DNA of 64,000 bases, taken from contig JAJTHG010000023.1 in the NCBI GenBank assembly GCA_021298835.1, positions 1 to 64,000 on the forward strand, read 5' to 3'. Shown in pieces: positions 1 to 64,000 of this stretch (position 1 is its first letter; each line of letters begins with the position of its first letter). The DNA comes from Gemmatimonadota bacterium. GTDB taxonomy: Bacteria > Gemmatimonadota > Gemmatimonadetes > Gemmatimonadales > Gemmatimonadaceae. Position numbers and translations under genes: made by a program. The notes beneath the pieces are model-generated. The model was not told where the DNA came from and made no database searches. It worked only from the letters and a program-made list of their open reading frames with translations.

Positions 1-618
1 GCCCCGACGCTCTTCGGCGCGGCCGTGTCGGTCGCGTTGCCGCCCCCCTCGCGCGTGGCCCTGATGACCGAGCTGCGCGAGACGAGCGACGCGGTGAACG
101 CGCGGGGCGAGGCGCTGCTGCAGAAGTACTACCTCGATCACCCCGAGATGATGGGCGGCGGCGGCGGGAACATGAAGAACTTCGCCCTGCGCGCGGCCGT
201 CGTGGCCGAGGAGCTCGATCAGGCGATGGCGCCGGCGATGACCGCGTTCGACGCGGCCGTGCGCGCGCAGCTCGCCCTCGCCGACCGCTGGCGCTATGCC
301 TCGCCGGCGCTCGTCGCCCACGGGGCATTGCTCGACCTCGCCGGCACCTCCTCGGCCCGGTATCGCGCCTTCGACACTCAGGTTGACGCGTTCCATCGTG
401 CCTGGCGGCAGTACTTCACCCCGGGGCTGGTCTCGGGCGCGATGCTCACGCCGACCGATCTCGGCGCGTTGCCGCAGTTCACCTTCGTCGAAGAGCCGCT
501 CGGCACGGTGGCCGCGCGCGTGTTGCCCGGGCTGGCGCTGCTGGTACTCCTGGGCACCGGGCTGCTGCTGTTCTCGGTGCGTCGTCTTGGCGCAACGGGC
601 GTCGTCGCCGGCCGCTGA
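1..618 (+). CDS. ABC-2 type permease, DUF3526-like, C-terminal part
   Basis: The reading frame is open from the first base of the window, so the gene begins upstream and only about 205 C-terminal residues are seen. The visible part is a long soluble, helix-rich extracytoplasmic segment (a stretch like LRETSDAVNARGEALLQKYY followed by YLDHPEM), then one strongly hydrophobic segment near the end (VLPGLALLVLLGTGLLLF) and a short basic tail. This is the layout of the DUF3526 permeases that pair with ABC-2 transporters, where the soluble loop lies between the first and last membrane spans. A GTG at 25 could mimic a start but the frame continues in front of it. Substrate unknown. The stop lies 2 bases before the next gene, suggesting an operon. 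Confidence 0.7.
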   Translation, partial: APTLFGAAVSVALPPPSRVALMTELRETSDAVNARGEALLQKYYLDHPEMMGGGGGNMKNFALRAAVVAEELDQAMAPAMTAFDAAVRAQLALADRWRYASPALVAHGALLDLAGTSSARYRAFDTQVDAFHRAWRQYFTPGLVSGAMLTPTDLGALPQFTFVEEPLGTVAARVLPGLALLVLLGTGLLLFSVRRLGATGVVAGR

Positions 619-620
619 CG

Positions 621-1235
621 ATGCCGTCGCCGATCACCGGACCGTTCGCGCCGTCGGTCGTGCGCCTCGGCGTGCCGCTGCTCGACTGGCAGCTCTGGTG
701 CCTCGGCCGCGACATCCATGCGCCGGGCGGCAACCTGCTCGGCCGGGCCGGTTTCGTGCGGCATCGGCCCGAGATCCTGGGTACCGGGACCGCGGCCTAC
801 GTCCGGGACCTCGGCCGAGGCCAGCGGCTGATCGCGTGGGGCTTCGGGATCTTCTTCGGCGACGACACCGAGGGGGGCGTTCTGCTGCGCCGGCACGGGT
901 TTCTCCCGCGCCTGGCACCGTTCGCCGACGTCCCGATGCCCACCTGGCTTCCCGAACAGGTGGCGCCGGTGCGCTCCCCGCGCGACGGGGCGGCATGGCA
1001 GCGCGCGCGGCGGCTCGTCGCCGGCATCGCCGCCGCGATGGCCGCCCACGAACGTTTCGTCCTCGAGGCCGCTGGCCCCGAGCATCGGCGGCAGTGTGCC
1101 GCCGAACGCCCGCGCCACGTGCGGCGGGCGCTGTCCGTGTCGCCGCTCGAGACGGCCGAGGCGTGGGATGCCCTCGCCGTGGCGCTCCGCGACGATGTGC
1201 CGTTGTCTCCTTCCGCCCTGAGCTCCGCTGCATGA
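621..1235 (+). CDS. conserved protein of unknown function
   Basis: A 204-residue protein that I do not recognise. It has no signal peptide and no clear membrane segment. The N-terminal half holds a patterned stretch (LLDWQLWCLGRDI, GGNLLGRAGF, AWGFGIFFG) rich in Trp, Gly and aromatic residues; the C-terminal half is Arg/Ala-rich and likely helical. It starts 2 bases after the permease fragment and is probably co-transcribed and perhaps functionally tied to that transporter. Codon use matches its neighbours, which supports it being real. The stop overlaps the start of a 32-codon ORF. Confidence 0.6.
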   Translation: MPSPITGPFAPSVVRLGVPLLDWQLWCLGRDIHAPGGNLLGRAGFVRHRPEILGTGTAAYVRDLGRGQRLIAWGFGIFFGDDTEGGVLLRRHGFLPRLAPFADVPMPTWLPEQVAPVRSPRDGAAWQRARRLVAGIAAAMAAHERFVLEAAGPEHRRQCAAERPRHVRRALSVSPLETAEAWDALAVALRDDVPLSPSALSSAA

Positions 1236-1330
1236 AGCCCGACATCCACCCCACCGGCCAGCAGCGCATGCTCGACACCATGGGCCGCGTTGACAAGTTC
1301 CGGAAGCGCTACGGGCAATCCGCGCCGTAG
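1232..1330 (+). CDS. possible 32-residue small protein, translationally coupled
   Basis: A short ORF (MKPDIHPTGQQRMLDTMGRV and twelve more residues) begins with an ATG that overlaps the stop codon of the preceding gene as ATGA. It is hydrophilic and basic at the end (DKFRKRYGQ). The overlap and same-strand position suggest translational coupling; size alone cannot prove that it is made. It may be a real microprotein or chance. Confidence 0.3.
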   Translation: MKPDIHPTGQQRMLDTMGRVDKFRKRYGQSAP

Positions 1331-1344
1331 CGCGTCAGCGACCG

Positions 1345-2118
1345 TCAGCGACCGACGGCGGCGACGGCGGAGAGGGCGAGGCCCGCCGCGCAGGCGACGA
1401 GCTGGCCGAGGGGCAGTTCCCACGCGCGCACCACCTTGAGCTGCGAGACGAGCACCGAGCCGCCCACGAAGAGGAAGGCGCCGGCGGCGAAGGGCACGAC
1501 GACCTCGGCCACCTGCGCCGTCCCCTCGCCGAGCAGCAGGGTGAGCGTGGCCCCCGCCATCGCGAAGAGCCCGGTGATGGCGTTGAAGAGCACGGCGCGC
1601 GATGGACGCGCGCCGTAGTGCACGAACACGCCGAAGGTACCGAGTTCGCGCGGAACCTCGTGCGCGACCATCGTCAGCGTGACCACCATCCCCGGCGTGC
1701 CACCCGCCAGGTAGGCGGCGGCGATGAGCGCCCCGTCGAGGAAATTGTGCACGGCGTCCGCGCCGAAGTTGAGAACCACCATGGACGGATCGTCGAAGGC
1801 CGACACCTCGTCCCCGGGCGATGGCGGGGCCTCGTGGCGCGTGTCCTGCCACCGGTGGAGCCATCGCTCGAGGAGGTAGGATCCGACGATCCCGGCGACC
1901 ACGCTGACGGCGACGAAGGCCACGGTGGGGTGGCGGGCGTACGCCTCCGGCAGCAGATGGAAGACGGCAGCGCCGATGAGTGCCCCGCCCCCGAAGGAGA
2001 CGAGGATCGGCAGGATACGCGTCAGCCGTCGTCCGGAGGCGGCCAAGCCGGCGATGATGGCCAGCGGCACCCCCGTGACGACGGCGACGCTGCCGAGGAC
2101 GGCCGACCACGACGACAC
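1345..2118 (-). CDS. ZIP-family metal (zinc) transporter
   Basis: A 257-residue integral membrane protein of the ZIP family, which imports Zn2+ and related divalent metals into the cytoplasm. The two diagnostic metal-site motifs of transmembrane segments 4 and 5 are present: HNFLDG around residues 124-129 and HEVPRELG around 153-160. There are about eight hydrophobic segments and a hydrophilic loop with acidic and His residues near 90-110. The open frame runs much further upstream but that part is antisense to the dipeptidase gene; the GTG at 2118 gives normal family length, and a promoter-like TAGCCT sits 7 bases before it. Together with the CobW GTPase, Fur-type regulator and ZnuD-like receptor nearby it adds to a metal-homeostasis theme. 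Direction of transport and metal are inferred from the family. Confidence 0.88.
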   Translation of the reverse strand: MSSWSAVLGSVAVVTGVPLAIIAGLAASGRRLTRILPILVSFGGGALIGAAVFHLLPEAYARHPTVAFVAVSVVAGIVGSYLLERWLHRWQDTRHEAPPSPGDEVSAFDDPSMVVLNFGADAVHNFLDGALIAAAYLAGGTPGMVVTLTMVAHEVPRELGTFGVFVHYGARPSRAVLFNAITGLFAMAGATLTLLLGEGTAQVAEVVVPFAAGAFLFVGGSVLVSQLKVVRAWELPLGQLVACAAGLALSAVAAVGR

Positions 2119-2277
2119 GGGGCGAAGGCTATGCGCCCGCGCCCCGCCCCGCAATGAGAACGCATTATCGCCGCGCGGAGCGCCGGTCTCCGGTGTCAGG
2201 TGGTACCCGAGAGGAGCAGCGGGAAGCCCCGACGAATACCTTTCGGATTCGGTCGTCCACCCGCGTTCCCCGTCATC

Positions 2278-3555
2278 ATGCGCCTCGCCATCGGCTTCCT
2301 TCTGCTCGCGGCCTCCGTGGTCGGGAGCCAGCCCGCCCCGTCTGCCCGCGACCGCGCGGTCGCCGAGCGGGTGCTGCGGGCCGTCCCGCTCGTGGACGGC
2401 CACAACGACCTGCCGTGGGCGATCCGCAACGCCGCCGCCGCGCCGCGCGATGTCGAGGCGTACGACCTGCGAAAGACGACACCCGGCCACACCGACCTCG
2501 CGCGGCTCGCCGCCGGCCGGGTGGGCGGGCAGTTCTGGTCGGTGTACATCCCGGGCACGATCCGCGACTCGGGCTTCGCCCGCGTGCAGTTGGAGCAGAT
2601 CGACATTGCCCGCCGCGTCATCGCCCGCTACCCGGACCGGCTGCGCTTTGCCACGACCGCGGCCGAGGTGCGCGCCGCGTTCGCCGCCGGCCGGATCGGG
2701 TCGCTGCTGGGGATGGAGGGCGGCCACGCGATCGAGAACTCGCTCGGCGCCCTGCGCGCCTTCTACGACGCGGGCGTCCGGTACATGACGCTGACGCACA
2801 ACCAGACCCTCGACTGGGCCGACGCTGCGACCGACTCGGCCCGACGCGGCGGGCTGACCCCGTTCGGGCGCGAGGTCGTGCGTGAGATGAACCGGCTCGG
2901 CATGCTCGTTGACCTGTCGCACGTCGCACCGTCGGTGATGAGCCAGGCGCTGGACGTCAGCGAGGCCCCGGTCATCTTCTCGCACTCGGGCGCTCGCGGC
3001 CTCGCCGATCACCCCCGCAACGTCCCGGACAGCATCCTCGCGCGCCTGCCGCGCAACGGCGGCGTGGTGATGGTGACGTTCGTCCCGGGGTTCGTCTCGG
3101 CCCGGCTGGTCGCGTGGACGCGGCAGCGGGCAGGCCGGGCCGCCGAACTGCGTCGCGACGCGGCCGGCGACACCGCGGCCGTCCGGCGCGGACTCGAGGC
3201 GTGGGTGGCGGCCAACCCGGCGCCCAAGGCGACGCTCGCCGACGTCGCCGACCACGTCGAGCACGTCCGTCGCATCGCCGGGGCGGACCACGTCGGCATC
3301 GGGGGCGACTTCGACGGCATCGACACGGTCATCGAGGGGCTTGAGGACGTCTCCAAGTACCCGGGCCTGTTCGCCGAACTCGCACGCCGCGGCTGGACGG
3401 AGGCCGACCTCCGCAAGCTCGCCGGCGAGAACATCCTGCGCGTCATGAGCACCGCCGAGCGGGTATCCGCCCGTCTCCGCCGCGAGCGCGCGCCGAGCAC
3501 GGCGACGATCGAGCGGCTCGATCGCGCACCCGGGCGCACCACCGGCACGCCGTGA
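2278..3555 (+). CDS. membrane dipeptidase, peptidase family M19
   Basis: A 425-residue exported zinc dipeptidase (renal-dipeptidase family). The product starts with a signal peptide (MRLAIGFLLLAASVVGSQPA). Metal-binding and signature motifs are visible: DGHNDLPW near residue 40, an EGGHAIE segment around 150, VDLSHVA near 216, FSHSGARGLADHPRNVPD near 240, and GIGGDFDGID near 340. The family hydrolyses dipeptides including some D-residue dipeptides. The ATG at 2278 is chosen because it directly precedes the signal peptide; an in-frame GTG at 2200 would add an unlikely 26-residue leader. The stop overlaps the start of the following gene (GTGA), so the two are likely co-translated. Confidence 0.92.
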   Translation: MRLAIGFLLLAASVVGSQPAPSARDRAVAERVLRAVPLVDGHNDLPWAIRNAAAAPRDVEAYDLRKTTPGHTDLARLAAGRVGGQFWSVYIPGTIRDSGFARVQLEQIDIARRVIARYPDRLRFATTAAEVRAAFAAGRIGSLLGMEGGHAIENSLGALRAFYDAGVRYMTLTHNQTLDWADAATDSARRGGLTPFGREVVREMNRLGMLVDLSHVAPSVMSQALDVSEAPVIFSHSGARGLADHPRNVPDSILARLPRNGGVVMVTFVPGFVSARLVAWTRQRAGRAAELRRDAAGDTAAVRRGLEAWVAANPAPKATLADVADHVEHVRRIAGADHVGIGGDFDGIDTVIEGLEDVSKYPGLFAELARRGWTEADLRKLAGENILRVMSTAERVSARLRRERAPSTATIERLDRAPGRTTGTP

Positions 3556-5618
3556 TCCGCCGACGGGCGGCGGCGGCCCTCGTCGCTGCCGCGGTCGCGG
3601 CGGCCCCGCTCCCCGCGCAGGCGTGGGACGTCCCGGAAGCGGTGGCCCTCGCCGAGCGGGCCGCGCGCCGACGGGCCGATCCCGAGGGAGCACTCGGGCT
3701 GGCGGCGTGGCGCGCGAAGGCCCGCGGGACGCTCGCCTTTCTCGGGCAATTCGGTGACACGGCCCTGATGCCGCCGCTGCTGGTCAAGGCCGCGCAAGTC
3801 GCCGTTGACGTATCGTGGCGGGCCCCCGGCATCTCGCGCCAGGTCGTCGTCGGCCTGCGCGACACCGCGCTTTTCCCGGGTGACATCGGCTACTACCGCG
3901 ACCGGTACGGCATCGTCCAGGGCAACTTCCCCGACCGCATCCGGCTTGGCGAGGGACGCGACGTCTCCGACATCGTGCATCCCTTCTCCTCGGCCGGCCT
4001 CGCGCGCTACCGCTTCGCCGTCGTGGATTCGCAGTTCCTCTCGACCGGCCGCGCCCGCATCGCCGTGCTGCGCGTGGCCTTCCGCCCGCGGCTGGACGAC
4101 GACGCGCTCGCCGTGGGCGCGGCCTACCTCGACCGCGAGTCGGCCGAGATCGTCCGCCTCGAACTCACCTTCACGCCGGCGGCGATCCTCGACAAGCGGA
4201 TCGAGCGGCTGTCGGTCGTGCTCGAGAACGGGCTCGTCGAGGGCAAGTGGTGGCTTCCCCGGCGCCAGGAACTCGACGTACAGCGCGTGGCGACGTGGCT
4301 CGACGTGCCGGCGCGCGGCATCGTGCGCGGACGCTGGGAGATCGCCGACTACGAGGTCGCCGAGCGGCCGCGGCGCGACACCGCCAAGGCGGCGGGCCCC
4401 GAACTCGTGTTCGCCGCACCCGAGTCGCTCCGGGCATACGCCTTCGACGGCCCGGTGCTCGATCCCGCCCGCGCGAACGCGCTCGTCGCCGGGGCCGAGG
4501 CCGTGCGCGACGTGCGCAAGGCGGCGGAGGAGGCGCTGCTGCGGCGCCTCGTGCCGCCACAACCGCGGGCGAGGGCCGCCATGCCGCGACTCAGCGAGCT
4601 GGTGCGCGTGACGCGCGCCGAGGGGCTCGCGTTCGGCGCCGGCGTGGCCGTCCGGCCCGCTGGCACCGCGACGCTGCGGCTCGTGGGTCGCTACGGCCTC
4701 GCCGACCGCCAGGCCAAGGGCACGGCCACCTTCACGATCCCGCTGCCGGTGGGCGGTCCCGTGGACCTCGTCGCGTCGCGCGACTACGCCGATGCGGGGG
4801 ACGTCGTCGAGCGCTCGCTCGCGGTGAACTCCCTCGCGGCGCAGGAGTTCGGCCAGGACATGACCCAGCCGGTGGACGTCCGGCGCGTGGGGGCGCGCCT
4901 CGTGCTGGGACGCTGGGCCGGTCTCCGCTGGTCGCTCGACGGCGCCGCCGAGCGGCACGACCCGGTCCGCGTGCTGGCTACGCCGGTTCGCGGCTCGTAC
5001 AACCCGACGCTGCCGGCCGTCCGCGCCGAGGGGGTACGCGCGAGCCTGCGGCTCGAGCGCCCGTCGTGGATGATCGGCGAGCGCGGCAGCGCCGCCCTGC
5101 GGGGCGAGTCGCGCGGACTCTGGTTCGACACGCCGTCGGGCCGCGTGACGGGATGGCGGGGCAGCGTGGCGGCCGACCTGCGGTGGCCGCTCGGCGACGG
5201 CTTCGTCGCGACGTCGTTGTACGTGGGCGCCGTCACGGGCGGCGGTCGCCTGCTGCCCCAGCAGCGGGTGCTGCTCGGGGGGCCGGTGAGCGGGCCCGGG
5301 TACGGCTTCCACACGTTCGCCGGCACCACCGCCGCGTTCCAGCGGATCGAATACCGGCGCGACGTGACGTTCGCACCGCTACCGCTCGCCCGATACGGCC
5401 GGGTCCCGGGCCGCATGACGCTGGCCCCCTACGCGCATGCCGTCTTCGTGGACGGTCAGGCCCCGTTCGCCCCGCGGCGGCAGGGCTGGTATCCGTCACT
5501 CGGCGTCGGGGGCGAGTTCTTCATGGGACTCATGCGTGTTGACGTCGCGCGCGGCCTGCGCGGGGGCGGCTGGATGCTCGGCGTGGACGTCGGCCGGGTC
5601 TTCTGGGGAATCCTCTAG
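3552..5618 (+). CDS. predicted outer-membrane beta-barrel protein of unknown function
   Basis: A 688-residue exported protein starting with a signal peptide (residues 1-24, ending AQA). Residues about 40-290 form a mixed alpha/beta domain, with runs such as YRFAVVDSQFLSTGRARIAV and the segment NGLVEGKWWLPRRQELDV that recall lipoprotein-carrier-like or DUF5686-type folds. From about residue 350 to the end it is made of alternating aromatic/hydrophobic strands ending in an aromatic-rich C-terminus (GWMLGVDVGRVFWGIL), as expected of an outer-membrane barrel. I cannot name a substrate. It overlaps the dipeptidase gene by 4 bases and shares the palindromic CTAG of its stop with the convergent PAP2 gene. 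Confidence 0.7.
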   Translation: MIRRRAAAALVAAAVAAAPLPAQAWDVPEAVALAERAARRRADPEGALGLAAWRAKARGTLAFLGQFGDTALMPPLLVKAAQVAVDVSWRAPGISRQVVVGLRDTALFPGDIGYYRDRYGIVQGNFPDRIRLGEGRDVSDIVHPFSSAGLARYRFAVVDSQFLSTGRARIAVLRVAFRPRLDDDALAVGAAYLDRESAEIVRLELTFTPAAILDKRIERLSVVLENGLVEGKWWLPRRQELDVQRVATWLDVPARGIVRGRWEIADYEVAERPRRDTAKAAGPELVFAAPESLRAYAFDGPVLDPARANALVAGAEAVRDVRKAAEEALLRRLVPPQPRARAAMPRLSELVRVTRAEGLAFGAGVAVRPAGTATLRLVGRYGLADRQAKGTATFTIPLPVGGPVDLVASRDYADAGDVVERSLAVNSLAAQEFGQDMTQPVDVRRVGARLVLGRWAGLRWSLDGAAERHDPVRVLATPVRGSYNPTLPAVRAEGVRASLRLERPSWMIGERGSAALRGESRGLWFDTPSGRVTGWRGSVAADLRWPLGDGFVATSLYVGAVTGGGRLLPQQRVLLGGPVSGPGYGFHTFAGTTAAFQRIEYRRDVTFAPLPLARYGRVPGRMTLAPYAHAVFVDGQAPFAPRRQGWYPSLGVGGEFFMGLMRVDVARGLRGGGWMLGVDVGRVFWGIL

Positions 5619-6226
5619 CGCGCAGCGGCAGCACGCCCGCCGCGCCCGAGCCAGATTCCGATGACCGTGCCGACCACCGCCGCGACCACCACGTCGCTCA
5701 GGAAGTGCGCCTGCGCGAGGACGCGCGAGAGCCCGCAGCCCGCCGCGAGCCCGTACCAGACCCACCGGGTCCGTGGAAAGAGCTCGCCGAGCGCGGCGGC
5801 GGCACCGAACGCCACGAGGGTGTGGCTCGACGGCATCCCGAGGCCGGCCGTGCTGAACGGCCGGTCACTCCACGCACGGAAGACGTAGGCCCCCGCGTGG
5901 TCGAGGGGCCGCTCGCGCCGGACCAGCAGCTTGAGCACCTCGGCTGCCGCGCCCGCCACCGCCGCCGCCGCGACCACGGTCGCCCCGCGCCGCCATCCGC
6001 GCCACGGGAGCGACACTGCGGCGCCGCGATCGTGGAGGCCGATCGCGAGCGACGCGAGCAGCCACGTCGGGAGGAACCCCGCCACCCGCAGCAGCCGCCC
6101 GAGATCCCGGTCGTAGATGCCGGGCGAGACGAGGGTGGCGAAGGCCCAGCGGTCCAGCGCGATCGCCGCCGCGACGGCGGCGGCGGCGAGGACGGCGAGC
6201 ACGAGAGACGTCGGTCGGCGCGGCAC
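5615..6226 (-). CDS. PAP2-family membrane phosphatase
   Basis: A 203-residue membrane protein of the type 2 phosphatidic acid phosphatase superfamily (lipid or undecaprenyl-pyrophosphate phosphatases). All three catalytic motifs are visible: KLLVRRERP (motif C1), GMPSSH (C2) and SRVLAQAHFLSDV (C3, with the nucleophilic His). Hydrophobic segments at the N-terminus, near residue 55 and around the motifs give about five to six spans. The start is the GTG at 6226, which has the promoter-like element TTAGGTT ending 6 bases upstream and so may be a leaderless message. The exact lipid substrate cannot be told. Confidence 0.88.
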   Translation of the reverse strand: MPRRPTSLVLAVLAAAAVAAAIALDRWAFATLVSPGIYDRDLGRLLRVAGFLPTWLLASLAIGLHDRGAAVSLPWRGWRRGATVVAAAAVAGAAAEVLKLLVRRERPLDHAGAYVFRAWSDRPFSTAGLGMPSSHTLVAFGAAAALGELFPRTRWVWYGLAAGCGLSRVLAQAHFLSDVVVAAVVGTVIGIWLGRGGRAAAAR

Positions 6227-6311
6227 GCGCGGAACCTAACGGGACGGCCCTTGTCGCGCCCCCGCACCGCCGACGATCATGGGCATTCCTCCACCGCCCC
6301 CCGTCCCGCCC

Positions 6312-7304
6312 ATGCGCACGCTCGTCTTCGACACGCACTCCTACGACCGTGCCTTCCTCGATGCGGCCAACGCCGGGCGCCACCTGCTCGAGTACACGAC
6401 GGCACAGCTCGACGCACAGACGGCCGCGCTCGCGCGGGGCTTCGACGCGGTGTGCCTCTTCGTCAACGACCGCGCCGACGCGGCCGCGATGGCCGCGCTG
6501 GCCGCCGGCGGGGTGCGGACGATCGTCCAGCGCTCCACCGGCTACAACAACCTCGACCTCGAGGCCGCCGCGCGACACGGCATCGCCTGCTTCCGCGTGC
6601 GCGACTACTCGCCGCACGCGGTCGCCGAGTTCGCGGTGGCGCTGCTGCAGACCCTCAACCGCAAGACGCACCGGGCCTACAACCGGACGCGCGAGCACAA
6701 CTTCCGGCTCGCCGGCCTCCTCGGCCGCGACCTGCACGGCCAGACGGTGGGCGTGGTGGGCACGGGGCGCATCGGGGCGATCTTCGCGCGCATCATGCAC
6801 GGGTTCGGATGCCTGATCCTCGCCCACGACGTCCGGCCGCACCCCGACGTGCAGGCCCTCGGCGTCCGCTACGTGCCGCTCGACGCGCTGCTCGCCGAGT
6901 CCGACATCGTCAGTCTGCACGTCCCACTCGTCCCCGCGACGCACCACCTCCTCGACGCGGCAGCGCTGTCGCGCTGCCGGCGCGGTGTGACGATCGTCAA
7001 CACGAGCCGCGGCAAGCTCATCGACACCGAGGCGCTGATCGGCGCCCTGCAGTCCGGCCACGTCGGCGGGGTGGCTCTCGACGTGTACGAGGAGGAGGAA
7101 GGGAAGTTCTTCCGCGACCTCTCCGACCAGGTGCTCGACGACGAGGTGCTCGCACGGCTCATGTCCTTCCCGAACGTGCTGCTCACCAGCCACCAGGCCT
7201 TCTTCACGCACGAGGCCATGACGACGATCGCCGGGACGACGATCGCGAACCTCGACGCGGCGGCCGCCGGTGCCCCCTCGCCGAACCGCCTCGCGCCCGG
7301 ATAG
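6312..7304 (+). CDS. D-2-hydroxyacid dehydrogenase (D-lactate dehydrogenase-like)
   Basis: A 330-residue cytoplasmic NAD-dependent oxidoreductase interconverting a 2-oxoacid and a D-2-hydroxyacid, closest in motif pattern to fermentative D-lactate dehydrogenase (LdhA type). Seen: [21 protein letters not shown], the nucleotide-binding GTGRIG near residue 153, [10 protein letters not shown] with the catalytic Arg, the acidic ALDVYEEEE segment with the catalytic Glu, and [12 protein letters not shown] with the catalytic His. The start at 6312 leaves out an upstream proline-only leader that an ATG at 6279 would add. It stands alone between a divergent PAP2 gene and a CobW GTPase. Confidence 0.9.
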
Positions 7305-7383
7305 GGCGACCGTTCACCCGGTCGGAGCGCCCGCTCGCCGACGGCGGCGCGGCCCTCGGACGCCGGAAGGCGAGCTTCCGGGC

Positions 7384-8562
7384 ATGTCCGACGCGCGCCT
7401 CCCCGTCACCGTCCTTTCCGGCTTCCTGGGGGCCGGCAAGACCACGCTGCTCAACCACGTGCTCGCCAACCGCGAGGGTCGCCGCGTCGCGGTGATCGTC
7501 AACGACATGAGCGAGATCAACGTCGACGCGCAGCTCGTCCGCGACGGCGGGGCCGCGCTCTCGCGCACCGACGAAACGCTCGTCGAGATGACCAACGGCT
7601 GCATCTGCTGCACGTTGCGCGACGACCTCCTGCAGGAAGTCGCCCGGCTCGCCAGGGACGGCCGCTTCGACTATCTGCTCATCGAGTCCACCGGCATCGG
7701 CGAGCCGCTGCCGGTCGCCGCGACCTTCACCTTCGAGGACGAGTCGGGCTATTCGCTCTCGCAGCTCGCGCGCCTCGACACGATGGTCTCGGTCGTGGAC
7801 AGCGAGGCGTTCATCGCCGACCTCGAGAGCGGCGAAGCGCTCAAGGATCGCAAGCTCGAGGCGGGGGAGGACGACGAGCGCGAGCTCGCCGATCTCCTGC
7901 TCGACCAGGTCGAGTTCGCCAACGTGCTCGTGCTCAACAAGACCGATCGCTGCACCCCCGACGCACTCGACCGCCTCGAGGCGGTGCTGCGCACGCTCAA
8001 CCCGGACGCGAGAATCGTCCGCTCCGAGATGGGGCGCGTCCCGCTCGACGTCATCTTCGACACCGGCCTCTTCGACTTCGAGAAGGCGGAGGCGGCGCCC
8101 GGCTGGCAGAAGGAGCTCGCGGGCGTCCACGTTCCCGAGACCGAGGAGTACGGCATCTCGAGCTTCGTGTGGCGCTCCGACCGCCCGCTGCATCCCAAGC
8201 GGCTGGTGAAGGCCGTGCAAGCCGGCATGAAGGGGGTGCTGCGGGCCAAGGGGATCTTCTGGCTTGCGACGCGTCCCGACGTGATCGGCATCTGGTCGCT
8301 GGCCGGCAAGTCGCTGCAGCTCAATCCCGGCGGCTACTGGCGCGGGCAGGACGATGACGGCACGACGCCGGTGTATCCCAAGCAGGAACTCGTGTTCATC
8401 GGCACGGACATGGATCGCCCGCGCCTGACGCGACTCCTCGACGAGGCCCGGCTCACGGACGACGAGATGGCGCTGGGGGAGGCCGCGTGGACCCGTTTCG
8501 AGGATCCGCTGCCCGAGTGGCCGCGGGAGCTGCTCGACGCGCTCACCGCCGACGCGGACTGA
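7384..8562 (+). CDS. CobW/COG0523-family G3E GTPase, putative zinc chaperone
   Basis: A 392-residue P-loop GTPase of the G3E family. Residues 12-21 hold the Walker A loop ([10 protein letters not shown]) and residues 72-77 the metal-binding GCICCT motif typical of COG0523 metallochaperones; NKTD near residue 185 gives guanine specificity. The C-terminal half is the CobW C-domain ([13 protein letters not shown]). COG0523 members commonly act in zinc delivery or the zinc-starvation response, and the Fur-type regulator, AztD-like and ZnuD-like genes 1-6 kb downstream suggest the same here. The ATG at 7384 is directly before the conserved N-terminal strand and has GAGCTT 6 bases upstream. Confidence 0.88.
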
Positions 8563-8563
8563 C

Positions 8564-9463
8564 GTGAGCGGGCGGCCGGGCGGGCGGTTCCTGCGCCTCG
8601 CGCTCGGGGCGCTGCTCGCCGGCTGCGCCGCCGTCGGGGGAGCGGCACCGACACCGCGGCCCGACCGTAGCCCCGGCGCTGCCTGCCTCGACGTCGCGAC
8701 GCTGCCCCCGGACGTTCGCGCGACGGCCGGCCACTTCGCCCTCGCCGCGGGGGATCGCGAGGGACTCTACACGCTCGACGGCGGCCTCAAGCCCGTCTCG
8801 AGCGACATCGCCCAGTTCAGATGGCGCGTGCACCCCACCGTCGAGCCGTCAGCCGGCGACACGCTCGCCCGCTGGCGGCGCGCGGTGGCCGCCCTCTCCT
8901 GCGGCGAGATCGATTTCGCGGTGCAGGTCTTCGCCGCCGTCCACCCGGGACGCGGGCTGGACTCCGTGCGCACGGCCACCGTCGCGGTCGGGCACCGGGC
9001 GGCGATCGCGGAGACCATCAGCCGGCACGCCGCCTTCTTCATCGGCATCGGGGTCACGACGGGCCTCCCGCTCTCCGATGTGCTGGGCCTCGTGGACGTC
9101 GCTCCCCGCGCCGCGCGATGGCGGGCATACGGGCTCCTCTTCGGGTATCCCGCTCCGGCGGTGGACTTCTTCGTGGCGGCCGGCCTCCGCGGGGATTCGA
9201 CGCAGCGCATCGAGCCGCGCGACTTCCGGCGGCTGCCCACCTGGCGCAAGTCCGCCCCGGCACCGGGGACGACCGACTCGCTCTCGAGCTTCGTCTATGC
9301 GGTGCCGGCCGGCGCCCCGTGGTCACCGGCGGACCCGGCGCTCGCGCGCGCCGTCGCGCCGCGCTACGCCCGGTACGCGGCGTGGCGCGGGGCCGCCTCC
9401 CGCACCGGCGAGGACGCGCTGGCATACTGGCGGTCGCAGTTGGCGGCGTTGCCCCCCCGCTGA
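8564..9463 (+). CDS. lipoprotein of unknown function
   Basis: A 299-residue protein starting with GTG one base after the CobW stop. The N-terminus has Arg residues, a hydrophobic core and a lipobox (LLAGC near residue 21), so it should be an exported lipoprotein. The rest is soluble with two further Cys (in ACLDVA and LSCGEID) that might pair. No family recognised. The tight spacing suggests co-expression with the GTPase. It faces the Fur-family gene, ending 29 bases before that convergent gene's stop. Confidence 0.6.
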   Translation: MSGRPGGRFLRLALGALLAGCAAVGGAAPTPRPDRSPGAACLDVATLPPDVRATAGHFALAAGDREGLYTLDGGLKPVSSDIAQFRWRVHPTVEPSAGDTLARWRRAVAALSCGEIDFAVQVFAAVHPGRGLDSVRTATVAVGHRAAIAETISRHAAFFIGIGVTTGLPLSDVLGLVDVAPRAARWRAYGLLFGYPAPAVDFFVAAGLRGDSTQRIEPRDFRRLPTWRKSAPAPGTTDSLSSFVYAVPAGAPWSPADPALARAVAPRYARYAAWRGAASRTGEDALAYWRSQLAALPPR

Positions 9464-9491
9464 CGGCAGCGGCGCCGGCACACCGCCGCCG

Positions 9492-9890
9492 TCACGCATC
9501 GCAGGTCGCGCAGGTGCCGTACAGCACGAGGTCGTGACCGTCCACGCGGAACCCGGGCGGCGCGATGCGCGCGAGATCCCGGGGGCAGTCGTCCACTTCG
9601 AAGACCCGCCCGCAGGCGCGGCAGTGGAAGTGATGATGGTGCCCCCGCCCCGAGCGCTCGTAGCGCGGGGCGCTCCCGGGCACCGCCACCACCAGCGCCG
9701 CCCCCGCATCCACGAGCTGGCGCAATGCCCGGTACACCGTCGCGATCCCGAGGCCCGGCACGCGGCGCGCAGCGGCGGCGCGGATCTCGTCGGGCGTGAG
9801 GGGCCGACTGGCGCCGGCGAGGACGTCGTGTACGGCGGCGCGCTGCCGCGTCGGACGCGTGGGAACCGGGATCGGTCGGCGCGCGGGCAT
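9492..9890 (-). CDS. Fur-family metalloregulator, probably Zur
   Basis: A 132-residue DNA-binding repressor of the Fur/Zur/PerR family. The N-terminal winged helix is recognisable (TRQRAAVHDVLAG, LTPDEI, GIATVYRALRQLV), followed by the regulatory metal motif HHHHFHC with CGRVFEVDDC, and a C-terminal CATC pair; the two CxxC pairs make the structural zinc site. The start at ATG 9890 gives normal length and has TAGACT 5 bases upstream. It lies divergent from an AztD-like/ZnuD-like operon, so zinc is the most likely effector, though iron cannot be excluded from sequence alone. Possible autoregulation of the shared 227-bp intergenic region is inference; I could not pick out a clean Zur box. Confidence 0.85.
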   Translation of the reverse strand: MPARRPIPVPTRPTRQRAAVHDVLAGASRPLTPDEIRAAAARRVPGLGIATVYRALRQLVDAGAALVVAVPGSAPRYERSGRGHHHHFHCRACGRVFEVDDCPRDLARIAPPGFRVDGHDLVLYGTCATCDA

Positions 9891-10117
9891 GCCGAAGTCT
9901 ATCGGCGGACCACGGACGCCCGCGCGCGGTCCCGCCACCCTGCGCCGCCCCGCGCCGTTCGCCGGAGGCTTCGAGCCAGTCGGCCGAACGAGCCAACCCA
10001 TCGCCGGGTGGCCATACGGCCCGCGGCACCGCCACCGGGATATTTGGTCGCCTCATCCGGGACCCGGCCGGCGCCTTCGCGCCGAGCCGCGCCCCGGGCG
10101 AACCCCTCTGCCCTCCG

Positions 10118-11371
10118 ATGCACGCTCTCCTCCGCTTCACGTCCCTCGCCGTCGCCGCGCTGGCGCTCGCCGCCTGCTCGGACGACCCGGCCACCCCGGC
10201 CGCCTCGACCGAGCCGGCCGACAACTTCCGCCGCCTGTTCGTCTCCGACAACGCCTCCGGTGCCGTCCGGGCGTACAACCTGAGCGATCTCTCGCTGGCC
10301 GGCGAGATGACCGCCGCCGAGCCCAGCATCTACTTCTACGCGACGGGCTCGGGACGCTTCATCGTCAACCACCAGCGGTCCGCGAACCGCGTGGACGTGG
10401 TGGACGCCGGCGTCTTCGCCGTGGACCAGAACACCGCCGTCCGTCGTGCACTGGCGATGCTCCACACGTTCCGCGACTCGGTGCCGATCCACGGGATCTC
10501 CAACGGCAACCTCTTCGCCGTCTTCTTCGACGGCACCGGCACCACGCAGGTCTTCGACGAGACCCGGCTCGCCGCGGGCAACACCACCCCCGTGGCCCGC
10601 ATCGTGAAGGGCGCCACCCACGGCGCGTCGCTCGGTCTGGCCAACCGCTGGATCGTCGCGTCGCCCCCGGTCGGGACGACCTCCCCGCTCCCGGCGGGCG
10701 TGAACGTGTACAACCTCCAGGGCCAGTTGGTGGACAGCGCCCGCAACTGCCCGTCGCTCCACGGCGCGCACGCCAACGCCACCGCCGCCGTCTTCGGCTG
10801 CCTCGACGGCATCCTGGCCGGCCGCGTGACCGGCACCAGCCAGCCGGTGTGGAGCAAGCTCAACTACACCGACACGCGCTTCCGCACCGGCACCGTCTGG
10901 GGCCGGTGGGAGGGCCGCTGGCTCCTCCTGCGCTCGACGATTCCCGGCCAGCCTACCAGCAACACGACCCGCCGCCTCGGGCTGTACGACTCGCAGACGG
11001 GCACGATGGACTTCCTGCCGACGCTCGAAGGCACCGACATCGAGTGGACGGCCGGCCTCTCGGCCAACGGCGCGCTGTCCGTCGCGCTTGGCCGCTCCGG
11101 GACGCTCTACGTGTACGACAACGCGACGCGCACCCAGATCGGGCGCCTCGAGAACGTCGTGCCGGGCTTCACGAGCATGCCCAGCGGCGTGGCGTCCTGG
11201 CTCGAGTTCAGCGACGATCGCGTCTTCATCTCGGCGCCGACGCAGAACCAGGTCGTCGAGGTCCGCATCGGGACGGCACCGCAGGTCCTGCGCCGCCTGA
11301 CCGTCCCGGGCGTGCCCACGCGCATGGCGCTCGCCGGCGTCCGCGGCACCGGTCGGTTCCGCCTCCAGTAA
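10118..11371 (+). CDS. AztD-like periplasmic zinc-chaperone (beta-propeller lipoprotein)
   Basis: A 417-residue exported lipoprotein (lipobox LAAC at about residue 20). The body reads as a seven-bladed propeller built of repeats such as RRLFVSDNASGAVRAYNLSD and SGRFIVNHQRSANRVDVVDA. Segments IHGISNGNLFAVFFDGTG, GATHGASLGLANRWIV and CPSLHGAHANATAAVFGC match my memory of AztD, the periplasmic zinc metallochaperone that hands Zn2+ to the solute-binding protein AztC; the conserved His and Cys in these segments would be ligand candidates. The His/Asp-rich loop of classical AztD appears absent. No aztABC transporter genes are in the window. It overlaps the TonB receptor start by one base (TAATG), so the two are coupled. 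Confidence 0.72.
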   Translation: MHALLRFTSLAVAALALAACSDDPATPAASTEPADNFRRLFVSDNASGAVRAYNLSDLSLAGEMTAAEPSIYFYATGSGRFIVNHQRSANRVDVVDAGVFAVDQNTAVRRALAMLHTFRDSVPIHGISNGNLFAVFFDGTGTTQVFDETRLAAGNTTPVARIVKGATHGASLGLANRWIVASPPVGTTSPLPAGVNVYNLQGQLVDSARNCPSLHGAHANATAAVFGCLDGILAGRVTGTSQPVWSKLNYTDTRFRTGTVWGRWEGRWLLLRSTIPGQPTSNTTRRLGLYDSQTGTMDFLPTLEGTDIEWTAGLSANGALSVALGRSGTLYVYDNATRTQIGRLENVVPGFTSMPSGVASWLEFSDDRVFISAPTQNQVVEVRIGTAPQVLRRLTVPGVPTRMALAGVRGTGRFRLQ

Positions 11372-13686
11372 TGTCGGTCCGGATCCCGGCGGCCGGCGCC
11401 CTCGCGGCGTCGGTCGCCTGGTCCGCGGCGGCCGCGCAGGGGGACGCCCCCCTGCGCGGCCGCCTTGTTGACGCCACCACGTCGCAACCGGTCGTGGCGG
11501 CGCTCGTGGCGTGCGCCGATGCCCCGCGCACGGCGCGGTCCGACGCGGACGGTCGCTTCCGGCTCGACTGGGCCGATGCCGGGCGCTGCCGGCTGCGCGT
11601 GCGCCGGCTCGGCTACCGGTCGCTCGACACGACGCTGGTGCGGCACGAGGGCGCCGAGCGCGAGGTCATGGTGCCGCTGACCCCCGCCGTGCTCGCGCTC
11701 GCCTCGGTCACCGTGCTCGAGGACCGCCGCGCCGCCGTGCAGCCCGCCGTGGTGCTCGAAGGCGCGGCGCTCGACCGCCAACTGGCCCCGAGCATCGCTG
11801 CGACGATCGCCGGTGAGCCCGGAGTCACGGCGCGCTTCAACGGGCCCCTCGCCACCCAGCCGGTCGTCCGCGGGCTGACCGGCGATCGCGTCCCGGTGCT
11901 CGAGGACGGCCAGCGCACCGGCGACATCGCGACCACCGCCCCCGACCACGCGGTGACGATCGATCCCATCGTCGCACGGCGGATCGAGATCGTCCGCGGC
12001 CCCGCGGCGCTGCTCTACGGCTCCTCCACGCTGGGCGGCGTGGTCAACGTGGCGCGCGAGGACATTCCCCGCGCCGTCCCGCGCGGCGTGACCGGTTCCC
12101 TCGTCTCCGGCGGCGAGTCGCTCACGACGGGTGGCAGCCTCGGGGGGGAGGCTGCCGCAGGGCGCGGCGCGCTGGCCGTCCGGGCCTTCGGCAATGCGCG
12201 CACCGGCAACGACACGCGCACTCCGGGCGGGCGCCTCCCCTTCACCGACCACGACGGCTACGAGGTCGGCGCCGGCGCGAGTCTCAGCGGCGCGCGCGGC
12301 TACGCCGGCGTGGCGGTGCGGGACTTCCGCACCTTCTACGGCGTGCCGTCCTCGTACGCCGGCGTGACGCTCCCCGGGGCACACGTGGGCGGGGTGTACA
12401 TCGACCTGCGGCGCAGTACCGCCCGGGCCGAGGCCCAGTGGCGGCCGACGACCGGCCCGGTCTCGTCGCTGGCGGCGACCGGCCAGTACGTGCGCTTCGA
12501 GCAGGACGAGTTCGAGCGCGGCGGCTTCGTCGGCACGCGGTTCGGGCAGTTGGCCGCCAGCGGCGACCTGGTCGCGCGCTACGGGGGCACCACCACCGAC
12601 GGCCGCCCGCGCGGCGGCGCCATCGGCATGTGGGGCCAGTGGCGCGACTTCCGGGCGACCGGCTCGTACACCGGGACGCGCCCCGCCACGCTGCACGCCG
12701 CCGCGCTCTATCTCTACGACGAACGTCCGCTCGGCCCGCTGCAACTGGCGATCGGCGCCCGGTGGGACCAGCACCGGATCGCCCCGCTCGACTCCACCGA
12801 GACGCGCCTCCTGCGCGACATCCGCACGCGGCGCTTCGGCACGTGGAGCGGCGCCGCCTCGGCCCGCCTGCCGCTCGGCGCGGGCCTCACCATGGGCGGT
12901 GGCGTCGCCCGCGCCTTCCGCGCCCCGGCGATCGAGGAGCTCTACTCCGCCGGCCCGCACCTCGCCACGTACGCCTTCGAGGTGGGGAATCCCGCGCTCG
13001 GCGCCGAGGTGGGAACCGGCGGCGAGGTCTTTGCCGAGTGGGACGGGCGCCGCGGCCGCGTCACCGCGACCGCGTTCCGCAACGCCATCGGCAACTTCAT
13101 CTACTACGCCCCGGTCGTGGACGGGGCCACGGGACTGCCGGTGCTCGACTCGCGCCTGCGGCGATATCCCGTGTACCAGGCGTCGCAGGCCGACGCCGTG
13201 CTCGAGGGGGTCGAGGCGCGCGCCCAGCTCGAGGTTGCGCGCGGTCTCGCGCTCGACGCCACCACGAGCTGGGTGCGCGGCAGCGCGCGGGCGGGCGGCC
13301 AGCCGCTGCCGGCCATGCCGCCGCTGCGTGCACGCGTGGCGCTCTCGCGCGAGTCGCCGCGGTGGAGCACCGGCCTCACGCTCGACGGAGCCGCGGCGCA
13401 GCGGCGCGTGCCGACCCCCGCCGGCGTGGGCGGGCGCTGCAACGTCAACGTCGCCGCCGAGGGCATCGCCTCGCTGCTGCCGGCGGAGTTCTGCCCGACG
13501 CCGGCGTTCCTGCTCGTGCACCTCACGCTCGGCCGGCGGTTCACGCTCGGCCGGCGCCTCCACGCCGTGACCCTCGGCGTGGACAACCTGTTCGATTCGC
13601 CGTGGCGCGACCATCTCTGGCGCGCCAAGCAGGTCGCCATCCAGCCGGGGCGCAACGTCCGCGCCCTGTACCGGATCACCTTCTGA
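11371..13686 (+). CDS. TonB-dependent receptor, ZnuD-like (zinc uptake)
   Basis: A 771-residue outer-membrane receptor. After a signal peptide (about residues 1-23) comes a carboxypeptidase-regulatory-like Ig domain (GRLVDATTSQPVVAAL, about 28-115), then a plug (QPVVRGLTGDRVPVLEDGQ, IEIVRGPAALLYGSSTLGGVVN) and a 22-strand barrel ending in ALYRITF. The segment AFRAPAIEELYSAGPHLATYAFE is characteristic, in my experience, of ZnuD-type zinc receptors. Placement directly behind the AztD-like gene and beside a Fur-family regulator supports zinc. Its stop overlaps the next start (TGATG). Confidence 0.82.
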   Translation: MSVRIPAAGALAASVAWSAAAAQGDAPLRGRLVDATTSQPVVAALVACADAPRTARSDADGRFRLDWADAGRCRLRVRRLGYRSLDTTLVRHEGAEREVMVPLTPAVLALASVTVLEDRRAAVQPAVVLEGAALDRQLAPSIAATIAGEPGVTARFNGPLATQPVVRGLTGDRVPVLEDGQRTGDIATTAPDHAVTIDPIVARRIEIVRGPAALLYGSSTLGGVVNVAREDIPRAVPRGVTGSLVSGGESLTTGGSLGGEAAAGRGALAVRAFGNARTGNDTRTPGGRLPFTDHDGYEVGAGASLSGARGYAGVAVRDFRTFYGVPSSYAGVTLPGAHVGGVYIDLRRSTARAEAQWRPTTGPVSSLAATGQYVRFEQDEFERGGFVGTRFGQLAASGDLVARYGGTTTDGRPRGGAIGMWGQWRDFRATGSYTGTRPATLHAAALYLYDERPLGPLQLAIGARWDQHRIAPLDSTETRLLRDIRTRRFGTWSGAASARLPLGAGLTMGGGVARAFRAPAIEELYSAGPHLATYAFEVGNPALGAEVGTGGEVFAEWDGRRGRVTATAFRNAIGNFIYYAPVVDGATGLPVLDSRLRRYPVYQASQADAVLEGVEARAQLEVARGLALDATTSWVRGSARAGGQPLPAMPPLRARVALSRESPRWSTGLTLDGAAAQRRVPTPAGVGGRCNVNVAAEGIASLLPAEFCPTPAFLLVHLTLGRRFTLGRRLHAVTLGVDNLFDSPWRDHLWRAKQVAIQPGRNVRALYRITF

Positions 13687-14147
13687 TGCCGTCGTCGCCC
13701 CGCCATCGCCGACTCGCCCTGCTGGTCGCCCTCCTCGTCGGAGTCGGGGCGAGTGCGTGCGAGCACCCCATCGCCATCGTCACCCCGCACGTCGAGGCGC
13801 AGGACGCCCTCGTCTTCGACACCACCGGCCGGCTGATGGCGCGCACCTTCGACAACCGCCGGTGGGAAGGGGGCCCGTTCGTCGTCCGCGATCGCGGGTC
13901 GCTCCCCGTCATCGTCCGCTTCCTCGACTTTCAGGGCAGCGAGTTCACCGTAGGCGACCGGCGCGACCTGCAGTTGCGGCTCGAGACCGAGACCGATGGC
14001 GTGGTCGCCTGGGAACCCCTCACCACGCGCGGTCTGCTGCACGCGCTCTCGCCCGGCACCACCCGAGTCCGCTTCGCCGTCTGGCACGTCTCCCACCCCG
14101 ACTTCATCACGCCATGGATTCCCGTGACCGTCGCGCCCGCGCCGTGA
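13686..14147 (+). CDS. small lipoprotein of the metal-uptake operon
   Basis: A 153-residue protein with a basic N-terminus, a hydrophobic core and a lipobox-like SAC at about residues 23-25 followed by EHPIAIVTPH. The mature part looks like a small all-beta domain (DALVFDTTGRLMARTFDNRRW, FTVGDRRDLQLRLETE, TTRVRFAVWHVSHPDF). I do not know the family. The ATG overlaps the receptor stop by one base, so it belongs to the same operon. A role in the periplasm handling metal released by the receptor is a guess from position and the His/Asp content. Confidence 0.65.
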   Translation: MPSSPRHRRLALLVALLVGVGASACEHPIAIVTPHVEAQDALVFDTTGRLMARTFDNRRWEGGPFVVRDRGSLPVIVRFLDFQGSEFTVGDRRDLQLRLETETDGVVAWEPLTTRGLLHALSPGTTRVRFAVWHVSHPDFITPWIPVTVAPAP

Positions 14148-14617
14148 GGCGCCGCTTCGTCCCCGTCGCCGCCGGCGCGCTGGCCCTCGCGCTCGCCGCC
14201 TGCGACCGTGCGGCCACCGCCCCGCAGGTGGCCCCGTCCGTCCGCATCAACGAGGTCGTCCTCGAGGATCCGGCGACGGGAGCGATCATCTACTCCCACA
14301 TGGACCACTGGCACGGCTTCCCGATCGTCCCCGACGGCGGCACCCTCACGCTGCGGAAGTTCTTCACCGCGTTCTCGGCGCATCCGGACGACCACGATCC
14401 GCCGTCGCGCGGCGACTGGATCTCGCTCGACTCGCTGCCGGCGGAGATCAACACGCGCATCGTCGCGAGCGACACCACGGTGCTCCGGGCGGTCGGCACG
14501 CGCGTGCAGATGCAGCTCACGGGCCGGCGGACGGCGAGCACGCCGGTCAGCATGGTCGTCCGGCGCGCGACGACCACGCTGTACGAGGCGCCGCCGCTGA
14601 ACGCCGTCGTGCGCTGA
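14114..14617 (+). CDS. His-rich small lipoprotein, putative metal binder
   Basis: A 167-residue lipoprotein (signal with VAAGALALALAAC). The start is either the ATG at 14114 (basic leader MDSRDRRARAV) or the GTG at 14144 that overlaps the previous stop as GTGA; both leave the lipobox intact. The mature part carries a dense His/Asp stretch around residues 62-100 (SHMDHWHG and SAHPDDHDPP, five His in about 40 residues), suggesting metal binding. The rest is beta-rich. It is the last gene of the regulator/AztD/ZnuD-like cluster and is followed by a strong hairpin. Family unknown; metal binding is inferred from composition. Confidence 0.65.
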   Translation: MDSRDRRARAVRRRFVPVAAGALALALAACDRAATAPQVAPSVRINEVVLEDPATGAIIYSHMDHWHGFPIVPDGGTLTLRKFFTAFSAHPDDHDPPSRGDWISLDSLPAEINTRIVASDTTVLRAVGTRVQMQLTGRRTASTPVSMVVRRATTTLYEAPPLNAVVR

Positions 14618-14641
14618 TGCTGGCGCGCCCCCCGAAACGAC

Positions 14642-14672
14642 GACGGGCGGGGACCAATGGTCCCCGCCCGTC
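14642..14672. terminator. hairpin terminator between convergent genes
   Basis: A perfect 14-bp inverted repeat (GACGGGCGGGGACC and its complement) with a 3-base AAT loop lies 25 bases past the His-rich lipoprotein stop and 30 bases before the convergent cytochrome c stop. No T-run follows on either strand. Position suggests a bidirectional terminator. Confidence 0.75.
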
Positions 14673-14702
14673 CCGTATCGGCCGGCGACGGCCGGAGACG
14701 AC

Positions 14703-15137
14703 TCAGAGCTTCTTGAGCTCCGCCTCGGTGAACGCCCCCTTCCGCGCCTTGGTCGCCGCGCGCACGCGCGCCACGTCGGCCTTGGTGACCGCCGGCGCCT
14801 TGTTGCCCCACTGCGAGCGGATGTACGTCACGACCGCCGCGACCTGATCGTCGTTGAAGGTCGTACCCCAAGACGCCATGACGCCATTGTACTTCTGGCC
14901 CTTGACCGTGATCTGACCCTGCAGCCCGTGCAGGACGATCGCGATCGGGATGTCGGCCTTGCCGGTGACCCACTCCGAACCGGCGAGCGGGGGGAACGCG
15001 CCCGGCAAGCCTTGGCCGTTGGCCTGATGGCACGCGGAGCAGGTGGCGTACACTTCGGCGCCGGTCTTCTGGGCCTGGGCCGTCGAGGCCACGGTCGCCA
15101 GCGCGACGGCGGCGACGAGAGCGGACAAACGGATCAT
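14703..15137 (-). CDS. class I cytochrome c, periplasmic, monohaem
   Basis: A 144-residue exported protein with a cleavable signal peptide (ending AQAQ near residue 22). One haem-binding motif CSACH lies near residue 33 and the likely axial Met is in GVMASWG around residue 87, followed by the usual C-terminal helix (DDQVAAVVTYIRSQWG). It is a small soluble electron carrier. The last 30 residues form a charged Lys/Ala tail. Divergent to the HmuY-like gene with a 203-bp gap. A partner oxidase or dehydrogenase is not adjacent. Confidence 0.9.
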   Translation of the reverse strand: MIRLSALVAAVALATVASTAQAQKTGAEVYATCSACHQANGQGLPGAFPPLAGSEWVTGKADIPIAIVLHGLQGQITVKGQKYNGVMASWGTTFNDDQVAAVVTYIRSQWGNKAPAVTKADVARVRAATKARKGAFTEAELKKL

Positions 15138-15340
15138 GTGAGGCAGACGGGTGAGGGGTCGGCGGCGCCCTGTGGCGCCGAGCAGAAAAGTAACGGGCAC
15201 CGTCCGTAGCGGTACGGAGGGGGGCCACGGGAATCGTCGGTTGCCACTCGGCGGCAACTCCGGATGCCGCGCCCCCGCGCCGGCGGCGAGGTTGCAGCGT
15301 TCCCGATCACCGGTTCCCCCGCGTCCCGTCCGACCCGCCC

Positions 15341-16426
15341 ATGCCCGCCTCGCGCCTCCTGCGCCTCGCGCCCGTCGCCGCCGCGTTCGCGGTGGCGTGC
15401 GAGAACGAGACCGTCGCCCCGCTCCCCGCGACCACCACGACCCAGCAGGTCGTCATTGACGCCTCGAGCGACGTGGCGTTCGCCGGCGTCCGCCTCGACC
15501 GCACCGCCGCGGTCCTCCCGACGGTGGACACGACCAGCGCCACCACGTGGGACCTCGCCTTCCGCACCACGACCGCGCGCCTCAACTCGGGGCTCGGCGG
15601 CCCGGGCAGCGTGCGCGTCGCCTGCCTGTGCCGCAACCAGGCGCTCACCACCGCGCAACTGCAGGCGCTCGATACCACCGCGGAGCGTCTCCGCTTCGAG
15701 CGCATCACCGCCGACAGTGCCCCGGCGGATTCGCTCTTCCGGACGGAGACCTTCTCCCCTGCGGTGGCCGGGTGGTTCACCGGGAGCGGTGCCTCGCAGG
15801 CCGCGAACACCGGACGGCGGTTCGGCTTCCGCCGGCCGGCGCCCGCCGGTGCCGCCCACCCGTGGCTCTACTCGAAGCTCGAGATCCTGAGCATCACACC
15901 GGGGACGCCGACTCGCGCGATCGTCCGCTACGCGACGCAGGCGAGCGTGCTCTCGGCCTGGCCGGCGGACATCGTGGACACCATCACACTCGGCCCGACG
16001 CCCGAGTTCCTGCGCCTGACGACGACCGCGGCCGGCACCGCCGCCGATCACGACCTGCGCGTCACCGCGACCGAGATCCGGCTCGGGCCGGGCGTCAGCG
16101 GCGCCACGTTCGTGTCGGGTGCCTGGGCCAGCGTGAACGCCCTGAGCACCGATCCGGCGATGGCGAACCCCGACCTCTCCAACCCGAACGCGCGCTGGCT
16201 GCGCGACGGAACGACCAACCCGATGCTCGTGTCGGTGACCGGCAACCCGGCCGCCTCGAGCGTCTGGTATCGCTACGATCCGACACTGCTGCAGGTCTTT
16301 TCGCGCTCCGAGGTGTACCTCGTGCGGACGCCAGCCGGCCTCTTCAAGGTGCAGCCGCTCGGCTACTACGACACGGCCGGTCGCGAGCGGCGCATCACGC
16401 TGCGCTACGCGCGCCTCGCCAACTGA
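15341..16426 (+). CDS. HmuY-like haem-binding lipoprotein
   Basis: A 361-residue lipoprotein (lipobox-like AVAC at about residue 20). Features of the HmuY family are visible: an early strand VVIDASSDVAFAGVRLD, the motif TTWDLAFRTTTARLNSG around residue 70, and the C-terminal YLVRTPAGLFKVQPLGYYD with ITLRYA. HmuY proteins capture haem at the cell surface and pass it to an HmuR-type receptor, and exactly such a receptor gene follows 8 bases downstream. The long central insert (about residues 115-200) is larger than in the Bacteroidetes protein. Haem as ligand is inferred from the family and from the neighbour. Confidence 0.75.
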   Translation: MPASRLLRLAPVAAAFAVACENETVAPLPATTTTQQVVIDASSDVAFAGVRLDRTAAVLPTVDTTSATTWDLAFRTTTARLNSGLGGPGSVRVACLCRNQALTTAQLQALDTTAERLRFERITADSAPADSLFRTETFSPAVAGWFTGSGASQAANTGRRFGFRRPAPAGAAHPWLYSKLEILSITPGTPTRAIVRYATQASVLSAWPADIVDTITLGPTPEFLRLTTTAAGTAADHDLRVTATEIRLGPGVSGATFVSGAWASVNALSTDPAMANPDLSNPNARWLRDGTTNPMLVSVTGNPAASSVWYRYDPTLLQVFSRSEVYLVRTPAGLFKVQPLGYYDTAGRERRITLRYARLAN

Positions 16427-16434
16427 GGTCGCGG

Positions 16435-18579
16435 GTGCGCGGCGTCCCGGTGCCGCCGAGGGGGGCTTGGGCCCTCCTCGGCGTCGCCGTGTGCGCCACC
16501 CTGCGGCTCGCGGCGCAGGAGCCCCGCGCGACGGCCCCCCGCGCGCATGCCGGCCCCGCGCCGACGTTCGTCGGCCGTGTGCTCGACGCTGCCACCCTCC
16601 GCCCCGTCGCCGGGGCGGAGGTTCTCGTCATCGCCGGCCGCGACACGGTGCGCGTGCGCGCCGGCGAGGTCGGCGAGTGGCGCGCCCCGGCCCGCGGCGT
16701 CGGCCCGTGGCGCGTGCGGGTGCGGTTTCCCGGCTACGCCCCGCTCACGCTGGGCGCCGCAGAGGCACCGGCCACGTTCGAGCACCGCCTCGCCCCGGCG
16801 GCGCTCGCCCTCGACGCGGTGGTCGTCAGCTCCGCCCGCCGCGAGCAGCGCCTCAAGGACGCGGTGGCGACGATCGAGCTCATCTCGCGCCGCGACCTCG
16901 AGGCCACCGCCGCCCCCGACATCGCCGCCGTGCTCGCCGAGCAGACCGGCATCCAGCTCGACGGCGGTGTTCCCGCCGGCGCCGGTCTGCAGTTGCAGGG
17001 TCTGGGCTCGCAGCGCGTGCTCATCCTGCTCGACGGCCAGCCGCTCGGCGGCCGACTCAACGGCACCTTCGACGTCTCGCGCCTCCCGACGTCCATGCTC
17101 GAGCGCATCGAGGTCGTGAAGGGACCGCAGAGCACGCTCTACGGCACCGACGCGATGGGCGGCGTGATCAACCTCGTCACGCGCAAGGCCGGCGCCTCCG
17201 AGGGTGCCGGCACCCTCTCGCTGCTCGGCGGCAGCGTCGGGCGGCGCGACGCCACCGTGGACGGCACCGGTCGGCGCGGCCGGTTCGCGTGGAGCGCCGA
17301 CGGCGGGCTTCGCCTGCTCGACCTCGTACCCGGTCGGGCCGACGACGGCCAGACGTTCGCCAACCGCGGCCACGCGCAGGGCCGAGCCGAGTGGCGGCCG
17401 GACAGCGGCGTGACCGTCTTTGCCAGCGGCTTCGGGATGGGCGAGGCGCAGCGCTACCTCACCGGTCAGCTCTTCCGCTTCGCCGACAATCGCCAGTACG
17501 CCGGCCGCGCCGGCGTCACCTGGCAGCGCGGCAACCACCGCATCCAGCCCCTCGTCCACTGGACGCAGTTCACGCACCTGTCGCGGGCTGCGCTCGGCCC
17601 GCAGCCGGTCGCCGACAGCGGGGCGCGCGACCGCCAGACGCTCGCCGAACTCGAGCTCACCTACAACGGGCCGAACCCGCTCGGCATGCTCGACGCCGGG
17701 CTCGAGGTGCGTCAGGACGCCATTCGCGCCGACCGCGTGCCCGGTGCCCGGTCGCTCGACCAGGCCGAACCGTACGCGCAGCTCACGATGGTCCGCGGCA
17801 CCCTGAGCGTCGTCCCCGGCATGCGAGCCACGTTCAACCGGCAGTGGGGGCGCTTCCTCACCCCGCGCGTCGCCGTGCTCTGGCGCCCGCTCGAACCCCT
17901 CGCCGTCCGCGGCAACTGGGGGACCGGCTTCCGGGCGCCGGACTTCAAGGAGCTCTACCTCGAGTTCGTGAACCCCTCGGTCGGTTACGCGGTACGCGGC
18001 AACCCGGACCTCCGGCCGGAGACGAGCCGCAACGTGTCGCTCGGCCTCGAATGGGCACAGGACGTCTGGTTCGCCCGTGTGAACGGCTTCCGCAACACCT
18101 TCCGCGACTTCATCGAGACCGGTGCGCAGGACGCCCTCGGCACCTTCACCTACGGCAACGTCGCCCGCGGCACGACGTCCGGTGCCGACGCCGAGGCCGG
18201 GTACGCGCACGGCGCGTGGCGCGCCGAGGTCGGCTGGTCGTGGCTCTCCGCCCGCGACGCCTCGACCGGGCGGCCCCTGCTCAACCGCCCGCCGCAGTCG
18301 GGACGTGCCCTGCTCGCGTGGGCGCGCGGCGGCTGGCGGACCAGCGCCACGGTGATCCACACCGGCGCGACCCCGATCGCGCGCGACCCGATCGCGGGTG
18401 GCCTCGTCGAGCGGACGCCGTTCACGCGCACCGATCTCCGGCTGGCGAAGGTCATCGGCCGCACCACGTGGCAGGCGGGGCTCGACAACGCGTTCGATGC
18501 GCAGCTCGGGCAGGACTGGCCGGGCTTCACGGGACGCGTGTGGTACGCCGGGGCGTCGTGGACGGTGGGACGGCGCTGA
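16435..18579 (+). CDS. TonB-dependent receptor, HmuR/BtuB-like (haem uptake)
   Basis: A 714-residue outer-membrane receptor starting at GTG 16435. After the signal peptide comes a carboxypeptidase-regulatory-like domain (VGRVLDAATLRPVAGAEVLV), then a typical plug (RREQRLKDAVATIELISR, QRVLILLDGQPLGGRLNG, VVKGPQSTLYGTDAMGGVIN) and a barrel with the NPDLRPETS signature and a final strand ending SWTVGRR. The plug sequence is that of haemin/cobalamin receptors. Coupling to the HmuY-like gene supports haem uptake. TonB/ExbBD are not in the window. Confidence 0.85.
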   Translation: MRGVPVPPRGAWALLGVAVCATLRLAAQEPRATAPRAHAGPAPTFVGRVLDAATLRPVAGAEVLVIAGRDTVRVRAGEVGEWRAPARGVGPWRVRVRFPGYAPLTLGAAEAPATFEHRLAPAALALDAVVVSSARREQRLKDAVATIELISRRDLEATAAPDIAAVLAEQTGIQLDGGVPAGAGLQLQGLGSQRVLILLDGQPLGGRLNGTFDVSRLPTSMLERIEVVKGPQSTLYGTDAMGGVINLVTRKAGASEGAGTLSLLGGSVGRRDATVDGTGRRGRFAWSADGGLRLLDLVPGRADDGQTFANRGHAQGRAEWRPDSGVTVFASGFGMGEAQRYLTGQLFRFADNRQYAGRAGVTWQRGNHRIQPLVHWTQFTHLSRAALGPQPVADSGARDRQTLAELELTYNGPNPLGMLDAGLEVRQDAIRADRVPGARSLDQAEPYAQLTMVRGTLSVVPGMRATFNRQWGRFLTPRVAVLWRPLEPLAVRGNWGTGFRAPDFKELYLEFVNPSVGYAVRGNPDLRPETSRNVSLGLEWAQDVWFARVNGFRNTFRDFIETGAQDALGTFTYGNVARGTTSGADAEAGYAHGAWRAEVGWSWLSARDASTGRPLLNRPPQSGRALLAWARGGWRTSATVIHTGATPIARDPIAGGLVERTPFTRTDLRLAKVIGRTTWQAGLDNAFDAQLGQDWPGFTGRVWYAGASWTVGRR

Positions 18580-18654
18580 CGGCGCGCGCGGCCGCCTTCC
18601 CTTCATATTCCTATTCAGCCATATTTGAACGAACCCGTCGCGCACGAACCCGCC

Positions 18655-19113
18655 ATGTCCGCCTCCACCGATACCCGACACCTCGTCGTCCCCTGCCCCT
18701 TCTGCGGCACGGTCAACCGCGTGGATGCCGATCGCGTCGCCGACCGCCCCCGCTGCGGCAGCGCCGACTGCCGGCGTCCGCTCCTGCTCGATCGCCCGGT
18801 GTCGTTGCACGACGCCGACTTCCGGACGGTCATCGAAGGCACCGACGTCCCGGTGCTCGTGGACTTCTACGCCGACTGGTGCGGCCCCTGCAAGGCGATG
18901 GCGCCGGTACTCGACGACCTCGCCGCCGAATGGAGCGGGCGCGTCCTGGTCGCCAAGGTGAACACCGACGTCGAGCAGGGCACGGCCATGGCGCACCAGA
19001 TCCGCAGCATCCCGACGCTGATGGTCTTCGCGGGAGGTCGCATGGTAGCGCAGCAGATGGGGGCGATCCCCAAGGCGGCCGTGCAGCAGCTCGTCGCCCG
19101 CGCCAAGGGCTGA
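18655..19113 (+). CDS. trxC: thioredoxin 2 with N-terminal zinc ribbon
   Basis: A 152-residue cytoplasmic thiol-disulfide reductase. The N-terminus has a zinc ribbon with Cys at about 14, 17, 34 and 39 (CPFCGTVNR, CGSADC), followed by a thioredoxin fold with the active site WCGPC at residues 75-79 and the cis-Pro loop SIPTLMVF. This architecture defines TrxC. The ATG at 18655 is chosen; a TTG at 18625 would add ten residues. It heads the maturation island, just before the hydrogenase protease, but is separated from it by a hairpin. Confidence 0.9.
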   Translation: MSASTDTRHLVVPCPFCGTVNRVDADRVADRPRCGSADCRRPLLLDRPVSLHDADFRTVIEGTDVPVLVDFYADWCGPCKAMAPVLDDLAAEWSGRVLVAKVNTDVEQGTAMAHQIRSIPTLMVFAGGRMVAQQMGAIPKAAVQQLVARAKG

Positions 19114-19155
19114 GCCTTCGCGGCCGGCCTGCTGCGACCGGGTGACCTCCGTAGC

Positions 19156-19182
19156 GCTCCGGAGGACGTCCGCCTCCGGAGC
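19156..19182. terminator. hairpin after trxC
   Basis: A perfect 10-bp inverted repeat (GCTCCGGAGG/CCTCCGGAGC) with a 7-base loop lies 42 bases after the trxC stop. No T-run follows. It is probably the trxC terminator. Confidence 0.6.
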
Positions 19183-19210
19183 ACGGCGCTCGGCATTCAC
19201 CCGACGCGGC

Positions 19211-19240
19211 ATAGGGGGGCTCCCGATAGGGGGGCTCCCC
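19211..19240. repeat. 15-bp tandem duplication
   Basis: Two adjacent copies of ATAGGGGGGCTCCC plus one base (G, then C) lie between trxC and the hydrogenase protease gene, 23 bases before the ATG. Probably slippage, but it sits where the promoter or leader of the protease gene should be. Confidence 0.8.
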
Positions 19241-19263
19241 TGATCAGGCGAGACTACCCAGTC

Positions 19264-19830
19264 ATGTCTTCGCTTGCTTCGCGCATGTCCGGCAGCCCCA
19301 GGACCCGGCATGGAACCGTGGTGATCGGGCTCGGCAATCCCCTCCTCGCCGACGACGGCCTGGGACTCGAGGTCGTCGGCCGGCTCGCCCGCGGCTACGA
19401 CTGTGGCCCGGACGTGGAACTCGAGGACGGCGGGACGTGGGGGATGAACCTCCTGCCGATACTCGAGCAGGCCGAGCGGGTCATCTTCATCGACGCGATC
19501 CGCACCGGCGCGGCCCCCGGCACGGTGCAGCGGCTCGACGGGGACGCGATCCCGCGGCAGCTCGGGCTCAAGCTCTCCCCGCATCAGGTGGACCTGCAGG
19601 ATCTGGTCGCCGTCGCCACGCTTCGCGGCACCTTCCCGGAGGTCGCGGTCGCCATCGGCGTCGAGCCGGAGGTCGTCGAAACCCGGGCCGGTCTGTCGTC
19701 CACGGTCGCCGGCCGGCTCGACGACGTCCTCGACGACGTGGTGCACCAGCTCCGGGGATGGGGCCACGACGTGGTCGTCCGCCCGTACTTCCCGCCCGGT
19801 TCTCCCTTCCCGAGCGGCGGACGCACCTGA
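19264..19830 (+). CDS. [NiFe] hydrogenase maturation endopeptidase (HupD/HyaD type)
   Basis: A 188-residue cytoplasmic protease that removes the C-terminal peptide from the hydrogenase large subunit after nickel insertion. The motif IGLGNPLLADDGLG (about residues 21-34) carries the metal-binding Asp or Glu region, DGGTWGMNLLP follows near 58, and HQVDLQDLVAVA near 105 holds the conserved His. The substrate is very likely the large subunit encoded 16 kb downstream, which ends in a 15-residue extension. The position next to trxC and ccm instead of inside the hyp cluster is unusual. Confidence 0.88.
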   Translation: MSSLASRMSGSPRTRHGTVVIGLGNPLLADDGLGLEVVGRLARGYDCGPDVELEDGGTWGMNLLPILEQAERVIFIDAIRTGAAPGTVQRLDGDAIPRQLGLKLSPHQVDLQDLVAVATLRGTFPEVAVAIGVEPEVVETRAGLSSTVAGRLDDVLDDVVHQLRGWGHDVVVRPYFPPGSPFPSGGRT

Positions 19831-19901
19831 CGTCGGCTCCCGAATCATACGGGGGCTCGATCCGTACCTGTCGCAACTCGCTGGCGAAGTCCCCCAGCCC
19901 G

Positions 19902-19907
19902 TAGCTT
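19902..19907 (+). promoter_or_regulatory. candidate -10 element for the ccm operon
   Basis: TAGCTT, the same hexamer seen directly before two other start codons in this window, lies in the 150-bp gap before ccmA. No good -35 was found 16-18 bases upstream. It would give a leader of about 65 bases. Weak evidence on its own. Confidence 0.3.
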
Positions 19908-19980
19908 CCCGTCGTTCGCGCGCCGCGATCGCCTCCGGTCCCGGCGCCCGCCGTCCTCCGCCTCCGGTCGCGCTCCCTTC

Positions 19981-20706
19981 GTGCGTCCCGCCAACGAGTC
20001 GTCGTCCGCCGTCGCCCTCATCGGCGTGGCGCAGCGCTTCGGCCACCGATGGGCGATCCGCGGCGTGTCGCTCGACGTCTCCGCCGGCGAGGTCGTTGCG
20101 ATCGTCGGGCACAACGGCTCGGGAAAGAGCACCCTGCTGCGCATCGTGGCGACGGCGCTCCGACCGACGCGCGGCAGCGCGCACGTCCTCGGTCTCGACG
20201 TGACCCGCGACGCCGCGCGGCTGCGCGAGCGCGTCGCGCTGCTCACGCACGACGTCGCCCTCTACGGCGACCTCACGGCCGAGGAGAACCTGCGCTTTGC
20301 GGCCCGGATGCTCGGGCAGCGGCCGAGCCGGGTGCAGCTCGAGGCCGTGCTCGATCAAGTGGGGCTCCGGGCCGTCGCCGACGAGCGGGCCCGCACCTTC
20401 TCGAGCGGCATGCAGCGGCGGCTCAGCATCGCGCGGATCTTTCTCCGCACGCCCGACGTGCTGCTGCTCGACGAGCCGTTCAACTCGCTCGACGCCGACG
20501 GCGTGGCTCTCGTCTCCGACCTCGTGCGGCAGACCCGTGCGCGCGGCGCGACGGTGCTGCTGGTGGCGCACGACCTCCAGCGCGGGGCGATCGCCGCCGA
20601 CCGGGTCGTCGCGATGGCCGAGGGCCGGTTCGTCGAAGACGCGGCGGGAGCGACCGCGCCGGTGCTCGGCGAGCCCGTCCCGGAGTCCCCCGACGTGCTC
20701 GTCTGA
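19981..20706 (+). CDS. ccmA: CcmA, ATP-binding subunit of the cytochrome c maturation ABC complex
   Basis: A 241-residue ABC ATPase. Walker A is GHNGSGKST (around residue 44), the signature is FSSGMQRRLSIAR in place of LSGGQ, Walker B is DVLLLDEPFNSLD, and the switch His is in VAHD. CcmA with CcmB drives release of haem-loaded CcmE. Starts with GTG; its stop overlaps the ATG of ccmB (TGATG). First gene of a complete System I operon, which is needed for the multihaem cytochromes encoded downstream. Confidence 0.9.
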   Translation: MRPANESSSAVALIGVAQRFGHRWAIRGVSLDVSAGEVVAIVGHNGSGKSTLLRIVATALRPTRGSAHVLGLDVTRDAARLRERVALLTHDVALYGDLTAEENLRFAARMLGQRPSRVQLEAVLDQVGLRAVADERARTFSSGMQRRLSIARIFLRTPDVLLLDEPFNSLDADGVALVSDLVRQTRARGATVLLVAHDLQRGAIAADRVVAMAEGRFVEDAAGATAPVLGEPVPESPDVLV

Positions 20707-21392
20707 TGGCCTTCGCCACCGAGCTCGGCCGCGCCGGCGCCATCCTCTGGAAGGACCTCACCGCCGAGCGGCGCACGAAGGCGAACTTCAACAGCGTCGT
20801 GGCGATGGCGGGGCTGATCCTGCTGTTCTTCGGCTTCGCGCTCGGTCCCGACGCGAAGGGGCTGCGGTCCGCGGCGGCGGGCGTGCTGTGGCTGACGGTC
20901 CTCTTCAGCGGCGTGCTGGCGTTCAACCGGTCGTACCAGCTCGAGCTCGACGGCAACGCGCTGGAGCAGCTGCTGCTCTACCCGGGCGAGCGCTGGACCC
21001 TCTTCGCCGGCAAGCTCGCGGCCAACCTGCTCTTCGTCTTCCTTGTCGAGGTCGTGACGATCCCGCTGGCCGGCATCTTCTACCATGTGGCGGTGCCGGC
21101 GCTGTGGGGACAGGTGCTCGGCGTGCTGTTCCTCGGCACGGTGGGCTTCGTCACGCTGGGCACGGTGTACGCGGCGATGGCGAGCCGGAGCCGCGCGCGC
21201 GAGGTGCTCCTGCCGCTGCTGCTCTTCCCCATGCTGGTGCCGGTGCTCATCGCCGCCACCGAGGCCACGGGTGCCCTGCTCATCGACGACCCGATGGGCA
21301 ACGCGGGCAGCTGGATCCGCCTCCTGGCGACCTTCGACGTCATCTTCGTCGTCGCGTCGTTCTGGGTGTTCCCCGCCGTCATCGAAGGCTGA
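20706..21392 (+). CDS. ccmB: CcmB, membrane subunit of the cytochrome c maturation ABC complex
   Basis: A 228-residue integral membrane protein with six hydrophobic segments and the family pattern ILWKDLTAERRTKANFNS at the N-terminus, followed by LFSGVLAFNRSYQLELDGNALEQLLLYP. It pairs with CcmA in the inner membrane. Starts on the ccmA stop; 27 bases separate it from ccmC. Confidence 0.92.
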   Translation: MAFATELGRAGAILWKDLTAERRTKANFNSVVAMAGLILLFFGFALGPDAKGLRSAAAGVLWLTVLFSGVLAFNRSYQLELDGNALEQLLLYPGERWTLFAGKLAANLLFVFLVEVVTIPLAGIFYHVAVPALWGQVLGVLFLGTVGFVTLGTVYAAMASRSRAREVLLPLLLFPMLVPVLIAATEATGALLIDDPMGNAGSWIRLLATFDVIFVVASFWVFPAVIEG

Positions 21393-21419
21393 CATGATCC
21401 CGATCCCCCGGAGTGGCGC

Positions 21420-22178
21420 ATGAGCAGTGTCACGATGCCCGAATCCCGCCCCGACCGCGGTGCCGCCGCGGCCGCAGAGCCGATCGCGCGTCCCAAGGTG
21501 CCGTGGTGGCTGGTCGGCCTCGCGTTCGGCACACTGGTCTCGGGCCAGGTCGTCGGGTTCCTGACGTCGGAGCCCGACCGCGACATGGGGCACCTCCAGA
21601 AGATCATGTACGTCCACGTGCCGGCGGCGTGGGCGAGCTTCATTGCCTTCTTCATCGTGTTCTGGGCGAGCGTCACCGTGCTCTGGAAGCGGAACGAGCG
21701 GGCCGACCTGCTCAACGCTGCGGCCGCGGAGGCGGGGGCGGTGCTCACCGGCCTGACCCTCGTCCTCGGCTCGATCTGGGGCCGCCCGACCTGGGGCGTC
21801 TGGTGGACGTGGGACGCCCGGTTGACGAGCACCGCGGTGCTCTTCCTCGTGTTCGTCGGCTTCCTCGCGCTGCGCGCCCTCACCGACGATCCCGAGCGCC
21901 GGGCGCGGTGGAGCGCCGCCGTCGGCATCCTCGGCGCCCTCAACGTGCCGATCGTGTACATGTCCGTGAAGTGGTGGCGGACGCTGCACCAGCTGCAGTC
22001 GAGCCCGTCCACGGTGGACGCGGACTACGTGCTCGGCCTCCGCTGGAACGCGTTCGCCTTCGCCTTCGCGCTCGCCGCCTTCGTGACCATCCGCTACCGC
22101 ACCGCCCTGTTCGCCCTGGCCGCCGACCGGCGCGCCGAGGCGAGGGCCCTCGCCGGGGGATCCACCGATGCCCGTTGA
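21420..22178 (+). CDS. ccmC: CcmC, haem-handling membrane protein
   Basis: A 252-residue membrane protein of the haem-handling family. The tryptophan-rich periplasmic motif WGRPTWGVWWTWDARLT (about residues 120-136) and the flanking conserved His (YVHVPAAWAS, WWRTLHQ) that ligate haem are present. CcmC loads haem onto CcmE. It overlaps ccmD by 11 bases. Confidence 0.93.
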   Translation: MSSVTMPESRPDRGAAAAAEPIARPKVPWWLVGLAFGTLVSGQVVGFLTSEPDRDMGHLQKIMYVHVPAAWASFIAFFIVFWASVTVLWKRNERADLLNAAAAEAGAVLTGLTLVLGSIWGRPTWGVWWTWDARLTSTAVLFLVFVGFLALRALTDDPERRARWSAAVGILGALNVPIVYMSVKWWRTLHQLQSSPSTVDADYVLGLRWNAFAFAFALAAFVTIRYRTALFALAADRRAEARALAGGSTDAR

Positions 22179-22314
22179 CGGCCGCGTCACCGGCGAATGG
22201 CCCTACGTGATCGCGTCGTACGTGGTCACCTGGGTCGTCTTCGCCGCCTATGCCTTCCACACGTGGCGCGCCTGGTCCGAGGCCGCCCGTTCCGCCGATC
22301 GCCCGGAGCCCTGA
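22168..22314 (+). CDS. ccmD: CcmD-like small membrane protein
   Basis: A 48-residue ORF read directly from the sequence, overlapping the end of ccmC and ending one base before the ccmE ATG. It has one transmembrane segment (YVIASYVVTWVVFAAYAFH) followed by a basic/charged tail (TWRAWSEAARS). Size, topology and place between ccmC and ccmE are those of CcmD, which helps release holo-CcmE. Sequence conservation in this family is low, so the call rests mostly on position. Confidence 0.8.
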   Translation: MPVDGRVTGEWPYVIASYVVTWVVFAAYAFHTWRAWSEAARSADRPEP

Positions 22315-22315
22315 C

Positions 22316-22798
22316 ATGACGCCCTCCACCGCCGCCCAGAACGCCCGTAGCCGCAAGGTCATCGCCATCGCCACCGTCGTGCTGATGCTCGGCGGGTTCG
22401 GTTACCTCGCCTACGGCGGCATCGGCGAGAACATCGTGTACTTCCTCACGCCCGGCGAACTGGTCAAGAAGGGCGAGAAGGCGGTCGAGCGCCCGGTGCG
22501 ACTCGGTGGCCAGGTCGTGGACGGCTCGGTCGTGTGGAACGCCCAGAACCTCGACCTCCGCTTCAAGGTCACCGACGGTCAGGGGACCGAGGTGCTCGTG
22601 CATTCGCGCGGCGCGCCGCCGCAGATGTTCCGCGCCGGCATCGGCGTCGTCGTCGAGGGCAAGTACGGCCGCGACGGCGTCTTCCAGAGCGACAACCTCA
22701 TGGTCAAGCACTCCAACGAGTACCGTGCGCCGGATGCCGAGGCGATGAAGCACCCCGAGCGGCTCAACAAGACCCTCATGCGCGAGAGCCGCTCGTGA
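22316..22798 (+). CDS. ccmE: CcmE, periplasmic haem chaperone
   Basis: A 160-residue membrane-anchored protein: one N-terminal transmembrane helix (about residues 14-33), then a small beta-barrel. The haem-binding motif is VKHSNEY with His at about residue 132 and Tyr at 136; the usual form is LAKHDENY. The ATG at 22316 is one base after ccmD. CcmE carries covalently bound haem from CcmC to CcmF. The stop overlaps the GTG start of ccmF. Confidence 0.93.
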   Translation: MTPSTAAQNARSRKVIAIATVVLMLGGFGYLAYGGIGENIVYFLTPGELVKKGEKAVERPVRLGGQVVDGSVVWNAQNLDLRFKVTDGQGTEVLVHSRGAPPQMFRAGIGVVVEGKYGRDGVFQSDNLMVKHSNEYRAPDAEAMKHPERLNKTLMRESRS

Positions 22799-24861
22799 CC
22801 CGCCAGCTCGGTTACCTCGCGACGATCGTCTCGCTGGCGGTCGCGATCGTCGGGTGCGGCATGGCCGTGCTCGGCGCGCGCCGCCGGCAGGCGTCGCTCG
22901 TCGCCGCGTCGTACAACGCCGTCTACGCGAACTTCTTCCTGCTGGCGATCGCCACCGGGGCGATGATCTACGGCCTCGTGACGCACGACTTCTCGATCGG
23001 CTACGTCGCGCAGGTCGGGAGCCGGGCGACCCCGATGTTCTTCACGGTGATCTCGCTGTGGAGCGCGCTCGAGGGCTCGATCCTCTTCTGGGGCTTCGTG
23101 CTCGCGCTCCTCTCGGCGGCGGTCGTCTGGGCCAACCGGCACCGCGAGGGCACCCTCGTCCCGTACGCCGCGGCGGTGCTGCTCGGGATCGGCGCCTTCT
23201 TCTTCCTGCTGCTCGTGGGGCCCGCCAACCCGTGGCACCTCGTCTCGCCGACGCCGGCCGACGGCCCGGGCCCGAACCCGCTGCTGCAGAATCACCCGCT
23301 CATGGCGGTCCACCCGCCGCTGCTCTACCTCGGCTACGTCGGGATGGCGATCCCCTTCGCGTTCGCGATGGGGGCGCTGCTCTCCGGCGAGATCGACCGG
23401 ACCGACTGGATCGTCCTCACCCGCCGCTATACCCTCGCCGCCTGGGCCTTCCTCTCGCTCGCGATCATGGCCGGCATGTGGTGGTCGTACGAGGTGCTCG
23501 GCTGGGGCGGCTACTGGGCGTGGGACCCGGTCGAGAACGCGTCGTTCATGCCGTGGCTGACGGCCACCGCATTCCTCCACTCGGTGATGGTGCAGGAGCG
23601 CCGCGGCATGCTGAAGCTGTGGAACGTCAACCTCATCGCCGCGACGTTCCTGCTGACGATCCTCGGCACCTTCCTCACGCGCTCCGGCGTCCTGAGCAGC
23701 GTGCATGCGTTCACCACCGGGACGATCGGCTACTACTTCCTCGCCTTCATCGCGGCGGGGTTGGTCCTGACGTTCGCGCTGGTCGCCGGCAACTCGGAGA
23801 AGCTCGCAAGCGAGGGACGCCTCGACGCGCCGGCGTCGCGCGAAACGGTCTTCCTGCTCAACAACCTGTTCCTGACCGCGTTCACCTTCACCGTGCTGCT
23901 CGGGACGCTCTTCCCCCTCGTGGCGGAGGCGATCAAGGGAATCAAGGTCAGCGTCGGGGCCCCCTTCTTCAACCAGATGACGGTGCCCATGTGCGCCGCG
24001 CTGCTCTTCCTGATGGGCGTCGGGCCGTCGCTCCCGTGGCGCCGGACCTCGGCGGCGCAGGTGAAGGCGCTGGCGCTGGCCCCCGCGATCGGCGCCGTCG
24101 CGGGCGTCGCGGCCGGCCTCGCCTTCGGCATCCGCGACCCCTTCGCCCTGGCCACCCTGGCCTTCGCCGCCTGGGCGCTGGTCTGCAACGTGCGCGAATA
24201 CCAGGTCGGCGCCGCCGCCCGCATGAAGGCGCACGGCGAATCCGTCCCCGTCGCCGTCGGGCGCCTCGTCGCGGCCAACCAGCGGCGCTACGGCGGCTAC
24301 GTCGCCCACTTCGGCATCATCATGATGGCGATCGCCATCGCCGCCTCGTCGTCGTACAAGTACGAGAAGGAGGCGACGCTCAAGCCCGGCGCGACCATGC
24401 CGTTGCGCAGCTTCGACCTCCGCTTCAAGGAGGTCTGGGGCCGCGACGAGCCGCACCGGCAGGTGATCGGTGCCGACGTCGAGGTGCTCGACAAGAAGAC
24501 CGGGGCGGTGCTCGCCACGCTCGACCCGCGCCTCAACTTCTATCCCACGCAGGAACAGCCCGTGCCGACCCCGTCGGTGCGCAGCCGGCCGGTCGGCGAC
24601 CTCTACCTCAACCTGATGGCCTTCACGCCGGACGGCGCCTCGGCGACGATCCGCGCGATCGAGGAGCCGCTCGTCCCCTGGATCTGGGTCGGCGGGTTCG
24701 TCGTCGCCTTCGGGGCGGTCATCTCGGGCTGGCCGACGCGTCGCTCCGCCGGCCGCCGCATGGTCCCGGTGCGTGCGCCCCTCGGCGCCGCAGCCGGCTT
24801 CGGCGCACCGGCAGGCACCGGCGTCGCCACCGCGAACCAGGTCGCCAGCCCCGTGGCATGA
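22795..24861 (+). CDS. ccmF: CcmF, cytochrome c haem lyase subunit
   Basis: A 688-residue polytopic membrane protein. The haem-handling tryptophan motif WSYEVLGWGGYWAWDPVENAS is at about residues 224-244, with the flanking conserved His in HPPLLYLGYVG and in AFLHSVMVQERRG, and YGGYVAHFGIIMMA near residue 500. It starts at the GTG that overlaps the ccmE stop. CcmF with CcmH attaches haem to apocytochromes, here presumably including the CX4CH motifs of the downstream cytochromes. Confidence 0.94.
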   Translation: MTRQLGYLATIVSLAVAIVGCGMAVLGARRRQASLVAASYNAVYANFFLLAIATGAMIYGLVTHDFSIGYVAQVGSRATPMFFTVISLWSALEGSILFWGFVLALLSAAVVWANRHREGTLVPYAAAVLLGIGAFFFLLLVGPANPWHLVSPTPADGPGPNPLLQNHPLMAVHPPLLYLGYVGMAIPFAFAMGALLSGEIDRTDWIVLTRRYTLAAWAFLSLAIMAGMWWSYEVLGWGGYWAWDPVENASFMPWLTATAFLHSVMVQERRGMLKLWNVNLIAATFLLTILGTFLTRSGVLSSVHAFTTGTIGYYFLAFIAAGLVLTFALVAGNSEKLASEGRLDAPASRETVFLLNNLFLTAFTFTVLLGTLFPLVAEAIKGIKVSVGAPFFNQMTVPMCAALLFLMGVGPSLPWRRTSAAQVKALALAPAIGAVAGVAAGLAFGIRDPFALATLAFAAWALVCNVREYQVGAAARMKAHGESVPVAVGRLVAANQRRYGGYVAHFGIIMMAIAIAASSSYKYEKEATLKPGATMPLRSFDLRFKEVWGRDEPHRQVIGADVEVLDKKTGAVLATLDPRLNFYPTQEQPVPTPSVRSRPVGDLYLNLMAFTPDGASATIRAIEEPLVPWIWVGGFVVAFGAVISGWPTRRSAGRRMVPVRAPLGAAAGFGAPAGTGVATANQVASPVA

Positions 24862-24886
24862 CCGTCTCGGACGCCGGGAGCCCCCC

Positions 24887-25465
24887 ATGAACTGGAAGCG
24901 CGCGGCCATCGCCGCGGGCGTCGCCCTGCCGATCATCGGCCTGCTGGCCTTCGGCATGACGCGAGACCCCAAGGACATCCCCTCGCCCCTGCCGGGCAAC
25001 CCCGCGCCGTCGGTCGAGCTGGCCACGTTCGCCCCGGGCGACGAGCCCGTGCTCGTGCGGGCCGCCGGGACCCCCGTCCGGCTCTCCGCGATGCGGGACA
25101 CGGTCGTCGTCGTGAACTTCTTCGCCTCGTGGTGCATGCCGTGCCGCGTCGAGCATCCCGCCCTGAGCGCGATCGCCCGACGCTACGCCGACCGACCGGT
25201 GCGCTTCTTCGGGGTGCTCTACAACGACACCGAGGCCAACGCCCGCCGGTGGATCGACATGATGGGCGGCCAGCCGTATCCGGCGTTGGCCGATCCGGGC
25301 GCCCGGACGGCGATCGACTTCGGCGTGTACGGCGTCCCGGAGACCTTCTTCGTCGGACGCGACGGACGCGTGGCCTCGAAGTTCACCGGCCCGCTCACCG
25401 AAGCGGTCCTGACGCAGAAGCTCGACTCGTTGCTGGCGCCCGCGGCGCCGAAGGGGGCGGAATGA
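24887..25465 (+). CDS. ccmG: CcmG/DsbE-type thioredoxin, membrane-anchored
   Basis: A 192-residue periplasmic thioredoxin held by an N-terminal membrane segment (about residues 5-24). The active site is WCMPC (Cys 83 and 86), and the cis-Pro loop reads GVYGVPETFFV, which is characteristic of CcmG/DsbE. It keeps the apocytochrome Cys pairs reduced. It overlaps ccmH by 4 bases (ATGA). Confidence 0.92.
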   Translation: MNWKRAAIAAGVALPIIGLLAFGMTRDPKDIPSPLPGNPAPSVELATFAPGDEPVLVRAAGTPVRLSAMRDTVVVVNFFASWCMPCRVEHPALSAIARRYADRPVRFFGVLYNDTEANARRWIDMMGGQPYPALADPGARTAIDFGVYGVPETFFVGRDGRVASKFTGPLTEAVLTQKLDSLLAPAAPKGAE

Positions 25466-26022
25466 TTCCGGTCCGGATGGCCATGGCGACGTGCATTCTC
25501 CGCGTGGCCGCCGCGGTCGCCGCGAGCACTGCGACGGCAGGGGCGCAGGCCGGCCTCCCGCCGGCACCCGCCGCCGCGGGCGCCGAGGCGCCGCCGAGCC
25601 AGCCCATGATCGGGCTGACGACTCAGGTGCCGACCATCGGCGTGGACTCCGCGCTCGAAGCCCGGGTCAAATCGGTGTCGGCCACCTTGCGCTGCCCGGT
25701 CTGTCAGGGACTCTCGCTGCAGGACTCGCCGTCGGAACTCGCCCAGCAGATGCGCGGCGTGGTGCGCGAGCAGATGGCGCAGGGCAAGTCCGATGACGAG
25801 GTGCGGCAGTACTTCATCGCCAAGTACGGCGACTGGATCCTGCTCAAGCCCAAGGCCGAGGGGTTCTCGACTCTCGTGTACCTGCTGCCGGCGCTGTTCG
25901 TCGTCGGCGGGGCCGCCGTCGTGTGGGTGATGGCGAAGCGTTGGTCGGTGCCGGTCGCGACAGCGCAGGGGCTCGACGAGCCCGCGCCGACACCCCAGCC
26001 AGTATCGGCAACGGCTCCGTAA
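25462..26022 (+). CDS. ccmH: CcmH, cytochrome c maturation thiol protein
   Basis: A 186-residue protein with a signal peptide, a long Ala/Pro-rich segment, the redox motif LRCPVCQG (Cys 78 and 81), the three-helix domain with QQMRGVVREQMAQGKSDDEV and YGDWILLKPK, and one C-terminal transmembrane helix (STLVYLLPALFVVGGAAVVWV). It lacks the CcmI-type TPR part of the longer Escherichia coli protein, and no separate ccmI was seen. Last gene of the operon. Confidence 0.92.
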   Translation: MIPVRMAMATCILRVAAAVAASTATAGAQAGLPPAPAAAGAEAPPSQPMIGLTTQVPTIGVDSALEARVKSVSATLRCPVCQGLSLQDSPSELAQQMRGVVREQMAQGKSDDEVRQYFIAKYGDWILLKPKAEGFSTLVYLLPALFVVGGAAVVWVMAKRWSVPVATAQGLDEPAPTPQPVSATAP

Positions 26023-26047
26023 AGCCCGCGGTCTGCTCGTCGCGCTC

Positions 26048-26080
26048 GAGTCCGGCCCCGGTCTTCCGGTCGCCGGACTC
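26048..26080 (+). terminator. terminator of the ccm operon
   Basis: A 9-bp perfect stem (GAGTCCGGC/GCCGGACTC) with a 15-base loop that can itself pair partly lies 26 bases after the ccmH stop and is followed by the fairly T-rich TTCGCTTTGC. Confidence 0.65.
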
Positions 26081-26201
26081 TTCGCTTTGCGCATATCCGG
26101 CCGGTTTCGTAAGTGAAAGCACCACAAGTGATTGAGGGATTCGGTAACCGCCTCGAAAAGACGGGTGATCCCGAGCCGATTGTAGGGCATTTCCCTATTT
26201 C

Positions 26202-26215
26202 CCGTACATGTACGG
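26202..26215. promoter_or_regulatory. perfect 14-bp palindrome, candidate operator
   Basis: CCGTACATGTACGG is a perfect palindrome inside the AT-richer 279-bp gap between the ccm operon and the multihaem cytochrome genes, 87 bases before the first cytochrome ATG. It is not followed by a T-run and has no loop, so it looks like a binding site for a dimeric regulator instead of a terminator. The regulator is unknown. Confidence 0.45.
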
Positions 26216-26301
26216 AAAGACACCGTATCGGCACCGGTCCGGACCAGCTCTCCTAATTGGAGGAGGCGGACTGACGGCACCGGGAAACGCTCGAGGATTC
26301 C

Positions 26302-27909
26302 ATGAACGCCAGGCTTCGTTCGCAGTTCGCCAGTTGGACGGTGGCCGCCCTGATCGTCGCCGCGACGTCCGCCGTCGCCTGCGTGGACGAAAAGATCGTG
26401 TTCCGGGATGCTCCCCGGTTCCAGAACCCACCGGCGAACGCCGGCAACTATCTCGGCTACACGGACACCACGGCCAAGATGACGGCCTGCGGGTCGTGCC
26501 ACGTCGGCATTCAGGCCGAATGGCGCGGCACGGCGCACGCGAACGCGTGGGCCTCGCTGCCGGCCAACGCCCAGACCTTCTGCCAGAGCTGCCACGCCGT
26601 CGGGAGTCTCGGCAACGCCGACACGAGCTCGACGGGCGGGTGGCCGGGCACGCGGGACCCGCGCTACAAGGACGTGCAGTGCGAGAACTGCCACAACTCG
26701 GGGCTCACGCATGCGAGCAACCCGACGACGGCGAACATCCCGCTGCCGTCCATGAACGTGGATACCTCGGCGGCCGCGCGCCGCGGCACCTGTGGCGAAT
26801 GCCACGCCGGGGCGCATCACCCGTACCTGACCGAGTGGCGGGCGTCGTCGCATGGCGCCATGCCCAACTGGTCGTCGCCGAAGACGCGGCCCGAGTGCCA
26901 GGCCTGCCACACCGGTCAGGGGGCGCTCCGCGCGCTCGGCGTGGATGCCGAGTCGAACTACCGCGAGAAGAACTTCGCCGGCGGCGACACGCTGCGCATC
27001 ACCTGCGCGGTCTGCCATGACCCGCACGCGAACCGCAACTCGGGCCAGCTGCGCCTGTCGGTCTCGGATGCGGACCCCGAGCGCAACCTGTGCATGAAGT
27101 GCCACAACCGGCGCGCGATCCCCGAGATCTCGTCGCAGACGCGCGGCCCGCACTCGGCCGAAGGCCCGCTGGTGATCGGCACGGCCGGCTGGGAACCCCC
27201 GGGCGTGGACATCCCGAGCGTCCCGGCGACGCACGGCAGCCCCTCCGCGAACCCGAAGCTCTGCGCCACCTGCCATGTCACGCGCTTCACCGTGACCGAC
27301 TCGGTGGGCGGGTTCAGCTACCAGGTGACGGGCCACGGCTTCCACGCCGCCCCGTGCGTGGACGGGACCGGCAAGCCCACGGCCGCGCAGAACTGCGCCT
27401 ACACGGCGGCCGCCCGCAACCTCAACTCCTGCGCTACCTCCGGATGCCACACCGGCGGGGCGACGCAGGCGGCGACGATCACCACCTCGCGGATCGCCAC
27501 GATCCAGACGATCGGCGGCATCCTGCGTGGCCTGCTCAACAACTCGGCCTTGGCGGGCCAGATTGCCCAGAACTCGGTGTACACCGCGGCCGAGGGCGCC
27601 CGGTTCAACTGGCTGCTCGCCTTCGACTCGCTCTCCGGCGGGCCGACGGGCGGATCGGTGAAGGTCGGGGCGGTCGTCCACAACGGGCCGCGCGTCGAGG
27701 CCCTGATCAACGCCTCGATCGTCGCCCTCCGCGCCGCGTACCCGGCGCTGCCCCAGTCGGCTCGCGCCGACCAGGAGGCGGTCCTCCGGGAGTCGATGGC
27801 CCGGACCGGCGTGAAGATGGTGGATGTGAAGGCCCTCGTGAACGCGAAGGCCCTTCCTGCCCCGACGAGTCTCGGCGGCTCGCTCACGGGGACGGACCCG
27901 CAGCACTGA
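26302..27909 (+). CDS. 9-haem cytochrome c lipoprotein
   Basis: A 535-residue exported protein with a lipobox-like SAVAC ending at Cys 27. Eight CXXCH motifs (Cys at about 63, 94, 127, 164, 199, 235, 264 and 321) and one CX4CH (CATSGCH at 377) give nine predicted haems, all in the first 385 residues. Extra His residues (AHHPY, SSHG, THGS) can serve as distal ligands. Residues 390-535 carry no haem motif and look helical (GGILRGLLNNSALAGQIAQ). The overall pattern is of doubled-CXXCH multihaem cytochromes used in respiratory electron transfer. RBS GAGGA sits just before the ATG. A hairpin separates it from the 20-haem gene, but the two are probably one regulon. Confidence 0.88.
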   Translation: MNARLRSQFASWTVAALIVAATSAVACVDEKIVFRDAPRFQNPPANAGNYLGYTDTTAKMTACGSCHVGIQAEWRGTAHANAWASLPANAQTFCQSCHAVGSLGNADTSSTGGWPGTRDPRYKDVQCENCHNSGLTHASNPTTANIPLPSMNVDTSAAARRGTCGECHAGAHHPYLTEWRASSHGAMPNWSSPKTRPECQACHTGQGALRALGVDAESNYREKNFAGGDTLRITCAVCHDPHANRNSGQLRLSVSDADPERNLCMKCHNRRAIPEISSQTRGPHSAEGPLVIGTAGWEPPGVDIPSVPATHGSPSANPKLCATCHVTRFTVTDSVGGFSYQVTGHGFHAAPCVDGTGKPTAAQNCAYTAAARNLNSCATSGCHTGGATQAATITTSRIATIQTIGGILRGLLNNSALAGQIAQNSVYTAAEGARFNWLLAFDSLSGGPTGGSVKVGAVVHNGPRVEALINASIVALRAAYPALPQSARADQEAVLRESMARTGVKMVDVKALVNAKALPAPTSLGGSLTGTDPQH

Positions 27910-27935
27910 GGCGGTTCCGGCACTCCTGACGACGG

Positions 27936-27965
27936 ATCGGGCGTCGCCCTACGGCGGCGCCCGAT
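27936..27965 (+). terminator. hairpin after the 9-haem cytochrome gene
   Basis: A 13-bp stem with one G-T pair (ATCGGGCGTCGCC/GGCGGCGCCCGAT) and a 4-base loop, followed by TCTCGTCTCC. It lies 26 bases after the stop and 39 bases before the next cytochrome ATG, so it could be a full or partial terminator. Confidence 0.6.
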
Positions 27966-28004
27966 TCTCGTCTCCACCCTGCGCGTACCGCCCCTCCCCC
28001 GCCT

Positions 28005-30017
28005 ATGCACCTCGCTCCTCTCGTCCTCGCGCAGCTCCACGGCGTCGGCACCGACTCGGTGGTCGTCAAGAACCCCGTCCCGGGGGGCCTTGGCTGGGTG
28101 ATGTCGAAGTTCTTCAACGCGCCGCAGTGGGTGCACCTCACCCTGGTCGTGGTGGGCCTCGTCGTCGGCGGCGCGGCGGCCTGGTGGGCCTGGAGAAACC
28201 GGGAGGCCATCCTCACTTGGCTCAGGACCCGTGACCGCCCGGCCAAGATCGCGCTCGCCACCGTCGCCGGCGTCGCCGTGCTCGTCGGCGCCGGTGCCGG
28301 CGGCTACGGCTTCTGGTACATGGAGCACGAGAACGACTTCTGCCTCGGCTGCCACGTGATGAACCCGTCGTGGGCCAAGTTCCAGAAGTCCGAGCACAGC
28401 AAGCTCGGCTGCCACGACTGCCACCGGCAATCGCAGGTCGCCAATGCCCGCCAGCTCGTCATGTGGATCGCCGAGCGGCCGGACGAGATCCCGAAGCACG
28501 GCAAGGTCCCGACGCGCATCTGCGCCGAGTGCCACATCCAGAAGCCGGGCTCGGACAGCACGTGGAAGCGCATCATCGCCACGGCCGGCCATCGCGTGCA
28601 CATGGCCAGCAACGACACCGCGCTCAAGAACGTGCAGTGCGTCACCTGCCACGGTGTCGAGGTGCATGCCTTCCAGCCGGTGGACCAGACCTGCGCCCAG
28701 TCCGGCTGCCACACCGACACCAAGGCCAAGATCGTCCTCGGCAAGATGGCCGGCCAGACGTCGCTGCACTGCACCGGCTGCCACCAGTTCACGCGACCGG
28801 TCGCCGAGAACATCTCGATCGACTCCACCAAGAAGGCGGGTCAGGCGGGGGCGTCGCAGTGCCTCGACTGCCACGAGATGCGGCAGCAGATGAAGGGCTT
28901 CGATCCCAGCGCCGACAAGCACGCCGGCCTCTGCGGCAACTGCCACAACCCGCACACCGACAAGACGCCCGAGGCCTCCTGGAAGACCTGCGGCAACGCC
29001 GGCTGCCACACCAAGCCGGCCGAGGAGACTCCCTTCCACAAGGGGATCCCGGATCACGCCCTGAAGAGTTGCCAGAGCTGTCACGCGGCCCACACGTGGA
29101 AGGCCGAGGGCTCGAGCTGCCTGACCTGCCACAAGTCCATCTTCACCGACGAGTCCCGGCCGCGCGGGGCGAAGGCGGCGGCGCAGGCCCCGTCCGCGCC
29201 GGGAGCCGTGGCGCCGTCCGTTCCCCGCCGCTCGCCGCGGCGCGAACCGGCGGGCGTGGTGGGGCCGGCGGCGGTCGCCTCCCCTGCTTCGCCATCATCG
29301 CCGATCCGCCTCGCCGGCCTTGCCGCTCCCGCCTCGGCCTTCTGGCTCGCGGTCCACCAGCCCCCGCCCAAGCGCACGCCGGAGGGTTCGGCCCGAACGG
29401 CCGGCGACCGACTCACCGCCGAGGATCGCCCCTTTCGGCATCGCACCCACAAGGACGTCACCTGCACCGCCTGCCACAGCTCGGACAGCCGGCACGGCGC
29501 CGTCACGGTCAAGACCGCCGCCGACTGCCAGTCGTGTCATCACGCCGCCGACCGCGCGCGAGGGTGCGAGGGCTGCCACGCGGCGAAGTCGCTCGCCCAG
29601 CCGCTCTCGATCACCCGTGAGGTCAAGTTCACGGTCGCCAACGCACCCCGGACCCGCGTGCAGCGCTTCGCGCATCCGCAGCATCGCGATCTCGAGTGCG
29701 CCACGTGCCATACCAAGGGCCCCGAGCTCGCCGTCACGAAGGACTGCGCCTCGTGTCACAAGGAGCACCACGAGCCGGACCGCGACTGCCGCAGCTGCCA
29801 CACGGGGGTCAAGGACCACCATACCCGGTCGGTGCACCAGGGCTGCGCCGCCGCCGGGTGTCACGTCGGAGCCGAGTATGCCGCGATGCCGACGGCCCGG
29901 CAGGTGTGCCTCTCCTGCCACGTGGACATGAGCAACCACAAGCGCGGCGGCGAGTGCGCCGACTGCCACAAGATGACGACGTGGTCGGCGACGGCCGGCC
30001 TGCCCAAGGGGAGCTGA
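28005..30017 (+). CDS. 20-haem membrane cytochrome c with NapC/NirT-like N-terminus
   Basis: A 670-residue protein. Two membrane helices lie at about residues 42-63 and 82-105, then NapC/NirT-like haem sites (FCLGCHVMNPSW, LGCHDCHRQS). Module A (residues 113-376) has 11 haem motifs, two of them CX4CH (CAQSGCH at 230, CGNAGCH at 329). A Pro/Ala/Arg-rich linker (about 385-480) includes a short hydrophobic run near 434-450. Module B (487-655) has nine motifs, one CX4CH (CAAAGCH near 614). Seventeen CXXCH plus three CX4CH make 20 predicted haems. NapC/NirT proteins take electrons from quinol, so this could be a quinol:periplasm wire; the two modules look like a fusion of separate cytochromes. Followed 4 bases later by the barrel gene. 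Confidence 0.88.
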   Translation: MHLAPLVLAQLHGVGTDSVVVKNPVPGGLGWVMSKFFNAPQWVHLTLVVVGLVVGGAAAWWAWRNREAILTWLRTRDRPAKIALATVAGVAVLVGAGAGGYGFWYMEHENDFCLGCHVMNPSWAKFQKSEHSKLGCHDCHRQSQVANARQLVMWIAERPDEIPKHGKVPTRICAECHIQKPGSDSTWKRIIATAGHRVHMASNDTALKNVQCVTCHGVEVHAFQPVDQTCAQSGCHTDTKAKIVLGKMAGQTSLHCTGCHQFTRPVAENISIDSTKKAGQAGASQCLDCHEMRQQMKGFDPSADKHAGLCGNCHNPHTDKTPEASWKTCGNAGCHTKPAEETPFHKGIPDHALKSCQSCHAAHTWKAEGSSCLTCHKSIFTDESRPRGAKAAAQAPSAPGAVAPSVPRRSPRREPAGVVGPAAVASPASPSSPIRLAGLAAPASAFWLAVHQPPPKRTPEGSARTAGDRLTAEDRPFRHRTHKDVTCTACHSSDSRHGAVTVKTAADCQSCHHAADRARGCEGCHAAKSLAQPLSITREVKFTVANAPRTRVQRFAHPQHRDLECATCHTKGPELAVTKDCASCHKEHHEPDRDCRSCHTGVKDHHTRSVHQGCAAAGCHVGAEYAAMPTARQVCLSCHVDMSNHKRGGECADCHKMTTWSATAGLPKGS

Positions 30018-30021
30018 CGTC

Positions 30022-31551
30022 ATGCGCCTGACGCGGCGTCCGGGGCCGGCCGGCACGGCACGACGCCTCGCGTGGTGGCTCCCGCTCCTCGCGGCGTGGT
30101 CGGGGCTCGGCCCCGCCGCCGCCCTCGAGGCCCAGGGCATCCGGCTGCGCGGCGTGACCACGACGCGATTCCTCGAACTGCAGCGCTTCGAGGACGACAG
30201 CGTCGCCGAATCGGCGACCTTGCCGTACGCGGGCGACTTCCGCCAGACGCCCTCCGGTGTCGTCGTCCGCTGCAACCTGGACACCTGGTGCCGCTACAAG
30301 CGGTCCGGCGAAATGGCCACGTCCATTCCCGTCTGGCAGGACCTTCAGGCCACCGCGTGGGGGCTCGGCGAAGGGGTGAGCGTCCATGCCGACATGCGCT
30401 TCCGGGGTGCCATGGGGTCGCTACCGGCGCTCTGGCCCCGGGCGGAGGACCGCTTCGACCTCCTGAGCGGCTACGTCGAGCTCGACCGGCCCCGCTGGAC
30501 GGCGCGGCTCGGCCGTCAGTTCGTCTCGAACGGCATGGGCGTCTACAACTACGACGGCCTGACATTGATCGCGCGCCCGCACCGCATCCTGACCGCCGAG
30601 GTGTGGGGCGGGCGTTCGCTCCTCCGCGGCATCAACGAGGGCTACACGTCCAGCGAGATCGCGAACGTCGAGGAACTCCCGCCGGATCGCGAGGCGATCA
30701 TCGCGGGGGCGTCGGTGCGCGTGCGGCCGACCCGCTTCTCCTCGATGCGGTGGATGTACCAGCGCGAAGCCCGCTGGAACGGCGGCCTCCGCTCGTCCGG
30801 GCTCTACAGCGACCGCATGGCCCTCGACGGCACCTCGCGCATCGTCCACGGCGCACTCGACGCCTCGTTCGAGTACGACTTCGCCGGCCGACAGCTCAAC
30901 GAAGGGCGCGTCCGCTGGCGCGGGCTCCTGCCCCGCAACGTCGAGGCCTCGGTCGAAGGCCGTCGCTTCCGGCCGTTCTTCGAGCTGTGGACGATCTGGG
31001 GGGCGTTCGCCCCCGTCGGCTTCGACGAACTGCGCCTCGACGGGGGCTGGGCCACCCGCGACCACGGACTCGCGCTCGACTTCTTCGGCGGCTGGCGCAA
31101 GTGGCAGGATGCCAACGTCGGCCTCGCCTTCCAGCCGCTGCGCCAGACGGGGTGGCGCGCCGGCGGCGACGTCACGCTCCGGCCGCTCGCGCGCTGGGTC
31201 CTTTCCGGCCACTACGACGCCGACGTCGGCGCCGGCGCCGCCCGGACCGAGACCGACGTCGCCGTCCGCTACGAGACCAGCGACCGGTTCTACGTCGGCC
31301 TCGCCGGCACGAGCATGCAGAGTCTCTTCGAGTTCCGCATCGGGACCGGGCGCATGCTCGGCGGCGGCCTCGACTTCGGGTGGCGCCTGACGCCGGTCGT
31401 GCGCATCGCCGGCGATGTCATGGTCTATCGACACCGGCAATCCTCGGACTCGCCCTTCATGAACTGGACCCAGCGCCGAGGCAGCGTGCGGCTCGAATGG
31501 ACCATGGGGGGCGACCCGGGGCTGCGCACCGGTGCGCGGGGGGCCCTGTGA
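30022..31551 (+). CDS. predicted outer-membrane beta-barrel, possible cytochrome-conduit porin
   Basis: A 509-residue exported protein (signal peptide to about residue 39, ending EAQG). The mature part consists of alternating-pattern strands with many aromatic residues (SVHADMRFRGAMGS, LLSGYVELDRPRWTARLGRQ, LEWTMGG near the end), fitting a barrel of roughly 20 or more strands. It has no TonB plug or box. Two Cys near residues 91 and 97 (CNLDTWC) are unusual in such barrels. It sits between two multihaem cytochrome genes, the place held by MtrB/PioB-type porins in porin-cytochrome conduits, but I see no clear MtrB sequence signature. It overlaps the next gene by 4 bases (GTGA). Confidence 0.65.
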   Translation: MRLTRRPGPAGTARRLAWWLPLLAAWSGLGPAAALEAQGIRLRGVTTTRFLELQRFEDDSVAESATLPYAGDFRQTPSGVVVRCNLDTWCRYKRSGEMATSIPVWQDLQATAWGLGEGVSVHADMRFRGAMGSLPALWPRAEDRFDLLSGYVELDRPRWTARLGRQFVSNGMGVYNYDGLTLIARPHRILTAEVWGGRSLLRGINEGYTSSEIANVEELPPDREAIIAGASVRVRPTRFSSMRWMYQREARWNGGLRSSGLYSDRMALDGTSRIVHGALDASFEYDFAGRQLNEGRVRWRGLLPRNVEASVEGRRFRPFFELWTIWGAFAPVGFDELRLDGGWATRDHGLALDFFGGWRKWQDANVGLAFQPLRQTGWRAGGDVTLRPLARWVLSGHYDADVGAGAARTETDVAVRYETSDRFYVGLAGTSMQSLFEFRIGTGRMLGGGLDFGWRLTPVVRIAGDVMVYRHRQSSDSPFMNWTQRRGSVRLEWTMGGDPGLRTGARGAL

Positions 31552-33137
31552 CGCGATTCCGCCTCCCCCCGCTCGCGCGACTGGCCCGTCCCGCCCTGGT
31601 CGCGTGGCTCGTCGCGGCAACGGCGTCCGCCGGTATCGGGGTGGCCGCGCTGGCCCGCGACCGTTCCGACGAGGGCTTCCCGCATGCCCGGCACGCCCGC
31701 CTGTTTCCCACGTGCACGGGCTGTCACGCCGGCATCGCCACGGGCGCCCAGGCAGCCGCGTACCCGGATTCCGCCTCGTGTGCCCAATGCCACGACGGCG
31801 TCCAGCAGCCGAAGGTCCCGTGGGCCCGCAGCAGCGTCGCCCGCAGCAACCTCCGCTTCGACCATGGCGCGCATGCGGCCAAGCCGGAAGCGCAGGCGCT
31901 CGAGTGCCGCAGTTGCCACGGCGTCGCCGGTGGACCGTTCATGAACGTCAAGCGGGCCGAGGCCGCCGAGTGCGTCAATTGCCACGCGCACAAGGCGACC
32001 GCGCACTTCGCGGCCGACAATGCGCCGGCGTGCGTCACCTGCCACGTGCCGGTCACCCGGGCGACGGCCCTGCCGGCCGAGCGCATCGGGCGCTTTCCCA
32101 AGCCGCCGAGCCACGAGACCCGCGACTACGTGCAGTCCCACGCCCGTGACGTGCAGGCCGCCGGCGGCTCCTGCGCCACCTGCCACAGCCGCGAGAGCTG
32201 CGCCCGCTGCCACGCGAACGTCGCCAGCGTCCCCAGCGCCGCCGCGCTCGGCTCGGACGCCCGCGTCGCCAGTCTGGTGCGCGGCAAGGCGGGCACATAC
32301 CCCGTCCCGGCGTCGCACCGCAGCGGCACCTTCGACGCCGAGCACGGCCGGCTGGCCGAGGCCGCAGGTGCCACCTGCGCCAACTGCCACACGCGCCCGA
32401 GTTGCGACGCCTGTCACATCGGGCCGCTCGGCCGCGCGACGATCGCGCGTCTCCCGATGCCGCTCCCCGGCGCGGCGCAGGGGGTTCGCATCGAGCGGGC
32501 GCCGACCTGGGGTCAGGCGACACCGCTGCGTGAGCGCTATACCCTCACGGCGTTCCACCCCGACACCGAGCCCGCGTCCAGCGCCCCGGCTGTCCCACAG
32601 GTGTCGGGTGATCCCGGGGTGCGCCGCGTGCGGCCGCATCCGCCGGGTTACGTCACGCACCACGGCACCGAGGCCGCCGTGGCGGGCAACAGCTGCAGCG
32701 GGTGCCATACGCAGCAGCGCTTCTGCTCGGACTGCCACGACGGCGAGGGACGCCGCCGGTTCCATCCGGCGAACTTCACGGCCCGCCACCCCTCGGACGC
32801 CTACGGCCGCGAGAAGGATTGCGCGCTCTGCCACCAACCGGAGATCTTCTGTCGGACGTGCCACGTCCAGGCGGGACTGGCCTCCGAAGGGCAGCTCAAG
32901 ACGGCGTATCACACCGGGCAACCCCTGTGGCTGCTCAACCACGGCCGCGCCGCGCGGCAGACGCTGCAGAGCTGCACGACCTGCCACACCCAGCGCGACT
33001 GCATGCAGTGTCACTCGTCGTTCGGCTGGAAGGTCAATCCGCACGGGCGCGGGTTCAACGCGCTCGCGATGTACTCGCGCAACCGGCTGATGTGCTTCCG
33101 GTGCCACGCGACGGATCCGATCGCCGGCTCGCCGTAG
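31548..33137 (+). CDS. 16-haem cytochrome c
   Basis: A 529-residue exported protein starting with GTG on the barrel stop. It has an N-terminal signal or anchor segment (about residues 10-36) and sixteen CXXCH motifs spread over the whole chain, from CTGCH near 56 to CFRCH near the C-terminus, with His-rich spacing typical of bis-His cytochromes (FPHARHARLFPTCTGCH, LRFDHGAHA, GYVTHHGTE). The motifs come in pairs (CATCH/CARCH, CANCH/CDACH, CSGCH/CSDCH, CALCH/CRTCH, CTTCH/CMQCH). No catalytic motif was recognised, so an electron carrier or terminal surface cytochrome is more likely than a nitrite or sulfite reductase. Confidence 0.88.
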   Translation: MTRFRLPPLARLARPALVAWLVAATASAGIGVAALARDRSDEGFPHARHARLFPTCTGCHAGIATGAQAAAYPDSASCAQCHDGVQQPKVPWARSSVARSNLRFDHGAHAAKPEAQALECRSCHGVAGGPFMNVKRAEAAECVNCHAHKATAHFAADNAPACVTCHVPVTRATALPAERIGRFPKPPSHETRDYVQSHARDVQAAGGSCATCHSRESCARCHANVASVPSAAALGSDARVASLVRGKAGTYPVPASHRSGTFDAEHGRLAEAAGATCANCHTRPSCDACHIGPLGRATIARLPMPLPGAAQGVRIERAPTWGQATPLRERYTLTAFHPDTEPASSAPAVPQVSGDPGVRRVRPHPPGYVTHHGTEAAVAGNSCSGCHTQQRFCSDCHDGEGRRRFHPANFTARHPSDAYGREKDCALCHQPEIFCRTCHVQAGLASEGQLKTAYHTGQPLWLLNHGRAARQTLQSCTTCHTQRDCMQCHSSFGWKVNPHGRGFNALAMYSRNRLMCFRCHATDPIAGSP

Positions 33138-33224
33138 TCGTACGCTCCCTCGCGGCCGTCGCGCGCCCCCCGGCGACGTGGCGGCCCGTTCACCGGTTCA
33201 CTTCCCTCCCTCGAGTTCCCGCCA

Positions 33225-33725
33225 ATGTCCATGCGCCGAACCTTGACGCTCGCCTGCGCGGCCACCTTCACCGCTTCGCTGGCCGCCTGCAAGGCGGAAC
33301 GGGAGGCCCCGAAGACGCCCATCGGATCCGCGGCCGGCTCGGCTGCCCGCGACCGGATGCCGACGGCGGCGCGCGCCGCCCTCGACAGCGGGAACGTGCT
33401 CCTGCGCGGCGGCGACGCGAAGGGGGCCATCGCCCAGTACACCCTCGCCGCCAACGCCGACCCCGGCAACGCCGCCCCGTGGTACGGCGTCATGATGGCC
33501 GCGCAGCGCGCGGGTGACCAGCGGCTCGCCGACTCGGCCGCCGCGATGGTGCGCAAGACGAGCGGCAATCCGCAGCTCACCGACTCGGGGATGGCGAAGA
33601 TGCATGCCGAGGGCGGCGCCGGCCTTCCGCCCGGTCATCCCTCGGCGGGCATGCCGCAGGGTCACCCGCCGATCGGCGGCGCGCCGTCCGCCCCCAAGAC
33701 CCCGGCGCCGAAGAAGACGACCTGA
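33225..33725 (+). CDS. small TPR-like lipoprotein
   Basis: A 166-residue lipoprotein (lipobox LAAC near residue 22). Residues 45-115 hold one or two TPR-like helical pairs (ALDSGNVLLRGGDAKGAIAQYTLAANADP, GVMMAAQRAGDQRLADSAAAMV). The C-terminus is Pro/Gly/His-rich (LPPGHPSAGMPQGHPP) and ends with a Lys tail. It follows the 16-haem gene by 87 bases and precedes the hydrogenase. An assembly or scaffold role for the cytochrome complex is possible but unproven. Confidence 0.65.
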   Translation: MSMRRTLTLACAATFTASLAACKAEREAPKTPIGSAAGSAARDRMPTAARAALDSGNVLLRGGDAKGAIAQYTLAANADPGNAAPWYGVMMAAQRAGDQRLADSAAAMVRKTSGNPQLTDSGMAKMHAEGGAGLPPGHPSAGMPQGHPPIGGAPSAPKTPAPKKTT

Positions 33726-33764
33726 CGTCGGCGGGCCCGAGGGCGGGGGACGCGCGCGCGGTCA

Positions 33765-33803
33765 GCGAGCGCCGACCGCGAGCGCCGACCGCGAGCGCAG
33801 ACC
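33765..33803. repeat. 13-bp tandem repeat, three copies
   Basis: Three consecutive units of GCGAGCGCCGACC (the third with one change) lie in the 242-bp gap before the hydrogenase genes, followed by the inverted form GCGCTCGCGCG that could fold back on them. It may act as a terminator-like structure after the lipoprotein gene or be simple slippage. Confidence 0.8.
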
Positions 33804-33882
33804 GCGCTCGCGCGCCGTGGCGCGGTCGCCTCACCCGGGGGCTGTAGGGCGAAATCGCTCACGGCTGTGGTGTACGGCCTTC

Positions 33883-33911
33883 TTGTACGCCTCGGACCCA
33901 TTACGGAGCTT
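33883..33911 (+). promoter_or_regulatory. candidate promoter of the hydrogenase operon
   Basis: TTGTAC at 33883-33888 and GAGCTT at 33906-33911 are spaced by 17 bases, giving a start near 33918 and a leader of about 50 bases before the small-subunit ATG. The -35 is a good match, the -10 is imperfect but resembles the TAGCTT seen elsewhere in the window. Confidence 0.35.
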
Positions 33912-33967
33912 GGGGGCACACCGATCCCCCACGGCAGGGGCATCGGCTCCACCCGCCGGAGCGAGCG

Positions 33968-35122
33968 ATGATCGTCCCGCATGCGATTCCCTGGGCCCCC
34001 GATCAGGAACTGGGGCAGTACCTCGAACAGCGCGGCGTCTCGCGCCGAGGGTTCCTGAGGTTCTGCGGCGAGATGACCGCCGTCCTCGGCCTCGCCAGCA
34101 ACTTCGCGCCGCGGGTCGCGCGGGCGCTCGAGACGATGAAGCGGCCAAGCGTCATCTGGATCTCGCTTCAGGAGTGCACGGGCTGCACCGAGAGCATCCT
34201 GCGCACGGCCGAGCCGACGATCGGCGACCTGCTGCTCGACGTGATCTCCCTGGACTTCCAGGAGAATCTCATGGCGGGCGCGGGCGACGCGGTCGAGGAC
34301 GCGATGCACGCGGCGATGAAGGAGAACAAGGGCAAGTACGTCCTCGTCGTCACCGGCTCGATTCCCATCAACGAGGATGGCTTCTACACCACGGTGGCGG
34401 GTCGCCCGGTGCGGGAGATCCTCGAGGAAACCGCCAAGGACGCGGCGGCGGTGGTGGCCGTCGGGGCGTGCGCCCACTGGGGCAACGTCCAGGCCGCGCG
34501 CCCGAACCCCACCGGTGCCGTCGGCGTGGCCGACATCATCAAGGACAAGCCGGTCGTGAACATCGCGGGCTGCCCGCCGATCGGCGACGTCATCACGGCG
34601 ACGCTCGTGCACTACGTGACCTTCGGCCGCGTCCCCGAGCTCGATCGCGAGGGGCGTCCCCTCTTCGCGTACGGGGCGAAGATCCACGACCAGTGCCCGC
34701 GCCGCGCGAACTACGACGCCGGCCAGTTCGTCGAGGCGTTCGACGATGCCGCGGCGCGCGAGGGCTACTGCCTCTACCACGTCGGCTGCAAGGGGCCGTC
34801 CACCTTCTCGCCCTGCCCGATCTTCCAGTGGAACACGCGCACCTCGTGGCCGATCGGCGCGGGGCACCCGTGCATCGGCTGCACGGAGCGCGGCTTCTGG
34901 GACACCATGACGCCGTTCTACGGCCGGTTGCCGGACATCGCCGGCATCGGCGTCGAGAAGACCGCCGACATCATCGGTGCGGTCGCGGCGGTCGGCGCCA
35001 CCGCCGGGATCCTCGGCCACGCGGCCCTCACCGGCGTGTCGCGGATGCGGGCGCGCGAACTCCCGCAGTATCCCAACGGCCCCGGGTCCTCCGGCGGCGC
35101 CTCCAACGCCCCCAAGGCCTGA
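33968..35122 (+). CDS. [NiFe] hydrogenase, group 1 type, small subunit
   Basis: A 384-residue Fe-S subunit exported by the Tat pathway: SRRGFLRFCG at residues 25-34. The proximal-cluster ligands begin in ECTGCTES (Cys 70 and 73); GACAHWGNVQAA and AGCPPIGD supply the next ones; the medial/distal clusters use the C-terminal Cys/His set (HDQCPRRANYD, HVGCKGPSTFSPCP, HPCIGCTERGFWD). Positions that hold the two extra Cys of O2-tolerant enzymes are Gly (CTGC) and Asn (WGN). A C-terminal hydrophobic helix (IIGAVAAVGATAGILGHAAL) anchors it to the membrane. It is co-transcribed with the large subunit 15 bases on. Confidence 0.93.
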   Translation: MIVPHAIPWAPDQELGQYLEQRGVSRRGFLRFCGEMTAVLGLASNFAPRVARALETMKRPSVIWISLQECTGCTESILRTAEPTIGDLLLDVISLDFQENLMAGAGDAVEDAMHAAMKENKGKYVLVVTGSIPINEDGFYTTVAGRPVREILEETAKDAAAVVAVGACAHWGNVQAARPNPTGAVGVADIIKDKPVVNIAGCPPIGDVITATLVHYVTFGRVPELDREGRPLFAYGAKIHDQCPRRANYDAGQFVEAFDDAAAREGYCLYHVGCKGPSTFSPCPIFQWNTRTSWPIGAGHPCIGCTERGFWDTMTPFYGRLPDIAGIGVEKTADIIGAVAAVGATAGILGHAALTGVSRMRARELPQYPNGPGSSGGASNAPKA

Positions 35123-35137
35123 GCGGAGACTAGAGCC

Positions 35138-36847
35138 ATGGCAGTCACCAAGGTCGTCGTCGATCCCATCACGCGCATCGAGGGGCACCTTCGCATCGAA
35201 GCGCAGCAGGAGAACGGGCGGATCACCAAGGCATGGTCGAGCGCCACGCAGTTCCGCGGCCTCGAACTCGTGCTCAAGGACCGCGACCCCCGCGACGCGT
35301 GGGCCTTCGCCCAGCGCATCTGCGGCGTCTGCACGGTCGTCCACGCGGTGGCCTCGCTGCGCGCCGTCGAGGACGCGCTCGACATCCGCATCCCGCCCAA
35401 CGCCAACACGATCCGCAACCTCATGGTCGGGATGCAGTTCATCCAGGACCACGTCATCCACTTCTACCACCTGCACGCGCTCGACTGGGTGGACGTCACG
35501 AGCGCGCTCAAGGCCGACCCGGTCGCGGCCGCCCGCCTCGCCCGCTCGCTCTCCCCCTGGCCCAACAACTCCGAGTCGCACTTCAAGCTCGTCCAGGACC
35601 GCGTCCGCACCTTCGTGGCCTCGGGGCAGCTCGGCATCTTCACCAACGGCTACTGGGGTCACCCGGCGTACAAGCTGCCGCCGGAGGCGAACCTCATGGC
35701 CGTCGCACACTACCTCGAGGCCCTCGACTGGCAGCGCGATATCATCCGCCTGCACGCGATCTTCGGCGGCAAGAACCCGCACCCGAACTTCGTCGTCGGC
35801 GGCATGGCCAGCGCCATCAACCTCGACGCCCGCGCGACGATCAACACCGAGCGCCTCACCGACGTGCACGACATGATCCGGAACGCCCTCCGGTTCGTCG
35901 AGCAGGTCTATTGGCCCGACCTCCTCGCGATCGCGTCCTTCTACAAGGACTGGGGCGCCATCGGCGGCGGCGTCAAGAATCACCTCGCCGTCGGCGAGTT
36001 CCCGAAGAACGACATCCGCGACGTCGCGGGGCTCTACTTCCCGCGGGGGATCATCCTCGACAACGACCTCAGCACCGTCCATCCCTACGACCAGGCCGGC
36101 GTCACCGAGGAGATCACCTCGGCGTGGTACGAGTACGAGGGGGCCGACGCCCTGCACCCCTGGGACGGCCAGACCAAGGCCGCCTACACCGGCCCGAAGC
36201 AGAAGTGGACCTACCTGCAGGACGAGAAGAAGTACACGTGGATGAAGGCGCCGCGATACAACGGCAAGGCGATGCAGGTGGGCCCCCTCTCGCGCTGCCT
36301 CGTGGGCTACGCCAGCGGCCACGACGACATCAAGGCGCTCGTCGGCGAGGTGCTCGGACGCCTCGACGTGCCGCCCGCCGCCCTGTTCTCGACCCTCGGA
36401 CGCACCGCGGCCCGCGGCATCGAGAGCGTGCTGATCGCGCGCAAGATGGTCGAGTGGTACGACGAGCTCGTCGGCCGGATCAAGGGAGGCGACACCCGCA
36501 CCTTCGACGGCTCGAAGTGGGAGCCCGGCACCTGGCCCAAGGAATCCAAGGGCTACGGCTACATGGACGCCCCGCGCGGCGCCCTCGGCCACTGGGTGCG
36601 CATCAAGGACGGCAAGATCACCAACTATCAGGCCGTCGTCCCCAGCACCTGGAACGCCTCGGGACGCGACAAGGCGGGCCAGCCGGGCGCCTACGAGGCC
36701 GCCCTGCAGGACAACCACCCCCTCGTGGATCCCAAGCGCCCCATCGAAATCCTGCGCACCGTGCACTCGTTCGACCCGTGCATCGCCTGCGGCGTGCACG
36801 TGCTCGACGCCACCGGCCGGCAGGTGACGGAGGTGAAGGTGCAATGA
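35138..36847 (+). CDS. [NiFe] hydrogenase, group 1 type, large subunit
   Basis: A 569-residue subunit holding the NiFe(CN)2CO site. The L1 motif RICGVC is at residues 60-65 and L2 DPCIACGVH near 547-555 (Cys 548 and 551). The sequence ends with 15 residues after the His (VLDATGRQVTEVKVQ), the peptide that the HupD-type protease would remove. The N-terminal DPITRIEGH is typical. With the membrane-anchored small subunit and the cytochrome b it should oxidise H2 at the periplasmic face and pass electrons to the quinone pool. The stop overlaps the next start by 4 bases (ATGA). Confidence 0.95.
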   Translation: MAVTKVVVDPITRIEGHLRIEAQQENGRITKAWSSATQFRGLELVLKDRDPRDAWAFAQRICGVCTVVHAVASLRAVEDALDIRIPPNANTIRNLMVGMQFIQDHVIHFYHLHALDWVDVTSALKADPVAAARLARSLSPWPNNSESHFKLVQDRVRTFVASGQLGIFTNGYWGHPAYKLPPEANLMAVAHYLEALDWQRDIIRLHAIFGGKNPHPNFVVGGMASAINLDARATINTERLTDVHDMIRNALRFVEQVYWPDLLAIASFYKDWGAIGGGVKNHLAVGEFPKNDIRDVAGLYFPRGIILDNDLSTVHPYDQAGVTEEITSAWYEYEGADALHPWDGQTKAAYTGPKQKWTYLQDEKKYTWMKAPRYNGKAMQVGPLSRCLVGYASGHDDIKALVGEVLGRLDVPPAALFSTLGRTAARGIESVLIARKMVEWYDELVGRIKGGDTRTFDGSKWEPGTWPKESKGYGYMDAPRGALGHWVRIKDGKITNYQAVVPSTWNASGRDKAGQPGAYEAALQDNHPLVDPKRPIEILRTVHSFDPCIACGVHVLDATGRQVTEVKVQ

Positions 36848-37632
36848 CCCAGCTCGCCTCGGGCATCCCGCTCGAGCCGCCCGTCACTCCCGACGGGCCG
36901 GCGGGCCGGATCCTCCAGCACCCGGTCGGCAAGCCCCAGGGGCACTACGAGTGGGTGTACCTGTGGCAGCTGCCCATCCGGGCCATGCACTGGGTCGCGG
37001 CCGCCTCGATGGTCGTGCTGATCATCACCGGCTTCTACATCGGCCGGCCCTACTTCATGACCCAGACGCTGGCGACGGGCTCGTTCTCGTTCCAGTGGAT
37101 GCGGCTCTTCCACTTCGTGGCCGGCTTCCTGCTCATCGCCACGGCGCTGGTGCGCCTCTACTGGCTCGTCGCCGGCAACAAGTTCGAACGCTTCACCGCC
37201 CTCTTCCCGGTGCGCCCGCGCGACCTCAAGAACCTGTGGCGGATGATCCTCCACTACAGCTTCATCGACCGGCGCGAGATCCGCTACATCGGCCACAACC
37301 CGCTGCAGCAGCTGAACTACACCTCCGTGTACGTCGCGGCGGTCATCATGGCGCTGACCGGGCTGGCGCTCTACGGCACCGCCAACCCGTCCGGCCTCGT
37401 GTGGCAGTCGTTCGCCTGGGTGGCCGACCTCTTCGGCGGACTCCCGCGCGTCCGGCTCGTGCACCACGTGCTCACCTGGTACTTCCTCGTCTTCATTCCC
37501 GGCCACATCTACTTCGTGCTGCGGAGCGACCTCTACGAGGTCGGCAACCTCTCGAGCATCATCAACGGCGGCAAGTTCGTCGAGGCCGGGCACGACTACA
37601 TCGACCACAACCCTTCCGCGACCACCACCTAG
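36844..37632 (+). CDS. hydrogenase cytochrome b subunit (HyaC/HupC type)
   Basis: A 262-residue membrane protein with four hydrophobic segments and the haem-ligand His positions of the Ni/Fe-hydrogenase b-type cytochromes: LPIRAMHWVAAASM, MRLFHFVAGFLL, and VRLVHHVLTWYFLVFIPGHIYF. It links the small subunit to quinone. A cytosolic 40-residue N-terminal extension precedes the first helix. Its TAG stop overlaps the GTG of hypA by one base. Confidence 0.92.
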   Translation: MTQLASGIPLEPPVTPDGPAGRILQHPVGKPQGHYEWVYLWQLPIRAMHWVAAASMVVLIITGFYIGRPYFMTQTLATGSFSFQWMRLFHFVAGFLLIATALVRLYWLVAGNKFERFTALFPVRPRDLKNLWRMILHYSFIDRREIRYIGHNPLQQLNYTSVYVAAVIMALTGLALYGTANPSGLVWQSFAWVADLFGGLPRVRLVHHVLTWYFLVFIPGHIYFVLRSDLYEVGNLSSIINGGKFVEAGHDYIDHNPSATTT

Positions 37633-37883
37633 TGCACGAGTTCAGCGTCGCATTGGAGATCTGTCGCATCGCCGAGGCCCAGGCGGCTCCCCGCCCCGCC
37701 TCGGCGATCGTCTCGGTCGGCGTCGAGATCGGCGAGGGCACCGACCTCGTCGTCGAGAACCTCAACTTCTGCCTCGAGACCCTGCTCGCCTCGCCGCCGT
37801 TCGAACGGGCGGCACTCGCGGTGGAACGGGTCCCGGGCAACGACCTCAGGGTCGCGTGGCTGGAGGTGGACGATGGCCGTTAG
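37632..37883 (+). CDS. hypA: HypA-like nickel chaperone lacking the zinc-ribbon domain
   Basis: An 83-residue ORF starting at GTG on the cytochrome b stop. The N-terminus HEFSVALEICRIAEAQ matches HypA, including the nickel-binding His at position 2, and the fold strands IVSVGVEIGEG and the helix NLNFCLETLL are kept. Normal HypA has about 113 residues with two CxxC pairs in an inserted zinc ribbon. Here none exists, and ERVPGNDLRVAWLEVD joins the strand before the ribbon directly to the C-terminal strand. It looks like a clean domain excision, not a frameshift. It overlaps hypB by 11 bases. Nickel insertion may rely more on HypB or work without zinc. Confidence 0.75.
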   Translation: MHEFSVALEICRIAEAQAAPRPASAIVSVGVEIGEGTDLVVENLNFCLETLLASPPFERAALAVERVPGNDLRVAWLEVDDGR

Positions 37884-38565
37884 GCGCATCGAGGTCCGCG
37901 AACGCGTCATGGCGCGCAACGACGAGATCGCCGCCACCGTCCGCGACCGCCTCGCGGCCGCCGGCGTCGCGTCGCTCAACCTCATGTCGTCTCCGGGTGC
38001 CGGCAAGACGCTGCTGCTCGAGCGCACCCTCCAGGCGCTCGGCCGCGAACTCGCCATCGCCATCGCCACCGGCGACGTGCAGACCGAGAACGACGCCGTG
38101 CGGCTCGCCCGGCACACCGACCGGCTCGTCCACGCCGTCGTCACCAACGGTGCCTGCCACCTCGACGCCCTGCAGGTCACCAGTGCCCTCGACCAGCTCG
38201 ACCTCCCCGCCACCGACCTCGTCATCCTCGAGAACGTCGGCAACCTCGTCTGCCCCGCGTCGTGGGACTTGGGCGAACAGCAGCGCGTGGTGCTCTTCAC
38301 CACCACCGAGGGCGAGGACAAGCCGGTCAAGTATCCCAAGGCCTTCCAGCGGGCCGACCTCGTCATCATGACGAAGGTGGACCTCCTCCCCTACCTGCCC
38401 TTCGACGCCGACGTCGCCGAGCGGCACGTTCGCGAGGTCAACCCGACGGTCCCGATCCTCCGCACGTCGGCCACCTCCGGCGAAGGGCTCGACGCCTGGT
38501 ACGACTGGCTGCGCGCCCGCGTCGCCGGGGCGAGACGACTCGTCCCGCAGCCCACCGGCACCTGA
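37873..38565 (+). CDS. hypB: HypB, nickel-insertion GTPase
   Basis: A 230-residue GTPase of the SIMIBI class. Walker A is SSPGAGKT at residues 39-46; the metal-binding GTPase-site Cys-His pair is in NGACHLDA; ENVGNLVCPASWDLGE and TKVDLLPYLPFD (guanine specificity) are typical. The N-terminus lacks both the His-rich nickel store and the CXXCGC motif seen in some homologues. Works with HypA to load nickel into the large subunit. Confidence 0.93.
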   Translation: MAVRRIEVRERVMARNDEIAATVRDRLAAAGVASLNLMSSPGAGKTLLLERTLQALGRELAIAIATGDVQTENDAVRLARHTDRLVHAVVTNGACHLDALQVTSALDQLDLPATDLVILENVGNLVCPASWDLGEQQRVVLFTTTEGEDKPVKYPKAFQRADLVIMTKVDLLPYLPFDADVAERHVREVNPTVPILRTSATSGEGLDAWYDWLRARVAGARRLVPQPTGT

Positions 38566-40871
38566 CGACCGCCCGGCACGCCGCGCACTTCACCGTACGC
38601 GGCGTCGTGCAGGGCGTCGGTTTCCGCCCGTTCGTCGCCACGCTCGCGACGCGCCTGGGCCTTGGCGGTTGGGTGCGCAACGAGTCGGGCGTCGTCCGGG
38701 TGCTGGTCGAAGGGACCCCCGAGGCCATCGCGGCCTTCGCCGCCGGCCTCCTCGCCGAGGCGCCGCCGCTGGCCGATGTCGCCGCCATGGACCGGCGCGA
38801 CGTACCACCCGAGGGCCTGGACGCCTTCGCCATCGCTCCCTCCGTCGCCGACGGCGCCGGGCGGCCTGTCGTGCCCCCGGACGTCGTCATGTGCGACGCA
38901 TGCGCCGCCGAGGTCGCCGATCCTGCCGACCGCCGTCACCGCTACCCGTTCACGACCTGCACCGACTGCGGCCCGCGCTACTCGGTCATCCGGGCCATGC
39001 CCTACGACCGCGCGCGCACGACGCTCGCCGAGTTCCCCCTCTGCGCGGCCTGCCGACGCGAGTACGACACGCCCGGTGACCGGCGCTTCCACGCCGAAAG
39101 CATCGCCTGCCCCGCGTGCGGGCCGCGCGTCTGGCTCGAGGACCGGGGGACGCTTCTCGCGGACGGCGACGATGCCATCCGCGAGGCCGGCCGGCGGCTG
39201 CGGCTCGGCCAAGTGCTCGCGGTGCGCGGCCTTGGGGGGTTCCACCTCGCCTGCGACGCCACCAACGCCGCCGCCGTCGCCACCCTCCGCGCCCGCAAAC
39301 GGCGCGAGGCCAAGCCGCTGGCCGTCATGGTCGCGTCCCTCGCGGAGGCCGAAGCGTTCGCCGACCTCACCGACGCCGAGCGCCGGCTCCTCGCCTCGCG
39401 CGAACGGCCGATCGTCCTCGTGCACGCCCGGGCATCCGCGATCCCCCCGGGCGTCGCCCCCGGGCTCGCACGCATCGGCCTCATGCTGGCCTACACGCCG
39501 CTGCACCTGCTGTTGCTCGAAGCCGCTTGCGCGCCGCTCGTGATGACCAGCGGCAACCTCAGCGACGAACCCATCGCCGCCGACCTCGCCGAGGGGCGCG
39601 AGCGCCTCGCGCCCCTCGCCGACGCCTTGCTGCTGCACGACCGCGAGATCGCCGCGCGCATCGACGACTCCGTGGTGCGGGCCGCCGCCGGCCCGACGGC
39701 GCCGCCGATCCTGCTGCGCCGCGCCCGCGGCTTCGCCCCCCTCCCCCTGGCGTCGCCCCTCGCCGCGACGCGGACGGTGCTCGCCCTCGGCGCCCACCTC
39801 AAGCACACCCTCGCGTGGGCGGCGGGACCCGACGTCTGGGTGAGCCCGCACATCGGCGACCTCGACACGTGGGAGACCCTCGCCCACGCCGCGCGGCTGC
39901 GCGACGGGCTGGCCCGACTGCTCGGTATGCGGCCCGCCTGCATCGCCGCCGACCTGCACGCCGGCTACCTGAGCCACCGCCTCGCTGATCCCTGGCCCGA
40001 CCTGCCGCGCGAGGTCGTGCAGCATCACCACGCTCACGTGGCCGCGGTCATGGCCGAGCACCGGGTCGTCTCCCCCGTCCTCGGCATCGCGTACGACGGA
40101 ACCGGTGCGGGCGACGACGGCACCAGCTGGGGGGCGGAGTTTCTCGCCTGCGACCTCGCGGGCTACCGCCGGGTCGGCCACTGGCTCCCCGTGTCGCTCC
40201 CCGGCGGCGATCGCGCCAGCCGCGAGGGGTGGCGCGCGGCGATCGGGTACGCGCACGCGAGCGGTGGCGCGCTGGCGCCGCGCATCGGCTTCGCCGACGT
40301 CGCCCCCGAAGCCGTGGCACAGGCCGTCCGCCAGCTCGAGGCGCGGGTGAATGCCCCCGTCGCGAGCTCGATGGGGCGGCTGTTCGACGCCGTGGCGGCG
40401 CTGAGCGGCACCCGCGTCGTCTCGGCCTACGAGGGACAGGCCGCCATGGAACTCGAGGCGCTGGCCGAACGGGCCGCGCCGTGGACCGGCGACCCCCTGT
40501 GGCAGTGGATCGAGACGCCCGGTGCCCCATTGGTGGTCTCGCCCGCCCCCCTCGTCGAACGCGCCGCGGCGTGGCGGCGCGAGGCCGCGGACGCCGCGCC
40601 CGGGCGGGCCGCCGCGGCCCTGCACGAGACCGTGGTGGCCGCCACGGTGGCGACAGCGGTGCGGCTCTGCGGCGCCCTCGGCCTCGAGACGGTGGCGCTT
40701 GGCGGCGGCTCCTGGCAGAACGCCCTGCTGACGGGCCGGGTCGCCGCCGCCCTCGCCGGGGCCGGCCTGCGGGTCCTGACCCCCCGGGCGCTCCCGCCCA
40801 ACGACGGGGCGATCGCCTACGGGCAGGCCGTGGTGGCGATTGCCCGAGAATCGTCGGGCAACTCCCGATAG
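38562..40871 (+). CDS. hypF: HypF, carbamoyltransferase for hydrogenase CN ligands
   Basis: About 769 residues. Acylphosphatase domain (FTVRGVVQGVGFRPFVATLA, residues about 9-90), two zinc fingers (MCDACAAEV, TCTDCGPRYS, CAACRREYD, CPACGP), a YrdC-like domain (AKPLAVMV, LMLAYTPLHLLLLE, TSGNLSDEP) and a Kae1-like domain (HHHAHVAAVMAEH, GIAYDGTGAGDDG, GGSWQNALL). No ATG, GTG or TTG lies in a suitable place upstream of the acylphosphatase motif; CTG at 38562 overlaps the hypB stop (CTGA) and keeps the whole domain, while GTG 38607 would delete its first strand. I give the CTG but the start is uncertain. HypF makes the thiocarbamate on HypE from carbamoyl phosphate. Confidence 0.9.
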   Translation: MTTARHAAHFTVRGVVQGVGFRPFVATLATRLGLGGWVRNESGVVRVLVEGTPEAIAAFAAGLLAEAPPLADVAAMDRRDVPPEGLDAFAIAPSVADGAGRPVVPPDVVMCDACAAEVADPADRRHRYPFTTCTDCGPRYSVIRAMPYDRARTTLAEFPLCAACRREYDTPGDRRFHAESIACPACGPRVWLEDRGTLLADGDDAIREAGRRLRLGQVLAVRGLGGFHLACDATNAAAVATLRARKRREAKPLAVMVASLAEAEAFADLTDAERRLLASRERPIVLVHARASAIPPGVAPGLARIGLMLAYTPLHLLLLEAACAPLVMTSGNLSDEPIAADLAEGRERLAPLADALLLHDREIAARIDDSVVRAAAGPTAPPILLRRARGFAPLPLASPLAATRTVLALGAHLKHTLAWAAGPDVWVSPHIGDLDTWETLAHAARLRDGLARLLGMRPACIAADLHAGYLSHRLADPWPDLPREVVQHHHAHVAAVMAEHRVVSPVLGIAYDGTGAGDDGTSWGAEFLACDLAGYRRVGHWLPVSLPGGDRASREGWRAAIGYAHASGGALAPRIGFADVAPEAVAQAVRQLEARVNAPVASSMGRLFDAVAALSGTRVVSAYEGQAAMELEALAERAAPWTGDPLWQWIETPGAPLVVSPAPLVERAAAWRREAADAAPGRAAAALHETVVAATVATAVRLCGALGLETVALGGGSWQNALLTGRVAAALAGAGLRVLTPRALPPNDGAIAYGQAVVAIARESSGNSR

Positions 40872-40934
40872 GCGATTGCGGTACCCGAGCCCCACCTTTG
40901 GCCGTATTCCCACCCGAACAGGAGCGTCCCGCCG

Positions 40935-41249
40935 ATGTGCCTCGGAATCCCCGGTCAAGTCGTCGAACTGCGTGACGGGGGGCTCGTGCCGTCCGGCGTC
41001 GTCGATTTCGGTGGCGCGCGACGCGAGGTCTGCCTCGCCTACACGCCGGACGTCGGGGTCGGCGACTACGTCGTCGTGCACGTCGGCTTCGCGATCACGA
41101 AGGTGGACGAGGCCGAGGCGAAGCGCACGTACGACGCGCTCGCGGCGATGCACGAACTCGGCGAGCTCGAGGCGATGCGCGAGGCCGATGCCACGCTCGC
41201 CGACCTCGACGCCCTGCCGTCGAAGGTCGGCCCCGGGATCGTCGCATGA
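40935..41249 (+). CDS. hypC: HypC, hydrogenase assembly chaperone
   Basis: A 104-residue protein with the essential N-terminal MCLGIPGQV (Cys 2) and the OB-fold strands [37 protein letters not shown]. The C-terminal 30 residues form an acidic helix longer than in many HypC. With HypD it carries the Fe(CN)2CO group to the large subunit. RBS AGGAG lies 9 bases before the ATG; it overlaps hypD by 4 bases. Confidence 0.94.
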
Positions 41250-42370
41250 AGTTCCTCAGCGAGTACCGCGACCCGGCGCTCGCCCAGGCGCTCGCCCGGC
41301 GCATCCGCGAGACGGCCACCCGGCAGTGGACGCTGATGGAGGTCTGCGGAGGACAGACGCACACGATCGTGCGGCAGGGCCTCGACGAGCTGCTCGCCGG
41401 TGCGGTCGAGATGATCCACGGCCCCGGGTGCCCGGTATGCGTGACCCCGCTCGAGCAGATCGACCGTGCCGTGGCGCTGGCCACGCGTGACGACGTGATC
41501 TTCACGAGCTTCGGCGACATGCTGCGCGTCCCCGGCAGCGACTGCGACCTGCAGCAGGTGCGGGCGCGCGGCGGCCAGGTGCGCATCGTGTACTCGCCGC
41601 TCGACGCGCTCACCATTGCCGAGCGGCATCCGGACAAGCAGGTGGTGTTCTTCGCGGTGGGCTTCGAGACCACCGCGCCGGCCAACGCCATGGCCGTCTG
41701 GCAGGCGCGCATGCGGGGGATCCGCAACTTCTCGGTGCTCGTCTCGCACGTCACCGTCCCGCCGGCGATGGAAGCCATTCTCTCGGCACCGGACAATCGT
41801 GTGCAGGGCTTCCTGGCGGCGGGGCATGTGTGCGCGGTGATGGGCTGGACGGAGTACGAGCCGATCGCCGCCCGGTACCGCGTGCCGATCGTCGTGACCG
41901 GCTTCGAGCCGCTCGACCTTCTGGAGGGGATGCTCCTGTGCGTCGAGCAGCTCGAGCGCGGCACCCACGAAGTGGTCAACCAGTATGCCCGCGCCGTCAC
42001 CCGCGAGGGCAACGCCCCGGCGATGCGGCTCATCCGGGAGGTCTTCGAGCTAAAGGACCGGCAATGGCGCGGCATCGGCACCATCCCCATGTCGGGGCTC
42101 GGGCTGCGCCCCGCGTACGCCGAGTTCGACGCCGAGCGGCGTTTCGCGCTCGAGGACATCGTGGCGAGTGAACCCGTCGAGTGCCGGGCGGGAGCGGTGC
42201 TCACCGGCCAGCTCAAGCCGCACCAGTGCCCGATGTTCGGGACGGCCTGCACCCCGGAGCGCCCCATGGGGGCGCCGATGGTCTCGAGCGAGGGGGCGTG
42301 TGCGGCCTACTACAACTACGGCCGGTTCCGCACCGCGCGCGCTGCCGCGACCGCCGGTGCCGGGACGTGA
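41246..42370 (+). CDS. hypD: HypD, Fe-S scaffold for Fe(CN)2CO assembly
   Basis: A 374-residue protein with the conserved motifs [35 protein letters not shown] and the C-terminal Fe-S ligands ([32 protein letters not shown]). It overlaps hypC at its start (ATGA) and hypE at its end (GTGA). Confidence 0.95.
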
Positions 42371-43473
42371 GCGCGACCCTCGACCCCGTCGCGGGCGCCG
42401 GGAGCGGCGCCCCCGCCCCTACGATCGCCAGCACCGGGCTCACCTGCCCCGTCCCGGTGGCCACCCACGCCCACGTCGTGCTCGGCCACGGCTCCGGCGG
42501 GAAGCTCTCCGCGCGCCTCTTCGCCGAGCGCTTCTGGCCCCGCTTCGGCAACCCGATCCTCGGGCAGCAGGCCGACGCCGCACTGCTCGAGGTCGCGGCC
42601 GGCACGCTGGCGATGAGCACCGACACCTTCGTCGTGCGGCCGCTCGAGTTTCCCGGCGGCAACATCGGCGACCTCGCCGTGAACGGGACGGTCAACGACC
42701 TCGCGATGATGGGAGCCGAGCCCCGCTGGCTCACCTGCGGCTTCGTGCTCGAGGAAGGCCTCCCGCTCGAGGTGCTCGACCGCGTCCTCGAGGCCATGGC
42801 GGCGGCGGCACGGGCGACCGGTGTGACCATCGTCGCCGGCGACACCAAGGTCGTCGAGCGCGGCAAGGGTGACGGCATCTTCATCAACACGACCGGCATC
42901 GGAATGCGCCGCGCCGGCTGGGCGCCGGCGCCCGACCGCATCCGCCCCGGCGACGTCGTGATCGCCAGCGGTCCCATCGGACGCCACGGCACGGCCATCC
43001 TCGCAGCACGCGACGATCTGGGGCTGGTGACGACCGTGACCAGCGACACGGCCGCGCTCTGGCCGCTCGTTGACGCCCTGCACGGCGCCTGCGGTGACGC
43101 GGTGCGGGCGCTGCGCGACCCCACGCGCGGCGGGGTGGCCAGCACGACGAACGAACTGGCGAAGTCGAGCGGCGTCGGCTTCCGCCTCGACGAAGCGTCG
43201 GTGCCGGTGCCGCCCGACGTCACGGCGGCGTGCGAGATGCTCGGGCTCGACCCCATGTACGTCGCCAACGAGGGGGTGCTGGTGGCGGTGGTCGCCCCCG
43301 AGGCGGCGGCCGCCGCGCTGGCCGCCCTGCGGTCGCATCCGCTCGGGGCGCAGGCCGCGCGGATCGGCGCGGCGATCGCCGATCACCCCGGCATGGTGAC
43401 GATGCGGACCCACGTCGGCGGCACGCGGGTCGTGGACATGCTGCCGGGCGACCAGTTGCCGCGGATCTGCTGA
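42367..43473 (+). CDS. hypE: HypE, thiocyanate-forming ATPase
   Basis: A 368-residue PurM-like protein: [50 protein letters not shown] and [18 protein letters not shown] are typical, and the chain ends PRIC with the C-terminal Cys that carries the cyanide. The GTG start overlaps the hypD stop; it adds about 35 poorly conserved residues before the core. Last gene of the hydrogenase-hyp cluster. Confidence 0.94.
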
Positions 43474-43505
43474 TCCGCTCGGCGGCCCGCGGTCGGCGAG
43501 CCGGA

Positions 43506-43551
43506 AACGACGAACCGCGGCGGCCGGGAAGGGCCGCCGCGGTTCGTCGTT
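43506..43551 (+). terminator. strong terminator after hypE
   Basis: A perfect 20-bp stem (AACGACGAACCGCGGCGGCC and its complement) around a 6-base GGGAAG loop begins 33 bases after the hypE stop. It also separates the tRNA gene on the other strand. No long T-run follows. Confidence 0.85.
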
Positions 43552-43557
43552 CGGAAG

Positions 43558-43631
<74 letters not shown>

Positions 43632-43649
43632 CGGAGCGGGCAGACAGCA

Positions 43650-43678
43650 AGAATAGCAATCCGGCTCATGCCATGCAA
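43650..43678 (-). promoter_or_regulatory. sigma-70-type promoter of the tRNA-Ile gene
   Basis: On the minus strand TTGCAT (43673-43678) and TATTCT (43650-43655) are exactly 17 bases apart and end 18 bases before the tRNA 5' end. The region is locally less GC-rich. This is the clearest canonical promoter in the window. Confidence 0.7.
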
Positions 43679-43717
43679 CCCCTTGCTCGGCAACGACTTG
43701 GGGCCCCGAGAGCGCGT

Positions 43718-43747
43718 CCGGCGTTCACGGCCGGCCGTGAACGCCGG
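43718..43747 (-). terminator. 30-bp perfect palindrome, terminator of the amidohydrolase gene
   Basis: CCGGCGTTCACGGCC is followed directly by its complement, 17 bases after the stop of the minus-strand amidohydrolase gene. It would fold as a long GC hairpin and also insulates the tRNA promoter from read-through. Confidence 0.7.
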
Positions 43748-43764
43748 CCGCGCCGACACCAGCG

Positions 43765-45276
43765 CTACCGCCCCTTCGCCTTCGCCACGATCTCCGCCAC
43801 CTCGCGCAGCAGCGTCGGTCCGTGGTACGGAATGCCGTCCTTCACCGTCCACTCGATCCCCATCGTCCGCGCCTCGACCCCCCCGCGGATCACCGACGTC
43901 CCGCCCGGATACAGCACCTTGAAGTCCTCCAGCGGGTTGCCGTCCACCACGATGAGATCGGCCGCGTAGCCCGCCTTGATCCGCCCCAACCGGTCGTCCA
44001 TGCCCAGCACCCGCGCCCCGTTCGCCGTGCAGTGCTGCACGACCTTGAGCGGATGGAACCCCGCCTCCTGGTGCAGCTCCATCTCGCGGATCATCCCGAA
44101 GCCGTACATCTGGTAGATGAACCCGGCGTCCTCGCCGCACGCGAGCACGCCGCCCTTCCGCTCGAACGAGCGCAGCGCCGACATCCAGATGCGGTAGTTC
44201 TCCTTCCAGTACGTCTCGTCGGTGGAGCTCCAGCCGAGGAAGTACGACCCGTGGTTGGCGGGATCGGGCTTGAAGAAGTCGGCCAGCGCCGGGTGGAGGT
44301 AGTCACGGAACCAGGGCTGCGTCTGCGCCCGCTGCAGGTCGCGGCTCGCCTCGTAGATCACCAGCGTCGGCACCCACGCCACGCTCGCCCGCACCATCGC
44401 CGTCAGCAGCGAGTCGAGGATCGCCGGGTCGGCCTCGCGCCACAGCCGGCCCGCCCAGCGGAAGCGGTCGGTCTCGTCGAGGTAGTTGTAGTCGGCCGGG
44501 AAGTGCTGCCGCAGGTCGGCGATCGCCCCGTCGGGGACGCCGTACCAGTGCTCGATCGAGCGGGTGCCCAGGCGGACGTCGTCCCACGCATTGGTCTCCT
44601 CGACCCCGACGTGGTGCGCGATCGGCAGCCCCTGCACCTTGGCCTCCGCCGCCATCGCGTTGAAGATGTCGCGGTCGATCCCGCCGATCTTGATGCCGTC
44701 CGAGCCGATGCGCTTCATCTCCTGCACCCGCGCCTTCGCCTCGGCCGCGTTGCGCACGCGCACGGTGAAGTCGAAGAAGGGATACACGAAGATCCGCGGG
44801 GCGGCGATCTCCCCCCGAGCCGATCGGTCGCGCAGGCGGATGCTGCCGGTGTCGTTCTCCGCCCCCACCTCGCGCAGGGTCGTGACGCCGGATGCCAATT
44901 GCAGCTTGAAGTAGTAGTCGAACCCGCCCATGGACTTCCCGGCGCGCACGGACTGCATGTGCGCGTGCGCGTTGACGAGGCCGGGCAGCACGAACTTGCC
45001 CGCGGCGTCGATCTCCGCCGGCGCGGCGGGCCGCTTGGCGATCCCCTCCTTGACCGCCACGGGGTCGATCGGCACGACATCCACGATGCGTCCCCCCTCG
45101 ACGACGATGTCCACCGGCCCCCGGGCGGGCGAGCCGGAGCCGTCCACGATGGTGGCGTTGCGGATGGCGAACTTCGCCGGCCGCACGCCGGGGGTGATGC
45201 CCTTGACGGGCGAGGGCTGGGCGGCCGCGACGGTGGCCAGCAGTACGGTACAGACGGCGAGCACGAATGAACGCAT
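43765..45276 (-). CDS. exported amidohydrolase-family metal-dependent hydrolase
   Basis: A 503-residue exported protein (signal peptide MRSFVLAVCTVLLATVAAAQ). It begins with the composite beta-sandwich (KFAIRNATIVDGSG, GRIVDVVPID, EIDAAGKFVLPGLVNAHAHM with the HxH metal pair near residue 120), has further metal His in LPIAHHVGVEE and RSIEHWYG, the Asp in CGEDAGFIYQMYG, and ends with YAADLIVVDGNPLEDFKVL. This is the imidazolonepropionase-like/prolidase-like group. Substrate unknown. The ATG at 45276 is chosen since it starts the signal peptide; upstream open frame would not encode one. Confidence 0.87.
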   Translation of the reverse strand: MRSFVLAVCTVLLATVAAAQPSPVKGITPGVRPAKFAIRNATIVDGSGSPARGPVDIVVEGGRIVDVVPIDPVAVKEGIAKRPAAPAEIDAAGKFVLPGLVNAHAHMQSVRAGKSMGGFDYYFKLQLASGVTTLREVGAENDTGSIRLRDRSARGEIAAPRIFVYPFFDFTVRVRNAAEAKARVQEMKRIGSDGIKIGGIDRDIFNAMAAEAKVQGLPIAHHVGVEETNAWDDVRLGTRSIEHWYGVPDGAIADLRQHFPADYNYLDETDRFRWAGRLWREADPAILDSLLTAMVRASVAWVPTLVIYEASRDLQRAQTQPWFRDYLHPALADFFKPDPANHGSYFLGWSSTDETYWKENYRIWMSALRSFERKGGVLACGEDAGFIYQMYGFGMIREMELHQEAGFHPLKVVQHCTANGARVLGMDDRLGRIKAGYAADLIVVDGNPLEDFKVLYPGGTSVIRGGVEARTMGIEWTVKDGIPYHGPTLLREVAEIVAKAKGR

Positions 45277-45390
45277 CACGAATCCGGGGACGAGGGTCGC
45301 GGGGAACGTGGCCCCGACCGCGCGGTGACGCCAGACCGGGCGCCGTGGGCCGGCGGTCGCGACCCACGGGCCGGACGGCTCCTCCCCCCC

Positions 45391-45420
45391 GACGCACAAC
45401 ACCCCGACGCACAACACCCC
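45391..45420. repeat. 15-bp tandem duplication
   Basis: Two exact copies of GACGCACAACACCCC lie in the gap between the amidohydrolase and the acidic-protein gene. Confidence 0.85.
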
Positions 45421-45455
45421 GAGGCCGCACGCCGCCCCGGGGTGTCGCATCAGCG

Positions 45456-45785
45456 TCACTCGTCGTCCGAGTTGAACCCCTCGGGCGGATCCTCGTCCTC
45501 CCCGAAGTCGTCGTACTCGTCGTCGAGGTCGATCAGGTCGTCGTCGTCCTCGCCCTCGTCGTCCAGGTCATCGTCGTCGTCGAGGTCGTCGTCGTCGTCG
45601 AGGTCGTCGAACTCGTCGTCGTCGAGGTCGTCCTCGTCGAATGCCTCGTCCTCGTCGAGATCCTCCTCGTCGAGCGCGTCGTCGGTCGGTTCCTCGTCGT
45701 CGGCGGCGAAGGCGACCGGACTCGGGATGGTCGCGGGGAAACGGTGGCCCACGGCGGGCGCATCCGTCTCGGACCAGGGGATCAT
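45456..45785 (-). CDS. very acidic low-complexity protein
   Basis: A 109-residue ORF downstream of typA on the same strand. After about 28 ordinary residues it consists mostly of Asp and Glu, with runs such as DEEDLDEDEAFDEDDLDDDE, spaced by single Leu or Phe. No signal peptide or known fold. A GGAG stands before the ATG, and the 52-base gap to typA suggests co-transcription. It might be a nucleic-acid mimic, ribosome-associated factor or metal buffer; none can be shown. The composition comes from GAC/GAG/GAT repeats, so expansion by slippage is likely. Confidence 0.6.
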   Translation of the reverse strand: MIPWSETDAPAVGHRFPATIPSPVAFAADDEEPTDDALDEEDLDEDEAFDEDDLDDDEFDDLDDDDDLDDDDDLDDEGEDDDDLIDLDDEYDDFGEDEDPPEGFNSDDE

Positions 45786-45837
45786 CGGAACGGGTTCTCC
45801 AGGAAGGGTGGGGTGCGGGACGGCGGGGCGACCGGGC

Positions 45838-47673
45838 TCAGGCGTTGGCGCGTTCCTTCTTCGCTTCGCGGGAGACGCGCTTGCGATCGGAGGCGGCGAG
45901 GAGGCGCTTGCGGAGGCGGATGCTCTGGGGCGTGATCTCGATCAGCTCGTCGTCTTCGATATACTCCAGCGCGCCTTCGAGCGTCAACTCCCGCGGCGGC
46001 TCCAGCACGATGTGCTCGTCGGCCCCCTTCGAGCGCATGTTGGTGAGCTTCTTCTCCTTCGTCGGGTTGACGTCCATGTCGCCCGGTCGGGCGTTCTCGC
46101 CGATGACCATCCCCTCGTAAACGGGCTCGCCCGGCTTCACGAAGAGGTCGGCGCGCTCGGAGAGGTTGAAGAGCGCGAAGGCGACGATCGTCCCGGCCTC
46201 CATGGACACCAGCACCCCGCGCGACCGGCCCTCGAGCATCCCCGCCCACGTGCCGTACTCGAGGAACCGGTGGTGCATGATCCCCGTCCCCCGCGTGTCG
46301 GTGAGGAACTCCGACCGGTAGCCGAACAGCCCGCGGGCCGGGATGCGGTACATCAGCCGCACCATCCCCTGCCCCGGGTTCTTCATCTCGAGCATCTCGC
46401 CCTTCCGCGGCCCGAGCTTCTCGATCACGGTGCCGACGAACTCGTCCGGCACGTCGATCATGAGCTCCTCGTACGGCTCGAGCTTCTCGCCGCTCGGCCC
46501 CGCCTTGACGATCACGCGCGGGCGCGACACCTGGAACTCGTACCCCTCGCGCCGCATGGTTTCCATGAGGATCGAGAGGTGCAGCTCGCCGCGCCCCGAG
46601 ACCTCCCAGCGGTCGGTGCTGTCGGTGTCGCTCACCTTGAGCGCCACGTTCCGCTCGAGCTCCTTCATGAGCCGCTCGCGGATCTGCCGCGACGTCACGA
46701 ACCGCCCCTCCTTGCCGGCGAAGGGGGAGTTGTTCACCAGCAGCTCGACCGAGATCGTCGGCTCCTCGACCGCGATCCCCTCGAGCCGCTCGGGCGTGTC
46801 CGGGTGCGTCACCGTCAGGCCGATCTCGACGCCCTCGAGCCCCGCGAGCGCGACGATCTCGCCCGCGCCGGCCTCCGTCACCTCCACCCGCTCGAGCCCC
46901 TGGTAGGCGTACAGCTTGGTCACCCGGCCGCGCTCGGCCGCCTTCGACGGGTCCATCGGCAGCAGCGCCACCGAATCCCCCACCTTCACCGTGCCGCGCT
47001 CGATCCGACCGATCGCCAGCCGCCCGAGGTAGCTCGAGTAGTCGATCGTCGAGGTGAGCATCTGGAACGGGGCCGCGGCGTCCGACGGCGGCGGCGGGAC
47101 CTTGGCCACGATCGTCTCGAAGAGCGGCGCGAGGTCGGTCAGCGGCGCCTCCAGCGACAGCGTGCTCGTGCCGTCGCGGCCCGAGCCATACACCGTCGGG
47201 AAGTCGAGCTGCGACTCGTCGGCCTCCAGCTCGATGAACAGGTCGAGCACCTCGTCGTGCACACGATGCGGATCCGCCCCCGGCCGGTCGATCTTGTTGA
47301 TCATCACGATCGGCGTCCGCCCCAGCGCCAGCGCCTTGCGCAGCACGAACCGCGTCTGCGGCATCGGGCCGTCGAAGGCGTCCACGACCAGCAGCACGCC
47401 GTCCACCATCCGGAGGATGCGCTCGACCTCGCCGCCGAAGTCCGCGTGCCCGGGGGTGTCCACGATGTTGATCTTCGTCCCCTTCCACTGGACCGCCGTG
47501 TTCTTGGCGAGGATCGTGATCCCGCGCTCCTTCTCGAGCGGGTTCGAATCCATGACCCGCTCCTCCACGACCTGGTTGTCGCGGAAGGCGCCGGCCTGAC
47601 GAAGCATCTTGTCAACCAGCGTCGTCTTGCCGTGGTCGACGTGCGCGATGATGGCGATGTTGCGGATCTGCAT
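45838..47673 (-). CDS. typA: TypA/BipA translational GTPase
   Basis: A 611-residue ribosome-binding GTPase. G1 is AHVDHGKT (residues 10-17), followed by [17 protein letters not shown] and NKIDRPGA; domains II, III, V and the BipA-specific C-terminal domain ([35 protein letters not shown]) are complete. The start at 47673 directly precedes the first strand; the open frame upstream is not conserved sequence. A TATCTT lies 8 bases upstream of the ATG. Acts in ribosome assembly and stress adaptation. Confidence 0.96.
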
Positions 47674-47829
47674 AGCCTCGAAAGATAGCGACGGCCCGCC
47701 CGTTCGGGTGACCCCGCCGCCCTCCCCGTGACGGCCCCGTGGCACCGGGAGTTCCCCGACTTGCCCCTCTCCCCGGCCGCCGCCAACGTGGCCGGGTACC
47801 CACGGGTCTTCACTCAGGAGGACGTCCCG

Positions 47830-48006
47830 ATGCCGAAGCAAGACCAGCCGGAGGGCGAGTACCCGCACGGGCGTGGCTACGGCCACGACTACATGCGGGG
47901 CGGGGAAGTGTTCGACCGCTATGGGCATGTCTCCCGCGAGGAGTTCGACATGCCCCGGGGCGAGCTCAAGCGCCGCGAGGAGCGACGACACGCCACCGAG
48001 GGCTGA
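47830..48006 (+). CDS. small hydrophilic protein of unknown function
   Basis: A 58-residue protein with an excellent ribosome-binding site (CAGGAGG, 7 bases before the ATG). It is rich in Gly, His, Tyr, Arg and Glu (HGRGYGHDYMRGGEVFDRYG, then REEFDMPRGELKRREERR). No membrane segment. The strong RBS, the isolated position and the long terminator right after it support a real gene. Family not recognised. Confidence 0.7.
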   Translation: MPKQDQPEGEYPHGRGYGHDYMRGGEVFDRYGHVSREEFDMPRGELKRREERRHATEG

Positions 48007-48020
48007 CGGCCGGACCACCG

Positions 48021-48052
48021 ACGAGGCCCGGGGCGCGCGCCCCGGGCCTCGT
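48021..48052 (+). terminator. 32-bp perfect palindrome, terminator
   Basis: ACGAGGCCCGGGGCGC is followed by its exact complement, 14 bases after the small-protein stop. It can form a 14-bp stem with a GCGC loop. It lies just 10 bases before the promoter-like TTAGCTT of the next gene. Confidence 0.75.
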
Positions 48053-48062
48053 TGCGTCCCGT

Positions 48063-48069
48063 TAGCTTC
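48063..48069 (+). promoter_or_regulatory. promoter-like TTAGCTT directly before a start codon
   Basis: TTAGCTT ends 5 bases before the GTG at 48075. With this spacing transcription would start at or next to the start codon, giving a leaderless message. The same arrangement occurs before several other genes of the window (6226, 9890, 52286, 56640). Confidence 0.4.
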
Positions 48070-48074
48070 GTCGC

Positions 48075-49718
48075 GTGCCGCGTCGTCCCTCGCCCGAGAC
48101 CCTCGCCCAGCTCGTCGCCGCCACCGCCGCGCTCCTCGCCTTCGCAGGGGCCCTCGCGAACGGCTTCGCATGGGACGACTGGCCGGCGATCGTCAACGAC
48201 ACCGGGCTCCGTGACCTCACCGCGCTCCCGCGCCGGCTCCAGCAGCCCTACTGGCCCTCCACCGGTACCCTCTGGCGTCCTCTCACCACGCTGTCCTACG
48301 CCGTCGATTGGGCGTGGGGCGGCGGTGCGCCGCTGGCCTTCCACGTCGTCAACTGGCTGCTGCACGCGCTGGCCTCCGCGCTCGTCACCCGGCTGGCCCT
48401 GCGGTGGCTCGACCCGGCGGCCGCCGCCGCCGCCGGCCTCGTCTTCGCCCTCGCCCCGGTGCATGTCGAGGTGGTCGCCAACGCCGTGGGGCGCGCGGAA
48501 CTGCTCTGCGCGATCGGCCTGCTGGGGGTCCTGCTGGCTGCCACCCGACCCGGGACACCGACCGTGCCGCAGTTGCGCCTCGTCGCGGCGTCGGCCTTCC
48601 TCGCCTTGGGCGCCAAGGAAACCGGAGCCGTCGCCCCGGTACTCGCACTCGCCGCGAACTGGCTCGTCACCCGCACGCCGCGCGCCGCGTGGCGCACCGC
48701 CTGGTGGGCCGCGACCCCGGTCGCGGCGCTGCTCGTCGGCCGACGCCTCGTCCTCGGGACGATCGCCGGCGACGCGCCGCACCCGGCGTGGTGGGTCGCC
48801 AACGGCATCGAGGGGGTGTGGCTCGCGCTGGCGACTTTGCCCAAGGCACTGTGGATGCTGGTCATCCCGCAACCGGGCGCCTGGGAGCACTCCCCGACGC
48901 TCGCGCAGGCCAGGTCACCCAGCGTCCTCCTCGCCGGCCTCGGGGTGCTGCTGCTGGGGCTCGCGGCGTGGCAGGGCTGGCGGCTCTGGCGGCGCCCCTC
49001 GGTCGGCGCGCTCGCCGTCGTGATCATGGTCGTCGCGTGGCTGCCCGTGTCGAACCTCGTCCTGCGCACCGGCGTGATCGTCGCCGAACGCACGCTCTAT
49101 TCACCATCCATCGGGCTGGCCCTGGGTGCCGGAGTGCTGGCGGGCGTCCTCGGCGCGTGGCGCCCGGCGGCGCCGACGGCGCTGCTCGTCGGATGGGGCG
49201 CGCTCGCCACCGCCACCGTGCTGCGCGACGTGCCGGCTTGGCGCGACTCGATGACGATCTTCGAAACGATGACGGCGCGCAACCCGGACAGCTACAAGGC
49301 GTGGTGGTACCTCGGGCAGGCCCGCCGCGTGGACGACGACGTTCCCGGCGCCTACGCCGCGATGCGCGAGTCGCTCGCCCGGTTCGACCTCGAGACGCGC
49401 ATCCTCCATGCCGGGGCGCAGGTGGCCATGCAGCAGGGCGACACGGCGCAGGCCGTGCGCTGGCTCGACCAGTCGCTGGCGATCGACCCCAACGGCCGCC
49501 GGTCGCGGACGCTGCGCGTGATGGTCGCGATGCGCCGCCAGGACAAGGCCGCCGCCCTCCGGCTCCTCGACGAGGGGCTGGCGAGGGAACCCGATCAGGA
49601 GATCTGGGCGAGGATGCGGCAGGACATCCGCGCTTGGCCCGACCCGGCAGCGCCGCCAGCCGCGGCGCCGCCGGCCGCGGCGCCGTCGGTCGCCGCCCCG
49701 ACTAGAACTCCCAATTGA
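48075..49718 (+). CDS. TMTC-like membrane protein with TPR domain
   Basis: A 547-residue protein. About ten hydrophobic segments span residues 12-385, with early motifs NGFAWDDWPAIVND, LWRPLTTLSYAVDW, APVHVEVVANAVGRAELL and AERTLYSPSIG that match the TMTC/DUF1736 type of GT-C mannosyltransferase-like proteins; the DD pair after NGFAW is the likely catalytic acidic site. Residues 390-520 contain TPR helices (YKAWWYLGQARRVDDD, AQAVRWLDQSLAIDPN). The tail is Pro/Ala-rich. Possible protein O-glycosyltransferase; substrate unknown. It ends overlapping the convergent TonB receptor gene by 17 bases. Confidence 0.75.
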   Translation: MPRRPSPETLAQLVAATAALLAFAGALANGFAWDDWPAIVNDTGLRDLTALPRRLQQPYWPSTGTLWRPLTTLSYAVDWAWGGGAPLAFHVVNWLLHALASALVTRLALRWLDPAAAAAAGLVFALAPVHVEVVANAVGRAELLCAIGLLGVLLAATRPGTPTVPQLRLVAASAFLALGAKETGAVAPVLALAANWLVTRTPRAAWRTAWWAATPVAALLVGRRLVLGTIAGDAPHPAWWVANGIEGVWLALATLPKALWMLVIPQPGAWEHSPTLAQARSPSVLLAGLGVLLLGLAAWQGWRLWRRPSVGALAVVIMVVAWLPVSNLVLRTGVIVAERTLYSPSIGLALGAGVLAGVLGAWRPAAPTALLVGWGALATATVLRDVPAWRDSMTIFETMTARNPDSYKAWWYLGQARRVDDDVPGAYAAMRESLARFDLETRILHAGAQVAMQQGDTAQAVRWLDQSLAIDPNGRRSRTLRVMVAMRRQDKAAALRLLDEGLAREPDQEIWARMRQDIRAWPDPAAPPAAAPPAAAPSVAAPTRTPN

Positions 49719-52014
49719 GGCCGATCGACGGCAGCAGGCCCACGCCCTCGTTCGCCACCGCCTGCCGCGTCCGGGGATTCCACTGCGGCGGCGACGGATT
49801 CTGCCGGTTCGTGACGTTCTGCAGGTCGAGGAAGGCGATCAACTGCGTCTTGCCGAAGACGAAGCGGCGATCCACCCGCACGTCGGCGGCGAAGAAGGTC
49901 CCCAGCCGCTCGCCGTTGTAGCGCGCGAAGTCGAGCGTCCCCGCCTGCGGCCCCCCCGTCACGAACGGCGTGAAGGGAAGCCCGGACGCCGCGCGCGCGC
50001 GCAGGGCCAGCTCCCACTTCGCGTTCGGCCGCCAGCCGATCACGCCGTTGGCGAGCACCGGCGTGTCGAACGCACCGCGGGTGCTCGTGCCGTCGAGCCC
50101 GGTGAAGCGCGTGCGGTTGTAGCTTGCGCTCAGCTGCCCGTAGAGGGGGCTGCGCCCGAGCTTCTTCTGCACGAAGACCTCGGCCCCGTACGCCTCGCCG
50201 GTGCCGGTGCTCTCGAGCGGCTCGAGGCCGAAGGGGATGTCGGTCGTCGCGTCGTCGAAGCCGCTCGGGCTCAGCACCGCCTGCGGGCGGAAGACCCGCG
50301 CGGGATACGCGCCGTAGCGCTTGGCGTACACCTCGAGTTGCACCTTGAGTTCGTCCCCGACGAGGCGCGTCAGGCCGGCCACCGCCTGATCGGCGCGGAA
50401 GGGCCGCAGTGACTGCCGGTTCGCCGGGTCGCCCACGAGCCAGATGTAGCTCGGGGCCTGCCAGTACCGGCCGCCCGAGACGGCGAGGGTCGTGACGTCG
50501 TCGAGCCGGTACGTCGCGTTCAGCCGCGGCGCGAGCCGCACGGCGTTCCCGAGGAAGCCGTACCAGTCGCCGCGGACGCCGGCGCTGAGCCGCAATGCCG
50601 GCCGCACCTGCCAGGCGGCCTGCGCGTAGGTGCCGTTGCGGAGGGCGGTGAAGCTCGTGTCCACGCGCAGCGTGCGCGGCTGGCCCAGCTGGTCTAGCCG
50701 CCGGAACCCGGCCAGCGTGGCGTCGAAGCGCAGGTCGCTCGCGTACTTGAAGATCGTCCCGGCCTCGACCTCCAGCCCGCGACGCGGCAGCCACGTGAGG
50801 TCGGTCCGGAGGGTGGTCTCTCCCTCGGTCGAGCGGCTCTCGAAGACCGGGTTCAGCAGCGAATCGCGCTGCGCGGTGACGAAGCGCGTCCACGTGCGGC
50901 CGAGCGTCGTCGTCACCACGCCGTCCGGCAGCAGCCGCTTCCACGTGAGGCCGCTGAAGTACTGGTCCTGCGCCGGCGCGAGCACCTGCGAGTTGTTGAC
51001 GCGGGCCGAGTCGGTGCCGTTGTCGAACGTGACCGTGCCCCGCGCGGCGATAGTGAGGAACGAGAGCGCGTCGCGCGTCGTCGGGCGCCAGACCGCCTTC
51101 GCGGTGGCGTCGGTGTAGGACGGGATGAAGCTCAGGCCGATCGCCTGGAAGAGCAGGTCGAGGTAGCTGCGCCGCACGTTCACGAAGAACGACGCGTCCC
51201 GGCCGATCGGCCCCTCGAGCACCGCGCCGTACTGCGTGGCGGCGACGTTGAGCTCGCCCGCGAGGCGCTCGCGGTTGCCCTCGCGCAGGGTGAGCGTCGT
51301 CGCCGACGAGGCGCGGTCGCCGTACCGGGCCCCGAATCCGCCGGCGGAGATCGCGGCCGTCTCGATGAAGCGGATGTTGATCAGCGAGATCGGCCCGCCG
51401 GTCGAACCCTGCGACCCGAAGTGGTTGATGTTCGGCACCTCGATGTTGTCCACGACGAACAGGTTCTCGAACGGTGCCCCCCCGCGGACGATGATGTCGT
51501 TGCGGGCCGCGCTGGTCACCCCCACGCCCGGCGCGACCGAGATCGCCCGCAGCACGTCCTCCTGCGCTCCCGGCTGCCGCCGCACCTCCTCGGCCGCGTA
51601 CGTCTGCGTCGAGACCGGGGTCGCCGGCGGCAGTTGCGGCGGGAACGCCTCGGGGCGCACGGTCACCGCCTCGAGCTGCACGTCGATCGGGCGCAGCACG
51701 ACCAGCACCTCCGCCGGCTTGGCGGGAGAGACGGCGATGTCGCCCTTGGTCACCGGGGCGAAGCCCAGCCGACGGATCTCGAGCGTGACGATCCCGGTGC
51801 GCACCCCGCGCAGGACGAAGCGGCCGCCGGCGTCGGTCTGCGCGCCGATCTCCTGACCGACCACGCGAACCGTGGCGCCCACGACGGGGGCCTCGGTGAC
51901 GGCCTGGACGATGCGGCCGGTGATGGCGCCGGTCGGCGCGGACGGGACTTGGGCAGGCAGGGGGGCGCAGGCGAGCAGGACGACCGGCCGCCAGACGCGA
52001 ACGAAATTGGACAT
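49702..52014 (-). CDS. TonB-dependent receptor with carboxypeptidase-regulatory-like domain
   Basis: A 770-residue outer-membrane receptor. After the signal peptide (about residues 1-22) comes an Ig-like regulatory domain (GAITGRIVQAVTEAPVVGATVRV), a plug (QEDVLRAISVAPGVGVTSAARNDIIVRGG, FENLFVVDNIEVPNINHFG) and a barrel ending SIGLNWEF. The plug differs from the haem and zinc receptors above and lacks the usual GPAS..YG motif, having IETAAISAGGFGARYGDRAS instead. Ligand unknown, perhaps a glycan or peptide-derived nutrient. No SusD partner is adjacent. Confidence 0.82.
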   Translation of the reverse strand: MSNFVRVWRPVVLLACAPLPAQVPSAPTGAITGRIVQAVTEAPVVGATVRVVGQEIGAQTDAGGRFVLRGVRTGIVTLEIRRLGFAPVTKGDIAVSPAKPAEVLVVLRPIDVQLEAVTVRPEAFPPQLPPATPVSTQTYAAEEVRRQPGAQEDVLRAISVAPGVGVTSAARNDIIVRGGAPFENLFVVDNIEVPNINHFGSQGSTGGPISLINIRFIETAAISAGGFGARYGDRASSATTLTLREGNRERLAGELNVAATQYGAVLEGPIGRDASFFVNVRRSYLDLLFQAIGLSFIPSYTDATAKAVWRPTTRDALSFLTIAARGTVTFDNGTDSARVNNSQVLAPAQDQYFSGLTWKRLLPDGVVTTTLGRTWTRFVTAQRDSLLNPVFESRSTEGETTLRTDLTWLPRRGLEVEAGTIFKYASDLRFDATLAGFRRLDQLGQPRTLRVDTSFTALRNGTYAQAAWQVRPALRLSAGVRGDWYGFLGNAVRLAPRLNATYRLDDVTTLAVSGGRYWQAPSYIWLVGDPANRQSLRPFRADQAVAGLTRLVGDELKVQLEVYAKRYGAYPARVFRPQAVLSPSGFDDATTDIPFGLEPLESTGTGEAYGAEVFVQKKLGRSPLYGQLSASYNRTRFTGLDGTSTRGAFDTPVLANGVIGWRPNAKWELALRARAASGLPFTPFVTGGPQAGTLDFARYNGERLGTFFAADVRVDRRFVFGKTQLIAFLDLQNVTNRQNPSPPQWNPRTRQAVANEGVGLLPSIGLNWEF

Positions 52015-52203
52015 GTGCAGGATGAAAGGTCGCTGTTGAACGCGGAACGCTCGCCGTCCGTTCGCGGCGGCGGCGGGTGACGAACGCGCGTGTCGTGCGC
52101 TGCTCGACGCCCGCTACGCCCCGCTCCGGCGGTTCGCGTTCACGCTCGTGCGCGGCGCAGCGACCCAGCGCCGCCTGCTCGATGCCGCGCTTCGCGCCCC
52201 TCC

Positions 52204-52260
52204 CCGGCCGCATGCCGGCCGCATGCCGGCCCGTCATCGCCTCGGCGGTGACGGGCCGGC
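52204..52260. repeat. 11-bp tandem repeat running into a hairpin
   Basis: CCGGCCGCATG occurs twice in tandem with a partial third copy, then GCCGGCCCGTCA at 52225-52236 pairs perfectly with TGACGGGCCGGC at 52249-52260. It lies in the 271-bp gap between the divergent TonB receptor and membrane protein genes, close to the latter. It could be a regulatory structure or a decayed terminator. The rest of the gap shows nothing recognisable besides the TAGCTT at 52273. Confidence 0.6.
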
Positions 52261-52285
52261 TTGCGTTCGCGGCTAGCTTGCCTCC

Positions 52286-53035
52286 GTGCCGCCGACCGCC
52301 GCCCCGACCCCCGCCTCGCCGGCCGAACCCGACCTCTGGGGGCACCTCCCGGCGCGCACGCGTGGCCTGGTGGCGACGCACGTCGTGGGGGTCATCGTGG
52401 GCGGGCTCGCGCTCGACCGGGAGTTCGGCTGGACGGGCCAGCACCTCGCCACGCTCTGGACGGTGGCGGTCTTCGCGTGGCTGCTCCGCCTCGGACGGCC
52501 GCTCGAGCGCCGGGTCCTGCTCGTCTGCACGGCGCTCGCCGGCGTCGGCGAGGCCGTGCTCTCGCTCGGCTGGGGTGTCTATGACTACCGGTTCGGCAAC
52601 CTGCCGCTGTTCGTACCCCCTGGGCATGCGCTGCTGATGACGCTCGGGCTCGTGGTGCGGCCGCTCGTCACCCCGCGGCACGTCGCCGCGGTGGCCGCGG
52701 GCGCGGCGGTGTGGGCGATCGTCGTGCTGTGGCGCGGCACCGACGCGTTCGGGACGATCCTCGCGGGGCTGTTCCTCGTCTGCGCGGGCCTCAGCCGCGG
52801 CCGCGACCTCTATGCGGCGATGTTCGTGCTGGCGCTCGCCATGGAGCTGTACGGCACCGCGCTCGGCAACTGGACGTGGCGCCCGAGCGTCCCCGGCACC
52901 GGCTGGTCCGCCGCCAACCCGCCCTTCGCCGCCGGCGCCTTCTACGCGCTGCTCGACCTGCTCGTCCTCGCCGCCGTGCGGCGCCGCCCCCGGGTGCACG
53001 GGCGCGGCGCGGCGCTGCTTCCCGACGTCCCCTGA
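52286..53035 (+). CDS. integral membrane protein of unknown function
   Basis: A 249-residue protein with about seven hydrophobic segments (for instance LVATHVVGVIVGGLALD, LWTVAVFAWLLRLG, AAVAAGAAVWAIVVLW). Polar motifs between them (LFVPPGHALLMTLG, GTALGNWTWRPSVPG, ANPPFAAGAFYALLD) suggest a conserved lumenal site, vaguely recalling carotenoid-pathway membrane enzymes, but I cannot assign it. Start GTG at 52286 has TAGCTT 7 bases before it. The next gene follows after 19 bases and is likely co-transcribed. Confidence 0.65.
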   Translation: MPPTAAPTPASPAEPDLWGHLPARTRGLVATHVVGVIVGGLALDREFGWTGQHLATLWTVAVFAWLLRLGRPLERRVLLVCTALAGVGEAVLSLGWGVYDYRFGNLPLFVPPGHALLMTLGLVVRPLVTPRHVAAVAAGAAVWAIVVLWRGTDAFGTILAGLFLVCAGLSRGRDLYAAMFVLALAMELYGTALGNWTWRPSVPGTGWSAANPPFAAGAFYALLDLLVLAAVRRRPRVHGRGAALLPDVP

Positions 53036-53054
53036 CTCCCCGGATCCCCGCCTC

Positions 53055-54056
53055 ATGCTTCGTCACCTGATCGTCGTGGCCGCCCTCGCGGGCGGTGCCG
53101 GGCTCTCGGCCTGCGCCCGCAACGCGCCCGCCCCGCTGCCGAGCGACGATGCATCGCCGCTCGGCCCGTCCCCCGCCCCGGCCTCCAACCCGGACACCCC
53201 GGAGAAGGTCGCGCTCGGCGCGCAGCTCTTCTACGACCCGCGCCTGTCGGCGACGGGGACCATGTCGTGCGAAGGGTGCCACTACCGCGCCCTCGGCTGG
53301 ACGGACACGCTGCGCCTCTCGACGCGCGCGACCGGCGTGGTGAACGCCCGGCACACGCCGACGCTGTACAACGTCGGGCACCAGACGGCGTGGTACTGGG
53401 ACGGCCGCGCCACGTCGCTCGAGGGGCAGATCGCCGCCGCGTGGAAGTCGCAGCTCGGTGCCAACACCGAGCGCGTGGCGGCGGCGGTCAATGCCGTTCC
53501 CGAGTACCGCACCCGGTTCGCCGCCGTCTTCGGCGACACCGCCAGCGAGCCACGCATCGCGCAGGCGCTGGCGTCGTACGTGCGCACGCTCAACTCCGGG
53601 CCATCGCCGTGGGACCGCTTTCAGGCCGGCGATCGTCGCGCCCTCGGTGCCGAGGCGCAGGCGGGGTGGCAGCTCTTCATCGGCAAGGCCGGCTGCGCCG
53701 CGTGCCACGTGCCACCGCGCTTCGCCGACGGGCTCTACCACAACGTCGGCCTCGAGGCGGGCAAGGCGACGCCCGACCGCGGCCGTGCGGCGGTGACCAA
53801 TGCGCCCGCCGACGAACGCGCCTTCAAGACACCGACGCTGCGGTCGGTGGCGCTCTCGCGGCCGTACTTCCACGACGGCAGCGCCGCCACGCTCGAGGCG
53901 GCCGTCCGCTACATGGCCTCGGGCGGCGGCCCCGACTCGACCAAGTCGCCGCTCCTCGTCAACCGCTCGCTCGGCGACGTCGAGGTGCGCCAGCTCGTGG
54001 CGTTCCTGCAGGCGCTCACGTCGGACGAGCCGGCGCCGCGTCCCCGCGTCCCTTGA
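53055..54056 (+). CDS. di-haem cytochrome c peroxidase / MauG-family protein
   Basis: A 333-residue exported lipoprotein (lipobox-like LSACAR near residue 20). Two haem motifs are present: CEGCH near residue 74 and CAACH near residue 217. Family patterns include LGAQLFYDPRLSATGTMSCEGCH, NARHTPTLYNVG, WDGRATSLEGQ, and FKTPTLRSVALSRPYFHDGS. Such enzymes reduce H2O2 with electrons from a small cytochrome, or oxidise protein side chains. The monohaem cytochrome near 15 kb could be a donor, which is speculation. Confidence 0.88.
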   Translation: MLRHLIVVAALAGGAGLSACARNAPAPLPSDDASPLGPSPAPASNPDTPEKVALGAQLFYDPRLSATGTMSCEGCHYRALGWTDTLRLSTRATGVVNARHTPTLYNVGHQTAWYWDGRATSLEGQIAAAWKSQLGANTERVAAAVNAVPEYRTRFAAVFGDTASEPRIAQALASYVRTLNSGPSPWDRFQAGDRRALGAEAQAGWQLFIGKAGCAACHVPPRFADGLYHNVGLEAGKATPDRGRAAVTNAPADERAFKTPTLRSVALSRPYFHDGSAATLEAAVRYMASGGGPDSTKSPLLVNRSLGDVEVRQLVAFLQALTSDEPAPRPRVP

Positions 54057-54093
54057 GCGGGGCGCCGGACGCCGGGCAAGCGCGTCGCCGACC

Positions 54094-55674
54094 CTAGCGC
54101 TTCGCCGCCGCCGGCCGCGGCGGGCCCTTCTTCGCGGCGTCGTCCTCCCCCTCGAGGAACGCCACGTCGTGGCCCGCCGACTTGAGCTGCCCCACCAGCC
54201 CCGGCTTGTCCACCGCCTTGGCGTAGGCCTCCTTCACCTCCACCTGACGCCGCTCCACCAGGTCCATGAGGGCGTCGTTGAGGGTGATCATGCCGTGCTT
54301 CCGCGAGGTCTGGATCATCGAGGGGATCTGGAAGGTCTTCCCCTCGCGGATGAGGTTGGCCAGCGCGGGGGTGTGCAGCATGATCTCGCGCACCGCCACG
54401 CGGCCGCCGCCGATCCGCTTGCAGAGGGTCTGCGAGATGACGCCCTTGAGCGACTCGGAGAGCATCGTCCGGATCTGGTCCTGCCGGTCGGCGGGGAACT
54501 GGTCGATGATGCGGTCGATCGTGCTCGCCGCCGTCGTCGTGTGCAGTGTCCCGAACACCAGGTGCCCGGTCTCCGCGGTCTCGATCGCGATCGACGTCGT
54601 CTCGAGGTCGCGCAGCTCGCCGACGAGGATCACGTCCGGGTCCTCGCGCAGGGCCGCCCTGAGCGCGCTCTTGAACGACTCCGTATGCACGCCGACCTGC
54701 CGCTGGGTGATGATGCAGTTCTTGTTCTGGTGCACGAACTCGATCGGGTCCTCGATCGTGATCACGTGATCGGTCCGCAGGCGGTTGACGAGGTCCACCA
54801 GCGAGCAGAGCGTCGTGGACTTGCCCGAGCCCGTCGGCCCCGTCACCAGCACCAGCCCCTTCGTGAGGTGGCAGAGGTTCTGCACCTCCTGCGGGATCTT
54901 CAGCTGCTCGACCGACACCACCGTCGCCGGGATCACGCGGAAGACCGCGCCCACGCCCTTCCGCTCGCGCATCGCGTTCGCCCGGAATCGCGCGATGCCT
55001 TCGATCTCGTAGGCGTAGTCGGTGTCGTTGCGATCGCGGAACTCGGCCTTGTTCCGCTCGGGCATGATGCTCGTGAGCATCGCCTCGAGGAACCCGTTCT
55101 CCAGCAGCGGCTTCCCCTCGAGCCGCACCATCTCACCGTGCAGCCGGATGATCGGCGGCTCGCCGACGCGCAGGTGCAGGTCCGATCCACCCTTCGTCAC
55201 GAGCGCGCGCAGCAGTTCGTCGATCTGCGCCCGGGCCTCGCCGACGGGGTCCGCGGACGGCGACGCCCCCGCCCGCACGCCGGGCGACGGGGCGCTCCCC
55301 GTCGGAGCCGGGGACGGGACGGCTTCCTCCGTGATCGCGCGGAGGCTGCCGGTCATCCGCTGGAACATCCCGTGGTCGTCCACGGCGATCGAACAGCGCA
55401 ACGACCCGTTCTCGGTCCGCAGCTTCACCCCGAACGAGCCGTCGGCGTTGTCATAGCGGAACGTCGTCGGCGTCCCGGCGTCCAGGTGGGCGACGGCATC
55501 GGCCGGGGCGACCTCCCGCAGCAGGGCGACGATCTGCGCGACCGTGAGCGGGGCCCTCGTCACGGGGCGCTGCTCCCCCTGCACGAGCATGCGCGCGACG
55601 TCGTTCTCGGCGAGGTGGATGGCGTCGGCGCGGTTGGTGATCATCGCCGAGAGCAGCCGGTCGAGCTGGGCCAT
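54094..55674 (-). CDS. PilT-like twitching/secretion ATPase with duplicated N-domain
   Basis: A 526-residue secretion ATPase. The C-terminal two thirds are PilT: GGSDLHLRVGEPPIIRLHG near residue 162, Walker A GPTGSGKST at 279-287, Asp box (ITIEDPIEFVH), Walker B-like DPDVILVGELRDLET, and His box TAETGHLVFGTLHT. PilT retracts type IV pili. Residues 1-110 (LLSAMITNRADAIHLAENDV, QRPVTRAPLTVAQIVALLRE) look like a diverged second copy of the PilT N-terminal domain, so the protein is about 150 residues longer than usual, with a Pro/Ser linker at 118-142. The C-terminus has a charged extension. No pilus genes are adjacent. Confidence 0.88.
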   Translation of the reverse strand: MAQLDRLLSAMITNRADAIHLAENDVARMLVQGEQRPVTRAPLTVAQIVALLREVAPADAVAHLDAGTPTTFRYDNADGSFGVKLRTENGSLRCSIAVDDHGMFQRMTGSLRAITEEAVPSPAPTGSAPSPGVRAGASPSADPVGEARAQIDELLRALVTKGGSDLHLRVGEPPIIRLHGEMVRLEGKPLLENGFLEAMLTSIMPERNKAEFRDRNDTDYAYEIEGIARFRANAMRERKGVGAVFRVIPATVVSVEQLKIPQEVQNLCHLTKGLVLVTGPTGSGKSTTLCSLVDLVNRLRTDHVITIEDPIEFVHQNKNCIITQRQVGVHTESFKSALRAALREDPDVILVGELRDLETTSIAIETAETGHLVFGTLHTTTAASTIDRIIDQFPADRQDQIRTMLSESLKGVISQTLCKRIGGGRVAVREIMLHTPALANLIREGKTFQIPSMIQTSRKHGMITLNDALMDLVERRQVEVKEAYAKAVDKPGLVGQLKSAGHDVAFLEGEDDAAKKGPPRPAAAKR

Positions 55675-55704
55675 GGAGGAACGGGAGGGAGGAAGGAGGA
55701 AACC

Positions 55705-56640
55705 CTAGGCGTGCAGCGCGGGGGCGTGCACCGCCAGATCGGGGGGCTCGATCTGCAGCGTCACGTGCCTTATGCCGAACTCGCGCGCGAGCGACTCCTG
55801 CGCCCCCCGTACGACGTCGGCGTAGTGGCCCGCCTCGGTCACCACCGCGTGCGCCGTGCACGAGATCATGCCACCCGCGACCGTCCACACGTGCAGGTCG
55901 TGGATCCCGAGCACGCCCGGCAGCGCCTCGAGCCGACGCCGCACCGCGGCCGGATCCACGTGCTTCGGCGCCGACTCGAGCAGCACATCCACCGACTCGC
56001 GCACCAGCGCCCACGCCGCGCGCACGATCAGGAGCGTCGTCAGCACGGAGGCAACCGGGTCGGCCGCCGCCCATCCGGTCCACCGCATCACCAGCGCCGC
56101 CGCCACGGTGGCCACCGATCCGAGCAGGTCGCCGACCACGTGCAGATATGCCCCGCGCACGTTCAGCGAGTGGGCCGCGTCGGCGTGCAGGAGCCACGCC
56201 GCCACGGCGTTCACCCCGAGGCCGAGCGCCGCGACCAGCAGCATCGGGCCGGTCGCCACCGGCTCGGGACGCACGAGCCGCTGCAGCGCCTCCCACGCGA
56301 TCGCCGCCGAGATCGCCAGCAGCACGCTCCCGTTGATGAACGCCGCGAGGATCTCGGCCCGCAGGTAGCCGAAGGTGCGCTGGGCCCCCGCCGGCTGGCG
56401 GGCGATCCATGCGCAGAACAGCGTGAGCGCCAGCGCGGCGACGTCCGCCAGCATGTGTCCCGCGTCGGCCAGCAGCGCCAGCGAGTTCGACAGGACGCCA
56501 CCGACCACCTCGGCGACGAGGAACAGCGCCGTGAGCGCCAGGACCACCCGGAGCCGCGCCGTCGGCGCATGGCCGTGGTGGCCGTCGCACGTCACGTCGT
56601 CCGGGTGCGGGTGCCCGTGGCCGGTGTCGGTGCGAGCCAT
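55705..56640 (-). CDS. cation diffusion facilitator (CzcD/ZitB type)
   Basis: A 311-residue metal exporter. The His-rich N-terminus (HGHPHPDDVTCDGHHGH) is followed by six membrane segments with the metal-site motifs SNSLALLADAGHMLADV (helix 2) and HVVGDLLGSVATV (helix 5), and a cytoplasmic domain (HDLHVWTVAGGMISCTAHAVV). These transporters export Zn2+, Co2+ or Cd2+ by proton exchange. It complements the ZIP and ZnuD-like importers of the window. The ATG at 56640 has TACACT 6 bases upstream. Confidence 0.92.
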   Translation of the reverse strand: MARTDTGHGHPHPDDVTCDGHHGHAPTARLRVVLALTALFLVAEVVGGVLSNSLALLADAGHMLADVAALALTLFCAWIARQPAGAQRTFGYLRAEILAAFINGSVLLAISAAIAWEALQRLVRPEPVATGPMLLVAALGLGVNAVAAWLLHADAAHSLNVRGAYLHVVGDLLGSVATVAAALVMRWTGWAAADPVASVLTTLLIVRAAWALVRESVDVLLESAPKHVDPAAVRRRLEALPGVLGIHDLHVWTVAGGMISCTAHAVVTEAGHYADVVRGAQESLAREFGIRHVTLQIEPPDLAVHAPALHA

Positions 56641-56680
56641 GCCGGAAGTGTATCGCCGGGAATGCCGGGCAGCAGCGCCC

Positions 56681-56722
56681 CGGGAGTCACGCCGGGAGTC
56701 ACGCCGGGAGTCACGCCGGGAG
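56681..56722. repeat. 12-bp tandem repeat, 3.5 copies
   Basis: CGGGAGTCACGC is repeated three times exactly with half a further unit, in the 92-bp gap between the CDF exporter gene and pdxA. No coding role is seen. Confidence 0.9.
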
Positions 56723-56732
56723 CTGCCGTCGG

Positions 56733-57644
56733 TCAGCGGGGCGCCCCGCTCCCCCGCACGTGCGCGGCTCGCGCCACGGCCGCCTCCGCCGCGACCCGGA
56801 CTGCCGCGAAGAAGCTCGACGGATCGGCCTTCCCCTGCCCCGCGATGTCGAGTGCCGTCCCGTGGTCGGGGGACGTCCGCGGAAACGGCAGTCCGAACGT
56901 GCAATTCACGCCCCGCCCGAACGACGCCACCTTGATGGCCGTCATCCCCACATCGTGGTACGGCGCGATCACCGCGTCGAACTCGCCCCGCATGGCGCGA
57001 ACGAAGACCGTGTCCGCCGGAAACGGGCCGGCGAGCCCGGCAGCGCGCGCCGCCGGCGCGAGCACCCGGTCGTCCTCGTCGCCGAAGCGGCCGCCGTCTC
57101 CCGCGTGCGGGTTGAGCGCGCAGAGCGCGATCCGGGGGGCGGCGATCCCGAACCACTCCACGAGTCCCGCGCGCGTCAGCGCCGCGACCGCCGCGATGAC
57201 GTCGGGCGTCAGCGCATCCGGCACCTCGCGCAGCGACCGGTGGGTCGTCGCCAGCACCACCCGCAGCCGGTCGCTCGCGAGGCACATCGCCGTCGCGCGG
57301 CCCGTCAGGCGCGCCAGCAGTTCCGTGTGTCCGGGGTCGGCGTACCCGCCTGCCAGCAGGGCCGCCTTGTCGAGCGGAGCCGTCACCAGCCCGTGCACCG
57401 CCCCCGCCATGGCCAGCTCGGTGGCCCGCACCACCGCATCGCCGGCCGCGCGGCCCGCGGCGGCGGCGGCGTCCCCCGGCCGCCAGCGGCCGGTCGCCTC
57501 CTGCACGTCCACCACCGTGCCGCGCGGGCCCACCGGGACGAGGTCGGCGATGGCCCGCAGGGCGCCGTCCGCCAGCGCCGCCTGCACCAGCTCGGGCCCG
57601 ATCCCGCGCGGGTCGCCGAGCGTCACCGCCAGGCGCGGACGCAC
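56733..57644 (-). CDS. pdxA: 4-hydroxythreonine-4-phosphate dehydrogenase
   Basis: A 303-residue enzyme of pyridoxal phosphate synthesis. Signatures: LAVTLGDPRGIGPELV at the N-terminus, VTAPLDKAAL, DPGHTELLARLTG, VVLATTHRSLREVPDAL (metal His), ALNPHAGDGGRFGDED and APYHDVGMTAIK (metal His). It is slightly shorter than the usual 330 residues. The GTG at 57644 lies 2 bases after the stop of the surA-like gene, the last link of a mfd-PPIase-surA-pdxA run like the surA-pdxA pairing of other bacteria. Confidence 0.93.
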   Translation of the reverse strand: MRPRLAVTLGDPRGIGPELVQAALADGALRAIADLVPVGPRGTVVDVQEATGRWRPGDAAAAAGRAAGDAVVRATELAMAGAVHGLVTAPLDKAALLAGGYADPGHTELLARLTGRATAMCLASDRLRVVLATTHRSLREVPDALTPDVIAAVAALTRAGLVEWFGIAAPRIALCALNPHAGDGGRFGDEDDRVLAPAARAAGLAGPFPADTVFVRAMRGEFDAVIAPYHDVGMTAIKVASFGRGVNCTFGLPFPRTSPDHGTALDIAGQGKADPSSFFAAVRVAAEAAVARAAHVRGSGAPR

Positions 57645-57646
57645 GG

Positions 57647-59014
57647 TCAGAAGATCGGGGTGGGGAGCTCGGGGCCGAGCAGGACCGCCACGTAGATCTC
57701 CTTCTTGAGCAGCTCGAGCAGGCGCCCGATCGACTTCTCCTGCGAGAGCTGCTCGCGCAGCCGGTCCTTCACCTCGTCCATCGTGTACTCCCCGGCGTCG
57801 CTCGCGGAGATGACCTGCAGGATGAAGAACTTCGGGATGCCCCGCCGGTCCGGCACCGCGAACGGGGGCGTGATATCCCCCTTCGCCTTCCCCGCCAGCG
57901 CCTGCTGGTAGCTCGGCGGCAGCTGCTCGCGCTCGAACGGCTGGATCGAGCCGCGATCCTCGCTGTTGTCGTGGAATGCGGTCACGAGCGAGTCGAACGG
58001 CGATCCCGCCACCCAGCGCGCGTAGGCGGAATCGGCGCGCGCCTTGGCGAGCGCCACGTCGGCCGAGTCGATCTTCGGGCGAATCAGCACGTGCCGCGCC
58101 TTCACCTCGCCGGGCTGCACCCGGTCCACGCGGATCAGGTGGAAGCCGAACACCGTCTCCACCGGAAAGCTCGTGATCCCGGGGTTGAGCTGGAACATCA
58201 CGCGGTCGAACTCCGGCACCATCCGGCCGCGGCGGTTCCACCCGAGGTCGCCGCCGACGTCGCGGCTTCCTTCATCCTCCGACTCGCGCTTCGCCACCGT
58301 CTCGAACGGCGTCCCCGCGTCGATCTCCTGCGCGAGGCGCGCCGCCTTGCGGAGCGCCGAGTCGCGCGCGGATGGCTTGGGTTGCGGCGCCACCGCCAGT
58401 TGGCGGAACGCCACCGTCGCCGGCTTGCGCGGCAGGTTGGCGCGCTGGCGGTCGAACGCCTCGGTCAGCTCGGCGTCGTTGACCACCGCGGGCAGCAGGC
58501 GTCCGTCGGACTTGAGCTTCTGGAAGAGCTTCAACTGCGTCTCCTGCCGCTTCGCGTCCTCGAAGAGCTTCTTGCGGTAGTCGTCCGTGCTCGCGAACGC
58601 CTCCCGCTTGAGCGCCTCGCGGAACTCTCCCTCGCTGCGGAACTGGTCGCGCACCCGCTTGAACGCCTGATCCACCTGGTCGTTCACGTCGGCGTCGGTG
58701 ACCTTGATCGTCGTGTCGGTCTTCGCCTTCTGGACGAAGACCTCATCGTTGAGCAGCTGGTTGAGCGCGTCGAGCGCGAACTGCCGCTGCTGGCCCGCGT
58801 CCATCGCCGGCCGCTGCCCGCGCAGCCGCGCCTGCACCGCGATCAGCACGTCGCTCCACAGGATCGGGGTCTTGCCCACGATGCCGACGACCCGGTCAAC
58901 CGGCAGTTCGCCCTGCCAGCCGGTCGTGTCGCGCACCGCCACGCTGTCCTGCGCCGAGGCGGCGCCGGCCCAGAGGACCGACGCCGCCAGCACCACCTGC
59001 CGCCACGTCCGCAT
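57647..59014 (-). CDS. surA: SurA-like periplasmic chaperone/peptidyl-prolyl isomerase
   Basis: A 455-residue exported protein (signal peptide ending ASAQ at about residue 23). The N-terminal chaperone domain (VDRVVGIVGKTPILWSDVLIAVQ, LLNDEVFVQKAKTD) is followed by a parvulin domain (about 190-290: VAFRQLAVAPQP, GSRDVGGDLGWNRRGRMVPEFDRVMF, VFGFHLIRVDRV), a second, degenerate parvulin-like segment (VKARHVLIRPKID, FDSLVTAFHD) and a C-terminal helix. Helps outer-membrane protein folding. It lies between another PPIase and pdxA. Confidence 0.9.
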   Translation of the reverse strand: MRTWRQVVLAASVLWAGAASAQDSVAVRDTTGWQGELPVDRVVGIVGKTPILWSDVLIAVQARLRGQRPAMDAGQQRQFALDALNQLLNDEVFVQKAKTDTTIKVTDADVNDQVDQAFKRVRDQFRSEGEFREALKREAFASTDDYRKKLFEDAKRQETQLKLFQKLKSDGRLLPAVVNDAELTEAFDRQRANLPRKPATVAFRQLAVAPQPKPSARDSALRKAARLAQEIDAGTPFETVAKRESEDEGSRDVGGDLGWNRRGRMVPEFDRVMFQLNPGITSFPVETVFGFHLIRVDRVQPGEVKARHVLIRPKIDSADVALAKARADSAYARWVAGSPFDSLVTAFHDNSEDRGSIQPFEREQLPPSYQQALAGKAKGDITPPFAVPDRRGIPKFFILQVISASDAGEYTMDEVKDRLREQLSQEKSIGRLLELLKKEIYVAVLLGPELPTPIF

Positions 59015-59051
59015 GCCGTCTCCTACCACCGTCGCCCCGGGCGAGATCCCG

Positions 59052-60560
59052 TCACGCCGGCTTCTTCTCGGCCGCCGGTGCCTTCGCGGCCGCCGGTGCC
59101 TTCGCGGCCGGCGCGGCGGTCGGCGGCGTCGTCGGGAGCGCCTTGTCCGCCCCGCCCGGGATCGGCACCACCGACTGCGGCAGGGCCGCCTTGCGCGCGG
59201 AATCGGACTGCGCGCGCACGACCTTCGCCTTCTCCACCGCCTTGTCCAGCGCCGCGAGGCTGAAGGACGCCGGGTACTTCTTGCGGAGCGCGAGCTCCAC
59301 CGGCATCGGCACCTGCACCAGCGGCTGCTGGCCGGCGACGACACGGTCGAGCACCGTCTCGACGCGCGCGGCGGCGAAGCTCGCCTTCGTCGCCGGCTCC
59401 TTGACGCTGTCGGCCAGCACCTTCGGGCTCACGCCGAGACCATTCCACGCCCCCTGCAGCGCCGCCGTGAAGCTTCGCCGCACCTGCGCCACCTCGGCCG
59501 TGTCGAGCTGCGTCCCCGACGCCCGGGCGGCCCGCAGCACCAGCTCGGTGCGCACCATCGGCTTGATGAGCTGCTCGCGCACCACCGAATCCGGCGCGCC
59601 GGCGATCTGCGACAGCAGCTGGCCGCGCTGCGGAATCGAGAGCAGCAGCAGCGCCGCGTCACGCGCGGTGAAGTTGCCGCCCTTGAGGCTCGCGAGCGCG
59701 GCCGTGTTGTCGAGGTTCGCCATCAGGTCGGCGGTCGCAGTGCGCAGCGTCCCCACGGCGTTCGGCTTGATCTCCATCGCCGCGTCCTTCTCGAGGCCGG
59801 CGACGAACGTGCTCTCGGCCGACGCGATCCCCGCCTGCACCAGCTGCGGCCCGACGTCGCCCCGCGCCTCGTCGAACGTCGAGCGGTAGATGATGTGGTA
59901 GCCGAACTGCGACTCGATCACGGGACTGATCGCGCCCGGCGCGGTCGCCATCGTCCCCTGCTCGAACGTCGGCACCATCTGGCCCCGCTGGAACGCGCCG
60001 AGCAGCCCGCCCCGCGGTGCCGAGCCCGGGTCGCCGGACTCCTTCGTCGCCGTCGCCGCGAACGTCGCCGGCGTCACCCGCGCGCGGATCGCGTCCGCCT
60101 TCGCCTTCAGCTCGGCCTTCTTCGCCGGCGTGGCGTCCTGCGGCACCGAGATCAGGATGTGCCGCGCGTGGAGCACCGCCCCCTCCGCGTAGCGCTGCGC
60201 GAACTGGGTCGTGTCCACCTTCGCCTGCAGCTTCGGGATGAAGTCGCGCTGCCAGCGGTCCACGAGCATCCGGTCGTACACCGACCGCAGCGCGTTGTCC
60301 GCGTCCGTCGCGCTGGCCATGGAGTCGCCCTTGACCGCCGCGGCGGCCACCAGCTGGTAGTTCGTCCACAGATCGGCGATGGCGCGCGCCGTCTCCTTGT
60401 TGACCGGTGCCCCTGCCCCGCCGAGCAGGTTGCCGAGCCGCTCGACCGAGAGCTGCTGGCCGCCGGCCTTGGCCACGGTGTCGGCGGACTGGAGCCCGTC
60501 GCACGCGACGAGCGGGGCGACGGTGCCGAGGACGATGAGGGAGAGACGACGGATGCGCAT
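59052..60560 (-). CDS. parvulin-type peptidyl-prolyl isomerase lipoprotein
   Basis: A 502-residue lipoprotein (lipobox LVAC near residue 20). A SurA_N-like helical part is followed by one parvulin domain at about residues 130-235 (LHARHILISVPQDA, RGGLLGAFQRGQMVPTFEQG, SQFGYHIIYRS). The rest is helical and ends with a low-complexity Lys-Ala-Pro tail with KAPAA repeats. It is the second PPIase in the operon. Its ATG overlaps the mfd stop (TGATG). Confidence 0.87.
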   Translation of the reverse strand: MRIRRLSLIVLGTVAPLVACDGLQSADTVAKAGGQQLSVERLGNLLGGAGAPVNKETARAIADLWTNYQLVAAAAVKGDSMASATDADNALRSVYDRMLVDRWQRDFIPKLQAKVDTTQFAQRYAEGAVLHARHILISVPQDATPAKKAELKAKADAIRARVTPATFAATATKESGDPGSAPRGGLLGAFQRGQMVPTFEQGTMATAPGAISPVIESQFGYHIIYRSTFDEARGDVGPQLVQAGIASAESTFVAGLEKDAAMEIKPNAVGTLRTATADLMANLDNTAALASLKGGNFTARDAALLLLSIPQRGQLLSQIAGAPDSVVREQLIKPMVRTELVLRAARASGTQLDTAEVAQVRRSFTAALQGAWNGLGVSPKVLADSVKEPATKASFAAARVETVLDRVVAGQQPLVQVPMPVELALRKKYPASFSLAALDKAVEKAKVVRAQSDSARKAALPQSVVPIPGGADKALPTTPPTAAPAAKAPAAAKAPAAEKKPA

Positions 60561-63500
60561 CAGTTCGGACTCGTGGTGGCGGTCAGGGTGCGGAAGGCGG
60601 CCACGAGGCCGTCCAGCACCGAGGCACCGCCCAGGCGGGTGAGCTTCAGGGACAACGGTTGTGCGCGGCGGACTTCGGCCTGGAACTGCACCTCGTGGAA
60701 GGCCGCGCTGAGCCCCTTCAGGCGGGGGGCCACCGAGCCCCGAAACGTAATTCGGGCCTCGTCGCCACGCACCAGCACCGATTCGAGCCCCATCGCCCCG
60801 CCCAGGACCCGCAGGTAGGTCATCCCGAAGAACGCCCCCGCCGGGGGCGGGAGGGGCCCGAAGCGGTCCCGCAGTTCCTCCCGGATCGCGTCGATCGCCG
60901 CCCCGTCGGTCGCGGCCGACAGCCGGCGGTAGAGGTCCAGCTTCACCTCCCGGGCCGCCAGGTAGTCGTCCGGCAGGTAGTGGGCGACGTCCAGCGTCAC
61001 GTCGGCCGGCACCGGCTTGGGCGCCTGGTCCCCCGCCTGCACCCGGTGCACGGCCTCGTCGAGCATGCGCAGGTAGAGGTCGAACCCCACCGCGTGCACG
61101 AAGCCCGACTGCTCCGGACCCAGCAGGTTCCCCGCCCCGCGCAGCTCGAGGTCGCGCAGCGCCACCCGGTAGCCCGCCCCGAGCTCGGTGTGGTGCTCGA
61201 GCACCCGCAGCCGTTTCTCGGCGTCCTCGTCGAGCGCGTCCGGGACGATCAGGTAGCAGTACGCCCGGCGGTGCGACCGCCCCACCCGCCCGCGCAGCTG
61301 GTAGAGCTGCGCCAGCCCGAAATGGTCGGCCCGGTTGACGAACATCGTGTTCGCGTTGGGGACGTCGAGCCCCGTCTCGACGATCATCGTCGAGACGAGC
61401 ACGTCGAGCCGCCCGCCGACGAACTCGTGCATCACGTCCTCGAGCTGCCGCTCGCGCATCTGCCCGTGCGCGACCCCCACCCGCGCCCGCGGCACCAGCC
61501 GGCGCAGGTGGTCCGCCATCGCCTCGATCGTCTCGATGCGGTTGTGCACGAAGAAGACCTGCCCCCCCCGGTCGAGCTCGCGGCCCATCGCCTCCTCGAG
61601 CAGCGCGTCGTCGAACGGCTCGAGGTACGTCAGCACCGGCGACCGGTCGCGCGGCGCCGTCTGGATCAGCGTGAGGTCCCGCAACCCCGCCATCGCCTGG
61701 TGCAGCGTCCGCGGGATCGGCGTCGCCGTCAGCGTCAGCACGTCGGTGTCGAGCTTCAACCGCTTGAGCGCCTCCTTGTGCTTCACCCCGAACCGGTGCT
61801 CCTCGTCCACGACCACGAGCCCCAGGTCGGCGAACCGCACGTCGTCGCTCAGCAGCCGGTGCGTGCCGACGACGATGTCCACCTCGCGCGTCGCCAGCTG
61901 CGCCACCACCGCCGCCTGCTCCTTCGCCGACTGGAAGCGCGAGAGCAGCGCCATCCGCACCGGGAAGTCCGCCAGCCGCTCCGTGATCGTCCGGTGGTGC
62001 TGGTCGGCGAGGATCGTCGTCGGCACCAGCACCGCCACCTGCCGCCCGCTCTGCACCGCCTTGAACGCCGCGCGGATCGCGATCTCCGTCTTGCCGTACC
62101 CGACGTCGCCGACGAGCAGGCGGTCCATCGGCCGCGGCGACTCCATGTCGCGCTTCACGTCCACCGTCGCCTTGCGCTGGTCGGGCGTGTCCTCGAACAG
62201 GAACGAGCTCTCCAGCTGCCGCTGCCATGCTCCGTCGGGGTGGTGCGCCGGCCGCGTCGCCACCTGCCGCCGCGCGTAGAGATCGAGCAGCTCCTGCGTC
62301 ATCTCCGCGATCGCCGCCCGCGTGCGGTCGCGCTGCTGCTGCCACTTCCGGCCGCCCAGCCGATGCAGGCGCGGCGGCGGCAGGTCCTCGCTCACGTCCC
62401 CGGCCGCGCGGTACCGCTCGAGCAGGTCGATCCGGTAGAGCGGGACGTTCAGCCGGTCGCCCCCCTCGTACTCCACCACCGCCGCCTCGATCGTGCTCTC
62501 CCCGACGAACAGCCGCTCGATCCCGCGGTAGATCCCCACCCCGTGCTCGAGGTGCACCACGTAGTCGCCCGGCTTGAGCGCCGTCACCGCCTCGAGCGAC
62601 GTCCCGCTCCCGTAGCGCCGCGCGCGGCGCAGCCGGCGCTCGCGGCGGAAGATCTCGTGGTCGGTCAGCACCCGGAGCCCGCCCGGGCCGGTCGGCCCGA
62701 GCCGGAACCCGCCCCCCAACGTCCCGAGCACCAGCGCCGCCGCGGTCGGGTACCGCCCGTCACCCGAGAGCAGCTCGTCGAGCCGCTCGACCTGCCCGCT
62801 GTTGTCGCACAGGATGAGCGTCTGCGTGCCGTCCGCCACCAGCCGCCGCAGCCGATCGATGTCGCGCTCGATCACCTCCGGCGGACGGAAGGGGAACCCG
62901 ATCGCCCCGAGCCCGTCCGGGCCCTCGCCCGCATACAGCCGCAGCGTGCCGAACCCCGTGAGCGCCCCGAGCGCCGACGCCGGGCGCTCGAAGAGCGCAT
63001 CCCGGTCCGGCACGTCCTCGCCGCGCCGCCGCGCCAGCTCCGCGTGGTGCGCCGCCTCCTCCCACGTGCGCCGGAACTCGGGCTCGAGGTGCGTGTCGTG
63101 CGGCAGCACCAGCAGCGTGTCCGGCGGGAACAGCGACGCGATGCTCACCCGCTCGGCGTCGTCCGCCGCCGGGCCCGCCCCGTCCACCGGCAGGATCACC
63201 ACCCGCTCCGCCACCCGGGTCGTCCGCTGCGTCAGCAGGTCGAAGTGCCGCAGCTCCTGCAGGTCGTCGCCCCAGAACTCCAGGCGCACCGGCTCCGCCA
63301 TGCCGAACGAGTAGATGTCCACGATGCCGCCCCGCACCGCGAACTGCGCCACGTCATCGACGATCGGCACCTGCTCGAAACCGATGCCGCGCAGGTGCGC
63401 CACCAGATCGCCGAGCCGCCACGCATCGCCCGCCGCGAGCTCCAGCCGGCCGGCGGCCAGCGCCCCCGGCAGCCGCGTCCGCTCCTGCAACGCCCGCGCC

Positions 63501-63865
63501 GGAGCCAGCAGAAGCCGCACCTCGCCCCGCGCGACGCGCGCGAGCGTCTCCACGCGCTCCCCCGCGACCTCCGCGTGCGGCTCCACCTCGCCGAAGCCCT
63601 CGCGCGGCGGGTAGAGGGCGGCGGCCCCGGGCTCGCGGATCGCGTCGAGGTCCGCGAGCCAGCGCTCGGCTTCCGGCAGGCCTGCCGTCACCACGACCAC
63701 CAGCCGCGACGACAGGTCCCGCGACAGCGCCGCCACCAGCAGCGCGTCGCCCGAGCCGGCGAGGCCCGCGACGTGCCGCTCGCCCCGCGGCCCGGGCAGG
63801 TCGCGCACGAGCCGACCGAACTGCGGCAACTGCCCGACGGCGTCGAGCAACGAGGACAGGGCCAC
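60560..63865 (-). CDS. mfd: transcription-repair coupling factor Mfd
   Basis: A 1101-residue ATP-dependent translocase that removes stalled RNA polymerase and recruits UvrA. UvrB-like N-domains (residues about 20-300, WLADLDAIREPGAAALYPPREG), the RNA-polymerase-interacting domain (LKPGDYVVHLEHGVGIYRGIERL), helicase motifs I GDVGYGKTE, II DEEHRFG, III TATPIPRT, and TRG and C-terminal domains (LRGRVGRSHRRAYCYL) are all seen. Starts at GTG 63865; the preceding gene ends 13 bases upstream. It heads the mfd, PPIase, surA, pdxA run. Confidence 0.96.
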   Translation of the reverse strand: MALSSLLDAVGQLPQFGRLVRDLPGPRGERHVAGLAGSGDALLVAALSRDLSSRLVVVVTAGLPEAERWLADLDAIREPGAAALYPPREGFGEVEPHAEVAGERVETLARVARGEVRLLLAPARALQERTRLPGALAAGRLELAAGDAWRLGDLVAHLRGIGFEQVPIVDDVAQFAVRGGIVDIYSFGMAEPVRLEFWGDDLQELRHFDLLTQRTTRVAERVVILPVDGAGPAADDAERVSIASLFPPDTLLVLPHDTHLEPEFRRTWEEAAHHAELARRRGEDVPDRDALFERPASALGALTGFGTLRLYAGEGPDGLGAIGFPFRPPEVIERDIDRLRRLVADGTQTLILCDNSGQVERLDELLSGDGRYPTAAALVLGTLGGGFRLGPTGPGGLRVLTDHEIFRRERRLRRARRYGSGTSLEAVTALKPGDYVVHLEHGVGIYRGIERLFVGESTIEAAVVEYEGGDRLNVPLYRIDLLERYRAAGDVSEDLPPPRLHRLGGRKWQQQRDRTRAAIAEMTQELLDLYARRQVATRPAHHPDGAWQRQLESSFLFEDTPDQRKATVDVKRDMESPRPMDRLLVGDVGYGKTEIAIRAAFKAVQSGRQVAVLVPTTILADQHHRTITERLADFPVRMALLSRFQSAKEQAAVVAQLATREVDIVVGTHRLLSDDVRFADLGLVVVDEEHRFGVKHKEALKRLKLDTDVLTLTATPIPRTLHQAMAGLRDLTLIQTAPRDRSPVLTYLEPFDDALLEEAMGRELDRGGQVFFVHNRIETIEAMADHLRRLVPRARVGVAHGQMRERQLEDVMHEFVGGRLDVLVSTMIVETGLDVPNANTMFVNRADHFGLAQLYQLRGRVGRSHRRAYCYLIVPDALDEDAEKRLRVLEHHTELGAGYRVALRDLELRGAGNLLGPEQSGFVHAVGFDLYLRMLDEAVHRVQAGDQAPKPVPADVTLDVAHYLPDDYLAAREVKLDLYRRLSAATDGAAIDAIREELRDRFGPLPPPAGAFFGMTYLRVLGGAMGLESVLVRGDEARITFRGSVAPRLKGLSAAFHEVQFQAEVRRAQPLSLKLTRLGGASVLDGLVAAFRTLTATTSPN

Positions 63866-63877
63866 CCGGGCTTCCTG

Positions 63878-64000
63878 CTACGCGTCGCGCCCGTGGCGCG
63901 CGAGCAGCGCCTCGGCCACCAGCAGCCCCACCCCGAGCGCGAGCAAGGGGCCGAACAGCGCCGCGCCGCCCCCGCCGCCGAAGGCGAGCCGGGACAGGGC
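63878..64000 (-). CDS. C-terminus of a membrane protein (partial)
   Basis: The last 40 codons of a minus-strand gene that begins beyond the window. A Gly-rich stretch leads into one hydrophobic helix (AALFGPLLALGVGLLVAEALL) and a short basic end ARHGRDA. This resembles the C-terminal anchor of BatA-like or similar membrane proteins, but too little is visible for an assignment. The stop is 12 bases before the mfd start, so they probably share an operon. Confidence 0.6.
   Translation of the reverse strand, partial: ALSRLAFGGGGGAALFGPLLALGVGLLVAEALLARHGRDA

Follow-up and report, generated by a model that had tools for sequence, protein, structure and literature searches.

The 670-residue protein encoded at positions 28005..30017 (+ strand, ATG start) of the 64,000-nucleotide stretch of Gemmatimonadota DNA analysed here (the window) is a 20-haem fusion cytochrome, in which an 11-haem module (module A) is joined through a tether to a 9-haem module (module B). 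It is a real, ancient two-part protein of Gemmatimonadota soil bacteria; many families inherited the joined form, which is thus not peculiar to the source genome. The fusion probably moves electrons from the inner membrane through the periplasm to a pore-and-cytochrome exit, for respiration outside the cell. On balance, we favour the full reading that, within a conserved Gemmatimonadota porin-cytochrome system for extracellular electron transfer (EET), it makes up the half located in the inner membrane and periplasm, with module B serving as a leashed carrier.

The reading frame contains 17 CX2CH and three CX4CH motifs, the latter at C230, C329 and C614. Eleven motifs lie between residues 113 and 376, and nine between residues 487 and 655. 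The first-pass annotation had described exactly such a protein, with 20 haem motifs in modules of 11 and nine; the limits of the frame and the motif count were both reproduced, and the count lies far above that of shuffled residues (mean 0.34 motifs, maximum 4 in 2000 shuffles). The ATG lines up with the start of L001, a homologue of 45% identity, which has module A and lies on an 11.7 kb contig with no neighbour of the unit described below. In 52 neighbourhoods and the window we counted 28 complete fusions from many Gemmatimonadota families, each of them one uninterrupted frame with 20 motifs split 11 + 9. A further fusion (L019) is cut by a contig end and stands outside the 28, while at two loci (L002, L083) module A is missing only through contig ends. 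In an alignment of the 28 complete homologues all 60 haem Cys and His columns are invariant (60/60), and 23 additional His residues outside the motifs are conserved as candidate distal ligands. Because 28 homologues encode both modules in one frame, a sequencing error and a recent joining event can both be rejected, and with them the concern raised at first that an error had united two genes. The source genome assembly comprises 3.46 Mb in 82 contigs. A scan of contigs from close relatives returned two Gemmatimonadota loci, and no relatives of the system were found in plasmid and viral collections.

Two N-terminal hydrophobic helices (residues ~45–64 and ~80–108; 28137..28328, + strand) precede the first haem, as had been annotated, with best 19-residue Kyte-Doolittle means of 1.85 and 1.95. 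They also appear in a low-confidence AlphaFold model of the fusion, at residues 41–64 and 78–118; the AlphaFold models of porin and fusion are otherwise too poor to use (pLDDT 31–32). The helices are separated by an Arg/Lys-rich loop, which according to the positive-inside rule would be cytoplasmic, so that the whole chain downstream of haem 1 would be periplasmic. The first helix is absent from several relatives (for example L024, L026, L027, L074 and L079); the segment before haem 1 is hydrophobic in all homologues (19-residue hydropathy 1.38–2.56).

Module A itself (28341..29132, + strand) combines an NrfH-like start with an MtrA/DmsE-like remainder. Its first haems match NrfH (PDB code 2J7A; residues 74–143; E 5.6e-8) and TIGR03153 (E 1.4e-6; 28.4 bits, below the cut-off of 134.2), in agreement with the NapC/NirT-like character assigned to them earlier, and the PF03264 score of 21.4 bits falls below the cut-off of 24.1. 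The later haems weakly match chain A of the MtrABC entry 6R2Q and TIGR03508, and their likeness to the MtrA/DmsE-type decahaem cytochromes is accordingly weak; module A differs from these in its membrane anchor and its 11 haems. The CXXCHxM first haem retains Met49 of NrfH as M119 in 96% of the 28 homologues. Lys82 and Asp89 of NrfH, which we take to lie near the quinol site, correspond to a gap and to Gln150, respectively, so that a quinol activity of module A is unproven by these residues.

The membrane anchor and the hydrophobic segment ahead of a CXXCHxM haem liken the fusion to NapC/NirT proteins such as NrfH and CymA, from which it departs not only at the two quinol-site positions but also in having 20 haems instead of four or five and in carrying module B. 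It would share with ImcH the place of an inner-membrane quinol oxidase of EET. However, the three helices, CX3CH first haem and 6–10 motifs of ImcH (PMC6295460) differ from the one or two helices and CX2CH first haem of the fusion. CbcL and MtoC homologues are large inner-membrane multihaem cytochromes that serve EET and carry up to 23 motifs (PMC6295460); together with the numbers in ImcH homologues, these provide precedents for the high haem number of the fusion. The C-terminal six-helix cytochrome b part of CbcL, MtoC and MtrH, in contrast, has no counterpart in the fusion. Filing the protein as NrfH/CymA, ImcH or CbcL was thus considered, but the features compared do not permit it.

Modules A and B are connected by a Pro/Ala/Arg/Ser-rich tether (29133..29405, + strand) that measures ~90–110 residues in the window fusion and 60–170 residues across the homologues. 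It is unconserved, with a mean identity of 21% and 61% gaps, compared to identities of 46% for module A and 38% for module B. The linker of about 100 residues reported in the first-pass annotation therefore stands; the short hydrophobic run noted within it is present, but is not conserved among homologues and remains below threshold. Its best 19-residue hydropathy is 1.22, and the values for all homologues range from −0.29 to 1.30, while the usual transmembrane threshold is a 19-residue Kyte-Doolittle mean of 1.6. Since no tether reaches this value, none of the homologues has a transmembrane helix at this point, and the third membrane helix that had been raised as a possible objection is rejected. 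Such a helix would also leave the nine c-type haem sites of module B, all of them invariant, on the cytoplasmic side, and it is contradicted by the conservation of the module B motifs and by the signal peptide of a free-standing module B (see below). The tether is thus very unlikely to contain a membrane helix.

It had been suggested that the linker joined an inner-membrane quinol oxidase to a periplasmic wire. The joining is borne out, in that an NrfH-like module is fused to a periplasmic multihaem module beside a conduit cluster; the notion of a rigid wire fits less well. In a rigid arrangement, modules A and B would stand end to end and form a continuous haem chain from the quinol site to the porin. 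The strictly conserved haem number would suit this, and a chain of 11 + 9 haems might in principle be long enough for a large part of a 235 Å periplasm (width from PMC5971433). We nevertheless regard it as quite unlikely, as a joint of such variable length, so gapped and so little conserved, does not provide a conserved rigid connection, and as module B persists without module A. A leashed carrier fits better with a tether that is long, unconserved and flexible.

Module B (29406..29984, + strand) is a class III/c7-like domain with nine haem motifs that occurs without module A at two loci (L064 and L086). It stands alone at the same gene position in genomes G176 and G102, both from one genus, with a clear signal peptide in G176 (L064) and residual N-terminal hydrophobic segments in G102. 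In the module B tree these genes are nested inside the fusion clade (support 99/93), and the loss of module A is therefore derived. Relatives that encode the two modules as neighbouring genes, which the first-pass annotation had thought worth looking for, were sought and not found; module A has instead been lost secondarily in two relatives. A two-gene ancestor was rejected on the same grounds. To judge from a second type of large fusion (see below), this 9-haem domain seems to be portable.

No module A was found elsewhere in G176 and G102, where only weak matches to NrfH-like starts were obtained. These matches are proteins with ImcH architecture (~512 residues, three helices, one CX3CH and six CX2CH motifs), so that an ImcH-like protein is found where module A was lost. 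Among 22 searched genomes this type is confined to G176 and G102, and it is absent from a fusion-bearing genome of the same genus (G073). It is found in 10 of 200 genomes, in none of the 27 fusion genomes and in four of the 20 porin-bearing genomes without a visible fusion, three of whose contigs end near the porin; the contrast of 4/20 with 0/27 involves small numbers of related genomes that are not phylogenetically independent. Such a replacement pattern is expected if module A is a quinol oxidase and ImcH can substitute for it. For Gemmatimonadota, a published survey of quinol oxidases reports a single homologue of CbcL type and two of ImcH type (PMC6295460).

The fusion belongs to a unit with the gene order 9-haem lipoprotein, fusion, porin and 16-haem cytochrome, which is complete in ~25 loci and by its anatomy is a porin-cytochrome EET system. 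The porin-like, putative outer-membrane protein (30022..31551, + strand; 509 residues) resembles a beta barrel and has a signal-peptide-like N-terminus and strands of alternating hydrophobicity, with 25 amphipathic strands compared to 14.4 ± 2.6 in shuffles. It gave no convincing match to a Pfam or NCBIfam model and matched no PDB chain. The exported 16-haem cytochrome (31548..33137, + strand) starts with a GTG that overlaps the porin stop (GTGA) and is the probable conduit partner of the porin. The porin gene adjoins a multihaem cytochrome gene in nearly all loci with a porin match, and since some loci have this pair without a fusion, we regard porin and 16-haem cytochrome as the core of the unit. 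A TPR-containing putative lipoprotein (33225..33725, + strand) is kept near the cluster in 16 loci.

The first gene of the unit encodes a 9-haem lipoprotein cytochrome (26302..27909, + strand) with eight CX2CH motifs and one CX4CH motif, a probable surface reductase. Its lipobox-type Cys27 is invariant in 10 homologues, and its profile matches OcwA of Thermincola potens (6QVM; E 6.5e-17), a nonahaem protein described as a cell-surface terminal reductase (PMC6703420). OcwA, however, belongs to a Gram-positive cell wall, whereas the protein considered here is a didermal lipoprotein. Further profile matches, to octahaem nitrite reductase, c554 and hydroxylamine oxidoreductase, speak for another reading, in which there is no extracellular conduit: the lipoprotein would be an ONR/HAO-like enzyme, and the set of proteins would reduce a soluble substrate, either periplasmic or at the outer membrane. 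We give this explanation very little credence, because the lipoprotein lacks the CX2CK catalytic motif and because the most constant pair of the unit, porin and 16-haem cytochrome, would be needless for such an enzyme.

The anatomy of the unit is shared with the MtrCAB, OmbB-OmaB-OmcB, PCC3/PCC4 and OetABI conduits, which likewise combine a porin gene with an exported multihaem cytochrome and a lipoprotein cytochrome. It differs from them in a porin without convincing homology to any curated family and in the 16-haem partner. In place of the fusion cytochrome found here, PCC3 and PCC4 moreover include an inner-membrane protein that has five helices and is probably of b type (PMC5566968), with two HX13H motifs; among the genes called in the window cluster, no candidate for such a protein was noticed.

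Gemmatimonadota are a very common soil phylum, in which, to our knowledge, few systems for extracellular respiration have been described. In the open-licence literature searched on Gemmatimonadota and EET, no description of the present system was found. With the porin as bait, so that clusters without a recognisable porin are missed, relatives were detected in 14 of 21 near genomes and in 60 of the 200 genomes sampled from the phylum, which points to a wide distribution of extracellular respiration among its members.

In the mechanism that we favour, one or two helices would hold module A in the membrane, where it would oxidise menaquinol at its NrfH-like first haem pair and gather the electrons on its 11 haems. 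Module B, on its flexible tether of 60–170 residues, would then serve as a leashed carrier, taking electrons from module A to the 16-haem cytochrome, which would sit in or against the porin and conduct them across the outer membrane. At the outer terminus, the OcwA-like lipoprotein would deliver them to an external acceptor. Quinol oxidation, the direction of flow, the function of the leash and the external acceptor are all elements that we infer. The role proposed for module B is suggested by the properties of the tether, by the relationship of the module to soluble cytochromes and by the free-standing version in G176, and menaquinone is named as the quinol because the genome contains genes of the futalosine route (PF02621 twice).

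In Shewanella, the tips of CymA and MtrAB each reach ~50 Å into a periplasm of 235 ± 37 Å, leaving a gap of up to ~100 Å for which carriers are needed (PMC5971433). By analogy with this gap, the fusion would supply the periplasmic carrier in the same chain, and a single polypeptide could reach from the quinol site towards the outer membrane. The ‘nanowire’ cytochromes of the GSU1996 type and the STC and FccA shuttles are, as proposed for module B, multihaem carriers of the periplasm between inner and outer membrane; they are free, however, whereas module B is covalently bound to the presumed quinol-oxidase module. More tentatively, and with somewhat less confidence than we would need to assert it, quinol oxidase and carrier might be united in one polypeptide throughout the phylum, with a covalent leash instead of diffusing shuttles and a porin system unrelated in sequence to the curated ones. 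For Shewanella and Geobacter, the periplasmic crossing from quinol oxidase to outer-membrane conduit is an unsettled question, and diffusing shuttles have to be assumed. A natural fusion of oxidase and carrier, with tether variants of 60–170 residues and deletions of module A accompanied by ImcH, makes this question testable.

The unit lies within a single same-strand island from 19.3 to 43.5 kb. Upstream, positions 19264..26022 (+ strand) encode a hydrogenase maturation protease together with the cytochrome c maturation set CcmA, CcmB, CcmC, CcmE, a CcmF-like protein, DsbE/CcmG and a CcmH/NrfF-like protein; the reading at 22755–24858 matched no NCBIfam model and is called CcmF-like from gene order and sequence. 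Downstream follow the small subunit (with a Tat signal), large subunit and cytochrome b of a [NiFe] hydrogenase (33968..37632, + strand), and then a truncated HypA, HypB, HypF, HypC, HypD and HypE (37632..43473, + strand). A [NiFe] hydrogenase is also found beside the cluster at L019 and L084; the arrangement is rare, with three of ~50 loci, from three genera, and it suggests H2-driven extracellular respiration. In the source genome the hydrogenase would probably feed the quinone pool, with H2 as one donor. Because this genome has three genes for haem-copper oxidase subunit I, and so also encodes aerobic respiration, external respiration would be optional. The porin, the 9-haem and 16-haem cytochromes and the hydrogenase lie outside the segment that the first-pass annotation described, yet the fusion can hardly be understood without them.

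The haem-copper oxidases would be in keeping with an inward flow, in the manner of Mto/Pio-like systems, with Fe(II) or another external donor supplying the conduit and module A acting as a quinone reductase; both porin-cytochrome systems and CymA/CbcL-type quinone enzymes work in either direction (PMC6295460). The menaquinone genes, the neighbouring hydrogenase and the terminal-reductase relative of the lipoprotein favour outward flow, however, and so does the association with ImcH, which has so far been tied only to quinol oxidation (PMC6295460). We hold inward flow to be unlikely.

Several further features of these loci were observed. The HypA reading of the window (37632–37883) comprises ~83 residues and matches positions 1–68 of a 116-position model, and its zinc-binding C-terminal part seems to be missing. 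In two genomes of the same order, molybdopterin oxidoreductase genes flank the cluster (L030:2921-5368 and L032:889-6894), accompanied in L032 by iron-sulfur and NrfD-type genes, so that this conduit may also be fed by other electron donors. Two tandem genes for 9-haem lipoproteins lie upstream of the porin at L084, L095 and L022, and one genome (G100) has two separate porin clusters (L060 and L061). At L066, L075, L076, L078, L088 and L091, related porins are accompanied by a shortened 16-haem cytochrome that has 9–12 motifs and lacks an internal segment.

A second type of large fusion, encoded on the − strand at L066:9909-12053, L072:13176-14999, L088:10826-13333, L092:10239-12368 and L022:17079-19001, has a different NapC/NirT-like start (YSAQPxFCxxCH...), 21–25 haem motifs and a module-B-like end. 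At L022, where module A is absent, an 11-haem cytochrome, a b561-type cytochrome and a 14-haem protein ending in module B are encoded at 11684-15320, a set that apparently represents an alternative inner-membrane module. A 14-haem protein similar to that of L022 is encoded in another cluster without module A (L061:818-2722).
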